DNA of 64,000 nt, from the NCBI RefSeq assembly GCF_047663525.1, contig NC_092604.1, forward strand, positions 12,511,501-12,575,500, written 5' to 3'. The DNA is from Anas platyrhynchos. Taxonomy: Eukaryota; Chordata; Aves; Anseriformes; Anatidae. The position numbers and the translations under genes were made by a program. The notes under the pieces were generated by a model. That model made no database searches, was not told where the DNA came from, and saw nothing but the letters and a program-made list of their open reading frames with translations. The stretch's first letter is position 1; every line of letters begins with the position of its first letter. Of the stretch, positions 1-64,000 are shown piece by piece.

Positions 1-1742
1 CTCACCCAGACCTCTGTTTATGAGCTGGCTTTGCATGTGCCGCAGGACCTCTGGCTTGGGATTTTAAACAAAAGAAGCCCTAAAGGCATCGGCGTTGGGA
101 TGCACAGGAAACCACAAGTAACCCCGCTCGCTTCTAATTAGGCCTTCGAGTCCCAGTCCCGGCCTGTGCTGCCCAGAAGCCCCTCGCCGTCTGTGTGCTG
201 CTCGCCCCCCTTGGCAGCAAGGACGGGGCCACGTCGCTGTCCCCAGGGTGTCCCCTGGGTGCGAGGGGGCACCACAGTGCCACAGCTGGGTCCCAGCTCT
301 ACATCTCTCAGCCCTTCCAGGGATACCAAGTCCCTGCAGTCGCTGATCAGTTCAGGAAAGCTTATTCCCTCCTGTACCTCAAAGTAAAAACAGCCGGCGG
401 TGCTGAGCAGCGGTCGGAGCCCCTGCAAACATCTGCTGCAGGACGGTGCCAGAGGCAGCACGACGCATGGGGCTGCAGCAAGCTCCGAGAGGCACAGGGC
501 GATGCACGCTGACAGCCTCCCCGTAAGCAATACCCGCGAGGGGGCAGAGCTGGCGCTGCTGCGGGAGCCTTCGCCCCAGGTTTCCTGATTTCTTTGCAGG
601 AAGAGTCTTGGCCTCAGTGTTTTGGTGACCCAGGCTGTTGCAGCCAATTTCTAAATATTCGCGTGAAATGTTTATTTTGCAATATCTTCCGCGAGCAGAC
701 GGGAGCTCTCTGCGTAGCAAGTCTCAGCGAGAGCACTGCGTTTATTCTCAAGGTGATGTGGAAACCGCAATAGCCATGAAAATAATTTACAATATTATTG
801 TTCAGCACTAACAGTTGATGCTGACAGTGATCAGCTGTAAGTGCTGGAACACTACTGGAGCTAAGATGACATGTCAGCCGATCCCAGGCTCCCTCATCAC
901 CTTCAGGTTTCAGTTTGGGATGGAAAGTTGGAAGTTTTCTGTGACTGGCACTGTGTCAGGGGAGAGCTGGAGCTCTGTGTCACATCACCTGCGGCTGTAC
1001 GAGCTGCTAATGTCAGATCCATTTCTGGTGTCACCTCCTTGTCAGACAGGGTGTTACACACGGTCTCGGTGGAGATGCCTGGTCACGATGAGCTGGAGTA
1101 AGGTCAAGTGAAATACAAGCTCTATAGGCTCCAGATAAATGATTCAGCCTCTTCCAGTTGCAGGGAGACAGCTCTGAGTTTCAGGAATGGATGGAGGTTT
1201 CCTCACAGCTTTGCAGGGAAATTACACTTCTCAGCTCTGTCTCAGGTCTGGAGCTGGATTTTCCCTCTTCCCTGCAGATGCTTTGGCAGGAGAAAAAAGA
1301 AATTAAACATTTCAGCATGACTTTCAGGCACTGCAGCGACAACCATAAAACAAGTGAGATTCAGTCCAAGTCCCTAAGCTTAGAGCTGTGCTGGGAACTT
1401 TCTGTTCTAGGCTCGAGACTCTCTGTGCCGAGATGTGTTGCCATGGCAGATGTGCAGAGGTAGCTGAGCTGCCTCAGGGTGACCAAAGCAGGATAAAAGC
1501 ATGCCCTGGGCAGCACCGTTGCGACGTGAAGCCTTGCACAGAACCAGCACCATCGTAACACCTGCACAGCACCACACAGGTGCTCTCTCACAGCCCATCA
1601 GCCCCAGAGGAAGGGGAGTTCTCTGAAAGGTGCCACAGCAGAGATGGCCACTGAATTTACCCCAAGTCCAGTCTGCCAATCACAGGAAATAAATCTGGCT
1701 GTGCTACATGTGACACTTTTCTCTTCCCTTCTTTGTTGATAG
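1..1742 (+). other. MRRF intron (partial), no exon seen
   Basis: This stretch precedes the penultimate MRRF exon and ends in a TTGATAG acceptor. I looked for the upstream MRRF exons and found none in either strand or any frame. The open frames here are short and resemble no protein I know. It is moderately GC-rich with no clear repeat family. It is best read as intron sequence of MRRF, whose earlier exons lie left of the window. Confidence 0.7.
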
Positions 1743-1902
1743 GGTCACCAGAGAGCACAGGGAGAGCCTGGCCAAGCTTGCCAAACAATCCACCAACAAA
1801 TCCAAAGATGCCTTGAGAAAGGTGCGAAGCAAAAGCATGAACCAGGTAAAGAAGTTCAAGAGCAAAGTGTCTGAAGATACCATCTGGCTGCTAGAAAAGC
1901 AG
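1743..1902 (+). CDS. MRRF: MRRF penultimate coding exon
   Basis: The exon is 160 bases long. Its first G completes a codon begun in the previous exon, and it then reads 53 codons from VTREHRE to LLEKQ. The acceptor is TTGATAG before 1743 and the donor is GTAATT at 1903. It encodes most of the C-terminal helix pair of the recycling factor. Confidence 0.95.
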
Positions 1903-3738
1903 GTAATTTTTTTTTCCTTTTAGCATATCATGTTTCACAGCTCAGTAGTGTGAACACACAGTGAGCGTTTATGCCAGAGCTTTCTGACAAACCTCCAGCA
2001 CTGAGAACCTGGCTGGAAAAGAAGTGACCCTGGGTTGAATTTTTGGAGTAGGCAACAGCTGTTGTATTTGCTTTTTTCTTTGTGAGATTTCAGGCTTGAA
2101 TCTCAAAGCCAAATTTATGGTATGAACCATAAGCTGAAACAGGAAAAAACATTTTCCCCGAAAGCTTTTGTAGTCCAAGGGATTGTTACACAAACCAGCT
2201 GATCTTGGGGAGCAAAGCTACCCAAAGTTTTACCACCACTTAAGCAGTGCCTGGACATCAGAAAACAGCTGGCATTAATGACGATTGCTCCAGTTTGTTG
2301 TTAATGAAAAGGCTAGCAAGATTCTCTGTTAGGAGTTTTTTGGCTCTGATTCAGGAAAATACTTAAGCACACGCCTAATTCCCTAAGAGCAGATGTCACT
2401 AAAGTCAATTACTTGGGCAAAAACTCAGGCACAAGCATAAGTGTTTTGCTGAATTGATGCCTCTGAAGGCAGGCCATTACTTTTTAGCTGTTTGTTTATT
2501 AACAGCTAAAGTTAGATACGTTGCAAATGCTTCAGAACTGTTCTCTGAGCGCTCAAAAAAATAAACATTGATATACAGAGCATTTGTGCAAGCAGGAAAA
2601 ATGGCCATGCTATTGTAACTGAATCCTGTTGGGAAGCAGTTGTCCCACAGCACACAGCTGGTTTTCTGCATTTAGAGAGGTAGCATCTCAAGTCTAGTTT
2701 TCACTTGTACCCAAATTTTTTTTTAGCACGAAAGGTCTTATACTCATATGCCTTGGACCTTGGAATCGAGTGCACCTTAATTAGTCCTATAAAAGTAGTA
2801 CACAAAAGTCCCAGAGGCTCCAACCTTTCTCTGCACATGCACCCTTCACTCACTCAAATACACAGATGCCCATTTTGGAACTGTTTGCCTTGTCCATCCC
2901 ATGTTACCATGATCAATAGACAGGGCTTTAGCAATAGCTGTTTACTTCTTTTTACAAGAAGTTTCTTACACAAGGAAAAGAAACTTACAGTTTACAAGAA
3001 TTTTCGTTTTTACAAGCAGTAACAAGTCTGTTTATTTCATGTATGAACTCTTAGTGTGCTAAGGCTGTGTTCCTGCTGTGACCTGGTCTGTTCTAATAAT
3101 AGAAGGCTGTAGAGATAAGCCCTCTCTGCTCTGGTGCAGACACCAGCTGGTCTCTGACTCTGCCTTTCCCTGAAGTAAATAAGGTCTTGACCAAGTAACT
3201 TGTGAAGCACAGCCAAGATTTTTGCCAGGAGCCTTGGAAAGGAGAGCAAGGATTGCAGCAAGCATAAATTAGATACAGGGCACTTGCACGTGCAGACATC
3301 TTTGGGTGCTGAGCGGGTCTAACTGAAATAGCAGAGCACTGGTGGGGAAGTCCCCCAGATCCCTCACGATGCTGGCATCCAAGTCTATCACCAGTAAGTA
3401 GGAGCTGCACAGACAGCCCATGTTGAGCTTCTCTTTTCAGAGCCTTTGACCGATCAGTGTTATCACCATGCAGATGTAGCACTGGCAATGACTCACCCAG
3501 GGCAGTTGTGAGCTCTAGGAAGAGCCAGCTATTGCCCAAGCACTATTTTGGATTTCATGAGGGCTTTAGGCTTTCATTCAGGAAATGGTCTGGTCGTTCC
3601 TTTCCTTTAAACTGTGACATTACCTAGTACGTGACTCAGACTTGTGCTGTGTTGCCACAGATCCAGCAAATGGCAGACAACGCTGCAGCAGAGATGGACA
3701 AGTTGCTGGCAGCAAAGACCAAGGAGCTGCTTGGATAA
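1743..3738 (+). CDS. MRRF: MRRF 3' part: mitochondrial ribosome recycling factor (last two coding exons)
   Basis: The protein is imported into mitochondria, where with a GTP-bound elongation factor G2 it splits the post-termination ribosome for another round of translation. Two exons are visible, 1743-1902 and 3661-3738, which join in phase to give the C-terminal 79 residues. They include VTREHRESLAKLAKQS, SKDALRKVR, SEDTIWLLEKQ and the ending AKTKELLG, all hallmarks of the long three-helix-bundle domain of RRF proteins. The Arg in KVRSKSMNQVKKF sits in the conserved helix that contacts ribosomal RNA in this family. The start, mitochondrial targeting peptide and central domain are outside the window. 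The neighbour on the right is PTGS1 in the same orientation, as in other vertebrates. The identification is firm; only the N-terminal part is missing. Confidence 0.96.
1903..3660 (+). other. MRRF last intron
   Basis: The intron lies between the GTAATT donor and the TTGCCACAG acceptor. It is mildly AT-rich. I see no RNA gene, coding exon or recognisable repeat in it; the small open frames are chance. Confidence 0.75.
3661..3738 (+). CDS. MRRF: MRRF terminal coding exon
   Basis: Twenty-five codons plus the TAA stop (3736-3738) follow the acceptor CCACAG. The peptide starts IQQMADNAAAEMDKLL and ends KTKELLG, the conserved C-terminus of mitochondrial RRF. The phase is 0, matching the previous exon. 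Confidence 0.95.
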   Translation: MQQMADNAAAEMDKLLAAKTKELLG

Positions 3739-4230
3739 ACGTCATCCATATGGACATGCTCTCCCCCCCACAAGAAAGAACAGACTGCCACATACCCCAC
3801 TGGCCATCCCTGCCTGGAGTCAGGCAGCCTCAGGTGATGGGCAGGGATAGGTCTCCCAGACCTCCAGAGCAGATCTGGGCTTTGGGATCCCCCAGCCACT
3901 GGGATTCCTGAACCTGGATGGTGCTGGAGGGAAGGGGGAAACTCTCCTTGCTGTTCTTCATTCAGGCATCAGCAGAATTGGCATCAATTCAGCAGGAGTG
4001 GGTGAAGCTCATACCACCCGACATGTCACCTCCTTGCTGGCCTGTTTCCTGCACACCCTACCCTCTGCAGGGCTGTGGAATCGCCTCGCACCCTGGCCTG
4101 GTTGTGCTTCTAGCAGCAGTCAGCCTAGGGCTGGTTGAAGCATGCACCACATGCAGGAGGAACTTGATGCTCCTGTTGTAACCCTCGTTTATTCTTGCTT
4201 AAAATAAAGCAAAAGTGAGTTCACCCCTCT
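3739..4230 (+). other. MRRF 3' UTR
   Basis: This is non-coding sequence from the stop to just past the AATAAA signal. The end is estimated from the usual 10-30 base spacing between signal and cleavage site. Confidence 0.7.
4203..4208 (+). terminator. Poly(A) signal of MRRF
   Basis: AATAAA lies 465 bases after the MRRF stop, the first canonical signal on this strand. It is preceded by TTATTCTTGCTTAAA and followed by a GT-containing stretch. Confidence 0.75.
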
Positions 4231-6339
4231 CCAGAGAAGCAGCTGGCACAGCTACCTGCAACCTGGCCACCAGCCGCTCCTGGAGGGTGTGTGGCAACTC
4301 ATCACCACCTGCTGCACACCAACCAGCAGGAACCATGGCTTTGCAGTTCCCTAGGCTTCATAGATAGAGAATTGAAATTAATACTGTGAGCATGGCTGGT
4401 TTTGCCAGGAGTAAGACAACCAACAGTCAGCACACGAGTCTACAAAGCCAACATCTTCCCACATGCAATGCTTGCTCCACATTCCAGAGGTTAGAGAAGG
4501 GAGAATCATGACATGGTCCTGAGCACATACTATAACCCTTGGTTACCAGCAGGTACTTTCCAACAGCAGCAAGCAGCCTCAGGCAATGGCAAGACGGAGG
4601 GAAGGTGGTGGCCAGCACCATAGCCCCACTCCCAAAGCATTTGGGTTCAAAGAGCACCAAGCCTCTGCAGTCCTTAAATAAACAACTCCCAAAAAGTTAG
4701 TTTGTGCACAGTGGGGAGGGGGAGAAGGATGAAGGATTTGCTCTGCTAGGGCCCCACATGTCAACAATTTCTCTGCTTTGTGTATTTTGGCCAAAGCACT
4801 TACCATGATAAATGAATAAAGGAAAATGGCGAGCCCAGGGCGGTTACATGGCTCAGTAAATTGCTTTCAGCTGATTACTGTATTTCTTCTGACATTTATC
4901 AACTGGGCTTTTTTGCTGTTGTTGCAGCCTCTACATCCCAGCAGCAGCCTGGGGCCAAAGGGTTTCCCCTGTACCTGCCTGGGACCGTTGTGGCAGGGAC
5001 GTGCACTTGGAAGGGAAGGCACAGGGGCTCCTCCGGCCTCCTCCTGTTCTCCCAGCCTTAAAGGCAGTAGTGATGGCAGCAAAGCTGCAGGGAGCCATTG
5101 CATGGGGGAATTCCCCAAGTATTTACTGCTATTCTTGTCACACCTCACTCCACATTAGTTAGAAACAGGGGTAAAACCAGAGCTGCTGTACAGGCACCTG
5201 AGCGCCATCCAAAATGGCTGCCCCAGGCCTCCCTCAGGCACCGGCAGCCATGTGCTGTGGGGACAGGGCCACCTGTCCCTGGTATGGGTACCCAGTGTCT
5301 TTGCGAGGCAAGGGGAGAGATGCAGGCCTCAGTGGCACAACAACACAGGTGCCAAGGCAGGTTTTGTGCAGGGAAATAGAGACAAAGAGCTGATCACCAC
5401 ACAGTAGGGCACCAGGCAGGGGAGGCAGCCCCCGTGTCCTCCCGCAGCCCCCAGTGCTGTGTGCCACCAACAGCCACTGTTACCCCAGCCCTGAGGGAGC
5501 AGCACACACCAACCAGAGCCACACCATTCACCTGTCCTTCAAACAGCAGGACAGGCACCTTCCAGCTACACAGGGCCACCAGGGCACCAACCACATGCAA
5601 GGCAGGGAGATAACCCCATGCCTGCCACAGCACAGGCAGCCTGCAGCAGGGTCACTGCTAGTCCAGGAGAGAAGACAGGGGACATCACACTTACTGTCAC
5701 CACATCCAGTAGACTCACAGGGGTGGTTCTGGGCTGCTCCTGCTGAATATCTGCTCTGCTGCTGCTGCTCCAACCACACCAGCATCTCCAGCACACAGCA
5801 ACGCAAGGTGGAAATAAAAAGGCTCCCTCCACCAGTGCCAGCAGCAACCCTTCAGTTAGCTGGAGCCTGGATTGTGCCCAGCGCTGATAAGAAGCTGCAG
5901 CTGATGCTGTTGGAGGGTGGAGAAGGAGCTCCAGCTGCGCCAAATAACCCAGGAGGAACAGAGACTGCAGCCAGAAAACATTTGGGTGTAACAACACTGA
6001 TTTCAGCAAGCTGCTTTGGCCATCAAACAGTTTGGGTGCAGCAGCAGCAGGAGGGGGGTTCACAGGAGGGTGATGGGATGTGAGGGGGGCTGTGCCCAGA
6101 CCCCCAAGTGCCCTACCCCAGCACCGTGGGTGCCAGCACGATGGCTGAGGACGGCAGCTCCACGCTCTGCTCCCCTCCGGGCTGCTGCTCGGTGGAGCCG
6201 CAGCAGCGCCGTCGGGCTCCTGCCACCCGCACGTTGAGAGCCGTGGCCACGGGGAAAGCAGGGTGGAAGCGAAAGGCAGGAAAAACTCCGAGGAAGCTGG
6301 AAGCTCTCGACACAGTTAAAAAACAACATTGCTCTTCAA

Positions 6340-6870
6340 AATAGATGTGATTGCACTCCTTATGAGTCATCGAGCAGAGACACCAAGATTGCTTTGTGCC
6401 AGGGACGAGCCCAGGCTCTGATTGTGTGCCTCCCGGATTTGTATAAAACAGACCATGGATGGCATGTCAGAGTTTACAGCTCGCATACATTTTCAACAGT
6501 GAGCTTTGCAAAATGTATCAATGTAATCTCTGCCTCCTATATTCCGTGTTGATTAGACACGATTTCTGGCTGGATTTTCAGAAAGCTCAAGTGCTTTTTT
6601 AATCACTACAGAAGCTCATTATTGCTTTCCAGTGACTCTTATGTCCTTCACTTCTCCTTTCAGATTAGAGTCTATAGTCAGATGAATATTGGATGATTTC
6701 ATTACATACAAATGCAATCAACAGTTTTGCATAAATTTCTCCTCTTTTCTTGAGTTTCAATTGACCTCAGCACCCGTGGAGGCAGGCGCAATACACATGT
6801 AAATGAGCTGGCGTTGCTGCAAAGACACGGATGCGGAGAAACAAGATAAACTGTCAGATAATATTCAGGA
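6340..6870. promoter_or_regulatory. Candidate conserved non-coding element A
   Basis: This is an AT-rich block of about 500 bases inside GC-rich intergenic DNA. It has no open frame with protein character, but many motif-like words: TTTTTAATCAC, GTTGATTAGAC, TTTTGCATAAAT (octamer-like) and ACAAATGCAATCAAC. Such composition, with abrupt edges and no repeat signature, is typical of developmental enhancers. Conservation itself cannot be seen from one sequence. A likely target by synteny is LHX6, two genes beyond MRRF in other vertebrates, or PTGS1. Confidence 0.4.
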
Positions 6871-7070
6871 TTTTAAGAGATCAAAAAAATACTTCCTTGC
6901 TCAGCCAAGCCGTAAAAATGGCACCTTCAGCTGCCGGGGAATTCGCTTTTGTTTCACTTGTTGTCTGGCTGTGGACGAAGGCCAGGAGTGGCTCAGGGAG
7001 TGAAGGGCTGGGGCGATGCGGCCGGCACCACGGAGCGATGCAGTGGGTGCTGCTGCACTGCATGGGCACC

Positions 7071-7127
7071 TCTGGGGGGCATGGGACACTCTGGGGGGCA
7101 CGGGGCTCTCCAGGGGGTATGGGAACA
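7071..7127 (+). repeat. Three 19-bp tandem units
   Basis: Three adjacent diverged copies begin TCTGGGGGGCATGGGACAC, TCTGGGGGGCACGGGGCTC and TCCAGGGGGTATGGGAACA. This is a small G-rich minisatellite in the intergenic region, with no evident function. Confidence 0.7.
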
Positions 7128-7344
7128 CCACGTGCCAGGGGGATGCCCACTGAAGCCCAGTGCTTGGTGGCTGGGCCCCTGCAGGGCTCCTGCTGCTGCA
7201 TCGAGGCTGGCCCAGGCAGGGGATGCTCGGTTTGGGAGCCCCCATTCCCATGCCCACCCGGGACCCCCGTCCCCAATCCCCTCGCTGGGTGCGGGGGCAC
7301 CTGCCCCAGGCACAGGGCTCAGCCAGGGGCGGCCCCCCCCACCC

Positions 7345-8060
7345 CGGCAGGGCGAACAATGCCTTCAGAATATATTTAAACTAGCACTCCATGCTAACAA
7401 TCAGGGCTAATTTAAACAAACTATAATTAAACATAAAGGACCTCTTGGTGGGGAAGTCAGGGAAAACTGTCAGCAGTTACTTTGGATGTGGAGCCCTTAC
7501 CTTTAAAAGAATAATTTTTGTGCTAATGCGAGCAATCCAGCACTCCCACACTCGCCTTCGGGGGCCGGTGAGGAAAGAAACTCTTGGGTTTCTTTTGATA
7601 CCTTTACGTGCTAATCTTCTTAACAGATTTTTAATTAATGGGAACAGAGCACTTTGCAGCCGTGAAATCTATTGGTGTAATTGCCTGGTGGATTAGTCCC
7701 ATTAACCACACAAATTACCTGTCTCCAGGCCGCCAGCCCCACCAGGGAGCTCCCCACACTGGACACACTGAGCGGCCCCATTCTGAAGCAATTTTGATAA
7801 AATAAACTCTCTAATCAGGTAAATAATTCCATAAGGGAAATTGCTGCCTTCCCGCAGCCCCCTCCTCCAGCGGGGACCTGGCTAGTTTCAGGGGAATGAA
7901 ACATGCCTCCAATTACAGACAAATCTCCAGCACAAAAACCGTTTGGGAGAAGCTCTCGGCGCACGGGACCCCCTTGAAACGCAGCGTCCGAAGAATTAAA
8001 GCATTTAAGCTGTCAGCCGGAATCTGGCCAAGCCCCTGATTACCTGGGGGCGACGCACGG
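7345..8060. promoter_or_regulatory. Candidate conserved non-coding element B (homeodomain-rich)
   Basis: This is about 700 AT-rich bases with sharp borders against G/C-rich flanks. TAAT cores are dense: GGGCTAATTTAAAC, CTATAATTAAAC, TTTTTAATTAATGGG, GGTGTAATTGCC, CACAAATTACC and CTCTAATCAGGTAAATAAT. No coding frame, splice pattern or repeat signature is present. This is the strongest enhancer candidate in the window. The assignment is an inference from composition; alignment to other vertebrates would decide it. Confidence 0.5.
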
Positions 8061-8639
8061 TGTATTTAGGTTTGTGTCTGCTGCAATTTCCTGGCCCCCA
8101 GCGTTGATGCTGAGTGACTCGCGTCCGTGCCGGGCTCCTGCCCGGGGTCCCTCTGCCACGTGGCCCCGGGTGCGGGGACGCCGACCTTTGGGCCCATTAA
8201 GGACATCCCGGCCGGCGGCAGCCCGGAGCGGTGGAAACGTGCAGCGCCCCAAAGAGCCGCCGTGCGAGCACGACCGCCTGCACCCATTTTACAGCAGCAC
8301 TCGTCAAGGCCCCATAGCTGCTCCCACCGCGGTTATGACCTGGGGGAGTTAAGCCCCGGCAGGGACGCGCGCTCCAGCCATGGTGGGGTCGGTCACACAG
8401 AGGGGTGTCCCCTGAAACATCTCCGGTCCCCATTCCCATCACGGAGGAGCCACCACCAGTGTCACGGGGCTGCTCTTCCACCTGCAAGAGATGGGAGCCC
8501 CAGACTCCCCCCTTGGTCCCCAAAGAACAAGGCCTGGGCAGGGGCCAGGACCCCCAAGGCCACAGGGAGAGGTGGGCACAGGGACTGGAGAGCCTCGCTG
8601 TGCGGGGCCGGCGAGAGCGGCCGGGGAACCCTACACCGC

Positions 8640-8830
8640 AGGTAATTGGCATCAGATGCTCCCTGACCTGCCGCATCCACCGGGAAGCTGGAAGCATTTA
8701 TTTGTCTGGGCCGGCAGCTCTATCTGCGTGCGGGAGGCGTTGGCAGCGGCGGGGCTGGGCTCGGCGAGCCTAATGAGCCTGGGCTGAAGATGATGAATAT
8801 GATTGCTGAAAGCGCTTTCCTGAGTCCTTC
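8640..8830. promoter_or_regulatory. Candidate small regulatory island
   Basis: AGGTAATTGGCAT, AGCCTAATGAGCC and GATGATGAATATGATTGC lie within 190 bases in a GC-rich stretch. The block resembles elements A and B in style but is shorter. Support is weak. Confidence 0.25.
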
Positions 8831-11039
8831 TTTCCTGGGGCTCAGGTTACGAGTTCCCAGACAGCCTGTCCAGCCTGGGCTTTTCAGCTCTGATTTGTAG
8901 CCCCCCAAACAGCGCCCGTCAGCTCCCCGTGATGGAGGAAGAGCTCGGTCCTCCGCCACTGTGCCCCGAAGGGCTGGGCTGAGCATGGTGAGGGCTGGGC
9001 ACAGTGTGGGCACCTCAGACCCTGCCTGGATGTAAGGGAGGGTTGTGGCCCCAGCTGTCCCTCTGCTGCCCAGCCCCATGCCCTACACATCCCGCTGAGC
9101 CTCATGTGGGGTGGATGGGAGCAGTGCCACAGGGGGGGCTGTGGCCATCAGCTCTCCCTGTGCCGCCGTGTTGGCCTCAAGCACTGTCACGGGGTGCTGG
9201 GCACAAGTCCCCTCAGCCTCCAAAGGGGTGAGGCAGAACCAGACCAGTTCTGTCCCACAACGCCTTGGCCCAGGTCTGCCCCTGAGCCACATCCCCACCC
9301 AGCACGCCTCTCAGAGGGGTGCACAAAGCCGGGGCAGGCTGGGGATGCTCCCAGGGCAGTGGGGGAGCCTCGCTCCCCCCAGGCACGGCCACCCCAAGCA
9401 GGGCGCTGAGGGGCAGTGGGGACCTGCAGGGGCTGGGGGCCTCGATGCCTACCCCCGTTGTATGTCACCCTTCCAGGAGGGGCTCCCAGTGCTGCCCCAC
9501 TGCCACTGGTTTGGGGACATGAAGCAGACGGGACAGGAGGGGTCCTGCGGTGCCAGCCTGCTGCGGGTTCGGGGGTCCTGCCATCCCACCCCCCAGCACA
9601 GGGGGACAAAACATCGCTGCAGACCCTGGCAGAAGTGGAACCCAGCTGGGGATGAGCTTTGCTCTGAGCCTTCCCGCGTTCCCCGGCCGGCTGCGCGCTG
9701 CCATAGACGGTGTTTTGCTGCCTCCCTACGGGAGGACGCAGCCGGCAGCGCTGGGCCTCCACACGTGGCCAGCCCACGCTGGGGGCCTTGGTCCCAGCCC
9801 CAGGGACACGCACATGGGGTGGGGGCACCACGCAGGGACTCCTGGGGGGGGGTCCCAGGCCCAGCTCCGCAGGAGGGGCTTGATGGGTGTCCCACTGCTG
9901 CTGCGGCTCCCCGGGGACACATGGCCAGGAAGCACCAAATGGGACTGGAGACAGAGTGGGGCCAGAGTTGTGCCCCCCCTGCGTGGGGGCTAAAGAAAAA
10001 GGAAGCAAAACTTGGGAGATGCCTCCCGAAGGAGGAAGAAAGGCGTGTGAGGAACGGGAGCAAAGCTGTGACCCCTGGCCACTGCTGAGAAAAGTGGAAG
10101 AGCGGCGAGAAAACAGCACAGGGAGGGCGCAGGAGGAGAGGGGAGACCCCTGGGGCTCCTCAGAGATTTTCAGGAGAGCAGCGTGCGGGGCTGAAACCCT
10201 CTGGGGGGACCCCAACCCCTCCAGGCAGCCTGTGCCACACGGGCTGTGCCCTTTCGCCTTGGTGCTGTGATGGAGAGGGCAGCGAGAGGGCACGGAGAGG
10301 GCATGGCACAGGACCCACAGCGTTTCACTCCCCACAGGGTGCAGGGCAGGGCTCAGCACCACGGCCCCGCTGCAGCTGCGAGCTCAGCCCAGCTGCGGCC
10401 ACATCTGCGCCGCCCGCCCGGCTCCAAGGAGGCTCCCGCAGCCTTTCTGAAGTCACCGGGAGGGTGTGGGGGGGTGATGTTATTTTCCCAGTGCAAACCC
10501 CAGGCTGTTTGTACTATTTAGGAACTCGCATGCTCCATTTCCCAGCCCTGTGACCTGTGAAACTGGAGGCACTGGTAAGGCCACGGTGCTGGGGCTGGCA
10601 CAGCTGGGGGGTCCCAGGGTCCCTCCCACCTGTGCCTCCCCCTTTGGCACCCCCATCCCACAGCAAGGCCGGGGGGGGAGGTCCCTCTTCAAAGACAAGG
10701 CTTGCCAGGCCAAAAGAGATCTTTTAATTTCTCTGGTTTCCCACCAGTGCCACCCCCTGTCTGGGTGACACACCGTGGGTGCCAGCAGTGTCCCGGCAGC
10801 ACCGTCCCGCTGCCACCACGCTGGTGCTTCCCCTTCCACCGCCCTGGCCACGGAGGAGCGATGTCGGTGCACCTGCTGGCCAGCTCCAGCTCCAGCTCCA
10901 ACATCTGCACTGCCTCTGCCCCGTTTCTTCCCTCGGAGCCCACAAGAAGCCCGGGATGCTGCGTGCTGCCTCCCCCACCCCTCCCACTTGTGCCATGGGA
11001 CAAGCAGCAGCGCCCCTCGCCCCGGGCCTGTGCGCGGCG

Positions 11040-11130
11040 CAGGTTATAAAAAGTCCTGGCGAGACAGTGGGGCTGGGGATGTTGCAATTGCTTCCCGTAT
11101 TGTGCAAGCAAATGATTATTGAATCCTGAT
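11040..11130. promoter_or_regulatory. Candidate small AT island upstream of PTGS1
   Basis: About 90 AT-richer bases include GGTTATAAAAAGTCC, GTTGCAATTGC, ATTGTGCAAG (C/EBP-like) and AAATGATTATTGAATC. It lies 1.4 kb upstream of the PTGS1 start codon. It is an enhancer-like island, with weak support. Confidence 0.25.
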
Positions 11131-12171
11131 GAAAGGGAAGGGAGCGGGAGATGTGAAAACTGTGGGCAGCCAGCCCCAGCCACCTCCCCTGCCGCCACGT
11201 GGGGCTGTCGGTGTCGGCCGGTCCCAAGCAGCGTGGGGCTGGCTGTGGGGCCGTGGGCTCGGCCAGGTCCTACACGTGCTGAGGCTGGGTGCTGGGTACG
11301 TGCGAGGGGGACAGCACCAGAGCTGGCAGGATGGGGAAAAAGAGCCTCTCTATGGGGTAAACCACTCGGTTTCCTGAGCCAGCCCGCAGGGCTGCGGTGC
11401 CATGGGGCCATTGGGGGCTGGAGGGGGCAGGAAACGCCGGTGGCCTCCTGCTGCTGGATGGGAGCGCACAGAAACAGCCTCCAAATCCACCGTGCTGAGC
11501 TGCAGGGCTCAGCCCCAAGCACTTTGCTGCCAGGGCTCCAAGCTGGGCGCACCAGGAGGGCCCCACAGCACTCGTTTGGTGCAGTGTGGCTGCATTTCGT
11601 TTTGGGGAGCAGACACGTGGCACGAGCTTGGCACGTGTGCTGCCCAGTGGGGTGCTGGCAGCACCGTTACAGCAAAACCAGTCCCTCGGTGCTGGTCCCT
11701 CGCTGCCAGTACTCATCCACCAGGAGCAGCCGGCACCTCCACCCTGCTGGAGCCCACCGAGGGCACGCTCAGCTCACATTGGGGTCAGGCTGGTGCACTT
11801 GCCCACGGGGCACTCACAAACCCCTCCGCCACCCATCCCCGGCCACCCCCAGCACAGGCAGGTCACCGCCGAGAGGGACGATCGTGGCACGAAGCCGCCG
11901 TGGAGCCGCGTGCTCCTTCCCAGCAGCAATTTGGAGCCGGCTGTTCCAGCAGCAGCACCTTTCCACTTTCCAGTTCAGCAGGCTCCTGGCTCGGCCCCGC
12001 TGCAGCCGCTTCCACCGCGGGTGGCGGAAAAACGCGGCCACCCCCGGGGTGCCCGGGGCTGTTGCTGCGCTGCGGGGGGTGACGGCAAAACCCCCGGGAC
12101 GTGCCCTGGGACTCTGCCACGGCCCCCTGCCAGCACGGGAGAGCAGGAGCGGCCAGACACGGTGCCAGGCT

Positions 12172-12256
12172 CATGGTGCCACCGTGCTCATGGTGCCACC
12201 GTGCTCAGGGTGCCACCAGGCTCCGGGTGCCACCACGCTGGGGGTGCCACCAGGCT
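12172..12256 (+). repeat. Five tandem 17-bp units upstream of the PTGS1 promoter
   Basis: There are five contiguous units of exactly 17 bases, starting at 12172, 12189, 12206, 12223 and 12240. Units 1 and 2 are identical (CATGGTGCCACCGTGCT); the others differ at 2-5 positions. All keep the GGTGCCACC core. It ends about 220 bases before the PTGS1 start codon, so length variation could alter promoter spacing. Confidence 0.9.
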
Positions 12257-12289
12257 CCCCGGGGCTGTCGCAGCGGGGGCTGCAGCGAG

Positions 12290-12600
12290 GAAATGCTCGG
12301 GGAGAGGGGACCGGGGGGGGGATGCGGAGAGCCGGGGGTGGGCACGGCGATGCCGGGGCCGCGGGGACCGGGGCACGGAGGCGGCCCCGTCCCGTCGGGG
12401 GCGGGCGGAGGCGCGGCGGGGGCGGGGGCGGCGGGGCCGGGCCGGGCAGCGGCGGCCCGCGGCGGAGCTGCCTCTCGCCATGGGCGGTGGGTGCCGGCCC
12501 CGGGCCCCCCCGGCCGGGCTGCGGCTTCTGCTCGGCCCCGCGCTGCTGCTCTGCGCCGCCGGGAGCGCCGCGGCCGCCGGCACCGGCACCGGTACGGGGC
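12290..12600 (+). promoter_or_regulatory. CpG-rich promoter region of PTGS1
   Basis: The sequence before and across exon 1 is extremely GC- and CpG-rich, with GC boxes such as GGGGGCGGGCGG near 12397-12408 and GGGGGCGGGGGCGG just after. No TATA box is visible. This matches the TATA-less, Sp1-type promoter known for mammalian PTGS1. The transcription start cannot be placed exactly. Confidence 0.6.
12480..12591 (+). CDS. PTGS1: PTGS1 coding exon 1: start and signal peptide
   Basis: The ATG at 12480 (context CTCGCCATGG, a good Kozak match) opens 37 codons plus one base. The peptide has two Arg, then a Leu/Ala-rich core ([18 protein letters not shown]), a clear secretory signal. The donor is GTACGG. 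The phase of 1 fits exon 2, where G+TG gives the Val of VNPCCYYPC. Confidence 0.85.
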
Positions 12601-15600
12601 GGGGGGGGGGGGAGCCCGAGGAGGGACCGGGCGGGGAGGGGGGTCCGGGGGGATCCGGTTTGGGGAGGGGGATGCGCCGGGATCCGGCAGGGGCCGGGGA
12701 CCCGGAGGGATGTTTGGGGGTGGGGGGCGCGGGGCTGGGGGCGCTGCCCCCGGGAGGGGCACGGGGGGAGAGCTCGGGGACCCCCCGGATCCCCTCGGTG
12801 CTCCCGGCGCTGGCTGTGTCCGGGGGGGCCACGCGTGTGTCCCGGGGCACGATCGTGCCCATGTCCCGCTGGTGCCCAGCCCCGTGGGATCGGGACACGG
12901 CGGGGAAAAGAGCTGGGTCCTGGGGGTCTCCCCCGTGTGCTGCGCCCCCCCGGGGCCACGGGCAGGGACCGGAGGAGCCCCCGCGTGTCCGTGGCCGTGG
13001 GAGCCCCCCGGTGCCGCAGCCCGGGGCATCGAGGGGCACCGCTGCTCGCAGCCTCGTGGGGCCACCTCCCTCCACGTGCTGCCCCGGAGCAGCTCCCTCC
13101 AGGTCCCCAGGGGGACCCTGCCTCCGGTCCCGCTTCCAGGAGGTGATTTTCCTCCCTTCCACGGAGAAAAGCCCACCCCGGGTCCAGCTCAGGGAACTTC
13201 TCGGGTTTTGCAGCTCCCCACTAAGCCAGGAACGTGGTTTGCGTCCCTCGGCGGGGCTCCGGCTGCGTTTGGTGTGAGGGATGCTGCCCCCATCTCCATG
13301 GCCTGGGGCTGGGGGGGCAGGAGGTGGGTGCAGCACTCCAAAGGGAGCTGGCTGGGGCTGAGCGGGGCAGAGGGGGCTGCTGGAACAGGGCACGGCTTCC
13401 TTCCCCCTGCCCCGCACCCCTTCCCTGCAGCCACCCTGCTGGGACTTATCGGCGTTGAGGCGGCTGTTCCTGCCCAGAAACAATGCCCCTAAGGTGGAGA
13501 CTTCCCCCTTTCGGCACCGTGTGTGTCCGAAACGGGAACATGAGCTGAGGGTTACGGCATTTCGAGGCATGGGAGCGAGTGCTGCGGGAGGAGGAACAGC
13601 GCCCGGACCGACACGGGGCTGTGGCACCCCACTGTGTGTCCTGGCGGCAGGGCTGAGCGCGCTGGGTGCCACGGGATGGGCCCAGGACTGGTTGGGGACA
13701 CCCAACCCATGGTGGCTGGGACAGGCACACACCAGGCTGGTGCAGCCACGGGCAGCCCCAAGACGCTGGCTGCAGGATGGGGCCAAAGCAGAGCTCACCA
13801 CGTGGGGAAAGAACCCGTAGCTGGGATGTACGCAAAAGGATGCTTATCTTCCGAGCTCTAATTAGCAAGGGAGATACCTGATGGAATTAGGGGAACTGTG
13901 CTGTGCCCCGAGGTGCTGCCAGCAGAGCAGATGGGCTGCGGGAGGTGTGCAGCTGGAGGACCACGGCCTTAATCTTGTGCTCAGATCTGCTCTAGAAGAC
14001 AGAATAACAGGATGCTGGGCTTCGCCTGCAGCCTCCTGCCCGCTTGATGGTTGCTGCTCCGAGCACTTCTCAGCCCCTCGCAGGCTCCACCTTGCCTCTG
14101 AGCAGCGATGTTTGCTCCCCGTTGAGGTTTTCCCAGGCTGTGAGCTGAGCCAGCCTGGTCCCGTGGCGTTTCTCCATTTGCCCCCATGGATATTGCCCTT
14201 GGGAGCTCGTCTGCAGCCTTACCCTCGGGGCTGTGCTTCTGTTCAAGAGCAAACCTTCCAGCAAAATAACCCCACGGCCCCTCCAGCCGCTCCTCGTGGA
14301 GGTCCCACACCGTGGAGGCCCCTGGATGCCAGCACCGTGCCCGGGGTCCCACCACGGGGAGGTCGGTTGGGCTCAGACCCCGTGGGTGCCTTTGTCAGAG
14401 CCGATTTTGATTTGTGCCCATTTCTGCCACCTGCGGTCAGGTTTCCTCCCCTGTCCCTGTTGGGGTTTCGGCTCCGCTGCACGGAGGGGACGGCGGAGCA
14501 CGGGCACAGCGCGGGGCTGCTGCTGGGGCATGGCCATGTCCCCCCCCAGCCCCGCTGCTGGGAGCAGCCCCCGTGCCCGGCCGCAGGTGCGGGAGGAGGA
14601 GCCGCCAGCCCCATGTGCGGCGCAGCTGCGGCCCTGGCAGGTTGCTGTCACTGGCGGTGCGGCCAGAAGTGGTTGCAGATGACAATCTGGCTCCGTGGCG
14701 CGGGCTGGGAGCAGCTCACGGAAAACCCAAGGAAACCATCCCCGATGCGAAAAACAAGCGTGTGAGCCGTTTGTTGTCTTCGCAGCCGTGCGCAAGACGG
14801 GAATGTCCCACCGGGCAAGCCCGGCTCCAGCCTGCACATGATTCACCCCACGTCGCTTTGGCTGCGGTTTGCAGAGCGGATGTCGTCCCCCAAAATCTGG
14901 CATTTCTCAGCGCCGATCGCACGTGTTCACCGGCTCAGCTGTCACGGAGGGGGCCGCGATCCAGCGCGGGGGCCGGGAGCGGCTTTCCCCACACCTGGAG
15001 CCGTCCCGGCAGGATTCCTGCCCGGGGTGGAGAGAGGCCGGGAGCGCCGCGGGGGGCGGCTGTCGCGGGCTGGGACACGCCGCGGCCCCTCGCGCCCTTG
15101 TGGCTGGGACATGCCGCTCCTGCCCCACCTCAGGGCCCCCACGGCGCTGACACCGCTGTGACCCTGGCAGGAGGCAGCTGCCTGCGGGGCCCTGGCACGG
15201 AGCAGCCACCCGGCCCCACAGCAGCGTCCCCGTGTCCCCCCCCCTGAGCTGGCCGGGGCAGGGAGCGGGGCCACTCCTGCAGATGTTTGTGGTGGAGCCA
15301 AGCGCGGAGCTACTGGCGCGGGAACTGCTCCGGGGATGCTCTGGCTGCGCTGCGGCACGGTAAAAGTTTCCGTGCTACAAAAAGCTGCAGGCGGGTGGTC
15401 TGAAGTTAATTTGTCCGAGATAAATAAGGACCTGCCCGCTGCCGCCCGTCTGGATGTGTAACGGAGGCTGGGATGGAAAGAGCTGGGATGAAAGGGAGCC
15501 CGAAGGAAGGGCTGGGAGCTGAACTCTGCGAGCTGCCCCCCCGTAGCATGAGGGGTTCGGGATCCCAGGGCTGAGAGCAGTCGTGAGAGCTGGCAGCCCC

Positions 15601-18600
15601 CAGGCAGCCCCCACCCTGTCCCAGCCCCGATCTGCCTGGGAAACTGGGAGACTTTGCAAAATGAGCTTGATTTTTCAAAGATGTTCGTTTTTAGCTTCAA
15701 TTTCCTATGGAAAAATGTGCTGCGCGTTGTGCCTGCCCACCTCCCCCCGGCGTTAGAGCCTGGCTCCGGCCTCCAGCAGAACTTGGAGCCGACTGGGCTG
15801 AGCCCCGCAGGGCCGAGGATGCTGCAGCCACCCCCTGGTCACAGCTCCCGGAGCCTTCTGCGGGGTGGCACCGGGGCAGAGCCCGGTGGGTGCCGCGGCT
15901 GTCCCCGCGTGTCCCCACCACCCCCATGCCCCATCCCTCCAGTACACGCAGGGGTTGTTTTATCCCAGCGAGACGTGGTTTTGCTCCTCTCCAGCTTTGT
16001 CGTCCCCCGTTTGGGGCAGGGAAAGCAGCAGATTGTGGGGTGCCGGCGCTGCTGGGGCCGCGTCTCTCCAAGCCCCGACCTCCCACGCCGACGCCGGGGA
16101 AGGTCCTGGCGGGGGGGGCAGCGGCTCCAGGCCGCCCACGCGTCTGCAGGAGCTGGCCCCAACGCGCTGCCCGGTGACACCGGGGGGGCACCGGCAGCTG
16201 CTGGGACCCCGGTGGCCACAGGCAGGGCAGGACGGGGCCCTCAGCCCCTTAGCCCCTTATCTGGAGGCTGCAGCTGGGGCGCGCGGGCAAGGAGGTGGCT
16301 GCGGAGGAAGCGGCAGGGCCAGGGCTGGTGCCGGGAGGAAGGAGCCCCGCGGGCAGCCCCTTCCACCCGCACACGGGGCTGGGGCAAAGCAGCCGCGTGC
16401 CAAAGCAAACTCCAGCCCAGACAATTGCCATTATTAACAAAGCTGACGTTGTGTTTGCAGGGGTTTGCCAGCTCCTGGGCTCTCGGGGCACAGGGACCCC
16501 ACACGGGATGCTCTGGCAGCACCTTTCGGCCTTTCTTTCTTTCCCAGCTGTGTTCGGGGCAGCGGTGGCACCGTGGATGGCCGGTGACCTCTCTGTCTCT
16601 CTCCCCGCAGTGAACCCGTGTTGCTATTACCCCTGCCAGCACCAAGGGGTGTGTGTGCGGGTTGGCCTGGAAGGCTACGAGTGCGACTGCACGCGGACGG
16701 GGTACTTCGGGACTAACTGCACCTCGCGTAAGTCCCCCTCCCGGAGGAGCCCCGGCACCGCACGGGGGCTGCGTTAGCAGGGTGAGCGCTGCAGCATCCA
16801 GTGCTGAGCCATGTGCCCGGGTTTGTCTCCCCCAGCCGAGCTCTGGACGCGCCTCCACAACCTGCTGAAGCCCAGTCCCGCCTTCTACCACTTCGTCCTC
16901 ACTCACTTCAGGTGGTTTTGGGACATCATCAACAGCACCTTCATCAGGGACACGCTGATGAGGCTCGTGCTCACAGGTGCGGGGGGCGATTCCCGGGAGG
17001 GGTTGGGACAGGTCCTGGGGCCGAGCAGGACTCCAGCAGCACCAGCATGGGCAGGGGACAGCGGGGCCACCGAGCATCTCCTGGTGGCTCCAGTTTGGGG
17101 CCACCTCCCCGCGAGCCGGCCCGCAGGGGACATTAGCAGTGGGGGCCCAGGGGGCTGAGCCCCGCACGCACCGGGCTGGGAGCCAGCTGAGACACATGAG
17201 CTGCTCTCGGCACGCTGCAATCCCCTTCCCAAGGGCTCTCCAGCAGACACAGGGAGCAGCTGGTGGAAATATGGAGCTGGCCCATGTTAATTCTGTCCCT
17301 ACATTTATCACTTCGCGTAAATATTTAGGTTCCAGCTCTTGGAGCTGTAGGAACACATTCGCGAGGCTCCGGCTGTTGGTTTCCCCATTTCTGCATGTTT
17401 GTCATCTAATTCGTCATGCAGGAATCCACTTCGTGCAGCAGCACAACCCCCCTGCTCCTGCAGGGAACTGCAGCCCCTAAAAGGCTGGGTTTGGGGGGGG
17501 GGCACAGCACAGCAGGACGTGGCCGGGCTCTGCCCACCACCTCCTGGTTCCTGGGGGTCTGGGTGCTGCCCCGCGGCACTGACTGCTCTCTCCTTCCAGT
17601 TCGTGCCAACCTCATCCCCAGCCCCCCCACCTTTAACTCCAACTACGGCTACATCAGCTGGGAGGCCTACGCCAACGTCAGCTACTACACCCGCATCCTC
17701 CCGCCGGTGCCGGATGACTGCCCCACGCCCATGGGGACCAAAGGTACGTGCCCGGCGCAGGACCGGCACCACGAGGCGATGAACACGGCTGGGTTTGCAG
17801 AGCAGCACCGGGTCCGTCCCTGCTGCAGCACCACCGCATCCCAGTGCCCGTGCCTGAGCCCCCACGGCACCGCTGGCACCTGCCGGGGCACCGGCGTCAC
17901 CCCCGTCCTCCGCAGGGAAGCGGCAGCTCCCCGACGCCCAGCTCCTGGCGGAGAGGTTCCTGCTGCGGCACAAGTTCGAAGCCGATCCCCGGGGCACCAA
18001 CCTGATGTTTGCCTTCTTCGCCCAGCATTTCACCCACCAGTTCTTCAAGACGTCTGGGAAGATGGGGCGAGGCTTCACCAAGGCGCTGGGGCACGGGGTG
18101 AGGGCGCGATGCGAGGGTGGCCGGCGCGGGGCGAGGGGGGTCCAGGGGTGGGCACGGCCAGGTGGTGCTCCCGTCACACGGTGCTGTCTCGCAGGTGGAC
18201 CTGGGGCACTTGTACGGGGACAACCTGCAGCGCCAGCACCAGCTGCGGCTCTTCAGGGACGGGAAGCTCAAATTCCAGGTACCACGTGGCACCATGTGCC
18301 AAAATGCGTCTCAGTTCCGTGCTCCGAGGTTGTTTGAAACCCACATCCCTCTGGCAGCTGCCAGGACAGGGTGGTTTTCTCCCCTGTTCCCTTTCTACCA
18401 CCCTGTTCCTGTCTCCCCGAGGTGGTGGATGGAGAGGTGTACCCCCCCTCGGTCACCGAAGCGCCGGTCCACATGGTGTACCCGCCTGCCGTCCCCAAGG
18501 AGAAGCAGCTGGCGATGGGTCAGGAGGTGTTCGGGCTCCTGCCGGGGCTCTGCATGTACGCCACGCTCTGGCTGCGCGAGCACAACCGCGTCTGCGACAT

Positions 18601-20849
18601 CCTGAAGCAGGAGCACCCCACCTGGAGCGACGAGCAGCTCTTCCAGACGGCTCGGCTCATCCTCATCGGTGAGGGCTGGCGGCACCGCGGGTCCCCGCGT
18701 CCCACCTCCCACAGTGACCTGGTGCTGTCGGGCTCTGCAAGGCCAGCCCGGCTTTAAAGGCTGGAGGAGTTCCTCTGGCAGCCTTCTGGGGATCGTTGGC
18801 TTTAGTCCATCAGAAAATTTACTTTTGAGCAATTTAGCCATCATTCTGAACTATTCCATTTTAACGGTCTGGATTTTGGATGGAGGCGACTGTGTGGAAT
18901 TACAGTAGACTTACGAAAGACCCACGATACCACCACACTGCCTCTGAGCTCCAGACCAAGCTCAGCTTTCTCAGAAACTGTTTTGTTTTTGGCAAGCTGA
19001 CCTTTCCCGGTGAAAAAGATAAATGACAGAAACTCCCAGCCAACAACAAGCCCGATGTCAGGCAGGTCCGGGCGGCAGAGGGTGCGGGGGTGCAGGGACA
19101 GGCTGCCATGGGGAGCCTCACTCAGCACATGAGTAACCGGGGCTGCCCCGAGCCCTGGGGGAGCCGGGGCTGATCCGGGGCTGTGGCTGCTCCTGCTGCC
19201 AGCTGACGCCTCCTCCTCTCGCCTCCTGCCCAGGGGAGACCATCAAGATCGTCATTGAAGACTACGTGCAGCACCTCAGCGGGTACTTCCTCAGCCTCAA
19301 GTTCGACCCCGAGCTGCTGTTCGGGAGGCAGTTCCAGTACCGGAATCGCATCGCGGTGGAGTTCAACCAGCTCTATCACTGGCACGGGCTGATGCCAGAC
19401 TCCTTCGTCATCCAGGGGGAAGAGTACAGCTACGAGCAGTTTCTCTACAACACCTCCATGCTCCTGGACTATGGCGTGGAGGCCCTGGTGGAGTCCTTTT
19501 CCAAGCAGACCGCGGGGATGGTGAGGTCCTGCTCTCTGCAGCACGTCCCACGGGGGGCTGCGGGACCCCGGGCCCAAGGCATCATCAGAGCACAGCCACA
19601 GCCCACCCATAACGAATGTCCTGGTTGTGTGCAGCACTCACAGCCTGTTCCCAAGGGCAGCAGGCAGTGTGTGCGTTGGGGAGTCCTCCCCATGAGCAGT
19701 GGGGTGAGGTTGGGTCGTGGCAGCCCCATTTGCTTGATCCCAGGACACTGGAATAAGCATCAGGGCGAAGCCAGCAGCGTGCGGCACCCTGCTGGGTGCA
19801 GCCTGGGCACGGGCACAGCTCGGCTCACGCTGTTCTTTGCTGCCATCACATGGATGTTTTCTTCCAAGTGATTACATCGATGCTTCTGACATGGGCAAAG
19901 CGACACTGCTGGCACACAGCCCTGCTGCTCTTGGGGTGTGCAGGCTCCCTCCGCGACCCCAGACCCCCAAACTCAGTGATTCCTTCCCTCCGTCCTGGCC
20001 GGTGGGACGCTGCCATCCAGGGCTTCTCCTGCAGGAGATGGGCTCTACCCCAAACTGTGCCACCGCCGGTCTTTGGCACTGCCCCTGGCACCCCCTTGTC
20101 CCGCTGTGGCCACGCCATGCCCAGGATGCAGGCAGGGAGGCCGGGCTGTGCCTCCATGGAGGCTGGAGCCTCCCCGTGTCTCATGTGAGCGTGCCCCTCC
20201 TTGTCTTCTCGCCCTCCAGATCGGCGGGGGCCAAACCATCAACGCCAACGTCCTGAAAGTGGCCGTCGGGGTCATCATGGAGTCGCGGCAGCTGAGGCTG
20301 CAGCCCTTCAATGAGTATCGGAAGAGGTTTGGCATGAAGCCCTACAAATCCTTCCAGGAGCTCACAGGTACGAGCACCGTGCTGCCAGCAGGGCCCGCAG
20401 GTCTCCCTCCTGCCACGTCCCCATGCCCCATGGCAAGGCCAGACCCTTGCTGACGCGCCTGGTGTTCACCTGGTGCAGGAGAGGAGGAGAAGGCTGCAGA
20501 GCTGGAGGAGCTCTATGGAGACATCGACGCGCTGGAGTTTTACCCGGGCTTGCTGCTTGAGAAACCCCAACCCAACGGCATTTTCGGAGAAAGCATGGTG
20601 GAGATCGGAGCTCCCTTTTCCCTGAAGGGGCTTCTTGGAAACCCCATCTGCTCCCCGGAGTACTGGAAGCCCAGTACCTTTGGCGGAGCAACTGGCTTTG
20701 AGATAGTCAAGACAGCATCCCTGGAGAAGCTGGTGTGCCTCAACGTGAAGAGGTGCCCGTACGTGGCCTTCCGTGTGCCGGACGCCGCGGCAGGAGGCAC
20801 GGCCGGCAGCAGCCGGGGCGGTGGTGGTGGGCCCTCTACGGAGCTCTAG
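12480..20849 (+). CDS. PTGS1: PTGS1: prostaglandin G/H synthase 1 (COX-1), complete, 10 coding exons
   Basis: This bifunctional heme enzyme of the ER lumen converts arachidonate to PGG2 (cyclooxygenase) and then PGH2 (peroxidase). Ten exons close in phase to 610 codons. In order come a signal peptide (1-30), an EGF-like domain (about 38-75), membrane-binding helices (about 77-123) and the peroxidase/cyclooxygenase domain (about 124-595), ending in the STEL retention signal. Conserved residues, window numbering then ovine: Arg125 (120), His212 (207), Tyr390 (385), His393 (388), Ser535 (530). Glycosylation sequons fall at Asn73, 109, 149 and 415. The C-terminal insertion of COX-2 is absent, and MRRF is adjacent, so this is PTGS1. 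Odd features: the codons equivalent to Ile523 and His513 are Val528 and Gln518, and the signal peptide is in a single exon with the start. Exons: 12480-12591, 16611-16727, 16836-16976, 17600-17743, 17916-18097, 18195-18278, 18422-18668, 19234-19520, 20220-20367, 20479-20849. Confidence 0.97.
12592..16610 (+). other. PTGS1 intron 1 with enhancer-like islands
   Basis: This 4 kb GC-rich intron holds no exon I can support. AT-richer islands lie at 13830-13890 (CTCTAATTAGCAAGG, GATGGAATTAGG), 15360-15430 (AAGTTAATTTGTCC, GATAAATAAGG) and 15640-15720 (TTTGCAAAATGAGC, TTTTTCAAAGATG). Long open frames on both strands reflect stop-poor GC composition. Confidence 0.6.
16611..16727 (+). CDS. PTGS1: PTGS1 coding exon 2: EGF-like domain
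   Basis: The exon has 117 bases, the invariant length in COX genes. It encodes [16 protein letters not shown] through NCTS with the six-Cys EGF pattern and the first glycosylation sequon. The acceptor is CCCCGCAG and the donor GTAAGT. Confidence 0.97.
16836..16976 (+). CDS. PTGS1: PTGS1 coding exon 3: membrane-binding helices
   Basis: The exon has 141 bases and encodes [15 protein letters not shown] to LMRLVLT, the amphipathic helices that insert into one leaflet of the ER membrane and form the mouth of the cyclooxygenase channel. The sequon NST is present. The donor is GTGCGG. Confidence 0.96.
17260..17430. promoter_or_regulatory. Candidate regulatory island in PTGS1 intron 3
   Basis: This AT-rich stretch sits between GC-rich intron flanks, with CATGTTAATTCTG, TTTATCACTTCGCGTAAATA and GTCATCTAATTCGTCATGC. 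It is non-coding in all frames. Its sharp contrast with the rest of the intron suggests selection, which only alignment can confirm. Confidence 0.35.
17600..17743 (+). CDS. PTGS1: PTGS1 coding exon 4
   Basis: The exon has 144 bases and encodes [12 protein letters not shown] to PTPMGTKG. It holds the Arg equivalent to Arg120, which binds the carboxylate of arachidonate and of acidic NSAIDs, and the NVS sequon. The acceptor is TCCTTCCAG and the donor GTACGT. Confidence 0.97.
17916..18097 (+). CDS. PTGS1: PTGS1 coding exon 5: distal heme His
   Basis: The exon has 182 bases, the length typical of the family. It encodes [16 protein letters not shown], then [12 protein letters not shown] with the peroxidase-site His (ovine 207), and ends FTKALGHG. 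The donor is GTGAGG. Confidence 0.97.
18195..18278 (+). CDS. PTGS1: PTGS1 coding exon 6
   Basis: The exon has 84 bases in phase 0 and encodes [20 protein letters not shown] and GKLKFQ, the conserved length and sequence of this exon in COX genes. The acceptor is TCTCGCAG. Confidence 0.97.
18422..18668 (+). CDS. PTGS1: PTGS1 coding exon 7
   Basis: The exon has 247 bases and encodes [11 protein letters not shown] to FQTARLILI. It includes [20 protein letters not shown] and EHNRVCD, core helices of the catalytic domain. The acceptor is short in pyrimidines (CTCCCCGAG), but frame and homology fix the boundary. Confidence 0.95.
18780..19035. promoter_or_regulatory. Candidate regulatory island in PTGS1 intron 7
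   Basis: About 250 AT-rich bases lie in the 565-base intron between exons 7 and 8. Words include AGCAATTTAGCCATCATT, CCATTTTAACGG and GATAAATGACAG. There is no exon and no repeat signature. It is a candidate intronic enhancer. Confidence 0.35.
19234..19520 (+). CDS. PTGS1: PTGS1 coding exon 8: catalytic Tyr and proximal heme His
   Basis: The exon has 287 bases. It holds FDPELLFG, then [12 protein letters not shown] with the radical-forming Tyr (ovine 385) and the heme-ligand His (388), and the YNTSML sequon. The residue after the heme His is Gly, where mammals have Pro. The donor is GTGAGG. Confidence 0.97.
20220..20367 (+). CDS. PTGS1: PTGS1 coding exon 9
   Basis: The exon has 148 bases. 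It begins [17 protein letters not shown], more diverged from mammals than its neighbours, then the invariant [18 protein letters not shown]. The first Ile keeps the COX-1 type residue at ovine position 434 (Val in COX-2). Confidence 0.96.
20479..20849 (+). CDS. PTGS1: PTGS1 terminal coding exon 10: aspirin Ser and ER retention signal
   Basis: The exon has 371 coding bases. It holds the GAPFSLKG loop with the Ser acetylated by aspirin (ovine 530), [16 protein letters not shown], and the C-terminus PSTEL with a TAG stop at 20847-20849. Gln (codon 20568-20570) and Val (20598-20600) occupy the positions of His513 and Ile523. A Gly-rich linker (RGGGGG) precedes PSTEL. Confidence 0.97.
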
Positions 20850-21865
20850 CACCTCCACCCTGCACAGGTAGGGTCTGTCCTCATCCAGGGCTTGGGGGAA
20901 CAAGCCCCCCACCCAGTGCTGAGTGTCCTCTTTGTCCCTGCAGGCAGCAGCGGGGCTGGGGAACCCACCCCGTGCCCGGCAGGAGCAGGACCAACGATCG
21001 TCCGCCCTGGGCAGGCTCCAGCCCAGCCCCACGCTGGCAGGGAGAGGCTGGTGCCCGCTCTGGGAAGAGCTCAAGAGCCCAGGCAGAAGAGCTGCCATCG
21101 CCCGTGCTCAGCAGAACTGTTCCTCTTCCCAGCCCCTGCCTTGTGCTAAGCCACGTTTGGGGCTCTCCGGGGACCCCCAGTGCCCGGGGGTGCTCCTGGC
21201 TCCTCTGCTCCTGCTCAGCCTCAGCTCCTGCTGCTTCCCAGCACCAGCAGCCCCTCTTCTGCAGGGGCGTCCCCGCTCGGATGGAGAGGGGCATGGCGCA
21301 CAGGGAGCCCTCCCAGCCTTGTCTTCCACACGTGGCAACGAGGGAGGGATGGGGATGATGCGCTGCAGACGTCCGTCTGTCCTTCCTTCCTTTCTGGCCC
21401 AGCTCGGGCTGCGCTCTCACCTGGCTCTCCTGCAGTCTGCTTGGCTCTGGCTTGGCCCAACCCAGCCCAGCAGCCTCATTTGCCTTGCCTGGGACAAACA
21501 AGCATCCCAGGCATGCCGGGTGCAGCGGTGTGGCCGTGCCAGCTGACCAGCCCTGGGTCTCGGTGAGATTCCCAGGCCCCCGTGCCCCTGGCACCGCACT
21601 GGCCCCGTCACACACGATGCCACCTCTGTGCCCATCACCCGTTAAGGCTCTTGCACCCTATGCTCGTTACACTGCCCTGCATTAATAGCTGAGTAAATGA
21701 CGTCCCCCAAGGCGCACTGAACTTGCTTGTCCCGCTCCACAGCTCGCAGATGTAAGCCATCGCCAGCAACGTGATGCGATCGCTGGAAGCCAGGGTCGCT
21801 GGCCTTGGTCCCAGTCAGATCCCAGAAAATGGACCTCTCGAATAAACATTATTAAAAACCACTCT
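20850..21865 (+). other. PTGS1 3' UTR
   Basis: Non-coding sequence from the TAG to just past AATAAA at 21841. It is about 1 kb long and GC-rich; the mammalian COX-2 style AU-rich instability repeats are absent. The exact cleavage site is estimated. Confidence 0.65.
21841..21846 (+). terminator. Poly(A) signal of PTGS1
   Basis: AATAAA is followed by CATTATTAAAAACC and then a T-rich stretch (CTCTCATTTCC). It is the first canonical signal after the PTGS1 stop. Confidence 0.75.
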
Positions 21866-24800
21866 CATTTCCTCCAGCAAGTTTTCAAGCTCTCCCTCGG
21901 CAGAGCCAGGCCAAGGCAGAGTGCCCAGGGCCAGCAGGAGCTGGGAGAGCAGACGTCTCGGCGGCGCTGGTGGAAGGTGAGTGCTCAGCCGGGCTGTCGA
22001 TGTGAGCCATGCTCACCAGCACCGTGCCCGTGTCATTAACCAGCTGTGTGAGAAGAAACAAGCAGAGCTTCCCGGCTCCCTGTGCTTCAGCAGGGGCCGT
22101 GCCACAGCCTCCATGAAGGTTTTGGCCCCGCTGCTTCCCACCGGCCACCAGCGCCCCACAAACCTGCTGCTGGTGACACAGAGCTTAAGCTAAGCCCAGC
22201 ACCGGGCACTTCTATCACGTGAAATCCACCCCTGAGGGCACAAACAGCCCCAGCTGCAGGCGAGGCTGCAGCTCCCCGCTGTGCTGAGTGGCTGGAGGTG
22301 CTGGAGGGACCCCGGTCCTGTGCTTCTGCTCTGTCTTGGAGAGCCCCCGCATCAGGGCTTGAGACAGCAGCATGCGGCCAATTCACCAGTGAAACCTGGC
22401 AGTACCGTCTGCTAGGTGGGCAGTGCTCCTGCTCTTGGTACTCTTGGGTGACAAAACTTCCACAAAAACCACCCAGAGCAGCTGTCCCACCACATCCCTC
22501 CATCTGTAGGTCCTAGTCCCCTGCAGACCCCTGCTCTGCCGCACTGCACACGCTGCTGCTGAGGAAGGCACGGGTGTGCAGGACGTGCCTGGGCACCAAC
22601 ACACCCAGCCCACCACAGCCCAAAATGTGGTGGCTTCGTGCTCCAGGGGCTGCCAGCCCGCCAGAGGGTCCCAGCCCTCGCTCAGGTGGCAACACTGCGG
22701 AAAAGCAGAGTGAGCAGCACCCAGGCTGGCTGCTGGCATCTCCCCGTAGGGGAATGCACCCCACAAGCTGTGCACTGTGCTCCCGCGTCACCTCCATGGC
22801 ACACACACGACTGCCCTCGCCGTGCAGAGCTCCAGCCTCCGAGCATCCTTCAGCATCTGGTTAGCAGCACAAGCTCGGCTCGTTTCAGTTAGACCACAAA
22901 CATCCTGCTTTTGTTTGTCGCTATCGCAGCCTGCCAGCACGGCTTTGCTACCAGCCGATAAGCGCACAGCGGCCCGGCAGGCACACGGGGAGAGCTGCCT
23001 AGGTGCTCCCTGCCGCCACGGAGGAACATCCTGCCAGGAATAGTGCAGCTGAGGCAGCGCTGCCAAACCTGACAGAGTACAAACGACGGCAGCTTGCGGC
23101 TCTGAACAGCCCAGCATCACCCAGGGGGGCTGCCCAATGCATCCAGGGTTCAGCACGGAGCTGGGGGCTGCCGGACACCCAGCTCCGACAGACTCCTTTT
23201 TGCTGTTCCCTGCTCCTGGCCCGCCCAGAAGACGCCTTCATACAAGCCAAGCACCATTTTTTAAACAAGCTCCTCCGGGGAGCACAGCTGCAGCTCGCCT
23301 GCCCGCGGGCCGATCTGGAGAGGAGACCGCTGGCGCTGTGCTGCGTACGTGCGGTGCGCGAAACGGCAGCGCCAACATCTGCCCGTGTTTGTGTGACCTT
23401 TGGAGCAGTGATTCACCGAGCACAATGACCGGAGTGGACGGGAGGAGGAGATCAGCTGCCCGCAGCGCTGCTGCATGCAAAGGGGGCCTCAAGGTGTGAG
23501 CTGCGCACGGCCATCACCTGGGCGGGATCGGGGGCATCCAGCAGCGTTTTCACCCTCATCTGATGAGTTCTTCAGCCAGGCTGAGGAACTTCACCAGGCA
23601 CCAGAGCAGGAATGGCTGCTTGGATTTTTCAAGAAAGGCATATTTTGAATGCTTTTACTAAGAAGATGTAAATCCATGAGCATCTAGCACTTTTTAGCTA
23701 TGTTAAGATATTTATCCGTAACAATGATATTGAAGACAAAAAGTGTAATCAGCACAAGCTTTGATTTTTTTAAATCTTGTTCTTGGGGTGACAACCTGAT
23801 TATCTGGCTCCGATAAAACATCAAGGAACCTTACAGTACTAACTCACTTCTTGGTGTTCCTGCAAATAAACCCCCAGCGCTCCAAAAGCGATGCAACGTG
23901 GCTGCATGACCAGAAGAGACAGATGCAGACAAGCAAACAGACAGCCCGTCAGGGGAGCTGTGGTTTTTCAGGCTCCACGGGTACACACAGGACTAAGCAG
24001 AGCTACACCAACAGGCAGAAAAGCCCAAATCACCTTGGCCATATCTGCATGTTTGTCCTAGGCTTGAGAAGCAGCAGATAGAAAACACAGCACAGAAAGG
24101 ACAGGCTGCAGACAGAGCACGTAACAGCTCAGTAGAAGTCTTACTCACCAAATCCTCTCCATGCGTTACCTTGCTGTCATATTTCAGATACACAGACTAG
24201 TGCAAATGTCTCAAAACATTTAAAGGTAATAAGTACCAACCTTGTTTTCCAGCACCAGTTGTTTTCTTTCTGAGCTCTCTTGCCCCACTGAAATAATGGA
24301 TTTAAGAAAGCTGGCTTTCATTCGATGCTGGTAGAACTGCATCCCAAAACATTAAAACCTGAGCAGTGCCTGCACAATCTCTGCCACGGCACAAGAAAGG
24401 CGACCAACCCCGGTCGCTTTGCACTGACACTCCAGCCTCCCTCGACTTTCACATTTATAGCTCAGACCAGTTTCGTCAGACGCACTAATGAAAGGAATAG
24501 AATTGCTGGTGGCAGTAGTTGGGGCAGGGAACAACTGCTAGAGCTCAAGGGACGTCACCCTTGGGCCGGTACCTGCCCAGCTTCGTAGCCCCGGGCTCTG
24601 CATCATCCACCAAGCCCCCAGGAGGCGCAGGGTCAGCAGTTCTCAGCTAGCAGGGAGAGCTGGGCAAACTCTTTCCCAGCTTCTGCTGGTCCCTAAGAGC
24701 ACTGAGGACTTTTGGCCCAGACAAGATAAGGTGCATTGCTAGAGACAAAACATTTGAGTGTGTAACCCAATTCAGACAACCCACTTCAGACATCGCAGCC

Positions 24801-25080
24801 AACTTCACTCTGCCACCTCCTGCACCAGAGCCATTTGTGGTACCAAAAATGCCGTCATGTTTCTGCCAGGAGCTATGTTTTATGCTAGGGAAGTTGCTGT
24901 GCCAGAACAGATACATGAAATATCTGACAAAATGAAAAAGCATCCTTTATTCAAAACCAAACCATTTAGTAGAGAACATCAACATAAATGGAGTTCTGAT
25001 GGTGGCAGGATGCAATAGCTTTGGGGGAAGGAGAGGCACCTGCACCAAACCAAAAACCTGACGCTCCCAATGCCAAACTG
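21866..25080. other. Intergenic region between convergent PTGS1 and PDCL
   Basis: Nothing supports a gene here. The left half is GC-rich and the right half, from about 23.55 kb, becomes AT-rich. The block 23630-23830 (TTTATCCGTAACAATGAT, TGATTATCTGGCTCC) resembles the enhancer-like islands. Open frames up to about 140 codons have no protein character. Confidence 0.6.
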
Positions 25081-28000
25081 GATGTTTCAGAACTATTTTA
25101 TTGTATGTAGGGGTTGGTACAATTTCCTTTTATTTTCAGTCCTCTAATGCATATATATACACAAATACACTCCAGTTTTTAGCCTGGTCAGGGCCTTATC
25201 TAAAATTAGATAAATAAATAGACTTCAACATTTCAGCTATAACATTTACAGACAGGAGTTGTAGTTTTGAGTTCTATTGAACAGACAGGGGACAAACAAA
25301 TAGCTAACATATCTTAAAATTCATTTCACTTTGCCATGTTGTTTAATGTGCATGATGGGTTTTGAGCACACAATTACTGCTTGGTCAATTTGGGAGGACT
25401 TAGCTTCAAGAACGGGCAAAAGCACCGGCAGCACTACCCAGCCCTGCCCACAACGCTTCTCAGCAGCTCTAGCAGCCAACCTCTGACTGCTCAGATTTGT
25501 GTTGTCTGTGCTGACAATGAGAAGCAGCATCCTAACACATCTTCCCTCTATCCCTCTCTCCCTTATGCTTACTGTATTCTCCAAGATTAGTGATTAATTG
25601 AATTCAGACTTCTTTCCCACACGCCTTTTCTTTTTTTTTCCTTTTGCTATTGGCACCATGAAACATCTGTCATGTAGTTGAGCACTGAAGATTAATAACC
25701 GAGTCCCCTTGCTGCAGGCCATCTGACACAGAGCAGCAGGAGAGGTTTTGATCCTATTACAGCTTTACTGACGTAGGGATTAAAAAACAAAAACAAACAA
25801 AAAACACTTTGCACAAATAAAACTTCAAAGCACTTCAAGCAGTCAGCTCTCGCCCCTCCAAATCATTTTATTATGATGCTAATACGCACCCTGTCTGTGC
25901 TACAGACTTAACTGAACCTCCTCCTAAATATAAATTACAGCTGCTTTGACTTTTTTTCTTAAATGTGCTGATACCCACGCTCAATGATTTAATTTCACGT
26001 AACTTTCATGTGTGTTTTTTTTTTCCACAATTCTAAAAAGAAAAGAATCCCTTATCACATTTTAAAATTTGGGCTTCTGCCAGTTCCCTTAAAACAGCTA
26101 CAATTTGTGCCAATTCAGTAATTTTTAATTACGAACTACTTCTCTTCCTGCTTATTGCACTTTTAATAATATATTTCAAATAGATACAATTGCCAACACT
26201 TATTTTTCTCTAATAAGATCTAGTCTTACTGTGAACCAAGAGCTTACACAGACATTTGCATTTCTTCCTGGTGTTCCAAAGTGCCTTCAACTTGCAAAAA
26301 AGCTAAACAACAACAACGAAAATTAAAAAAAACAAAAAAAAAACCACAATTAAATTTAATCATTAAACATGGCATTACACTGGGTCGTATATTCAGGTAA
26401 CTATAGTCTACTTTCCTCACAATTAAAAAATAACGAGCAACATAAGGAATGCATGAGAAAGCAGAAGTGTTGTAACATCCAATTAAGTATGCAGAAGACA
26501 CGTAATTCAGTAACAACTAAGTACAGAGTGCACGCATTCAACATGCTCATTTGTACCAGGTACATTGTTTGAGTCACTCAGCCATAACCTGGCCAGGAAA
26601 ACCTTTGCGTTGCTCTGCATCGCTGGAGGTTTTCATGCTTGCGCTCACTGTAAATTGCTAATGGTTTCTAATGCTACTCAGGTTATCTCACGGCTACCTA
26701 GCGCTAGACTTGCTGGAGTCAGGGTGAACTGTAACGTACTAGAAACCCTGAAAATTACTTCCCCATATTACCTCTGATATACAAAGTTAGTAGAGCATAA
26801 ACAAAACAAACACTTTAATAAAAATGTAACCACTAACAAATGGTAATGACGAAGCGCAATATACAGCTCTTGCGTTCAGGAGCAATAGTGCTCATGAAAA
26901 GACAAACGGGCTCAGCCAGTGCTGCACGGCTTTCACCCTGTGCCCAGCAGTAGGAGCCACCCTGTGTTCTGGGGGAGAGGAGAACTTTAAGATCAATGTC
27001 ACTGGGCAGCTGAAAGAGCTGTGATAGCTCCTGAAGAGCTGCCATCAGAGGAAGAACAGGGCAAGCCATGGTTTTGATCAAGCCAAGCCCTCTGTGTAAG
27101 AATGAGTCCCTGTGCTTCAGACAAGGGAATCAGCTGTGCTACTGAACACCTGCCTAGGGATCTGGTCTATCAGCTCAAGGGTGATTTCCCACAGAGCCTT
27201 CCAGTCATCTGTCAGGTCCAGGGGTTATTAATATTCAAAATGCAGCTGAAGATCCAGCTTAAGCAGATAATCTGAAGACAGACAGAAATGACCATCAGCA
27301 GTGATTTAACAATTTTAGAGATGTACGAAATTCTGAGGCTATTCAAGTTCTAATTCTGCATTTTGCCAACAAAATTCTCCTTGATGCTATTCAGCATGTC
27401 CTTTGGAGCTCTTTATAAAAGGTCTCTTTCTCTTAAGAGGCAGAGCTTATTTTCTGCAGAAGTAACTACTATGAACTAATGGTAGGTATTTTAAAACCCA
27501 AGAATACATTAAGAGCTGTAACAGAAGGAAGATTTTCTCATTTAAGTCTCGGGTAAGGTTAAAGAACCCTCTCCAGCTGAAAGGTAATTTTCAGTATCAA
27601 GTCAGGAGCTGTTGTTATTTGCAAGTGAGAAAAGAACAAAAATATGGCACCAATTGTTAGAATAATGGTACTTCCAAGAAGGGGACTACAAATGGAAGAT
27701 GGGACCTAGCATTGTTAATTCACTGGCAGCAGTTCAACTCCAGGTTAATAAAAGATTGGAGCACTTCAAAACACGTTTGTCTTAGTGACTAGGTGCCCAC
27801 TTTCTGATCCAATTGGTATTCACGTTGTTTAAGCAAATCTGTAAGGAGACTGACTATAAACAACTGATCCAAGGACAAAATGTTTACAAAATTTAAGTGA
27901 GAGATGACAACAGAATACACAATTTCCTAAATTTACTGAATTGTGTTAGAAATTCAGGTTTAGTATAATACATTTGAACTGCATAAAAGCAAGACAGTTT

Positions 28001-28199
28001 TAGTGTGCACTTTACTGAATTAATTTAAGAAAATGTTAGGAATTCCTTGTATTATTTTAAACAAAATTTTAACGAGCAAAAGTTGAAGTGCATGGAGGCG
28101 AAGAATAATATACCCACGCTAAGAAAGGAAGAAACCAGCCCCTAGCACAACAACATCCCGCTGTACAACTACACCTACTGGCCCATCGGCGTAAGTGGT
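25081..28199 (-). other. Probable PDCL 3' UTR
   Basis: About 3.1 kb of AT-rich non-coding sequence follows the stop. No exon or repeat family is recognised. The left limit is inferred from the last canonical signal before composition changes; a shorter UTR is possible. Confidence 0.45.
25097..25102 (-). terminator. Probable poly(A) signal of PDCL
   Basis: TTTATT on the plus strand gives AATAAA on the transcript, 3.1 kb after the PDCL stop, at the point where AT-rich UTR-like sequence ends. A second possible signal is at 24946-24951. Earlier signals may also be used. Confidence 0.45.
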
Positions 28200-28751
28200 T
28201 CAGTCTATTTCCAGATCACTGTCTTCACTGTAACAAGCAGATGGGTTATGTATAGAAGTCAGGAGCACTAGGTCTTTTTCTGGAAGCAGACCACACTCCT
28301 GCAAAAAAGCCTCCAGGTCTACAGCAAAAAAATCTTCTCCAAGCTGGTCAGTGATTCGCACAAAGTTGCCAATGAGCTCACCTGCCTTATAGATCAGCAA
28401 AGCTGGCAGAGCATTATTAGTAAAGCGGGTGCTGGCACCAATGAGCGAACTCTTTACTCTGCAAAATTTAACGGTTGGATACTCAGCAGCCAGGCAGATC
28501 ATACAGCCATTCAGGGATTCACTGCCAGGGATATCATCTTCGTAAATATGGATCATGATCAGTGTGCTTTTATGCTCTTTATCAACCGTGTCCAAAAATG
28601 CTTCTCCACTGGTAATCTCAAAAACCTTTTTAAATTGCTGCCCACTGTACAACTGCTGCCTCATCTCCTCCATCCGCTGCTTCCTGTATCGCTGTAAGAA
28701 TTCCTCATCATCTTCATCGTTGTGAATCATGTTATATTCTTGTAATGTCAT
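28200..28751 (-). CDS. PDCL: PDCL terminal coding exon: thioredoxin-like domain
   Basis: 552 bases in phase 0 run from MTLQEYNMIHNDEDDEEF to EDSDLEID and the TGA stop at 28200-28202. The acceptor is TTTTTTAG. It encodes residues 118-300, the domain that packs against the Gbeta side. Confidence 0.97.
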   Translation of the reverse strand: MTLQEYNMIHNDEDDEEFLQRYRKQRMEEMRQQLYSGQQFKKVFEITSGEAFLDTVDKEHKSTLIMIHIYEDDIPGSESLNGCMICLAAEYPTVKFCRVKSSLIGASTRFTNNALPALLIYKAGELIGNFVRITDQLGEDFFAVDLEAFLQECGLLPEKDLVLLTSIHNPSACYSEDSDLEID

Positions 28752-30813
28752 CTAAAAAATACACAGAAAGACTTATGACAAAAAGAAAAGGTCTACATCA
28801 CTATGTGGGTCACTTACATAATTGATTTAAATCAAGAGCGTTAATGTGGGTCACTCATCTTTAATAATACCAAAGTGCAACCCACGAAGGCTCAAGCACC
28901 CTCTGTATTACACTCCGTTTTGATCTAATTAGGAACTATGTCCAGTGGGAACAGTGATTTCAGCCTTGGGTATTCCAGTTTCCACAGGCTGCACTAATAA
29001 CACAAGTGGCTGCTCCCACTTTAATTCAGGTTAATGGCAGCTATGTGCTTTCACTAAGCTATGAGCACTGCTTGGGGTAAGGTGCCTGACCTCAGTCTAT
29101 GCTGTCAGCTTCCTTCTCATCAGCTTTTTCATTTAATTTTTCAGTAAACAACTTTTGCCAAAACAAATGCACTGTCTTGTCTGCAGAACTGAAACTAACA
29201 GGGTTTTATGCATTTTGTCTGTTCACCTGCTCTGTTAAACAGACCTGCTGACCAGGTAATGATTTCTGTCTGCTTCACATGCACAAACGACGAAACAAAA
29301 AATGTCAAACATTTAAATGGTATTTTAATTCCTTCGGGCCATGTTACCTTTCCATTGATTTTTTCCTGGATCTCTTTCTGCTTCTGTTTCTCAGACTCTT
29401 CATCTAAGTGAGATCTACAAGTCATAGATAACTTCTTTATGAGTCGTTCCATTTCTCTGCGCTGCTCCTGTCTCTGTTCTGTCTCCAGTTGTTTAAATCT
29501 CCGCCAGTCATTAATGACTCCTTTCGGACCTGAAATTAAATGGCATTTACTACAAAATTACAAACATTTCGTAATGTGCAATACAATTACATCTCTCATT
29601 TAAAAGTACAGTCATACTATACAAGGCAGCAGTAAAATAGTGGGCCTATCATAAACATTTTATACACTGTGCAAAATGCTGTAATTAAATGAAATAAAAG
29701 TAACTTGCCATTTACACGTCCTTGAGTTTGTATCTGGGTGCTGGGTTATTTTTATTTTTTTTTTTGGTACATCTGGGAAGACTAAAGCTTATCTAACTAG
29801 GCTACTCTCATTATTGTCCCAGAGGTTATTTCAAAGATTAATATCTGGGCTCTTGAAATAGAATCACCAGCCCTCAAGAATTCCACTACTGTGTGACTTT
29901 TCATAAGAACAAAAAGAATGTGATGGGAAACTATAATCAAGCGATATTCCTGTACAGAAGTACATTCTGTGACATACAACAGCGTTAATTCTCACAGACT
30001 TCACCTTGCAATGTGCTACCATGCTGCTGGGGCCCTGTGGAAAGAAGTACTTTTTCAGGTCCTCTCTAAATATGCCAGTTTAGTACCATAATGCTTCCAT
30101 TCTTCCTTCTCAGGTGATGCATGGAAACACATGCAAGAAAGTTTTTTTTATTGTTCTTAGAAAACACACTGTGAAATACAGAGGGCCAGTATTTCACAAG
30201 AATGTAAAAAATACCCTCTGGATCCCACCAATTGTCTGCAAAGACCAGTACTGTGCCTCTGACAGTGCCCATACAGAATGCTGCTTTAGCAGAGCCTGGC
30301 CATACTTGTTCAGCACCTACATCTGTCACATCAGGACTGCTAGTGGTTAACAACTGGTGGCTTACAGGAAAGAAATTTCTGGATTATCAGCCAAATTGTA
30401 TAAACCTCTTTAGTCTGCAGAGACTAACTGCCCTAGATATAAAGCCAAAGCCTCTCAAAGGGTAAGGCAAACGCTAGAATAAAGAACCAGCTACTAACTA
30501 CGGTTAGACTATAGCCAGGAAATGATCAATCTCTGACTTGAGTATACACAAAAATAGGACTTTTCGTTACCAAAAAAAAACCAAACACACAAAACTTCCA
30601 ATAAGCAAAGTATCAGCAAAACAGTTAGCTTGATACAACAATACCTGTGTTGACTGCACTTCCATCACTGCTGAGCTCTATTTCCCCAACAGTTTCAGGA
30701 ATGGAGCTCTCCCCTTCTTTATCTTCTTTCTCACTGTCTTCATCCTCACCCTCACTACTGCTGTAATAATACTGGAGCTTCTCGCCAAGTAGTTTATCAT
30801 CCAAAGCAGTCAT
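28200..30813 (-). CDS. PDCL: PDCL: phosducin-like protein (PhLP1), complete
   Basis: This cytosolic co-chaperone of the CCT/TRiC chaperonin helps fold G-protein beta subunits and load gamma. Three coding exons (30645-30813, 29348-29529, 28200-28751) join in phase to 300 residues; the mammalian protein is 301. It starts MTALDDKLLGEKLQYYYSSS, followed by an acidic Ser-rich stretch that is a CK2 target in the family. The Gbeta-gamma-binding helix (GVINDWRRFKQLE) lies near residue 60, then a charged coiled region. A thioredoxin-like domain runs from about 120 to 280 with the typical MICLAAEYP and NALPALLIYKAGELIGNFVR segments. The end EDSDLEID is conserved. The thioredoxin CXXC active site is absent, as expected. 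It lies tail-to-tail with PTGS1 and directly downstream of RC3H2 on the same strand. Confidence 0.97.
28752..29347 (-). other. PDCL intron
   Basis: This is AT-rich intron sequence with standard GT/AG ends on the transcript. I see no RNA gene or repeat family. Confidence 0.75.
29348..29529 (-). CDS. PDCL: PDCL coding exon 2: Gbeta-gamma-binding helix
   Basis: 182 bases between a TTTCAG acceptor and a GTAACA donor (on the transcript). It encodes PKGVINDWRRFKQLETEQ, the phosducin family signature that contacts Gbeta, then a charged helix ending KINGK. Confidence 0.96.
29530..30644 (-). other. PDCL intron
   Basis: AT-rich intron with a T-run near 29750-29765 (plus strand). No other feature can be supported. 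Confidence 0.75.
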
Positions 30814-30819
30814 TATGTT
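30645..30819 (-). CDS. PDCL: PDCL first coding exon
   Basis: The exon begins at the TTTTAG acceptor before 30819, with 6 untranslated bases, then ATG at 30813-30811. It codes 56 residues plus one base, with the acidic SSSEGEDEDSEKEDKEGE tract. The donor is GTATTG. The start is fixed by homology and by the acceptor immediately upstream. Confidence 0.94.
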
Positions 30820-31759
30820 CTAAAAAATAAATTAACAAAACAGACATTTCTCTTACTCAAACATGCAGCACAAGAAACCCCTTGAAATGCGTAACAATAG
30901 TACTCTACTTTTTCACGGTTTTTTTAGCCCACTATCTACAGAGCAGTCAGTCACGGGTTAATTCTTGGTCACAATTTCATATGTATTTAAGTTAAAAACC
31001 TTTATGAACAAAGCTTTGAAGCTCACTACTAAAAAAAGTTGTTATAGAACCCATTTCTGCACTACAATGTACTTTAGTATATATCTAAATGTTTTTACCC
31101 ATGGAGAATGAATTTTCTAACCGTGACTTGGGAGTCTTGAAAGCCCCAATCAGACAGCTCCATTAGGTTGACTTCCCCTTTATTTACATTTTAATTTCCA
31201 ATATTATTTGAATTATTTTAACAATGATTCCTCTAAGGTAAGAAACACTCACTGTAATTAACCAAATTCAAATGTTCTGACCTTTATTCCTTTCCAGTCT
31301 CTCAGAAACAAGCTTCCAACAAAACCTGGAGGCAGAGATTTCAGGTTGTATTAATTCAAGCTGTTGAAGACAAACCCATGAGAACTTCTGCAGGCAGTCC
31401 ATGCATTTACACAAGGAAATGCACGGCAGGAAAGACGTTTAGAGAAAACACAACCGCTTTTTCTGTTAAAAATAGCCGCGTTATTGGAACAGGAAGCACA
31501 TACGTGTTAAATACCGGGACAAACCAGGCAGACGCTCGGTGCTGACGGCTCCGACCTGGGATTTGCGCTGCGGATCAGGGCACCACCGGCGAGGTCTCCG
31601 CGGCTGCCATGGTCCCGGCGCTGCCGGCTCCTGTTGGCAGGGACGGGGCCGCTGAGGCAACGGCCGCCACCTCCACAGCCTCCTGCCCCCCTCCGCAGCG
31701 CTGCTCGGCGGGGACCCGCCTGAGGGGCCCGCTCCGTGCCTGCTGCGGGTTTACCGCCG

Positions 31760-31786
31760 GGATTACCGGGATTACCGCCCGGATTA
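31760..31786 (-). promoter_or_regulatory. Three clustered TAATCC sites in the PDCL promoter
   Basis: GGATTA occurs at 31760-31765, 31769-31774 and 31781-31786 on plus, giving three TAATCC cores (Bicoid-class: OTX, CRX, PITX) on the transcript strand, spaced 9 and 12 bases. They lie just inside intron 1, about 70-95 bases after the predicted donor. Confidence 0.4.
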
Positions 31787-31852
31787 TCGTGAGGCGGCCG
31801 CCGCCCCCCTCGTCCCCACCCGTCCCCAGCCCCGGCCCCGCCGCCCCCTCAC

Positions 31853-31950
31853 CGCCAGCCGACGCCGCTCCGGTACGCGCGGGGCAGGCCGGGAAGGAGG
31901 CGGAGCAGCGGAGGCCGCACCCCCCTCCCCCGGCCCAATGGACCCGCCCG
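31853..31950 (-). other. Probable non-coding first exon of PDCL
   Basis: On the minus strand a perfect donor (CTGGCG|GTGAGG) ends an exon at 31853 inside the CpG island, and the next acceptor on this strand is that of the first coding exon at 30819. The upstream limit is a guess; the transcription start cannot be seen. Confidence 0.5.
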
Positions 31951-32108
31951 GGCGCCACCACCCCGCGGGCAGGGACTGGGCCCGCCCGGGCGCTACCACC
32001 GCGCGGTGGGGGGGAGCCGGGCCCGCACCACCTCCTCCTCCTTCTCCCTCCCCCCCACGGCCCTTCCCCGGGTTGAGGCACGGAGGCGGTGAAGGTGGAC
32101 AAATAATT

Positions 32109-32114
32109 TTTATT
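32109..32114 (-). terminator. Probable distal poly(A) signal of RC3H2
   Basis: TTTATT on plus gives AATAAA on the transcript. It is the last canonical signal before the PDCL CpG island, and AT-rich UTR-like sequence ends here. An earlier signal at 32477-32482 may also be used. Confidence 0.55.
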
Positions 32115-35100
32115 TGTGCATGCAAATACATGTCAATACTGCAAACTTCTTCCATCGATTCTCTCAAACACTGAAAACCATGATGCTCTACTCTGTGACC
32201 AGCCAAAGCTAAAACCTCTTCACTTCAGTGCTACAGCAAACACGCACAGAGCGCCCCGCCGGGCCCTGCCCTACTTCTAACACAAAGGGAAACAGTACAA
32301 GTCGGGAATAAAACCGAAATAAACGGAATAGAATTTACTCCCCCATATAACCCCATTTCATTTTACAGATTTTAAATTATAGTTTTAAATAGAAGCTGAG
32401 AATGCGCCATAAAAATGAGCATTAAATCCATCGTAGCGATGGTGCCTGCTTTATACATGATGGGTGTACACCATCTTTTATTTCATTTACATTTCAATCG
32501 AACAATAGATTTGCAAAGAAAATGTCTAATACAGACGTAAAAATATTCACACTAGAGCTTCACAATCGGTTGTACAATTGACAAACAGGCCTCTTTTCCC
32601 AAACTTTCCAGCTAAGCAAATTTATAAAATGTAATCAATGCAACAAGAAAAAAAATTTCCTTAAAACTTCCAGGGAAAAGAATACGCAGTAAACAGTATA
32701 AATGCGGACAGCAGATGCTGCAAGCTAACCACAATACTTCTGAGTGGCTGTACAGTGGGTATGTGCAGTACAAATAAAAGCCACGTGTGTTGTATCACAA
32801 CTACCGTATAATGTACTTGTTTGCCCAGCTAAGAAAATGCATGCATTTCCATGCCTTGGATTAACTGAGATCTACTCTGGATAAATTGATGGGCTATGTG
32901 CAAATGACCCTGGCTTTTGGCAGTAGTGAATGCAGGCTCTGTTTTATTTCAGCTTTTACAGCAACCTCTTGACTGATTAAAAGCTTCCACAAACCTACTC
33001 CTCAAGTAACGGGGTGTAGCGCTACGGTTCGATACAGGGAATTTGGAATATTCACATTTGTTTTTATCCCATCACTGCTAGTTCTTTTCCCTCGTTGTGC
33101 TCCCTTGCAAGCAAAGAGATACAGTGACGACTACTGCCAATTTTAGCTGTTCATTTATACTGGAGAATTGGGTCATTTAAAAAGCACATTTGTGTTCTGC
33201 TTGCAGAAGAGGTCCCTCAATTAGAGGGAATTACCTAACAAAAGGGATTAAGCTACAACATAAATAATGGACTTTTACATACTATATGTCGATCATTTCT
33301 CATTTTGTTACACTCTCAAATTCAGCATCTTCCTTTAATAAGTCTAATAATAATGAAAAATCTGTTCACAAATATGATCAAGGAGCTGCTGGCATACAGT
33401 GTTTATGTACAGCAACAGGTACAACTTGACAACTTGTGCTTTAAGAAAGCAAACAGAAAACATGTTTGGAACTATTCTGAGTTTAGATAGTTATTTTTAA
33501 GTGTTCTTTCCTCCGCTGTTTATGACCGCTGTGTATTATTTTGTACCTCATCCAGCCTAGTACACTATTATACAAGAACAGCATTCAGCTCTTGAGTACA
33601 GGATAAATTAAAATCTCAATCATGTTATCAAAGCACTAAAACCTCCCAAATTAGACTTATACAATGAGCAATGAAGAGCTTATTTAACATAATCAGCTGT
33701 ATACAATCTTTCTTCTTTGAAATCAAGTGTCAAACTTTAGCGTCCCTGTACTAGACTACCAAGAACCAACGCCAGTTTGCTTTGCAAAGAGTCTAACCTT
33801 TCCTTTGAAGGGTCTAGTATACATTCTACAATGCAAAATCTGCATAAACACTAAGATTCATTTCTTGTCACCTGTTTACAGGAACAAAATATCAGTAGCA
33901 GGGCGATCACTCTGCTATAATTACACGTTAAGAATGTACAGATAACTACTTTTCACACAAGCATTCTCCCAGCACAAGCATTAGTCTCTATTAAGACCTA
34001 TGTGGGAAATGAGGCAAAACAAGGAATGAATCCAGGTAGTGAGGCAACACAATTAACTTAGATACTAATAACTCCTGTATCTCTTGCACGTGAAATCCCT
34101 GCTGTACCCCTAGTAGGGGTGGGGAAAAACAAACAAAACCAAAAATAATAAAAAATGCTTGTCCAAGCAAAGCAAAAGAGCCAATCTCTTTTCCCCAATC
34201 TGCTATGGGCCTTTTTTTTTTTTTTTCTGACAGCAAAGGCCAAAACCTAAATGGGAATCACTGCTATTAATGCACGAAGATTAGTCACTATATCTCAGTG
34301 TCAGAAAATAAGCCCTTCCGTAGCCCAAAGGCACCTGATTTGCAACTAGACAAATGAATACATACTTGTTTATATAGGGTCAAGGGATGAAACTCCACCA
34401 AAGAAGAAAGCCAGAACTAGGTTCCCACCTGTAGCTTCTACTTGTCAGGGCACTGGAGGGCATAGTTTCATGGCAAAAATCACATAGTCAGTGTTAAAAC
34501 TGCAAGACAAAAGCTGACATGCTATTTAAACCCCCATGTAACTTTTTGCCTTTCATTCTCTATATTAAAAATTTGAGAAAATAACTAGCCTCAGTTAAGA
34601 ACCAACTTTCCATATGAAGTGTATGGTCATCCTAGAGAAATACTATTATCATGGGACCTCCTGCTGCAGACAAGAGTATATAGATACATTTGTTCTTAAA
34701 TACGCCAATATGGTTGGCAGGAATATGTTAGGCTTATGTAACTTCACTGGACAAACAGGCAAATGTGTGTAAGCAGCTTATCCCAATCCCCCTCCAGCAG
34801 AGCACAACCAAGTTTTTAAAATTGCAATTTTAAAATTAAAAAGTTAAGGTAAATACACAATCAATTTATGTAGTATATATTCACCCTCAGATCATGCTGA
34901 AGATGTTCTGTGGAGTTCTGGTGCACAGAGGGCTCTTTCCCTGAGGGCAAATAAGGACTTCTCAAACCTTTATATTTTCTCTATTTTTGTAACAAAATAG
35001 CAATTTAAAATTTAAAAATCTTTTAAAAAAATTACATCACCTTCAACATGGAAGATCTCACTGTTTAAATATCCATGAAAGAGACATACTTGTTTGCATA

Positions 35101-35810
35101 TCTGTTTTGGAATTACATTGTACAGCAAATAATAGTATCTCAGAAGCATTTCAAAAGTAATATAAATTCATATTTACAGAATGGTCTTGGTATAAAATAT
35201 ACAACAATCATATTTATGTCTAACATTCTAAGTTAAATTTAACATCAATAGGAAATAAGTTAAGGTGACAAAGGTGGTCTGGTTCTTGTATCCATTCACT
35301 TTGAGTTGCAAGTGAAACAAAGCATCAATCTAATCCTAGCTATGAGGTGGCACTGGCTATAGGAAGGTACAGCAACAGCCAGAGAACACTAGAAGACTAC
35401 TTGACTGTTTTTCTACATACATTCCTTAACATTTGAGTATTAAATAGATGTGTAAGATCTTCCATACTGACACCAGAATATCAAAACTAACCCTTGGATT
35501 TTCAGGTATATTTACAACATAATTATTTCATGGACAGGTTCGTTAGGAGAGATATCAAACACCAATATTTACTTAGTCTAATCAGTAACCCTCAGGGAAA
35601 CGCCAACCCCCACCCCCCAGAAACGTGCACAAAACAGTTATCAAAATCTTACCCGACCACATAGCTGTGATTTTGTAAAATAACAACTCAGACGACCAGT
35701 AACATGATCCTCTTTAAGCATTTTGCTAGCAGGAAAAGCCCTTACATGCAGTACACCTGGTGAAAGATCAGCTTGGCTTAAAATATTCCAGTACAATTTT
35801 CAGAGTAAAC

Positions 35811-35825
35811 AACTTCACAGAAGTT
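35811..35825 (-). promoter_or_regulatory. Constitutive decay element (Roquin-binding stem-loop) in RC3H2 3' UTR
   Basis: On the transcript the sequence is AACUUC-UGU-GAAGUU: a perfect 6-bp stem closing a pyrimidine-purine-pyrimidine triloop. It matches the published CDE consensus UUCYRYGAA in every position. Roquin proteins bind such stem-loops through the ROQ domain and recruit deadenylases. Its presence in the mRNA for Roquin-2 itself suggests feedback. Structure and binding are inferred from sequence. Confidence 0.65.
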
Positions 35826-37087
35826 AATAAAACATAAAAAAAAGTAAAACTCGTCACAAAGAAAAGTAAGAGGACAAACAAGATAGTAATTATCAGGAGG
35901 GAGAGTCCTGCTTTCTTTTCTGAAAAAAAGTCAATTTTTAAGCTTCTTAAAAAAAATATGCCCAGGGCTCTACATTGTGTGTATTTATGAAAAACTCTTT
36001 TCAGTTGACATGTCTAACATGATTCTCAGTCACATCTTAACAGGGCATAAATTCATACACTTTTCCGTACTCTGAAGGTCAGATAATGCTATATTATTGT
36101 ATTTTCAAGGTCTTTGAAAATAAGTTGCCACTGAACAAGCAAAAATTAAACCTGAATACAAAATAATGATTAACAACATTAAACAAAAGGTAATAACTGC
36201 CTTAAATTCCCAATATTTAGTTTAAATTAAAAACAAAACAGTACAAAAACAGCAATACCATCTTGTTAGTCAGTGCAAACACTACATACAGGGTTTTCAA
36301 AGGAAAGCCAAGAGCACCTGATACTTTTTGCCAAGTCATCTGGATTCTATAATCTGCAAGTTGAGAACTATTAATAAAAAAAAAAATGCTATTACATTAG
36401 TGCATAACCTCTCAGAATGGTTGACAATTGTTTCATGTATAACTTGGGGAGATCAATACCTAGTACATTAGCTGGAGGACTTAGGCACTTGGTTTACTTC
36501 TGGTGACTTTACTTGGACAAGTAGCCTGTGTATGTGTATCTACAGTACTAAAGCAGAAACTGGGTGGGGGGATGGAAACAAAAAGCTGCAGCAAAGCACT
36601 GCACCACAGACCTGCAAATAACGCAGCAGTGCAAAGCTAATGGTGTGTTAACCCTGTAAAAAGTCTCAAGTCCAAATCCCCACCTCTCAGTCTTCAAACA
36701 GGAAACAATACTCCATGCAAAGTTCCACAACTAAGGAAAAAGCAGCTGCAACGAGACACAAGTTCTTCTCTCATGAAACAAAATAGAGACAAATAAGTTA
36801 GTTTCCTTTCACTAGATGTATCATTGTAGGATCCTGCTAGTTTAAATAACTGAGTTGTTAGTTTTCTACAGAAGCCATTTTAAACAAGAATGGCTCAGAT
36901 ACCGCACCGGATTGCTACAAACTCATAAAAAGCTGCTTTAAGCTTAAGTAAAACAATGTCCAAATTCCATTCATTTGTGGAAAGTGAACGCCTTACCCTA
37001 GTAAAGTAAGTTTTTTTTCTTCAGAATGCTAATGCGAGAGGGGCTTGAAGTATCAAAGAGTCCACAGGAAATGCATGACCCCAATAT

Positions 37088-37107
37088 TATTTTTTTTAAA
37101 AAAAATA
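37088..37107. repeat. 20-bp perfect palindrome, T8A8 core
   Basis: TA-T8-A8-TA reads the same on both strands and is followed by an AT-alternating run to 37136. It lies 87 bases after the RC3H2 stop codon, in the 3' UTR. Confidence 0.85.
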
Positions 37108-37193
37108 TACATTATATAATATATATTATATATATAAAAAGCTAGTGTAAATGCTTCCATGGTGTGGTCACAAGCTGGAAAGATGAATGCCTT

Positions 37194-37392
37194 TCAGCTG
37201 TTAACCATCCTGCCATTTGCAACAGGCTTTAAAAAGTCATTTTTATCCTCAGACATAATGTGAGCAGTTTTCAAAATGAGGCTGCCAACACTGACTGATG
37301 TGCTGATGGGCAGGCAGCTTGCATTGCTAACAGATGTTGTGATCGGCTGACTGAAGCAAGAAGTTACGGGCAGGATTGTTTTCTGCTCCTCC
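37194..37392 (-). CDS. RC3H2: RC3H2 terminal coding exon
   Basis: 199 bases follow a CTCCTCAG acceptor and encode [15 protein letters not shown] to [13 protein letters not shown], with TGA at 37194-37196. The tail is close to the mammalian protein apart from a few substitutions. Confidence 0.96.
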
Positions 37393-38372
37393 CTGAGGAG
37401 AAAAATAAGTTACAAATATTAAACAAGTACATGCACAAGTATCCGGAACTGAATTTCTGTGCATTAAATAAATACTGACAAACTCAATTTTAGCAACAGG
37501 AATAACATCTTACTAGGGAAGGGTATGCTCAAGATGTTAAATGCAGTCTGCCTCATTTTCAAGGGCTGCATTATACATTAAAAACTAAAGAACATGTAAA
37601 CCTAAAATAGTGTATTTTAAAAACTACCTCTCTATGGAGATTTGTGCAAACAGTCTGAAACTTAACCTTTTGAAATTTTTCGAAATTTCTGGCAACTATA
37701 AAAATACTTCTGCATTTTTTGCTTACTGAACATGTGAAAGGTATTTTTAACAGCTGTGACACGTTTCAGCATATATGATAACAACAATGTGTACAAACAA
37801 TGGTACCATCCTGTGACTTTCACATTTGTGACCTAACTTGATTTCTTAACAGGTTCTTCTCACTTCACCATGTATACACAATGCAGATGTCTACCCCAAG
37901 TCTGAGAAGGTATGTAGTTCATCCTTAAACAACCACACTTCAACTACTTTGATGCTGCTGTTTGTCTAAGACTGGCAGACACTGCTGTTTTGTCTAACAC
38001 TCACAGAATCACAAGGTCTTCACCTAAACTTTGTCTCTTCTGTTCCATAGATTCTTTCTGGTGCTGCTTTAGTGGATGCCCGTTCTCTACAGTTGTTCCA
38101 TTGAGCAGCTGATCATCTTGAGAACTAATACCTAGCTGTATATCCAGAATCTCCTACAGGAGAAAAGGAGAAATGTCCATCAACACTGTTGCTAACAACT
38201 TCAAATTCTCCTATTATGTTCCACTACATAAAGCTGCTGGAAACTGTCTCCATGTGACTTTTGATTTTTATTTCAGACTATTGGTACGTCTATCACATTT
38301 TTATATATAAGTGCTCATGTTTCATTTTTGCCTATCACTTCAGGTATCTCTAACATGGCTTTTTTTTCCCTG

Positions 38373-38424
<52 letters not shown>

Positions 38425-41400
38425 AATAATAATATTTTTTTTATTTTTATTTTTTTTAATAGAAGTAGTGTGATATAAACTGTGAATTCCTAAGAGGACT
38501 GAAATTGAAACAGAACTTTTTCCAGAAGCTCCCTAGCTGCAGGTGTGACCTCCTCATCAGGCATTTCAGGAGTGCTTTGACCATCTCTATCATTTTCCAG
38601 CTATAAAGCTGACATAAGAGGCAGATTACAGAAGAGATCATAAGATCATATCTAGATTACATGCTTATCAACTGTTTGAAATTACAGCTAATCCCAGCAG
38701 TTTAGGCACCATATTCTGTTTATTAGAATTCACAAGGGACACACAATTATTTGTCCTTACACAATTATTTGTATAAGAAGGAAGGAAAATAGCTTCCAAA
38801 TTCTTCAGTCCTTTTCAAACAAAGGATATCAAAAAGGAAAAAAAAAGATTAAAAAATAAAATGTGATCTTAAAAAATTAAAGATCACATTTAAATGTGAT
38901 TTTCAATGTAAAACATTCTTAAATTATAGCTTCAATGCTGAAGAGGAAGGGGAAAGGAACAGATTTCCCACGTGACTAATGCTATCAAAAAGTAAAGAGT
39001 AAAAAACTGAAAGCTACCACAGGAACAGTCAGCTGGCTTTTAACTTAGGTATTATTAACAGCCACATATTAACAGTATCTGAATAAGAAGTATGAGATCC
39101 CTAGTGTTAAAGTAAGATAAATGCTTGATATCAGTACAAAGAGTAAGACAAAAGGCTTTGCTATCAACATAATCTACTACTGCACAAAGAAAAAAGTGTT
39201 AATTTTTTTTTGACTAATTAATGAAAGGATCCAGAGACCTTTTTAGACACAGATTGTTAACTTACTTCTATTTGTTCACCCTGCCCATCGGGTTCATCTG
39301 TATCTAGGGCTGACAGCTCCAATTCAATGTCTCGATCTGGCTTTGCATCTGCACAGTCTTCAGTATAATCAGTCTAGAAAAGAATAAAATACTTTCTGTA
39401 AATATCAAGTTGGCTTTTCACCTGCTTCACACAACACTCAAATATTAAAGTGAAAACAGAAGGTGCATTTCTAGGACACAACAATTCTATGATACAAAAG
39501 AGCTAGTTAATCACAAAACTTTGGGCATAGGCAAAACAGGACACATAGCATAATCTGTTCACAAAGCAGTTATATAGACAACAAATACCGATTTGAAATT
39601 TCTGTAGCCAATTAACAGAAGTTTTAGATTTTTAACATGCACAAGTAGAGCAAAGAGAAAGTATCACATGAAGATCATTGGTCACATTCTTCCCATTTTG
39701 CAAATGGATGACTGGAGCAACAGCACAGCAGGTGTACCTACTTGATCTTGGGAAACAACTGGGTGTAGTAACAATAGCAACTTAACTTGCACAGAACAAA
39801 TTATAAATGTTTGGGAACATTAGATTTGAGAGGGTGTTTGTGTGTGCATATGTACATATATACACAAAAAAAAAAAAAAAAACACAAAGATTTGTTTAAT
39901 CCCAATTACCCCTTGCTTTACCTCACCATTCCTCAAATCAATTTCCTTGCTTAAAAGATTTAAGGTAAGGCGACTGCCTTCATCTAGAGAATTCCACTTC
40001 TGTTGCATGGCTAGTGCGTTCGCCTCTCTCTGAAGTAATAATGAGTTACTTTTGGCCTATGGAAAGAAACATACCAGTTATCTACAAGTATACTTAGAAC
40101 ACATTGTCAAACAGCAATATAAAATTAGCTTACAAATGAACAGCTCTCGCTCCAGATGGGTAATTATGTATTCCTTTGATGTCCAACATCTATTTTGCTC
40201 TGTATGTACTGACATTTACCAAGTCCACTACTTTATGCCAAAAATGGTCTTATTGATGTCAATGGAACAGGTCATACTAGCTGTCCTTATGTACCTGTAC
40301 CCCAGGAAGCACCGTGGTACTCATGCCTAGGTAACTTACTGATCACCTTGTTAATCGCACTATTTTCTGTAGGTTATATCAAGAATGTTTATTTGATTAT
40401 TTTTTTTTTTAAGCACATGGTATATCTGATCTTACCTGCTGTAATTCAATACTTAATAAATCTCCAGTGCTGGAATGCTTTCTGTGACCAGACAAATCTG
40501 TAACTATGAATCTGTCCCTTTAAGAGAAAAGAAGGTAAAACTGGGAATTAAAAGCAAGTTTTCTAAATCAAAGGACAAAAAAACAGTCTATCAATATCAG
40601 GTTTTTGGACAAACTACATGACTAAGGTACTACATGACTCTTCATCTTCATGGCAAGGGAGGAACGGGGTATATTAACAGTACCCCAAAGCATCATATGA
40701 AGCAAACATCCTTATTAGTAAGAAGTGGCAAGAAAACTTGAACTAGTCAAGATCAGATTTGGACATGATAGCTTGGCGGTACCTGACTAAATCTTTGATT
40801 AGGTGTCTCAATAGTAACATTGCTAGTAATCTGGTATTATTCCTGTATTTAGTATTAAAGACTACACAAGTTTTAACTTAGTTTTTCAAAGGCTTTATGA
40901 TGGATAGAAAAACTCTGTTGCTTTAAAAATTAAGAAGGTCTATTAGTAAATGTTTTTTAAATTACATTCAGGGATATTAAACATTAGCCAGCTACAGAAA
41001 ACACTTTTAACTGAGTATACCAAGGACAAGTCCATACCGTTCTGCGTAACGTGCTGATGAAGTGGAATCTGAGCCATACGAACTCCATCTCGAGTCAACA
41101 GCATTGACATAAGGGACATAATCTATAACAATTTAAGATATGTTTGCATTATCTTATCTTTTTTTATATATATATACACACACACATATATATATATCTG
41201 TTCTTAAGAAGTAGGACATACAGATATTTTAGTTTTTTACATCTTCATTGCTGTAATGAATATAAGCAAGAAGAAATGCTCGTGATATATGCTACGTTGT
41301 CAGTAGGAAGCCTATACTTGTACCTGATACACTGATGGGCTTAGTTGCACTTCCTTGGGAAGCAGTGGCCTGAATAGGATCTGTTGTGTGGTAACCTGTA

Positions 41401-44400
41401 CGGGATGACCTGGAGATTGCACCCCACTTGGAAATGATCGGTCCATCACTAAACGGGATTATAGGATCTTCTTCCTTTGCCCTTCTCTGAGTTTCAAATA
41501 AATGCACTCTCCTTTTAACATCCCCGCTGTCCAAATCCTATGTATTTAAGAAACAAAGAGATACACAGACTTGTTTGAGGTCATTCCTATAACTCAGATG
41601 GCGAATGACTTTCTGACTACTGTTGCTGAATACAGTGAAGAAAAACAGTTCCACTAGAGAGCCAAGATGGACCACGATGATTTCACTATTTCCTCTTAAC
41701 AGCAAACTGACCATAAGAAAGCTATTGCCAGTATTAGAACTATTTTTTTTTTCCAAGCTAGTATTTCCAGGCAGAAAATGGTACTGAAGGACCTTAAAGC
41801 AATAGTGGAACATTTCCTGTATTAGGAGGAAGTATTAAAAACACTTGAGAAATTATGAGATTTGGTTGTATGTTCTACACAGGGCATAAAGGTAACCTGC
41901 TACACTGTATAACAGAAAGTCTCTAAAAAGCATAAGCTCTCAGCCTTCCAAAAGTAAGCTGTGTGCCATGATTCATACTACATTTCTTTTTTTGTTTCCT
42001 GAAGTACTTCATTTTTTTTCCCCCACTCATTAAAATCAGATGATAAAAAGTTGATAAAAGAGACAGGATTGAGAAGTCAACATTTTTATCCCATCACTCC
42101 AATAATTAGAGAATACATTTAAAGAAAATTAGTGAATCCAATCAATTTATAGACCATCTACTCAAAACATTTTGAATACAAATTTGATTTAGAGGGATGT
42201 GTTATTAACATGGTTGCTTCAGATGTCTGAGAATTTTATTCCTGGCACTATGTCCTGTCACTGACATAAACATGTAGTTTGTTTACAAAACTGGGAAGAG
42301 ATACTCCAAACAATTTCAGATGGGCCAAGCTACTTTAAACTAAAATACTAAGAATAGAAGCTGTCAATAAAAGAAAAAAAAGGCTTGTTTAATCAAACAG
42401 AAGACACTTCAGCATGTAAGTATCATTACACTAATGAGATAACATGCAGAAAACCCCTACCATTAACACGGCATTTGAATTGGCAATCACATCCTTGGGC
42501 TCTGAGTCGATAGCATTTATACAAGAGCCAATAGTGCCACAAGACCACGGTGAATAGTGAGAGAGATGGTCTTCCTCAAATTTAGTTCCACTCAAATCAC
42601 TGACACTCTCTGAGAACTACAGAAAAGGGAATAAATAAGTAATAAATAAGAAAAACAGGGAATTCAGTCTTAAAATAAGAAACGACATTTACTGCTATTT
42701 AATAATATTATCTCAAAAGTCAACCAAGGAGGTATATCCATGTTCAAGACTTGACTCAGGGACAGCATAACCCATGCAACAATCAAATTTTAAACCAGTG
42801 CAGCTGACAGCTGTCCAAGAAGGGTAAGGCTTTCCCAGTACAAGTAACTGTCTGACCTGACAAGATAAGAGGCTGAAATCAGTGTCGCTATATTAGCAGC
42901 GGGTTTCTCCGTGTGATTACCTACAGTAAGTTAATTCAGAGGAAGCCATGCATTTTTCTTTACTGTAGAAGCCAGTGGCAGATAGAAGTACGACTCAGAA
43001 CACTCCAACCTGGATGAAGACCTAAATCCTGATATACCTTGAATACACCCATGAAAGACTTCAGGTATATCTACCTTTACAAGACCTATTCTGAATAATT
43101 ACAGTAGAACGCCTCAAATGTGAACAGTGAAACCAGTAATCTACAGCAAAGAGTGCTTGGTACAGTGGTTCTCATTCTCAAAGAATTTCTTGGATGCATT
43201 TAAGTTACATGTATAGAAAACAATGATTTTTTTCATTTTTTATTTTTACCCCCCACACTTAAAGCACACAATTCCTATTTGGTAAATTTCCATTCTTGCT
43301 TACAGAACTGTGTCGCATAGGTGCACAATATTCTGCCAGTATCTTTTGTCACTTTTAATGGGTATATATTCTCTGGGATTTGACAAGCATTTTTGCAGGT
43401 TGATTCAGTCTACACATCATGCCATAATGCCAATTTGGAATATGTTAAGGAAGGTCCTTAATGGAAAACAACCATTGTTTCCTATGTGTGGAGAACAACA
43501 ACAACAAAAAAACCAACAAACTCACTCTGTGAAATTCACAAAGCAAGTTCAACATAGTTGTATTTCCTTTAATGAAAGGAAATTGAATTGACCTCTTCGC
43601 TTTTTGAAGTTTTTCAGCAATCACGTTTAGCATCAGCTTAATAACAAATTGAATGTATTCATGATTAGATACTATTCTCCTCTTGCTAAAAGAAGAAATT
43701 CATTTTCTGAACAATAGATGGCAGAAGGAAAATCTTTACTAGAAATATTAAATGGCATCTTACAGAAACAGGAAGGGAAAATAAAGAAGTTCTTTGGCTT
43801 CCCACCTCTGTGCTGAAATCTACACTGAAGAGAGGAGAAGGTGGTGTTGGAGATGGTGTTGCCATATGAAGGGCTGACGAAACAAGAGGAGTTTTCTGCG
43901 TGTGGTATTGTGCCCATTGCTCTGGCTTCCGTCTTAACTGCTCATCGTAACCAGTCTTCAAGTGACCACAAGGCTCCTAGCAATAATAAAGATAGTTCTG
44001 TTTATTCTGCCATACTCTAACCAAAAGGTAAATACTCGCAGTAGACACACCTGGACAATGTATTCCCTTGAGACTGTAACTTTCCAGTGATATTACTAGA
44101 AGAATCCTGCAAGGATCTGGAGGAAAATCCAGTCCATATATGGTAAATCAAATCTTAAAATATGTAATGAACTCAATCAATATGTAATGAATTCAATCAA
44201 CCTGTACAGGAATTCCAGAGGCAGCACTACTCTGGTTCTATTCCAGATTACAGTAATCTATTTCACAGGCTCAATTTATTTTGTTTATAAAACAGAACAA
44301 AAACTTTGTCCAGGTCTAATTTCTTATCTCTGTAACCTCAACTAAACAGAGGAGGCCTATGCTAATTATTTACCAACTCTTCAGTAATGACCTTTAGAAT

Positions 44401-47400
44401 AAAGCTTAATCTCTCTCTTTCTGGCTTACACTTACCCTTGGTAAAGGCACAGTCCTCTGTTCATTTGGGGGTTGACAAGCCACAGAGTAATACCCATCCA
44501 AAGAGTTGTATCTCTCACGTAATGATGTCTGATAGACAGATGAGTGCATCACATCCATGGGAGGTAAAGAATTGCTCCTAATCATATCATCTCGTGGATA
44601 CATCTGTGGGCGCCAGATGCGCCTGCTGTCATAAACTGGAGCATACATTCCAGAAGGGACAGGAGGAACTGGTCCATACGGCTGCGGAGGAGGAGGTTGG
44701 TAAGGAGAATTCAGTCGATCTCGAGGGGGAAATGTACTGTAATGATCGGCATATGGCACGGAAGCAGGTGGGAGGGAGGATTCTGGAACATTATTGGACC
44801 TCACAAAGCGAGGAACACAGGGAGCCACGCCAGCTGGTACTGTTGGAGGTGGTGGATAATAGCCTTGAAAATTGGAAAAAGGTATATTTAATGTGACCAC
44901 AAATGACCCATAAATTTACACCTTCTAAAACTGCAAATAGCATTAAGTAAAGCATTACACCTTTAGAGAATGAAGTGTCACATTTCTACAAACTCACTAC
45001 TGACCCTATCATCTCTTCAATGGAATATAATTTCATGTATGACAACCACATTTGCAGATGCAGTGCTGACCCTTTACTAGCATGACCCAATCTGGAAAAC
45101 CAACTTTCTCTGCCATTGCTACCAGATACTGCAGTTTAACCGTCTATGTAACTAAAAAGTCAGCATTTTAAACATTTCTTTATATACACAGTTAAAATAG
45201 CACCTCTAAAATAAAAGCTATACTGCTAAAAATAAATAATTTCAAAGGTTTCTAAGTAACCATTTCACACTTGGTTTACTCCTTTCCATTGGAGAGAGTT
45301 GCCTGAACACCTCTAACATTTGTTCTGATAGCTTGTGAATGACCCGATGCTAGAACGAAGTCTTAATAGTTTGAATATAAACATGCATATGGCAACCTAA
45401 AAAGGTAATTGAAACCTTTCAAAAACATCTGAGCAAATACAAAGAGATAAGAGCATCATAGTACATGAAAACACTGTTCTTCCCCATGACTCTGAATGAC
45501 TAAAGCAGGAAAAAAAAACTCCTAATAATACATGTAATCCAGCCGGGCATTTCTCTTGTTTATTAAACACTACTAGAAGCAAGCAATGCCTCTGGGTCTG
45601 AATCCTGGCTACAGATATCCTCCATGGATAGGGCACAACCTGTTTAAATGCTAATGAAGGAAAAAGTACATGAGAGATGCTGAGGTTCAAGCTCTGGATT
45701 ATCAAGGTACAATTTGCATAATATACAGCACTCAAAACCAAGAATCACCAATACTGGAAGCAGACTACAGGTCCCTCCCATATTCAGCAGTGGAACAGTA
45801 TTCTACTAAATGAAGATTCAGCTGGTATGAAATCCACAAAACTGAAAGAAATCCACTAAAATGAAACTAGTTATTTCTTAGCACACAACACGCAGGCTTA
45901 TCTAGATGAGAATTCAGACCTATCGTCTCGGTGTGCATCTCACTCACCTGTCTGGGGGTACTGTGGAACTTCATACGACAACTGAGTCCTGGGATCTTGG
46001 AAATATTGAACATTATCAGAATGTGGAGGGTAGACAGGTACTCTGGGAACAAACTGGCTGGATTTTGGAGGCACAGAGTTCACTTCTGTTCCAATGTTGG
46101 GAGGACCAGCTGAGGTAGCTGCCGCCTGGCTTACAGGAGTCTTGGGTGGAGAACCAATTTTACTGAAAAAGGATTACCAAGGAATTGTTAAGCAGACCTT
46201 AACTTATTTCAGGTAATCAGCTCTCTGTGTACACACTCCTATGGATAGTGAAAAGTTGGGTGAAGTCATTTCCTCTGAAATTTTAATTTAACACCCCAAA
46301 CTGATGATATTATCAAATCTCAGACTCTCATAAAAGAGCTCAAAAGCATATATAGATGGTTCTGGTATACCCTCATAAGCTTACGTACTACTTCTAAGCG
46401 TATTCTGGTAAAGACAAAGGCTTTGAAAAATTTAGAGGTTCAGTGTTTCTTAAAGAAGTACCTAAGCATTTTTAAGGGAAAACCCAAAACCTGGAAGGTT
46501 TCCAGGACTATAAAGGGATTTATTATAAAGAGATTTTTCTTGATTTAAGGAAAAAAACACAAACTACTGCATGAATATCAAATTTTGAGTACCATTTTTT
46601 CGTTTTGTTTTTATGTAATAGCCCAATACTAAGTTATATATCAGTTGAGAACAACAGAATAAGATATAGGGAGAGATTTGCAAATTTATATTACATAGAA
46701 CAATTCAACAGCTAAAACAATTGATGTTTGCTCTGACAGCTTGAATCCAAATTCTGTATGATGTCCGCACTGCAGTACAAGATTTTGCACAACTCCGTAG
46801 TCAGTAAGCAACACCAACAACAGTAAGCCAGGACCAGAATTGTACCTATTATCTCTGATCCACAAGCTTTCTTGCCTTGATAATCTAAAGACAAAATATT
46901 GTGGTTAGTTATTTTTATGAAAAAAAATGTTACCAACTTTTCAGGTAGTGATTCTGTAGGGGATCCTGAAACGTTCTGGCCATTGGCTCCAGTCTTCCCT
47001 CCCTTCTTGGTGTTCTCCAAAGCTCTCAAAGAGGTGTCTGCACAGCGAGGGATCAACTGGGGAACACCACTTTCTAGATTAGCTATTCCATTACTACTCG
47101 GCACCATCTTCCCTGTTGCTTCAGGGCTTCCTATGACAGAAATTACGTTTCCCGTAGTGGTCGAGACAGTGCTATTTACGCCAACTTTATTTAGAAGGGG
47201 GAACGTTCTCACTGTTGCACTGATTTTTTTGTTCCTCAGGCGGTATCTACAAACAAACATATGCAAACACAGAAAAGACAGACGAAATTAAGAAATTAAA
47301 GAAATAAAGAAATGCTTATTGTACAGTTTGATTTATTTGTAAAACTGACTAAAGAGAGGGATTGAGATAAATATTATAACCAAAAATTACAGGAGCTTAC

Positions 47401-50400
47401 ACTGGTATTTATTTTCAACAGTTTGGCCGAATCTGCAAGTAGAACATCAGTGTTTTCCCTGTAACCAAAAACCACCTCCTCTAATAAAGATTCACTTCTG
47501 CAGTTCTTTGGAAGTGGATTTGCATGAAAACAGTTTTAAAAATGCATATGTTACATATTATCTAAAAAACTCAATTTACTACTTAATTAAAATATAATTA
47601 ACATTCTTTCCCCTGTGGACAGTATAACCATTCCCTGACAGACTGAACCTACAATGTTTCATAATATATAGTGATAATATAAAGTAAAATTTTATTAAAA
47701 AAAAAAAAAGCAATTAGTTTTCAGGCATTGCTTTACTGTACCTTCAAGTTCACATTACAAGTTGTCACTTCAAGACATCCATGAACCCATTCAGAATGAA
47801 TAAATGCATAGAAGAAACCACTTTCAAAGTTCTAAGGAAAACTGCTTGGATTTAAATTGGGGAAAAAAAGAGTCTCCTATACTCACTTTTCAAGCTCTTC
47901 CTGAGAATGAGCAAAAGTACAGTTGGTTCCTCTTGGACATCCCCCTTGCTGTCGAAGGTCTCGGCACATACTTGTTTTGTATTTGCTATTTGGTTGTGGC
48001 TTAAAAAACACAAATAAAAGACATTCCGCTTATACACCAATAAAAAGAAAAAAATAGCCTAAAAATACACACATTTAAGAAGTTTTAAAATTTTGCATCT
48101 TTAATCAGAAAACTAAGGAAATCTCTTGTTGATGGGTTAAGTACTATGCCATTGTACGAATCTCACTACAGTAAGCTCTCCTGTATTCCATATTTTGAAA
48201 ACGTTAAGTTTTCAAAACCTGAATGCAGCAGTTAACAGTACCACTGATTATTACACAGAAAATGCCATTAATATTTCAGGTTAACCATTTATTTATTTAT
48301 TTATTTATTTTCCAAAGTTGCGTCTTTAAGTGGTAGATTAAGACATATCATACAATAGTCAAATATAGTTACCTGTGGAGTTTCATGTCCTTTTCTACTG
48401 TAATTCTGAATGAAATCCACCAATCCATGTACCACAGTCTTTACAGCCACCATTGCATTTTCCAGCTGCTCCCATGTTGGAGATGCTGCATCTAAAATTA
48501 TTAAAAAGCAGGCTTGTCTCTGTCAATAATTCTAAGTGTATCATAAATGAGACAACTCTACCAAACACTAAAGTAGCACAGAATTCAGAGAATCCTGAAG
48601 AAGAGTTTATGATACACTACATTAATTAACAGGAATTTTGAAACTAGGAACAGAGGTTATCTTATATAATTTACTTTGCTAGATATGAAGAATGTGAAGA
48701 GATCTTAAAATAAGATTCATTTGCATACCTGGATTTGGATCAATATTTGCCAGGAGCTCCAAATGAGGCCTGAGCCTGTTTAAGTTTGCAGGATCACCCG
48801 TGCGCTGCAAGACAATTGTCAATTCTTGTACACTCTTCGCAAAAGACTCTGGAGATTGGAGCTGAAAACAAAGTAAGTATTAGTGTGTTGCATCATACAG
48901 CTGTGAACTGCTAATTTTAAGAAGATTTTCATTAAATTGGTTCCTAAATGCAATAAGCAGTGTCTTCAGATAGTACATAGCAAGTATCAGTGGAGAGAAA
49001 TTTCATTTCTCAACTCAGAATCTGCCCTATGAAGCTTCATCATAAGACACAAAAAAACACTATACTAGAAAACAAAATGTCTTCATATGAAGAGTACACT
49101 ACAGTGAGGAAAAGTCTTCATTCTAGTTTTAATCAATATTTGATAAAACCAAAGACAAAAAAGTAACTGAAGTAGTTCTTGGATTTTCAGTATAACATTT
49201 AACAGTCAAATATAATATTACAAAGATACTAAAACCATCCCCTTGACAAACCTTGTCGATAATGGATTGCATGTGTGATTTATGTGCCAAGTCACCATAA
49301 AGAAGGGAAGACCATTGTTCTGGTGATATTCGAAGTCCTGCTTCCATGGCAATGTGAACAATTTGGGCATCATGCTCTCTCCGCAAAGCCTCATAACTCC
49401 GAAACTCTTCTTTAAGTTGCATCAGAGAAGAATCTTCATCCCTTTTAGTGACCTAATAAACAGCGATATGTAAACACTCCTTCTTTAACAAAAAAATCTC
49501 TAAGACTACCAGAAAAAGAGCTACCCAGCACAAAACACAGAAGTATATTACTGCTGGATATTTACCATATGCTTTTTTTTTTTTTTTTTGGTGTGTGTGT
49601 TCATCTGCTTGCAGGGCATACAGGCAAAACAGCCAGCTCTTCAAGATTTTACAGGGTCAATAGTAAAAAAACTGTGATATCAACTCCACTACTTCCAACT
49701 TAGTAGTCAATCAGATTTGCTTAAGTCACAGAACAGACAAATCAGTTATCTGATAAGATATTTACTAGTTCTACCAGTAGTTGTTGCTGCCCAGAAATAA
49801 CAGATGACAAAGAAACAAGAAAGACTCCAGAATTGACTTAAATGATATAAAGGAAGAAAAAATTTAAGATAGTGGCATTTAAGGAGTACAATATTAACCT
49901 GAGAGGCCACTATAAATATTAAGACAGTTGTCATAAAAGGCAGCAACAGATTTCATGATGTTTGTTTAGTGACATTAAATATTAGATATTACGATAACCG
50001 TGTTCTTAACTGTGATTCAAAAACAAACAAAAAACAAAGCCAAAAATGACAATATTATACTTCTTCCTGATGCAGGCTGGGAGTGTCATGTTTCATGCCT
50101 CTGTATTTAGGAGAGAATTTCCAGAGGAAGAACAGCAATTAGGAATGAGTGGTAATTCCAGAATTGATTCCAGCTACTTCCACATGTGACTATTTGTTCC
50201 TTTGGCAGAGAACTTCAATATTTAAACTACTTCATGTCAGTTTTATGCTATATTCTCTACACTATTCCAATGTGTAGAAACTGAATTTATGTAACATTTT
50301 ATAGATGAAGGATTAATCACAGGAAGGGTTCTTTGGAATTGCACTAGTTCACAGTAACAAACTTCAAATATTTTGAAATTAATTGAGGTGTTTTACCTTA

Positions 50401-53400
50401 AAGCATGATGCTCTATACAGTAGCTGCACAACATGACCAATGCTTGTTTTAGAGGCCTGAGGAAATCTTGGTTCTAGCCTTTGCACAACAAAAAGTACCA
50501 GAACTTTTCTTGAGAGCGCAGAGCCATCTTCCAATGCCAGTAATACAAGTTTCAGTGCTTCTTCTTGCATAGCTTTAACGCAGAAAAACATAAGATAGGC
50601 ATAGAAATACGTTGCCAGAAACCAGTAAGGCTACCATACATTAACACCGTAAGTAGGAACATATGAATTATCTCGAACTTAACTCATTACTACTTTATTT
50701 CACTAATAATTAAAAAAAAAAGCTTTGTAAACATATTTTAAGAAATTTAGAAAGATTATTTAGAACGATACTTATACAGCAAATTTAAAGAGCTAAGACT
50801 GATTTTCAGTAATAAAAGTATCACTGGTGCACCTTTTATACTTTCCTCTACTGTGTAGTCTTACAGCCTTTGTCATTTTGGACACTTCAACAATGCTACA
50901 CCATGAAGCTGTACAGAATACGAGAACAGCACAGCAACGCTACCATCAATTATCAGAATCATGAGAGGAATACTTCCAGTTTAAACGCAACTTCCTTCCC
51001 ATCTCCGTGCTTACTTTTGCAGCATACTTTAAGAATTTGTTGTTTGTATTGAAGATAGAAACACTATCATTATAAAATTTAAAAATAAAGTATGCTGCAA
51101 TTAAAGTTAGACTGAGTGTACTTACACCTACTGGATGAACAAGAGAACATTTGCAATTTTCTATCAAATTCTGATCACAGGTAGCAGTACAACTAGTCTA
51201 TGTTAGTTGCACCGCATTACATGCTGTGCAGAAAGCATGTTTATTTAGTCTTCTTTGCTGGGAGTTTTGAAATAATTCCTCACCATTTCAAAGAACAGTC
51301 AATAAGGCAGAAAAAAAAAAAAAACTTTTAAGAAAGCAAATTTTATTAACTTGTAGGTTTATTTTTTTTTCTTTTCCCTTTCTTCTTAGCTTAAAGTTGA
51401 AAACCAGAAGTAACTGCACTTTCAGCTGCACAGAAGAAACTTCCAAGGAATGTTTTTGCATTAGGAAAAGGTACAGCTGAACATACTCTGTTGCAGATTC
51501 TGTAATTACCTTACCTGGCCCTAGAAACTGACATCCCCGTGCCCTGACAGCAGCCCAAAGGTTGGCAGAAAGCTGCTGAGGATTTTGGTGCTGCAAGATC
51601 AGTTCTGTAACAGTTCTCTCTCCCAGTGATCGAGCTGCCCTCATAGCTCGAACCCGACCCTCTTCCTCTACCAGTTGACAATTCACTAGTGTCACAAGCT
51701 TCCTTTGCATTGGACGGCTCAGTGCACTCTGATTCAAGCTAGCAACACCTACGAGGAAGGAAAGAAAAGGTAAACTACTGCTTTTTATCAGGCAAATTAA
51801 TCTAAACAAGGCAAACAAAAATGTCTAATAGTATATGTATGTCTCTAGGACTTGAATCTAATCACAGGTATCTTCCTTTCTCTTGGGCAATTCTGGGCAA
51901 CTCATTATCAAAAAGAATTTTAATTAGAGTCTTAAATTGACGTCAAACCCTTCCTTTGAGGAAAGTTCTGCTTTAATACAAAGTTAGTACATGGAAATAT
52001 TATTAAGTAAGAGTATTTTGTAAACTTGAAATTAAGAACCAAGTGTGACAGGTGTGAATAAGCTTTTAAAGACATAAGGGAAATTTTATTCTGAAAATGA
52101 GAATTATCCCCCTGAAGCCTAAAATCAATGCTGAAAACATAATGCTGTTAAAAGTAAGCCAATCTGCTGCATCAAAATTCTGCTGTTCAGGAGAAACTCA
52201 CCTTTTCCTCCACTTAATGGCTTTAAGTAGAGTGCCAAATCCTCAACACATTTCTTTGCTACTTCATAATGTTTGTTCTCTCCTACATTACTCAACTTTA
52301 CTGTCTGATGATCAGGTACCTACAAAAACGCAAGGAAGAGGGTAGAAAAAAATTAAATATATCCATCTGACAAGCCTATGATGGCACCAACATCACTACT
52401 GTTAATTACATAACACTGCAGATGTACGATGCTTTTTAGAGAAGACAGGACCCACCCATGTTGTCTGGAATGCAATAAGGAATAACAGAAAGGACTAAAG
52501 ACAAAGATCATGGTAATGAAAGATTACTTTTGTTAGTACTTAACACATGAAAAACAAAGGTAGGATAAAAAAAAAAACAAAAACAATAACCAAGGCCTCA
52601 CGAGAATGTAGTTAACAGATAAATGAAGAACACAAGATTTGTGAGATGATCAGTGTACAAGACCAGCATGATTTACTACAGACAGGGAAGTTATAATTCA
52701 ATTGGCAAGAATACAGTATGAAAAAGTCAAAAACAAAGTTAAAAAAAATAATTTAAGCACAAAGGCACATAGACATACAAATAGCTTTGAAGTCTTCAAA
52801 GAGAAGAACTAGCAAACTAACTGGTGGAAAAACTCAAAGTGGATTAACAAGGTCAGACTATGAAAATAGAAGGAACATTAGTCACAATACAGTCAATTGT
52901 TTGAAAGACGTAGCAAGAAGTTAGGAGACCACGAAAACAAACGTTGTAAGATCAAGGCAGTGACTAGACACAGATTTAGAAACAAAAAAAAAAAGAGAAA
53001 GGAACAGATGAATTTGAGAAATGAGAACACTGACACATAGTGTTATTACCAATCGTTGTGTCTAGGCATGTGATAAGGCATTAAAAAGGAAAGTAAAAAG
53101 CGTCCTTACTGCATCACCTAGGTGTTATTACCAGAGTAAAACGAAAAAGCACATGAATCAGCAGAAGGTGAACAGACTTATTTAGTCCCCATAAAGCACA
53201 GTACTGATTATATAATCGCTGTTTTGCCACTGCTACGAGACAGCACTGGGAACATTCCTGGCCTGATTAGCCGCTATCTGAAAATGCAACTGAAAAGCCA
53301 TCATGCATATTTAAAAAAATTACACACACATTTCTGGAACTTGGTTGAACAGCTAGCTACTTCGAACATGTGACATGTAGAAATGAGACTCCTTGCAAGA

Positions 53401-53962
53401 AAATTTAGAATGAATGAGTGTAGTCTGCAGGCTTGCTTTTCTAGTGACGCATAATTGTTTATATCCTAATAGGCATTTTTCTCCAGTCACAGTTCAAGAG
53501 CCTTTTTAAACCAGAATTCAGTTTACAACTAGAATAAGTTTTCATTTCCTGAGAAGTGGATGGTTCTGAAAATGGTGTGGCTCCTTTTAGGGTACACATG
53601 GACTTTAACATAGCACAAAGTCAAAGCCTTGCCATTTCTCAGCCTAAAATGAGGGGAAAGTATCAGCACATGTACTGCACGTAAATGCTAATAACACAGA
53701 GTGGCAAAACAAAAAGCTGCTTAAATCATACCTGGGCTCCAACTAACTGGAGGAGTGCAAAGTTTACAGGAAGCACATCGATGTCTGTATTGATGGCAGT
53801 CTGGTCGAAAGGACATGCCTTGCGATGAAGCTTGTTCAGGCAGGTCTTACAGACAGTGTGAGAGCAACCTAAGCTGATGGGTTTGTGCACATTCTCATCA
53901 AACTCGTTGTAGCAGATTGGGCAGGACAGAAATTCTGTCCACTGAGCTGCCTGCACAGGCAT
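37194..53962 (-). CDS. RC3H2: RC3H2: Roquin-2 (RING and CCCH zinc-finger RNA-binding E3 ligase), complete
   Basis: Roquin-2 binds stem-loops in 3' UTRs, recruits CCR4-NOT and limits mRNAs such as those for TNF and T-cell costimulators; it acts in P-bodies and stress granules. Twenty coding exons close in phase to 1191 residues, the length of the human protein. In order come a RING finger (Cys14, Cys17, Cys33, His35, Cys38, Cys50, Asp53), HEPN/ROQ RNA-binding region (about 90-400), one CCCH zinc finger (Cys416, Cys425, Cys431, His435) and a Pro-rich, low-complexity C-terminal half with [11 protein letters not shown] and [15 protein letters not shown]. It ends VANGRMVNS. Exons on minus: 53732-53962, 52202-52319, 51515-51748, 50397-50572, 49252-49452, 48729-48861, 48373-48491, 47887-47999, 46938-47246, 45948-46162, 44436-44863, 43806-43976, 42461-42616, 41324-41537, 41038-41122, 40436-40517, 39922-40056, 39266-39373, 38005-38153, 37194-37392. 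An intron hosts a box C/D snoRNA. Confidence 0.97.
37393..38004 (-). other. RC3H2 intron (last)
   Basis: AT-rich intron with standard ends on the transcript; nothing else seen. Confidence 0.75.
38005..38153 (-). CDS. RC3H2: RC3H2 coding exon
   Basis: 149 bases encode [19 protein letters not shown] to LGEDLVIL. The acceptor is TCCTGTAG; the donor GTGAGT splits the Leu codon, which is completed in the last exon. Confidence 0.96.
38379..38433. repeat. (TTA)n/(TAA)n inverted trinucleotide repeat
   Basis: About 14 TTA units run to 38421 and then switch to four TAA units before AATATTTTTT. The two halves are complementary, so the strand can fold back on itself. It is intronic in RC3H2. Confidence 0.9.
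38859..38891. repeat. 12-bp perfect inverted repeat, 9-base loop
   Basis: AAATGTGATCTT (38859-38870) and AAGATCACATTT (38880-38891) are exact reverse complements separated by 9 A/T bases. A third partial copy, AAATGTGATTTT, follows at 38892. It lies in an RC3H2 intron. Confidence 0.9.
39266..39373 (-). CDS. RC3H2: RC3H2 coding exon
   Basis: 108 bases in phase 0 encode an acidic segment, [20 protein letters not shown] to GEQIE. The acceptor is TTTTCTAG and the donor GTAAGT. The mammalian protein may carry a few more residues at the left junction. Confidence 0.93.
39866..39882. repeat. A-run
   Basis: A run of 17 A follows an alternating purine/pyrimidine stretch (TGTGTGCATATGTACATATATACAC). 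It is intronic low complexity in RC3H2, beside the exon at 39922. Confidence 0.85.
39922..40056 (-). CDS. RC3H2: RC3H2 coding exon
   Basis: 135 bases in phase 0 encode [19 protein letters not shown] to [10 protein letters not shown], predicted coiled coil. The acceptor is TCCATAG and the donor GTAAAG. Confidence 0.96.
40436..40517 (-). CDS. RC3H2: RC3H2 coding exon
   Basis: 82 bases encode [19 protein letters not shown] to LSIELQQ. The first base completes an Arg codon. The donor is GTAAGA. Confidence 0.96.
41038..41122 (-). CDS. RC3H2: RC3H2 coding exon
   Basis: 85 bases encode [17 protein letters not shown] to ARYAE. The exon is small but conserved, with a TTATAG acceptor and a GTATGG donor. 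Confidence 0.95.
41165..41198. repeat. (TA)n(CA)n(TA)n microsatellite
   Basis: Alternating TA, then CA, then TA dinucleotides lie in an RC3H2 intron just before the exon at 41324 (plus coordinates). Confidence 0.9.
41324..41537 (-). CDS. RC3H2: RC3H2 coding exon
   Basis: 214 bases encode [19 protein letters not shown], then [20 protein letters not shown], one of the best conserved parts of the C-terminal half, to KPISVS. Confidence 0.97.
41538..42460 (-). other. RC3H2 intron
   Basis: AT-rich intron. A 91-codon open frame on minus (41538-41813) abuts the exon but has stops in the spliced frame and no known protein character; I see no other feature. Confidence 0.7.
42461..42616 (-). CDS. RC3H2: RC3H2 coding exon
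   Basis: 156 bases in phase 0 encode [18 protein letters not shown] to NSNAVLM. The acceptor is TCTGTAG and the donor GTAGGG. Confidence 0.95.
42617..43805 (-). other. RC3H2 intron
   Basis: AT-rich intron of 1.2 kb with standard splice ends. Nothing else can be supported. Confidence 0.75.
43806..43976 (-). CDS. RC3H2: RC3H2 coding exon
   Basis: 171 bases in phase 0 encode [25 protein letters not shown] and [12 protein letters not shown]. The donor is GTGGGA. Confidence 0.95.
43977..44435 (-). other. RC3H2 intron with a 20-bp direct duplication
   Basis: Standard splice ends on the transcript. The only structure seen is the 20-bp tandem duplication at 44161-44200. Confidence 0.75.
44161..44200 (+). 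repeat. 20-bp tandem duplication
   Basis: Two adjacent 20-base copies (TATGTAATGAACTCAATCAA and the same with one C-to-T change) lie in an RC3H2 intron. It is probably a recent small duplication. Confidence 0.9.
44436..44863 (-). CDS. RC3H2: RC3H2 coding exon: proline-rich region
   Basis: At 428 bases this is the largest coding exon. It encodes the Pro/Tyr-rich stretch [33 protein letters not shown] and [16 protein letters not shown]. This low-complexity region is linked in Roquins to granule localisation and CCR4-NOT recruitment. Confidence 0.97.
44864..45947 (-). other. RC3H2 intron
   Basis: AT-rich intron of 1.1 kb; no RNA gene or repeat family recognised. Confidence 0.75.
45948..46162 (-). 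CDS. RC3H2: RC3H2 coding exon
   Basis: 215 bases encode [36 protein letters not shown] and VPQYPQT. The first base completes an Asn codon split across the intron. The donor is GTGAGT. Confidence 0.95.
46163..46937 (-). other. RC3H2 intron
   Basis: AT-rich intron between the 309-base and 215-base exons; nothing else seen. Confidence 0.75.
46938..47246 (-). CDS. RC3H2: RC3H2 coding exon
   Basis: 309 bases encode [19 protein letters not shown] and a Ser/Thr/Gly-rich linker to SLPE. The donor GTTGGT is weak but is required by phase and homology, since the next exon resumes at KIGSPP. Confidence 0.93.
47247..47886 (-). other. RC3H2 intron after the zinc-finger exon
   Basis: AT-rich intron with an A-run of about 14 near 47697-47710. 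Nothing else seen. Confidence 0.7.
47887..47999 (-). CDS. RC3H2: RC3H2 coding exon: CCCH zinc finger
   Basis: 113 bases encode [20 protein letters not shown], then [17 protein letters not shown]: a C-x8-C-x5-C-x3-H finger that helps RNA binding. The acceptor is TTTTAAG and the donor GTGAGT. Confidence 0.97.
48000..48372 (-). other. RC3H2 intron with (ATTT)n
   Basis: Short AT-rich intron before the zinc-finger exon. It holds the tetranucleotide repeat at 48287-48311. Confidence 0.75.
48287..48311. repeat. (ATTT)6 microsatellite
   Basis: Six ATTT units lie in the RC3H2 intron before the zinc-finger exon; on the transcript this reads AAAT repeats. Confidence 0.9.
48373..48491 (-). CDS. RC3H2: RC3H2 coding exon
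   Basis: 119 bases encode [20 protein letters not shown] to SRKGHETPQ. The acceptor is ATTTTAG and the donor GTAACT. It lies at the end of the HEPN region before the zinc finger. Confidence 0.96.
48729..48861 (-). CDS. RC3H2: RC3H2 coding exon
   Basis: 133 bases encode [20 protein letters not shown] to [11 protein letters not shown], part of the HEPN-like helical region. The snoRNA-bearing intron lies directly upstream on the transcript. Confidence 0.97.
48862..49251 (-). other. RC3H2 intron hosting the C/D snoRNA
   Basis: A 390-base intron. The snoRNA occupies 48960-49050; the rest is AT-rich with no other feature. Confidence 0.8.
48960..49050 (-). ncRNA. SNORD90: Box C/D snoRNA, probable SNORD90
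   Basis: On the transcript strand GTGTCT, one T, then a perfect C box ATGATGA (49043-49037) opens a 91-base element that closes with D box CTGA (48969-48966) and AGACAC, which pairs with the 5' end as a 6-bp terminal stem. An internal CTGA (49018-49015) can serve as D'. It lies in the RC3H2 intron between coding exons 49252-49452 and 48729-48861, ending 98 bases before the acceptor, the usual spacing for intronic C/D snoRNAs. Human RC3H2 hosts SNORD90, so orthology is likely, though I judged this from position and boxes rather than an alignment. Confidence 0.8.
49252..49452 (-). CDS. RC3H2: RC3H2 coding exon
   Basis: 201 bases in phase 0 encode [39 protein letters not shown] and SIIDK. The donor is GTTTGT, weaker than consensus but fixed by frame. 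Confidence 0.96.
49453..50396 (-). other. RC3H2 intron
   Basis: AT-rich intron with a 17-base T-run and GT repeat at 49573-49600. No further feature. Confidence 0.75.
49573..49600. repeat. T-run followed by (GT)n
   Basis: Seventeen T followed by about five GT units, intronic low complexity in RC3H2. Confidence 0.85.
50397..50572 (-). CDS. RC3H2: RC3H2 coding exon: ROQ domain
   Basis: 176 bases encode [19 protein letters not shown] to [14 protein letters not shown], the winged-helix core of the ROQ domain that recognises the decay-element stem-loop. Confidence 0.97.
50573..51514 (-). other. RC3H2 intron
   Basis: AT-rich intron of 0.9 kb between ROQ exons; nothing else seen. Confidence 0.75.
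51515..51748 (-). CDS. RC3H2: RC3H2 coding exon: ROQ domain
   Basis: 234 bases encode [39 protein letters not shown] and [10 protein letters not shown]. The lysine- and arginine-rich ROQ surface that contacts RNA begins here. The donor is GTAAGG. Confidence 0.97.
51749..52201 (-). other. RC3H2 intron
   Basis: Short AT-rich intron; standard splice ends; nothing else seen. Confidence 0.75.
52202..52319 (-). CDS. RC3H2: RC3H2 coding exon
   Basis: 118 bases encode [20 protein letters not shown], then [19 protein letters not shown], linking the RING to the HEPN/ROQ region. The donor is GTGAGT. Confidence 0.97.
52320..53731 (-). other. RC3H2 intron
   Basis: A 1.4 kb AT- and purine-rich intron after the RING exon. 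It may contain decayed transposon sequence (52440-53050), but I recognise no family. Confidence 0.65.
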
Positions 53963-54028
53963 TGTGGAAGCTGGACACTTGTTTAGCAGGCTAGCAGACC
54001 ATTATTTCACTGTACTACGTTTTGGCAG
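53732..54028 (-). CDS. RC3H2: RC3H2 first coding exon: RING finger
   Basis: The exon runs from a TCACTTACAG acceptor before 54028. It has 66 untranslated bases, then ATG at 53962-53960 and 77 codons starting [20 protein letters not shown], with the complete RING ([18 protein letters not shown]). The donor is GTATGA. The start equals that of the mammalian protein. Confidence 0.97.
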
Positions 54029-57000
54029 CTGTAAGTGAATAACAGATTATTTAAAACATGCTTTCTGATAATTTAGAATAATTTTTAATAAAAATACAAT
54101 TTCAATACTTTACAGAATAAAAATGAATCATGTCAAAAAAAAAACAACTTAATTTTAGTAACTGTACGAAAAAAGGCTCATGAACTGAATCAATGCAGAC
54201 TACCAGAAATTAAATTTAAACATATTCACAATAAACGGCATTAAAGTTCTTCTCATGGGATTATATACACTGTTAGTGGATGAAAAGGAAGACATTTATT
54301 GGCGCAGAAAGTGTGTAAGCATGAATCAATCCCATCTAAACTCAAATTTTCAAAACGCTAAAAACATTCCCTGATTGCAGAAGGGGCCTGGGGAGATGGC
54401 ACACAAAATGAGGGAGTATAAAACGTTACGTGTTTTCATCTGAAGTAGAACAATGCCTTCCTTCTGAAGTTCTTATTCGGTTTTAATCAGACACCAAACT
54501 AAACACTGCCTTTCACTTTTTTAAAGAAGCATTTTCTGTTTCTCTAAGGCATTTCTGTTGAGAATAAGAAGATACCGAAGGAGTAAGATTAGTTTTACGA
54601 TTCTCTTATGCCATTTCCCCTTTTTTCCTGAGAACCCCTCAGAAGGGCTCTTCTCCCAGGCAGAGATATTGGTGTTCAGTGTTGCTTGTCACATCTCTAC
54701 CTGACAACAACGCGACTCCACTTCAGTAAGCTTGAAAGAAAATACCCGATATACTGAACATCCAGGCATTTTGGACAACAGTCTTGATAAAGCAAGCAAC
54801 AACTTCAGCTGACTTGTTATTAAGTCTTTTGTCTTAAAAATCAGCACTCTGTCTAGCAGTACCATGCAATTCTGTCACGTAATTGTATTCCAGAGAAAAA
54901 ACAGAGACATTGTTCTGAAAGATAGACAATTTTATATAATTTAAGTTCTACAGAGAAGATAACAGGCCTAAGAAGTTCATCGAAACCGCTCCCATTGAAG
55001 CTTTCGTCAGGCAGATTTACATTCACAGCTTCATCTAGGAGCTGAGCAGCCCCACCCTTCCCTGCAATGTGCCGCGATGTTGACTTTCCATGCAACCCAG
55101 AGACCAGTTAGTTCACTTCAAGGCAATGAACAAGCCTACCCTAGCAGCTTGTTAGAAATGCAAATACACAAATGTTTTAATTACACGTTTAGGATTTTAT
55201 TTTTCTTTTCCAATGATGGAAAAAGGGAAGCTGAGCTCTCCCCTCTGCATTTGAATTCAGTGACTTTTCACGGCGATCCCATTGTTGGCTGTGCTACAGT
55301 TTAATTAATGCTAAAGTATCGGACCATTGAAATAATTACCAGAACACCAAATAGACTTGATGTGTGGATGTATTTTATGTTAATTATGACCATCTGTTTA
55401 GAAATCCTATTTAGTACTATGAACATTCAGTGGCCTTTAAGTAACAGGACACTTGTACAGGATGTCCTTATCTCAGCGAGCTTTTCAATATTATGCAGAG
55501 ATTTTCCCTCCCCAAATGAATTCCCATAGTAAATGTAAAACAAAAACTGAAAGTTGAACCTGTCCCTCCAAAGCCAGACTGCTGAGACAACGCTTGCAGC
55601 ATCAGCCAGAATATTCACATCCACAGGACAAAATAGATTTTCATCCAACTTCTACAAAAGCACAGGCAAAGCTCTTGCAGAGGTAAAAAAGGCGCTCATC
55701 TTTAATCCGCTGCTGCTACATTTATCTTTTAACCAAGGAAACGCAGAAGACAAGCAAATAATTGCAAAAATAAACAATGAGCCAACATGCCTGGGAAGAT
55801 CTTCAATTCCTCAGTAGAGAATCCCACCATTTCCTCCAGCTTCCCGACCAAAACAGCAGGACAAGATGCACAGAATCGCAGTGCAGAGCCTTGCAGTAAA
55901 CACTTAAACCTTTTTGCCAGCGTTACCAGAAGCAGCAAGGTACTAACCCCACGTTACTGCTGACCTAGAGCAATTCTCAGCGGCTTTCCAGCCAGCTGAC
56001 TGCACAGCACAGGTAGCAGCACGGCCCAGGCTACGTGGGGAGGCGTGCTGCCACCGTGACTCACAGAGGGAAAAGTTTAAGGAAAGGCCAGCATACACGC
56101 AGCTCGATGGCTACCATGCTGTTGGGCACTGACAATCTCCTAATAAACAGTCTCTATTTCCACACCACTCATTAACTAACTCGAATGCAGGAATCCCTTC
56201 TCCGACACAGTAGCCACATTCAGTTTCCACAGATACTTCAGAGCCTTGCACAAACAGCCACCTCTCTATTTACAAGCTCCTACAATATAGCCGCTTGTTT
56301 TCCAGGCCAACACAGAACTGAAACAAAACAGATCCTTTAAGAGAGCACCACTGATTTTTGAAGATCTGTCTCTGAGTATTTAATCATCATAAATGACAGA
56401 TTCTTCTAAGCATGTGTTGACCTTCATATTTCTTGACAGGAAAAAGTCTAATTAAATCAGCAAACAGCTGGGGAAAGCTCTCAACTCTGAAAACTTCGAG
56501 CAGCCATAGACAGAGGAAGTCTCCATACTCTATTAAACATGCCAGATATCCTGCCATTCTTGCACTCCAGTGCGTTAAGAAAACAATCTCACATCTACTA
56601 ATTATCATGTTGACTTCTACAAAAAGCATAAGCCACATGTTTAATAGACTCTTGCTCCTTGTCAGAAACAATGTATTTCAGGGATGCTCTCTTGAAGAAC
56701 AAATTGCTCCAGTGCTCTGCACTGAACAAAGACAAGGAAGGGAACACAATAAAGAAGGTGAATGAGAAATCAGTGGCATTACTTTTTTTGTTTGGCTATA
56801 AAAAACAGAAAATATACTCAGTAGAATTCACCTTGGTCTACCTATTCATTCTGTTAGATAAGCTATGTCAGCACACAACACCAGGCTTCTCTTTCCTGTC
56901 AAAGTTGAAGCACCCTGCAAAAAAGAAACGGCTGACACAGAAACTGGCCAAATATACAAGTAAAGATTTTAAAAAGAAATGGTAATTTTTACCTAAAATA

Positions 57001-60000
57001 TATTTACATACTATCATATCACTCCAATACATGTTATACTATTACTATTAAAAGCAATCTCGGACGACAAATTGAAAAACACAAGTGCCTAAGTTCAAAG
57101 TTATATAATAAATAAAAACTATTACAGTTGAGTCATTTTGTTTGTAACACAATAACATCTTCCGATTGCAGTAAAGGTTACAATGGAGCAGAGTAACAAT
57201 CAGGAGAAAGTCAGGCATTAATCATTATTTTAGACAGGATGCTCGATGGAATTGAAAGCAGGGATGGGGGGAGCAGGTGCAAAGCCCCAAATCCTTTCCC
57301 AAGCAGCGGTACAGCGTACAAATAATGGAAGTTTTAAGATTTGGGCATTCTTATTTTACATTAACTTGTAGCTACCTAATCCTAGTCCCATGACACTCCG
57401 CAACCAATCAAAGTGATCGTACCGATTCAACAACCTCTTGATATGGCCCCACGGGCAGCACGTAGGCCTGGTTTCCTAGGGAAGCCAAGCTTAGGTGACC
57501 AGACCTGTCAGCATCTTCCCCTCCCAAAGGAGCCTTGGCACCCCGGGCAGCTTTCAAATAAATGCGACAAGGATGCTTCACATCTGAAATGCATTCACAT
57601 CTCATCAAAGTTGGTATCCAGAGCAAGGTCCAAGTCCGAACGCATTTCAGGACAGGCGACGGCACCATGCGCAGCAGCTCCCTGCCTGCACTTACTTGCC
57701 TGGCCTGCCAGCCAGATCCCAGCCCTACCACCCCGCTTTGCCCAGTATGGCACACGACCGTTTGGAAGACAGGGCTGGGACAACTCCACGGGAATTCCTA
57801 TGTTTGTCCTTTCACAGAAGTACTGCCAACCTCTGGCTTTGTGAAGGCAGGGTGGATCTGTGGAGAAGAGCGGCAAATGCCTGGTGCTCAGAACAGGACT
57901 CAAACCGCGAGGACAGCGAGGCACCGCGCTGAGCAGCGTGCTCAGGACTTGCTAATTAGAAACTGTGATGCCAGCGCTTTATCTGGGAGTCAATCCATAT
58001 CCAGAACTGGGAGCCCTCACGCCAGGAGCCATTCACTTCTCCATGGCAGAAGTTAACGACCTGAGGAGGCCAACGCTGTTACACAGGAAGAGAAAGGGAC
58101 ACGCTTCAGGTAGCCGTGCTGGTGCCTTACGCTTTAATTCACTGACTAGGTTTCTCACCCACACAGAGATACAAACCCAATTCCTTGTAAGTGCTTTTAA
58201 CCCACATTTCCACCTTCCAAAAAAGCAGCCAAACACATGCCTCGAGACAGAGCAATTTCAGCCCCTCCATCTGAAGCTGTTCTTCATGCCAAAAGGACTC
58301 AAAGACAACTGCAGCCTCGTCTGCAGCTGCCCAAGCAGATGACTTGGATTTTCCTTCATTTTAAAGATTATTTGAGCATTTTGACCAGCCAGCCATTGCA
58401 CCAGATCGAGGTGCAGTTCTTTGAGCAAGGAAGAAAAGAGTCAGTGCCTCCTCCCCAGTTAGGTGCCCCAACTCCTGGGTGGCGTGGTGAGCACGCGTCT
58501 CGTTCTGCAACTGCTTTATTTTGTCCAAGCACAACACGAGGCCGAGGTGCTCCCCTGCAAGGCCACACACCACCAGGCAAGGAATTTACCAAAGCACAGG
58601 GTGTGCAAGTACCAGCCCTGGTCAAGGGAAAGGTCAAAGGCTTGAACTTGGATCCCCACAGCCCAGGCAAACACCTAGGAAGAAAAAAGAGCAGCAGCCT
58701 GGGAGCCGCCAGGCTTCTGACCAGCAGCCTGGGAGAGCCACGTGAGGTCTGGCCTGGCCTGCCACTTGGGTCCCCTGTGGGACACCCGCAAGGGACAGTG
58801 CCGAAAGGCGACCTTGTATGAGAACAGGACGGGGCTGGATAGAGGAGTCTCTTCTCTGCAGATGAAGGAAAATCTTAAAAAACTTACGGCGGCTCATTAT
58901 ATGGAGCTGTCATAAAGGCAGTACAGCCCACTGTGGATTTAATCCACAATCTTAGACATAAATTGATTTTTAATCTCTAAATTAAATAGTCTTTGATATT
59001 GACTTGCTCTTAAAATTTGACTGCAGAGATCATAGTGTCTTCTTTCCTTTTTCTTTTTTTTTTTTAAATCCCCATTTTAACGTCCCACTTATTCAGATTG
59101 TTCTCACTGCAAGAAGGTAACTTCGTCAAGCCTTCCTTCCCAAGTTAGGCAGTTCTGAGAGCATCCTACCTGGGTCAAAAAATTAGAGTGTCTGCATAAT
59201 CAAGTTATTGGTATCACGTTATTCTCTGCAAAGGCTAGAATCTTTCATTCGTTTCTCTTCAGCAGCCATCATCTACAGATCTACAAAACTAGCTTCATTA
59301 AAGGCTTAGAAAAGGGCTACCCTCGTAATAGCTTTGCACCATTCAGTGGTAGACTTGAAATTAAAACAAATCCTCTTTACAGAGCAGACTTGCTTATTTC
59401 TACCTTCCATAGCATCTGTCACAGGTAAATCGACCATTGGAGACGGCATTTTAATCCTTTTTTCCACTGAACATTAATGGTACTGGGAACGCTACAGCCT
59501 AGCTTCAACTCCAGAAAAGTTACCATCAAGAGAAAACCTGGTGACATCTCTGAATCTGTAACTTCACCTGGACTACGTTTAGCTAAAACACCGACCAGAT
59601 GCTTCATTAGCCAGCTTCAGAAATGAAAACAGATCGCCTCTCCCTCCCTAAACACGTGGCTGAGGAATAATTCACAACAAACAGCAGCACAATTCACCAA
59701 CAGAAACGTCGGTTTGCTGGTACTCAGCAGTGGCCAAAGTTCACTCGGTTCTGATGGAAATCTCCCCGCCCTGCCCAGCACCGGAATCGGTGCATCCCCA
59801 GCAGCCAACACCTGCTCGCTCCTGTTCAAGTGCTGCCAGCAGAAGTCCTGCTGCTGGATTTGAAGTTTCCTACATACTTATGTAATGCTACCGTGGGTTT
59901 TTTGTGCTCTGTAGGTGTCACTGAGAGGAGAGCTTGCCCTTGCCACAAGCTTGATACGAATTCAGCTCCTGTGACAGTATCGACTTTTCAGACCTAACTG

Positions 60001-61691
60001 AAGGGCAAATAAACAAAAAATTTTCTTTGCCACTAAAATTGGTTGAACTTGCACTGGACACAGACTAAGGGAATCTATTTCTAAACAGACCCACATTGAC
60101 GCAAGTACTTCGGTAAGAGATACTCTGAAGGATTCCTTATTCTTCATGCGTAATTTCAGAGAATGAGGACTCTCACGTGTGGCTTAGTTCCTCAGGTCTT
60201 TCAAATCCTTGGGGTGTTTGTTTTTTTAAACACCGCCTCCACTGCAATGTTTCAACTATAAGTTTACAAAAGAGAGGGTCCATGCTCTAACATTTTTCAA
60301 TTACAATTGTAATGAAATACTAATGCCATTCTGAGACATTAGCAAGAAAACGGAGGGCTTCCATAAGGGGCAGAAAGCCTTTTAAAATCTGCACAGAATA
60401 GCTTAATATTCCCATGGATATAAACTTTATTCTTTTCTTCAGGTCCAGCCAGTAAAGAGAGCCTGATTCTCTTCATCCCACTAAGAGAATTATGTTTGTT
60501 TTTTTTTTTTTTGGAAGCTTTCGTATCACACACCTGGCAAAATAAACACTCCTAGCTATTACCCTCTGGACACTGTAAATATTGTAAATCAGCAAAAGCC
60601 TTAAATAAAAGAAGATGAATATTCAAGACCATGACTTAAGTTCAGGATATCCCAAGAACTGTTGGTAAAATTGTTAGAATTTAATATTTGTGAGAGAAAT
60701 GGCCGTGACCTCAAACAAGACAGCAACATCATTTAACAAGAAACCTTTTCGTGGGGAAAGCTTTGCCCACACTGCAGATATTAGAAAAAAATCATTAAAA
60801 ACGTGTGCAACCCTTGGGAAAGTGATTAATTACAGAAATTGAGAATTTGGTGCTGGACGGAATAATACCTGTGCCAGCAAGACAAGCTTCAATTTCTAGA
60901 AATTCCACAGATGTTTAACACAGAGCAGAGGGCAAATGACAGCATTCTGATTCAGGAGATGCAAATGGTACGTTCTGATTGAAAATTAAAATCCTGCCAC
61001 GATCGCAAGCTCGCACCCCGGAGAAGCTGAGGCTTGTTCTGTCCGTGCTCTGCAGCGCTGGGACCGAGCACAGCCCCACAAAACCCCTCAGCGGGGCCCT
61101 GTCAGCGGGGCCGTGCCGTTCCCTCACGGCAGGCAACCCCCGGCACCCCCCCAGGGGCCATCCCCGCCGCTCCTGCCCGCGGTTATTCATTTATTTATTT
61201 ATTTATTATTATTATTATTATTTTTTAAAGGCCCCCGAATGGCGACGCGGGGCCGGGCCCTGCCTCCCACCGCGGCTCCTCCAGCCTCACCCTCAGCAAG
61301 GCGCCGCGGGGGCGGCTCCCGGTCCCCCCCCCACCCCCCCCTCAGCACCTCAGGGCTCCGCGGGCCGTGGCGGGGCCGTGCCGGGCGGGCTCCGCCTCAC
61401 CCCGCTCCCTGAGGCCGCCGCCCGCGGGCCCGGCCCCAGCACCTGCCCCAGGCCCGGCCCCGCTCCGCCGCCGCCCCCAAATGGCCGCCGCCGCCTCACG
61501 GATGGGAAAGGGGAGAACGAGGGGGGGAGGGAGGGGGGGCGGCCGTTAGGGCCCGGATTCCGCAGCGACGGGAACCGGGGAGGGAAGGGGGGGGGCAGTG
61601 CGGGCGGGGCCCCACCGGGTCACCGCGTCCCCCCCCGCCGCCGCTACCACCACCCCGGCTCGCAGCTCGGCCGAAGCGGCCCCGCTCCTAC
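54029..61691 (-). other. RC3H2 intron 1 (5' UTR intron)
   Basis: A 7.7 kb intron between the non-coding first exon and the RING exon. It is mostly AT-rich, with a GC-richer block at 57240-58900 whose plus-strand open frames reach 194 codons but look non-coding. A TTTA/TTA microsatellite lies at 61189-61227 at the edge of the CpG island. Confidence 0.6.
61189..61227. repeat. (ATTT)n(ATT)n microsatellite
   Basis: About four ATTT units followed by about six ATT units interrupt the CpG island of RC3H2. This is an abrupt A/T block inside very GC-rich sequence. Confidence 0.9.
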
Positions 61692-61757
61692 CTGCGAGGC
61701 GCGGGCGGCGGCGGCGGGGCCGGGAGCTGGGGGCCGGGCCGGCCTCTCAGACGCCAT
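61692..61757 (-). other. Upstream open reading frame in RC3H2 5' UTR (first part)
   Basis: An ATG at 61757-61755 (minus, context CCCATGG) stays open for 22 codons to the donor. After splicing to 54028 it continues 8 codons to TAA (54004-54002), 39 bases before the RC3H2 start. It exists only if the predicted exon junction is right. Confidence 0.35.
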
Positions 61758-61840
61758 GGGGCGGGCAGCGCGGCGCGGCCCGGCGGAGGCAGCGGCGGGG
61801 GCCCCGGCGGCGCCGCCTCATCGCGCTGACAGCCGGGAGC
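61692..61840 (-). other. Probable non-coding first exon of RC3H2
   Basis: On the transcript strand a CTCGCAG|GTAGGA donor ends an exon at 61692. GC boxes (GGGGCGGGGCGGGGGCGGGG) lie around 61843-61862, so transcription probably begins just after them. The start coordinate is approximate. Spliced to the exon at 54028, it leaves an upstream open frame from the ATG at 61757. Confidence 0.55.
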
Positions 61841-61861
61841 GCCCCGCCCCCGCCCCGCCCC

Positions 61862-61871
61862 TCTCGCGAGA
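61862..61871. promoter_or_regulatory. TCTCGCGAGA palindrome (BANP-type CGCG element)
   Basis: The ten-base palindrome TCTCGCGAGA is the motif bound by BANP at strong CpG-island promoters. It sits just upstream of the GC boxes and the predicted RC3H2 first exon. Confidence 0.65.
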
Positions 61872-61958
61872 GCTGCCGCGGGCCCCCGCGTGACTTCTGG
61901 GGGGGGGGGAGCGGCACCACAGAGCGGCCGCCGGCAGCGCCTCCCCGCGGCGCGTCGC

Positions 61959-61969
61959 GAAATGGCGGC
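61959..61969. promoter_or_regulatory. YY1-type motif
   Basis: GAAATGGCGGC matches the core of YY1 sites common near transcription starts of housekeeping genes. It lies upstream of RC3H2 and may equally serve transcription in the other direction. Confidence 0.35.
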
Positions 61970-62348
61970 GCCGCCTGTGACGGGCGGGAGGCGTCCCCCA
62001 GGTGAACGCGGGCACAAAATGTTTCCCTCAGGACGCTGCAGGCGCCTCACGGTGGCTCCCAACAAAGGTGCGCTTCAAAAGTCGGCCTCGCTTCCTTTTG
62101 ACGCAGGGAAATCCCCTTCACACGCCTCTAAAAACACCTCATAATTCCTTCTATTTCATTGGTCTGATTGCCAGTGATAGCCATATGTCAAAAATGAGTA
62201 CACACAGAACAAATTTTACCACATTTGAAACGAATCTGTCCCATAACTGCGCATTTATTGAACGGTAATGGCAGCCCGGTGTAAAAGGTTGAGGTGTGGG
62301 GGAGAAATAAGCTTTTTCCTTGTTTTATGACCTCTTTCAAGTATGAAG

Positions 62349-62354
62349 TTTATT
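62349..62354 (-). terminator. Possible poly(A) signal of the next minus-strand gene
   Basis: TTTATT on plus gives AATAAA on minus, about 300 bases upstream of the RC3H2 CpG island and preceded by long AT-rich sequence. Confidence 0.4.
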
Positions 62355-63970
62355 TAAAATAAGAATGTGGACACAAAGGAAAAGTTACATACAAACCTGT
62401 ACATATACCCCAGTTAATATCTGTAAGTACAGGAAGGGTGAGTGCAGGGTATTAGCATGCATTTCAAGGTCAGGCTCGTAATTTTGAAGCAATTAAGAAC
62501 CAGAAATTAATTTTCTGTGAAAAAACAAGCAAACTCAGTATTAATCACAAGGTCAAAAAGGCTGACAGTGACAGACTAATGAATGCAAACAAAAGATATT
62601 GCTCAGAAATGTTTTTTTTCCCCAAATGTGAGGCAGTTGCACCATAAACAAGATGGCTCCCAAACCTCAGCGTGACAATTACTGCAGATAAAAATCACCA
62701 AAATAAAACAAACAATCACCTTTTAACATTAAGTAAGAACAGAGATTTTGAAGGCAAGGCCTCATGCTCAAAGTACTGGATAAAACAGGTGACTTTAATC
62801 CAGTTGCACAGCTACTTGCCTTGGGTGCATCTTTTTTGTCTCTACTCATACACACCCAGGTAGGCAGACTTAGCACACGTGTATGACTTGAATTTCCAAT
62901 GGATCAATACAATCGAATCACTCACAAGAAAACTTACACAAGTTAAAACTTTTTGTGAATTTTTGAAGGAGTACCACACTGGTGGCTCCTCACTCAGCTT
63001 CATAACACAGTACTTGCCCATTTTTATTCCATGATATTGGAGGAAGGCATACACACACAAAAGGCCTACTATGAACTGGGACTTGCAAATATTACAATCC
63101 AACTAATACGCACTTTAAGTACTGAATAATATCAAATTAAGAGATTGAAAAACATCTTGTGAAGCAAGTTCTTAAAAACTCCTCAATTAAAGTTTCTAAT
63201 ACACGATGGCAATGCTAACGCTGGCATAGCTGATTGTTCCCATTACAGGTAGTACCAGGAAACTGCACTCAACCCCTCACATTACTGATAACTAAAACCC
63301 CAAACAACAACTGGTACAGTCACAGTTAAGTAAATTAAGTTAAACTTGTTAATTGACATTAAAAATCGTCTTTTATTTTCAAAAGAGCCAAGCTATGGAG
63401 CACAAGTGTCACACTTCTGGACTCATCAAGAACTTCACAGCAGCACTTCTGACATTTGAAGGAAAGCAAACCCTCGTGATACAGACAAGATTAAGAACGA
63501 CTGCTTTTTGCTAATTGGAGAGAATCTAATGTGAGTACCATTATCTTGTAATTGAATTGCAACTGAATTGACTCTTTATTCATATCACATTAAGTGAAAG
63601 AAACATATACCAGTCAAAGACAGGTACCGGATAAAGATTCCGCATTATAGGGCCTTCACCATTTATGATGAAACTGAAATGACCTTTGACAAAGTACAAA
63701 CACAGCTATCCAAACACACGCAGTTACTGTTTTACTGTATCACAGAACCAGAGTATATAAGACTTCTATGTCTATGTTGTTCCTTTCAAGATATAAAAGA
63801 ATTGTTTTTCAAAATGAACATAGCAAATGTTGTTACATAACAGCATACAGTTTAAGTTTTCACATTGGTATATGTATCTATGATCTGTAAAAGAAAAAAA
63901 GACAAATGTTATAACTCAGCAGATAGGACTAATTTAGTAAGTCAAATACAGGCACTAAACACTGGTATGA

Positions 63971-63991
63971 CAAAAAAAAAAAAAAAAAAAA
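63971..63991. repeat. A-run near the window end
   Basis: A run of about 20 A near the right end. There is no target-site duplication or coding sequence next to it, so it is simple low complexity. Confidence 0.8.
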
Positions 63992-64000
63992 GATCAACCA

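Follow-up and report, generated by a model that had tools for sequence, protein, structure and literature searches.

In textbooks, the switch for COX-2-selective drugs is residue 523 (ovine numbering is used throughout). The replacement of Ile523 by Val is accepted as what opens the way into the side pocket, and the residue is held to govern the entry of inhibitors (PMC12966737). According to two articles, the pocket is lined by His90, Gln192, Leu352, Ser353, Tyr355, Arg513, Ala516, Phe518 and Val523 (PMC11878451; PMC12842775). Val434 (I434V) has also been described as making the side pocket accessible, and residue 434 has been tied to the Phe518 gate (PMC11878451). The first-pass annotation of the duck locus analysed here proposed that bird COX-1 has COX-2-like residues in this pocket, which would be open, with a neutral polar base, and could alter NSAID selectivity in birds and perhaps their sensitivity to these drugs. 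The question is, then, what kind of side pocket this COX-1 has and how it came by it.

Bird PTGS1 sequences exist elsewhere, and a chicken COX-1 cDNA was reportedly published in the 1990s; if so, there is no novelty in merely having a COX-1 sequence from a bird. Among the titles and abstract openings listed, mostly from outside the subscription journals, none dealt with residues 192, 513 or 523 of a bird COX-1, and a search of this literature for inhibition data on any bird COX-1 returned none.

A complete COX-1 gene and a separate COX-2 gene

Spliced translation of the window (the whole 64-kb stretch of DNA that was analysed) gave a complete PTGS1 (COX-1) gene of ten exons (Table 1), in which exon 1 and the start codon are placed by the open frame alone. 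The top matches of the duck protein among PDB sequences were human COX-1 (1077 bits) and ovine COX-1 (1069 bits), and the best COX-2 scored 902 bits. By alignment, the protein is 79.5% identical to human and 77.9% to ovine COX-1, compared with 64.6% for human COX-2, 63.1% for mouse COX-2 and 66.0% for the animal's own COX-2.

The latter was found with a protein search (552 residues of duck COX-1) over the assembly of 1.26 Gb in 42 contigs, in which the best candidates were scored and the window lies at C18:12511501-12575500. The size of the genome, like the compact and GC-rich PTGS1 gene, fits a bird. The matches listed fall in 18 places: nine on contig C18 (PTGS1), eight on C8, and a weak one on C3, spanning query residues 2-64 only. 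The C8 gene (locus L003; exons 2 to 10 read) is COX-2, with 84.1% identity to human COX-2 and a canonical pocket (Gln192, Val434, Arg513, Val523), so that one animal combines a conventional COX-2 with an altered COX-1. PTGS1 and PTGS2 thus occupy separate loci in the same genome. Being closer to COX-1 than to COX-2 and separate from the PTGS2 locus, the gene in the window is, by sequence, the PTGS1 ortholog. Relatives were also sought in viral and prokaryote genomes with six short peptide patterns from the last exon, and none of the 120 and 591 pattern matches, respectively, was confirmed.

Table 1. Duck PTGS1 in the window: exons and the codons discussed in the text
Feature	Position in window	Strand	Residue or content	Basis
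PTGS1 coding span	12480-20849	+	1833 nt CDS, 610 aa	GT/AG at 9/9 introns, zero internal stops
PTGS1 exons 1-5	12480-12591, 16611-16727, 16836-16976, 17600-17743, 17916-18097	+		spliced translation
PTGS1 exons 6-10	18195-18278, 18422-18668, 19234-19520, 20220-20367, 20479-20849	+		spliced translation
Codon 95 CAC, ovine 90	16889-16891	+	His, side pocket, kept	alignment
Codon 197 CGG, ovine 192	17990-17992	+	Arg (Gln in 5/5 other sequences)	alignment; pocket membership from PMC11878451, PMC12842775
Codon 390 TAT, ovine 385	19374-19376	+	Tyr, catalytic tyrosine, kept	alignment
Codon 439 ATC, ovine 434	20220-20222	+	Ile, COX-1 state	alignment
Codon 517 CCC, ovine 512	20565-20567	+	Pro (mammalian COX-1 Cys; COX-2 Pro)	sequence and alignment
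Codon 518 CAA, ovine 513	20568-20570	+	Gln (mammalian COX-1 His; COX-2 Arg, own COX-2 included)	alignment
Codon 521 GGC, ovine 516	20577-20579	+	Gly (mammalian COX-1 Ser; COX-2 Ala)	alignment
Codon 528 GTG, ovine 523	20598-20600	+	Val (mammalian COX-1 Ile; COX-2 Val)	alignment
Codon 535 TCC, ovine 530	20619-20621	+	Ser, aspirin site, kept	alignment

The side pocket is neither that of mammalian COX-1 nor that of COX-2

To assign residues, duck COX-1 was aligned with human and ovine COX-1 (6y3c; 2oye/1cqe sequences) and with human and mouse COX-2. Wherever duck and ovine COX-1 align, their numbering is offset by +5, which bears out the constant offset that had been proposed from Arg120, Tyr385, Ser530 and the four sequons. 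R120, Q203, H207, Y355, Y385, H388 and S530 align with the references, and the sequon asparagines N68, N104, N144 and N410 are all kept. Because the offset is uniform and the catalytic, haem-side, aspirin-site and sequon residues agree, the glutamine and the valine singled out in the first-pass annotation are ovine 513 and 523. Both were read again in the spliced coding sequence and aligned; they stand, as do the proline said to precede the glutamine as in COX-2 (Pro512) and the isoleucine of COX-1 type at 434.

The description of these residues as COX-2-like suits 523 and 512. It does not suit 513, where Gln is found in none of the five other sequences. Val523 and the loss of His513 are real, but the pocket is not simply neutral at its base, because residue 192 has changed from Gln to Arg. 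This change and Ser516 to Gly, both in the same pocket, were absent from the annotation; Gln513, Arg192 and Gly516 are exclusive to duck COX-1 among the six sequences compared. At the three polar positions 90, 192 and 513, duck COX-1 has His/Arg/Gln, COX-2 His/Gln/Arg and mammalian COX-1 His/Gln/His. As aligned, the duck trio is the COX-2 set with Arg and Gln swapped between 192 and 513. Near Arg192, two further changes, Ile188 to Glu and Pro189 to Ala, are unique to duck COX-1 among the six; clustering of the unique changes around 188-192 was not significant, since no window of 8 residues contains more than 3 of the 21 (P=0.43 by permutation).

Of the residues that mark the mammalian COX-1 pocket (Ile434, His513, Ile523), duck COX-1 thus has Ile434 and lacks the other two, and of those that make the coxib pocket of COX-2 it has Val523 and lacks Arg513, Val434 and Gln192. 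More broadly, it shares with mammalian COX-1 the catalytic and haem-side residues, the four sequons, Ile434, Phe503 and 26 of 27 channel sites, and differs from it by C512P, H513Q, S516G, I523V, Q192R, P389G, R433M and a glycine-rich C-terminal tail ahead of the final STEL. With COX-2 (human, mouse and its own) it shares Val523, Pro512, His90 and the His, Arg and Gln residue types at 90/192/513; unlike COX-2, it has Arg and Gln exchanged at 192/513, is without Val434, Leu503 and Thr521, and is only 63.1-66.0% identical. A third point of comparison is an engineered enzyme: Wong et al. 1997 reportedly made a COX-1 with H513R+I523V sensitive to COX-2-selective inhibitors. Duck COX-1 likewise has Val523 in a COX-1 background and His513 replaced, but by Gln, not Arg; it has Arg192 in place of Gln, and it is natural.

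Pocket changes against the background of divergence

These differences have to be seen against the overall divergence of the protein. At the 128 sites that divide two mammalian COX-1 from two mammalian COX-2, duck COX-1 sides with COX-1 at 81, with COX-2 at 23 and with neither group at 24. When the animal's own COX-2 is joined to the COX-2 group, 103 dividing sites are left, and the split becomes 62/19/22. The classic trio itself falls one to each class (434 COX-1-like, 523 COX-2-like, 513 neither) and therefore does not depart from this background.

Of the 517 sites common to human and ovine COX-1, 92 are changed in duck COX-1. In the side pocket, defined as the nine literature residues plus 434, four of ten sites are changed (192, 513, 516 and 523), an enrichment that is not significant (P(>=4)=0.083). 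The channel sites, in contrast, are under-changed: 26 of 27 match all four mammalian references and 523 is the sole exception (P(<=1)=0.031). Five of the 27 (352, 353, 355, 518 and 523) are in the pocket list too. On these counts the channel is nearly frozen and the side pocket changes at about the background rate or somewhat above it; a special targeting of the pocket is not supported.

An alternative is that the pocket differences came about by neutral drift, as part of the overall divergence of this GC-rich gene, and mean nothing for pharmacology; we give this explanation a real chance, if less than an even one. It agrees with the 47 of 128 class-diagnostic sites at which duck COX-1 is not COX-1-like and with the lack of significant pocket enrichment; it agrees less well with a nearly frozen channel and with the control over inhibitor access ascribed to 523 (PMC12966737).

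Val523 is probably old and Arg192 new

The direction of the changes was assessed by parsimony on six sequences (two mammalian COX-1, duck COX-1, and human, mouse and duck COX-2), a set without a fish, amphibian, reptile or invertebrate outgroup or a second bird. Mammalian COX-1 alone departs from the state common to the other four at 19 of 322 sites (V523I and P512C are two of these changes), and duck COX-1 alone at 21 of 324 (Q192R is one of them). The corresponding numbers are 8 of 311 for duck COX-2 and 10 of 313 for the two mammalian COX-2 together. Since mammalian COX-1 alone differs at 523, the simplest reading is that duck COX-1 and COX-2 retain at this position the older vertebrate state, Val, and that Ile523 arose on the mammalian COX-1 side. 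By parsimony, Arg192 would be a change on the bird side. The six sequences set no direction for 513 and 516.

The same counts bear on drift. Unique changes are more frequent in duck COX-1 than in duck COX-2 (Fisher P=0.022), as drift would have it, and GC3 is 0.867 in duck PTGS1 versus 0.453 in duck COX-2. In the 21 unique changes, residues with GC-rich codons become more frequent (GARP +5/-1; FYMINK -7/+2), which suggests, small as these numbers are, that composition drives part of the PTGS1 divergence. However, the rate of unique change is similar to that of mammalian COX-1 (P=0.87), so that duck COX-1 is not fast for a COX-1.

Another source of Pro512 and Val523, two COX-2-like residues 11 codons apart in one exon, might be gene conversion of the last PTGS1 exon by PTGS2. 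In the 26-codon stretch around them, however, duck PTGS1 and PTGS2 use the same codon at 5 of 21 identical residues, compared with 144 of 378 overall, and this low sharing disfavours conversion. Neither residue has the same codon in the two duck genes (CCC/CCA for Pro512, GTG/GTA for Val523), and Asn515 and Ser521, both of COX-1 type, stand between them. We find conversion hardly credible and rejected it.

An assembly or base-calling error, or an oddity of this single species, is very improbable, even though the data come from one assembly with no second bird. The frame is intact over ten exons, each change is a clean codon, and by the genetic code at least two base changes separate a Cys codon from a Pro codon; Gln513 or Arg192 may, however, be an oddity of the species.

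A possible partly open pocket and its expected pharmacology

Taken together, a partly opened and rearranged side pocket in duck COX-1 is plausible. The explanation that we consider somewhat likely is that of a normal PTGS1 in which Val523 is ancestral, Arg192 and Gln513 rearrange a partly open pocket, and sensitivity to coxibs is intermediate. The gene should yield a normal prostaglandin H synthase. Val523 would remove the methyl group that blocks the mouth of the side pocket, Arg192 may offer from one wall the guanidinium that COX-2 offers from 513, and Ile434 would keep the COX-1 packing behind Phe518. In a docking study, a sulfonamide is hydrogen-bonded to both Gln192 and Arg513 (PMC10210234). 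Alternatively, the side chain of Arg192 may face away or pair with the nearby Glu188, itself specific to duck COX-1.

Ile523 is no absolute bar in mammals, since celecoxib has also been computed in COX-1, with a Gln192 interaction stronger there than in COX-2 (PMC11878451). For the same reason, the loss of Gln192 in the duck could also weaken coxib binding. We would expect an intermediate or moderately raised sensitivity to sulfonamide and sulfone coxibs. For meloxicam, selectivity has been attributed to 434 and not to 523, although the energies in the same paper stress Arg513 (PMC11878451). The I434V basis reported there is absent from duck COX-1, where Ile434 is kept; a COX-1-like response with little change is expected.

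The contacts of diclofenac lie at channel sites and are unchanged in duck COX-1. With 26 of 27 channel sites as in mammals, diclofenac binding need not differ, and classical acids such as diclofenac should be unaffected.

A bolder version, in which the COX-1 pocket on the bird side is naturally open, takes its anchoring Arg from 192 instead of 513 and lets coxibs inhibit COX-1, we think unlikely. If it were true, 'COX-2-selective' would describe a property of mammalian COX-1, with its novel Ile523, and not one of COX-2.

NSAID sensitivity and the use of coxibs in birds

Published toxicity data bear on the proposed link to the sensitivity of birds. In one article, diclofenac at 20 mg/kg caused 50% mortality in White Leghorns, the LD50 for Gyps bengalensis is quoted as 0.1-0.2 mg/kg, and the cause of vulture gout is called not conclusively understood (PMC2812785). 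Since chickens and vultures reportedly differ in their tolerance of diclofenac, this spread in sensitivity could not be put down to a pocket that birds have in common. The link is thus unsupported, the more so as the channel is mammal-like. The first-pass view as a whole, a COX-2-like, open and neutral pocket with altered NSAID selectivity in birds and maybe sensitivity, we regard as quite improbable. Val523 and Gln513 are real, and the engineered I523V+H513R pair, which reportedly made mammalian COX-1 sensitive to COX-2-selective drugs, speaks for it, but Arg192 keeps the pocket from being neutral, the protein has neither Arg513 nor Val434, the channel sites contacted by classical acids are unchanged, and chickens are reported to tolerate diclofenac better than vultures do.

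Selective COX-2 inhibitors are said to be commonly used in bird medicine (PMC5612971), and pharmacodynamic data on meloxicam in birds are reported to be scarce. Mammalian measurements of coxib selectivity should not be taken to hold in birds if it is the COX-1 of mammals that is derived. Our pocket data describe one genome of one species, from which nothing can be claimed 'in birds'; for this animal, with Val523 and Arg192 in the pocket, mammalian rules on COX-1-sparing painkillers may not transfer.

Neighbourhood of the gene

A phosducin-family open reading frame lies in the window at 28203-28751 on the minus strand (E=9.4e-96); it may be PDCL, which with RC3H2 neighbours PTGS1 in the human gene order. 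A Pfam match was looked for in an RC3H2-like open reading frame in the window, and none was found. SNORD90, which presumably resides in RC3H2, has a match within the window at 48950-49065 (minus strand). The PTGS1 gene itself is compact and GC-rich.

Results

Comparison of the duck COX-1 with five other sequences (human and ovine COX-1, human and mouse COX-2, and the animal's own COX-2) revealed two further substitutions, at positions where all five of the others have Pro389 and Arg433. Gly389 adjoins the haem ligand His388, and Met433 adjoins position 434. Across the six sequences, amino-acid changes unique to one protein were more frequent in the duck COX-1 (21/324) than in the animal's COX-2 (8/311; P=0.022). 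The two genes also contrast sharply in third-position GC: 0.867 for COX-1 (window 12480-20849) versus 0.453 for COX-2 (2505-7298 of locus L003, which bears PTGS2).

Features of the window
Feature	Position	Strand	Evidence or size
COX-1 Pro389 to Gly (GGG)	19386-19388	+	six-sequence alignment
COX-1 Arg433 to Met (ATG)	19518-19520	+	six-sequence alignment
Phosducin-family reading frame	28203-28751	-	Pfam Phosducin, E=9.4e-96
SNORD90 match	48950-49065	-	49.2 bits
17-bp tandem repeat	12165-12257		5.5 copies
TTA microsatellite	38378-38451		about 24.7 copies

The phosducin-family frame, which we take to be probably PDCL, lies 3′ of PTGS1 on the opposite strand. An ORF at 44409-44915 (-), presumably resembling RC3H2, gave no match in a Pfam search. 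The 17-bp repeat lies 5′ of PTGS1, with ~220 bases between its end and the start codon.
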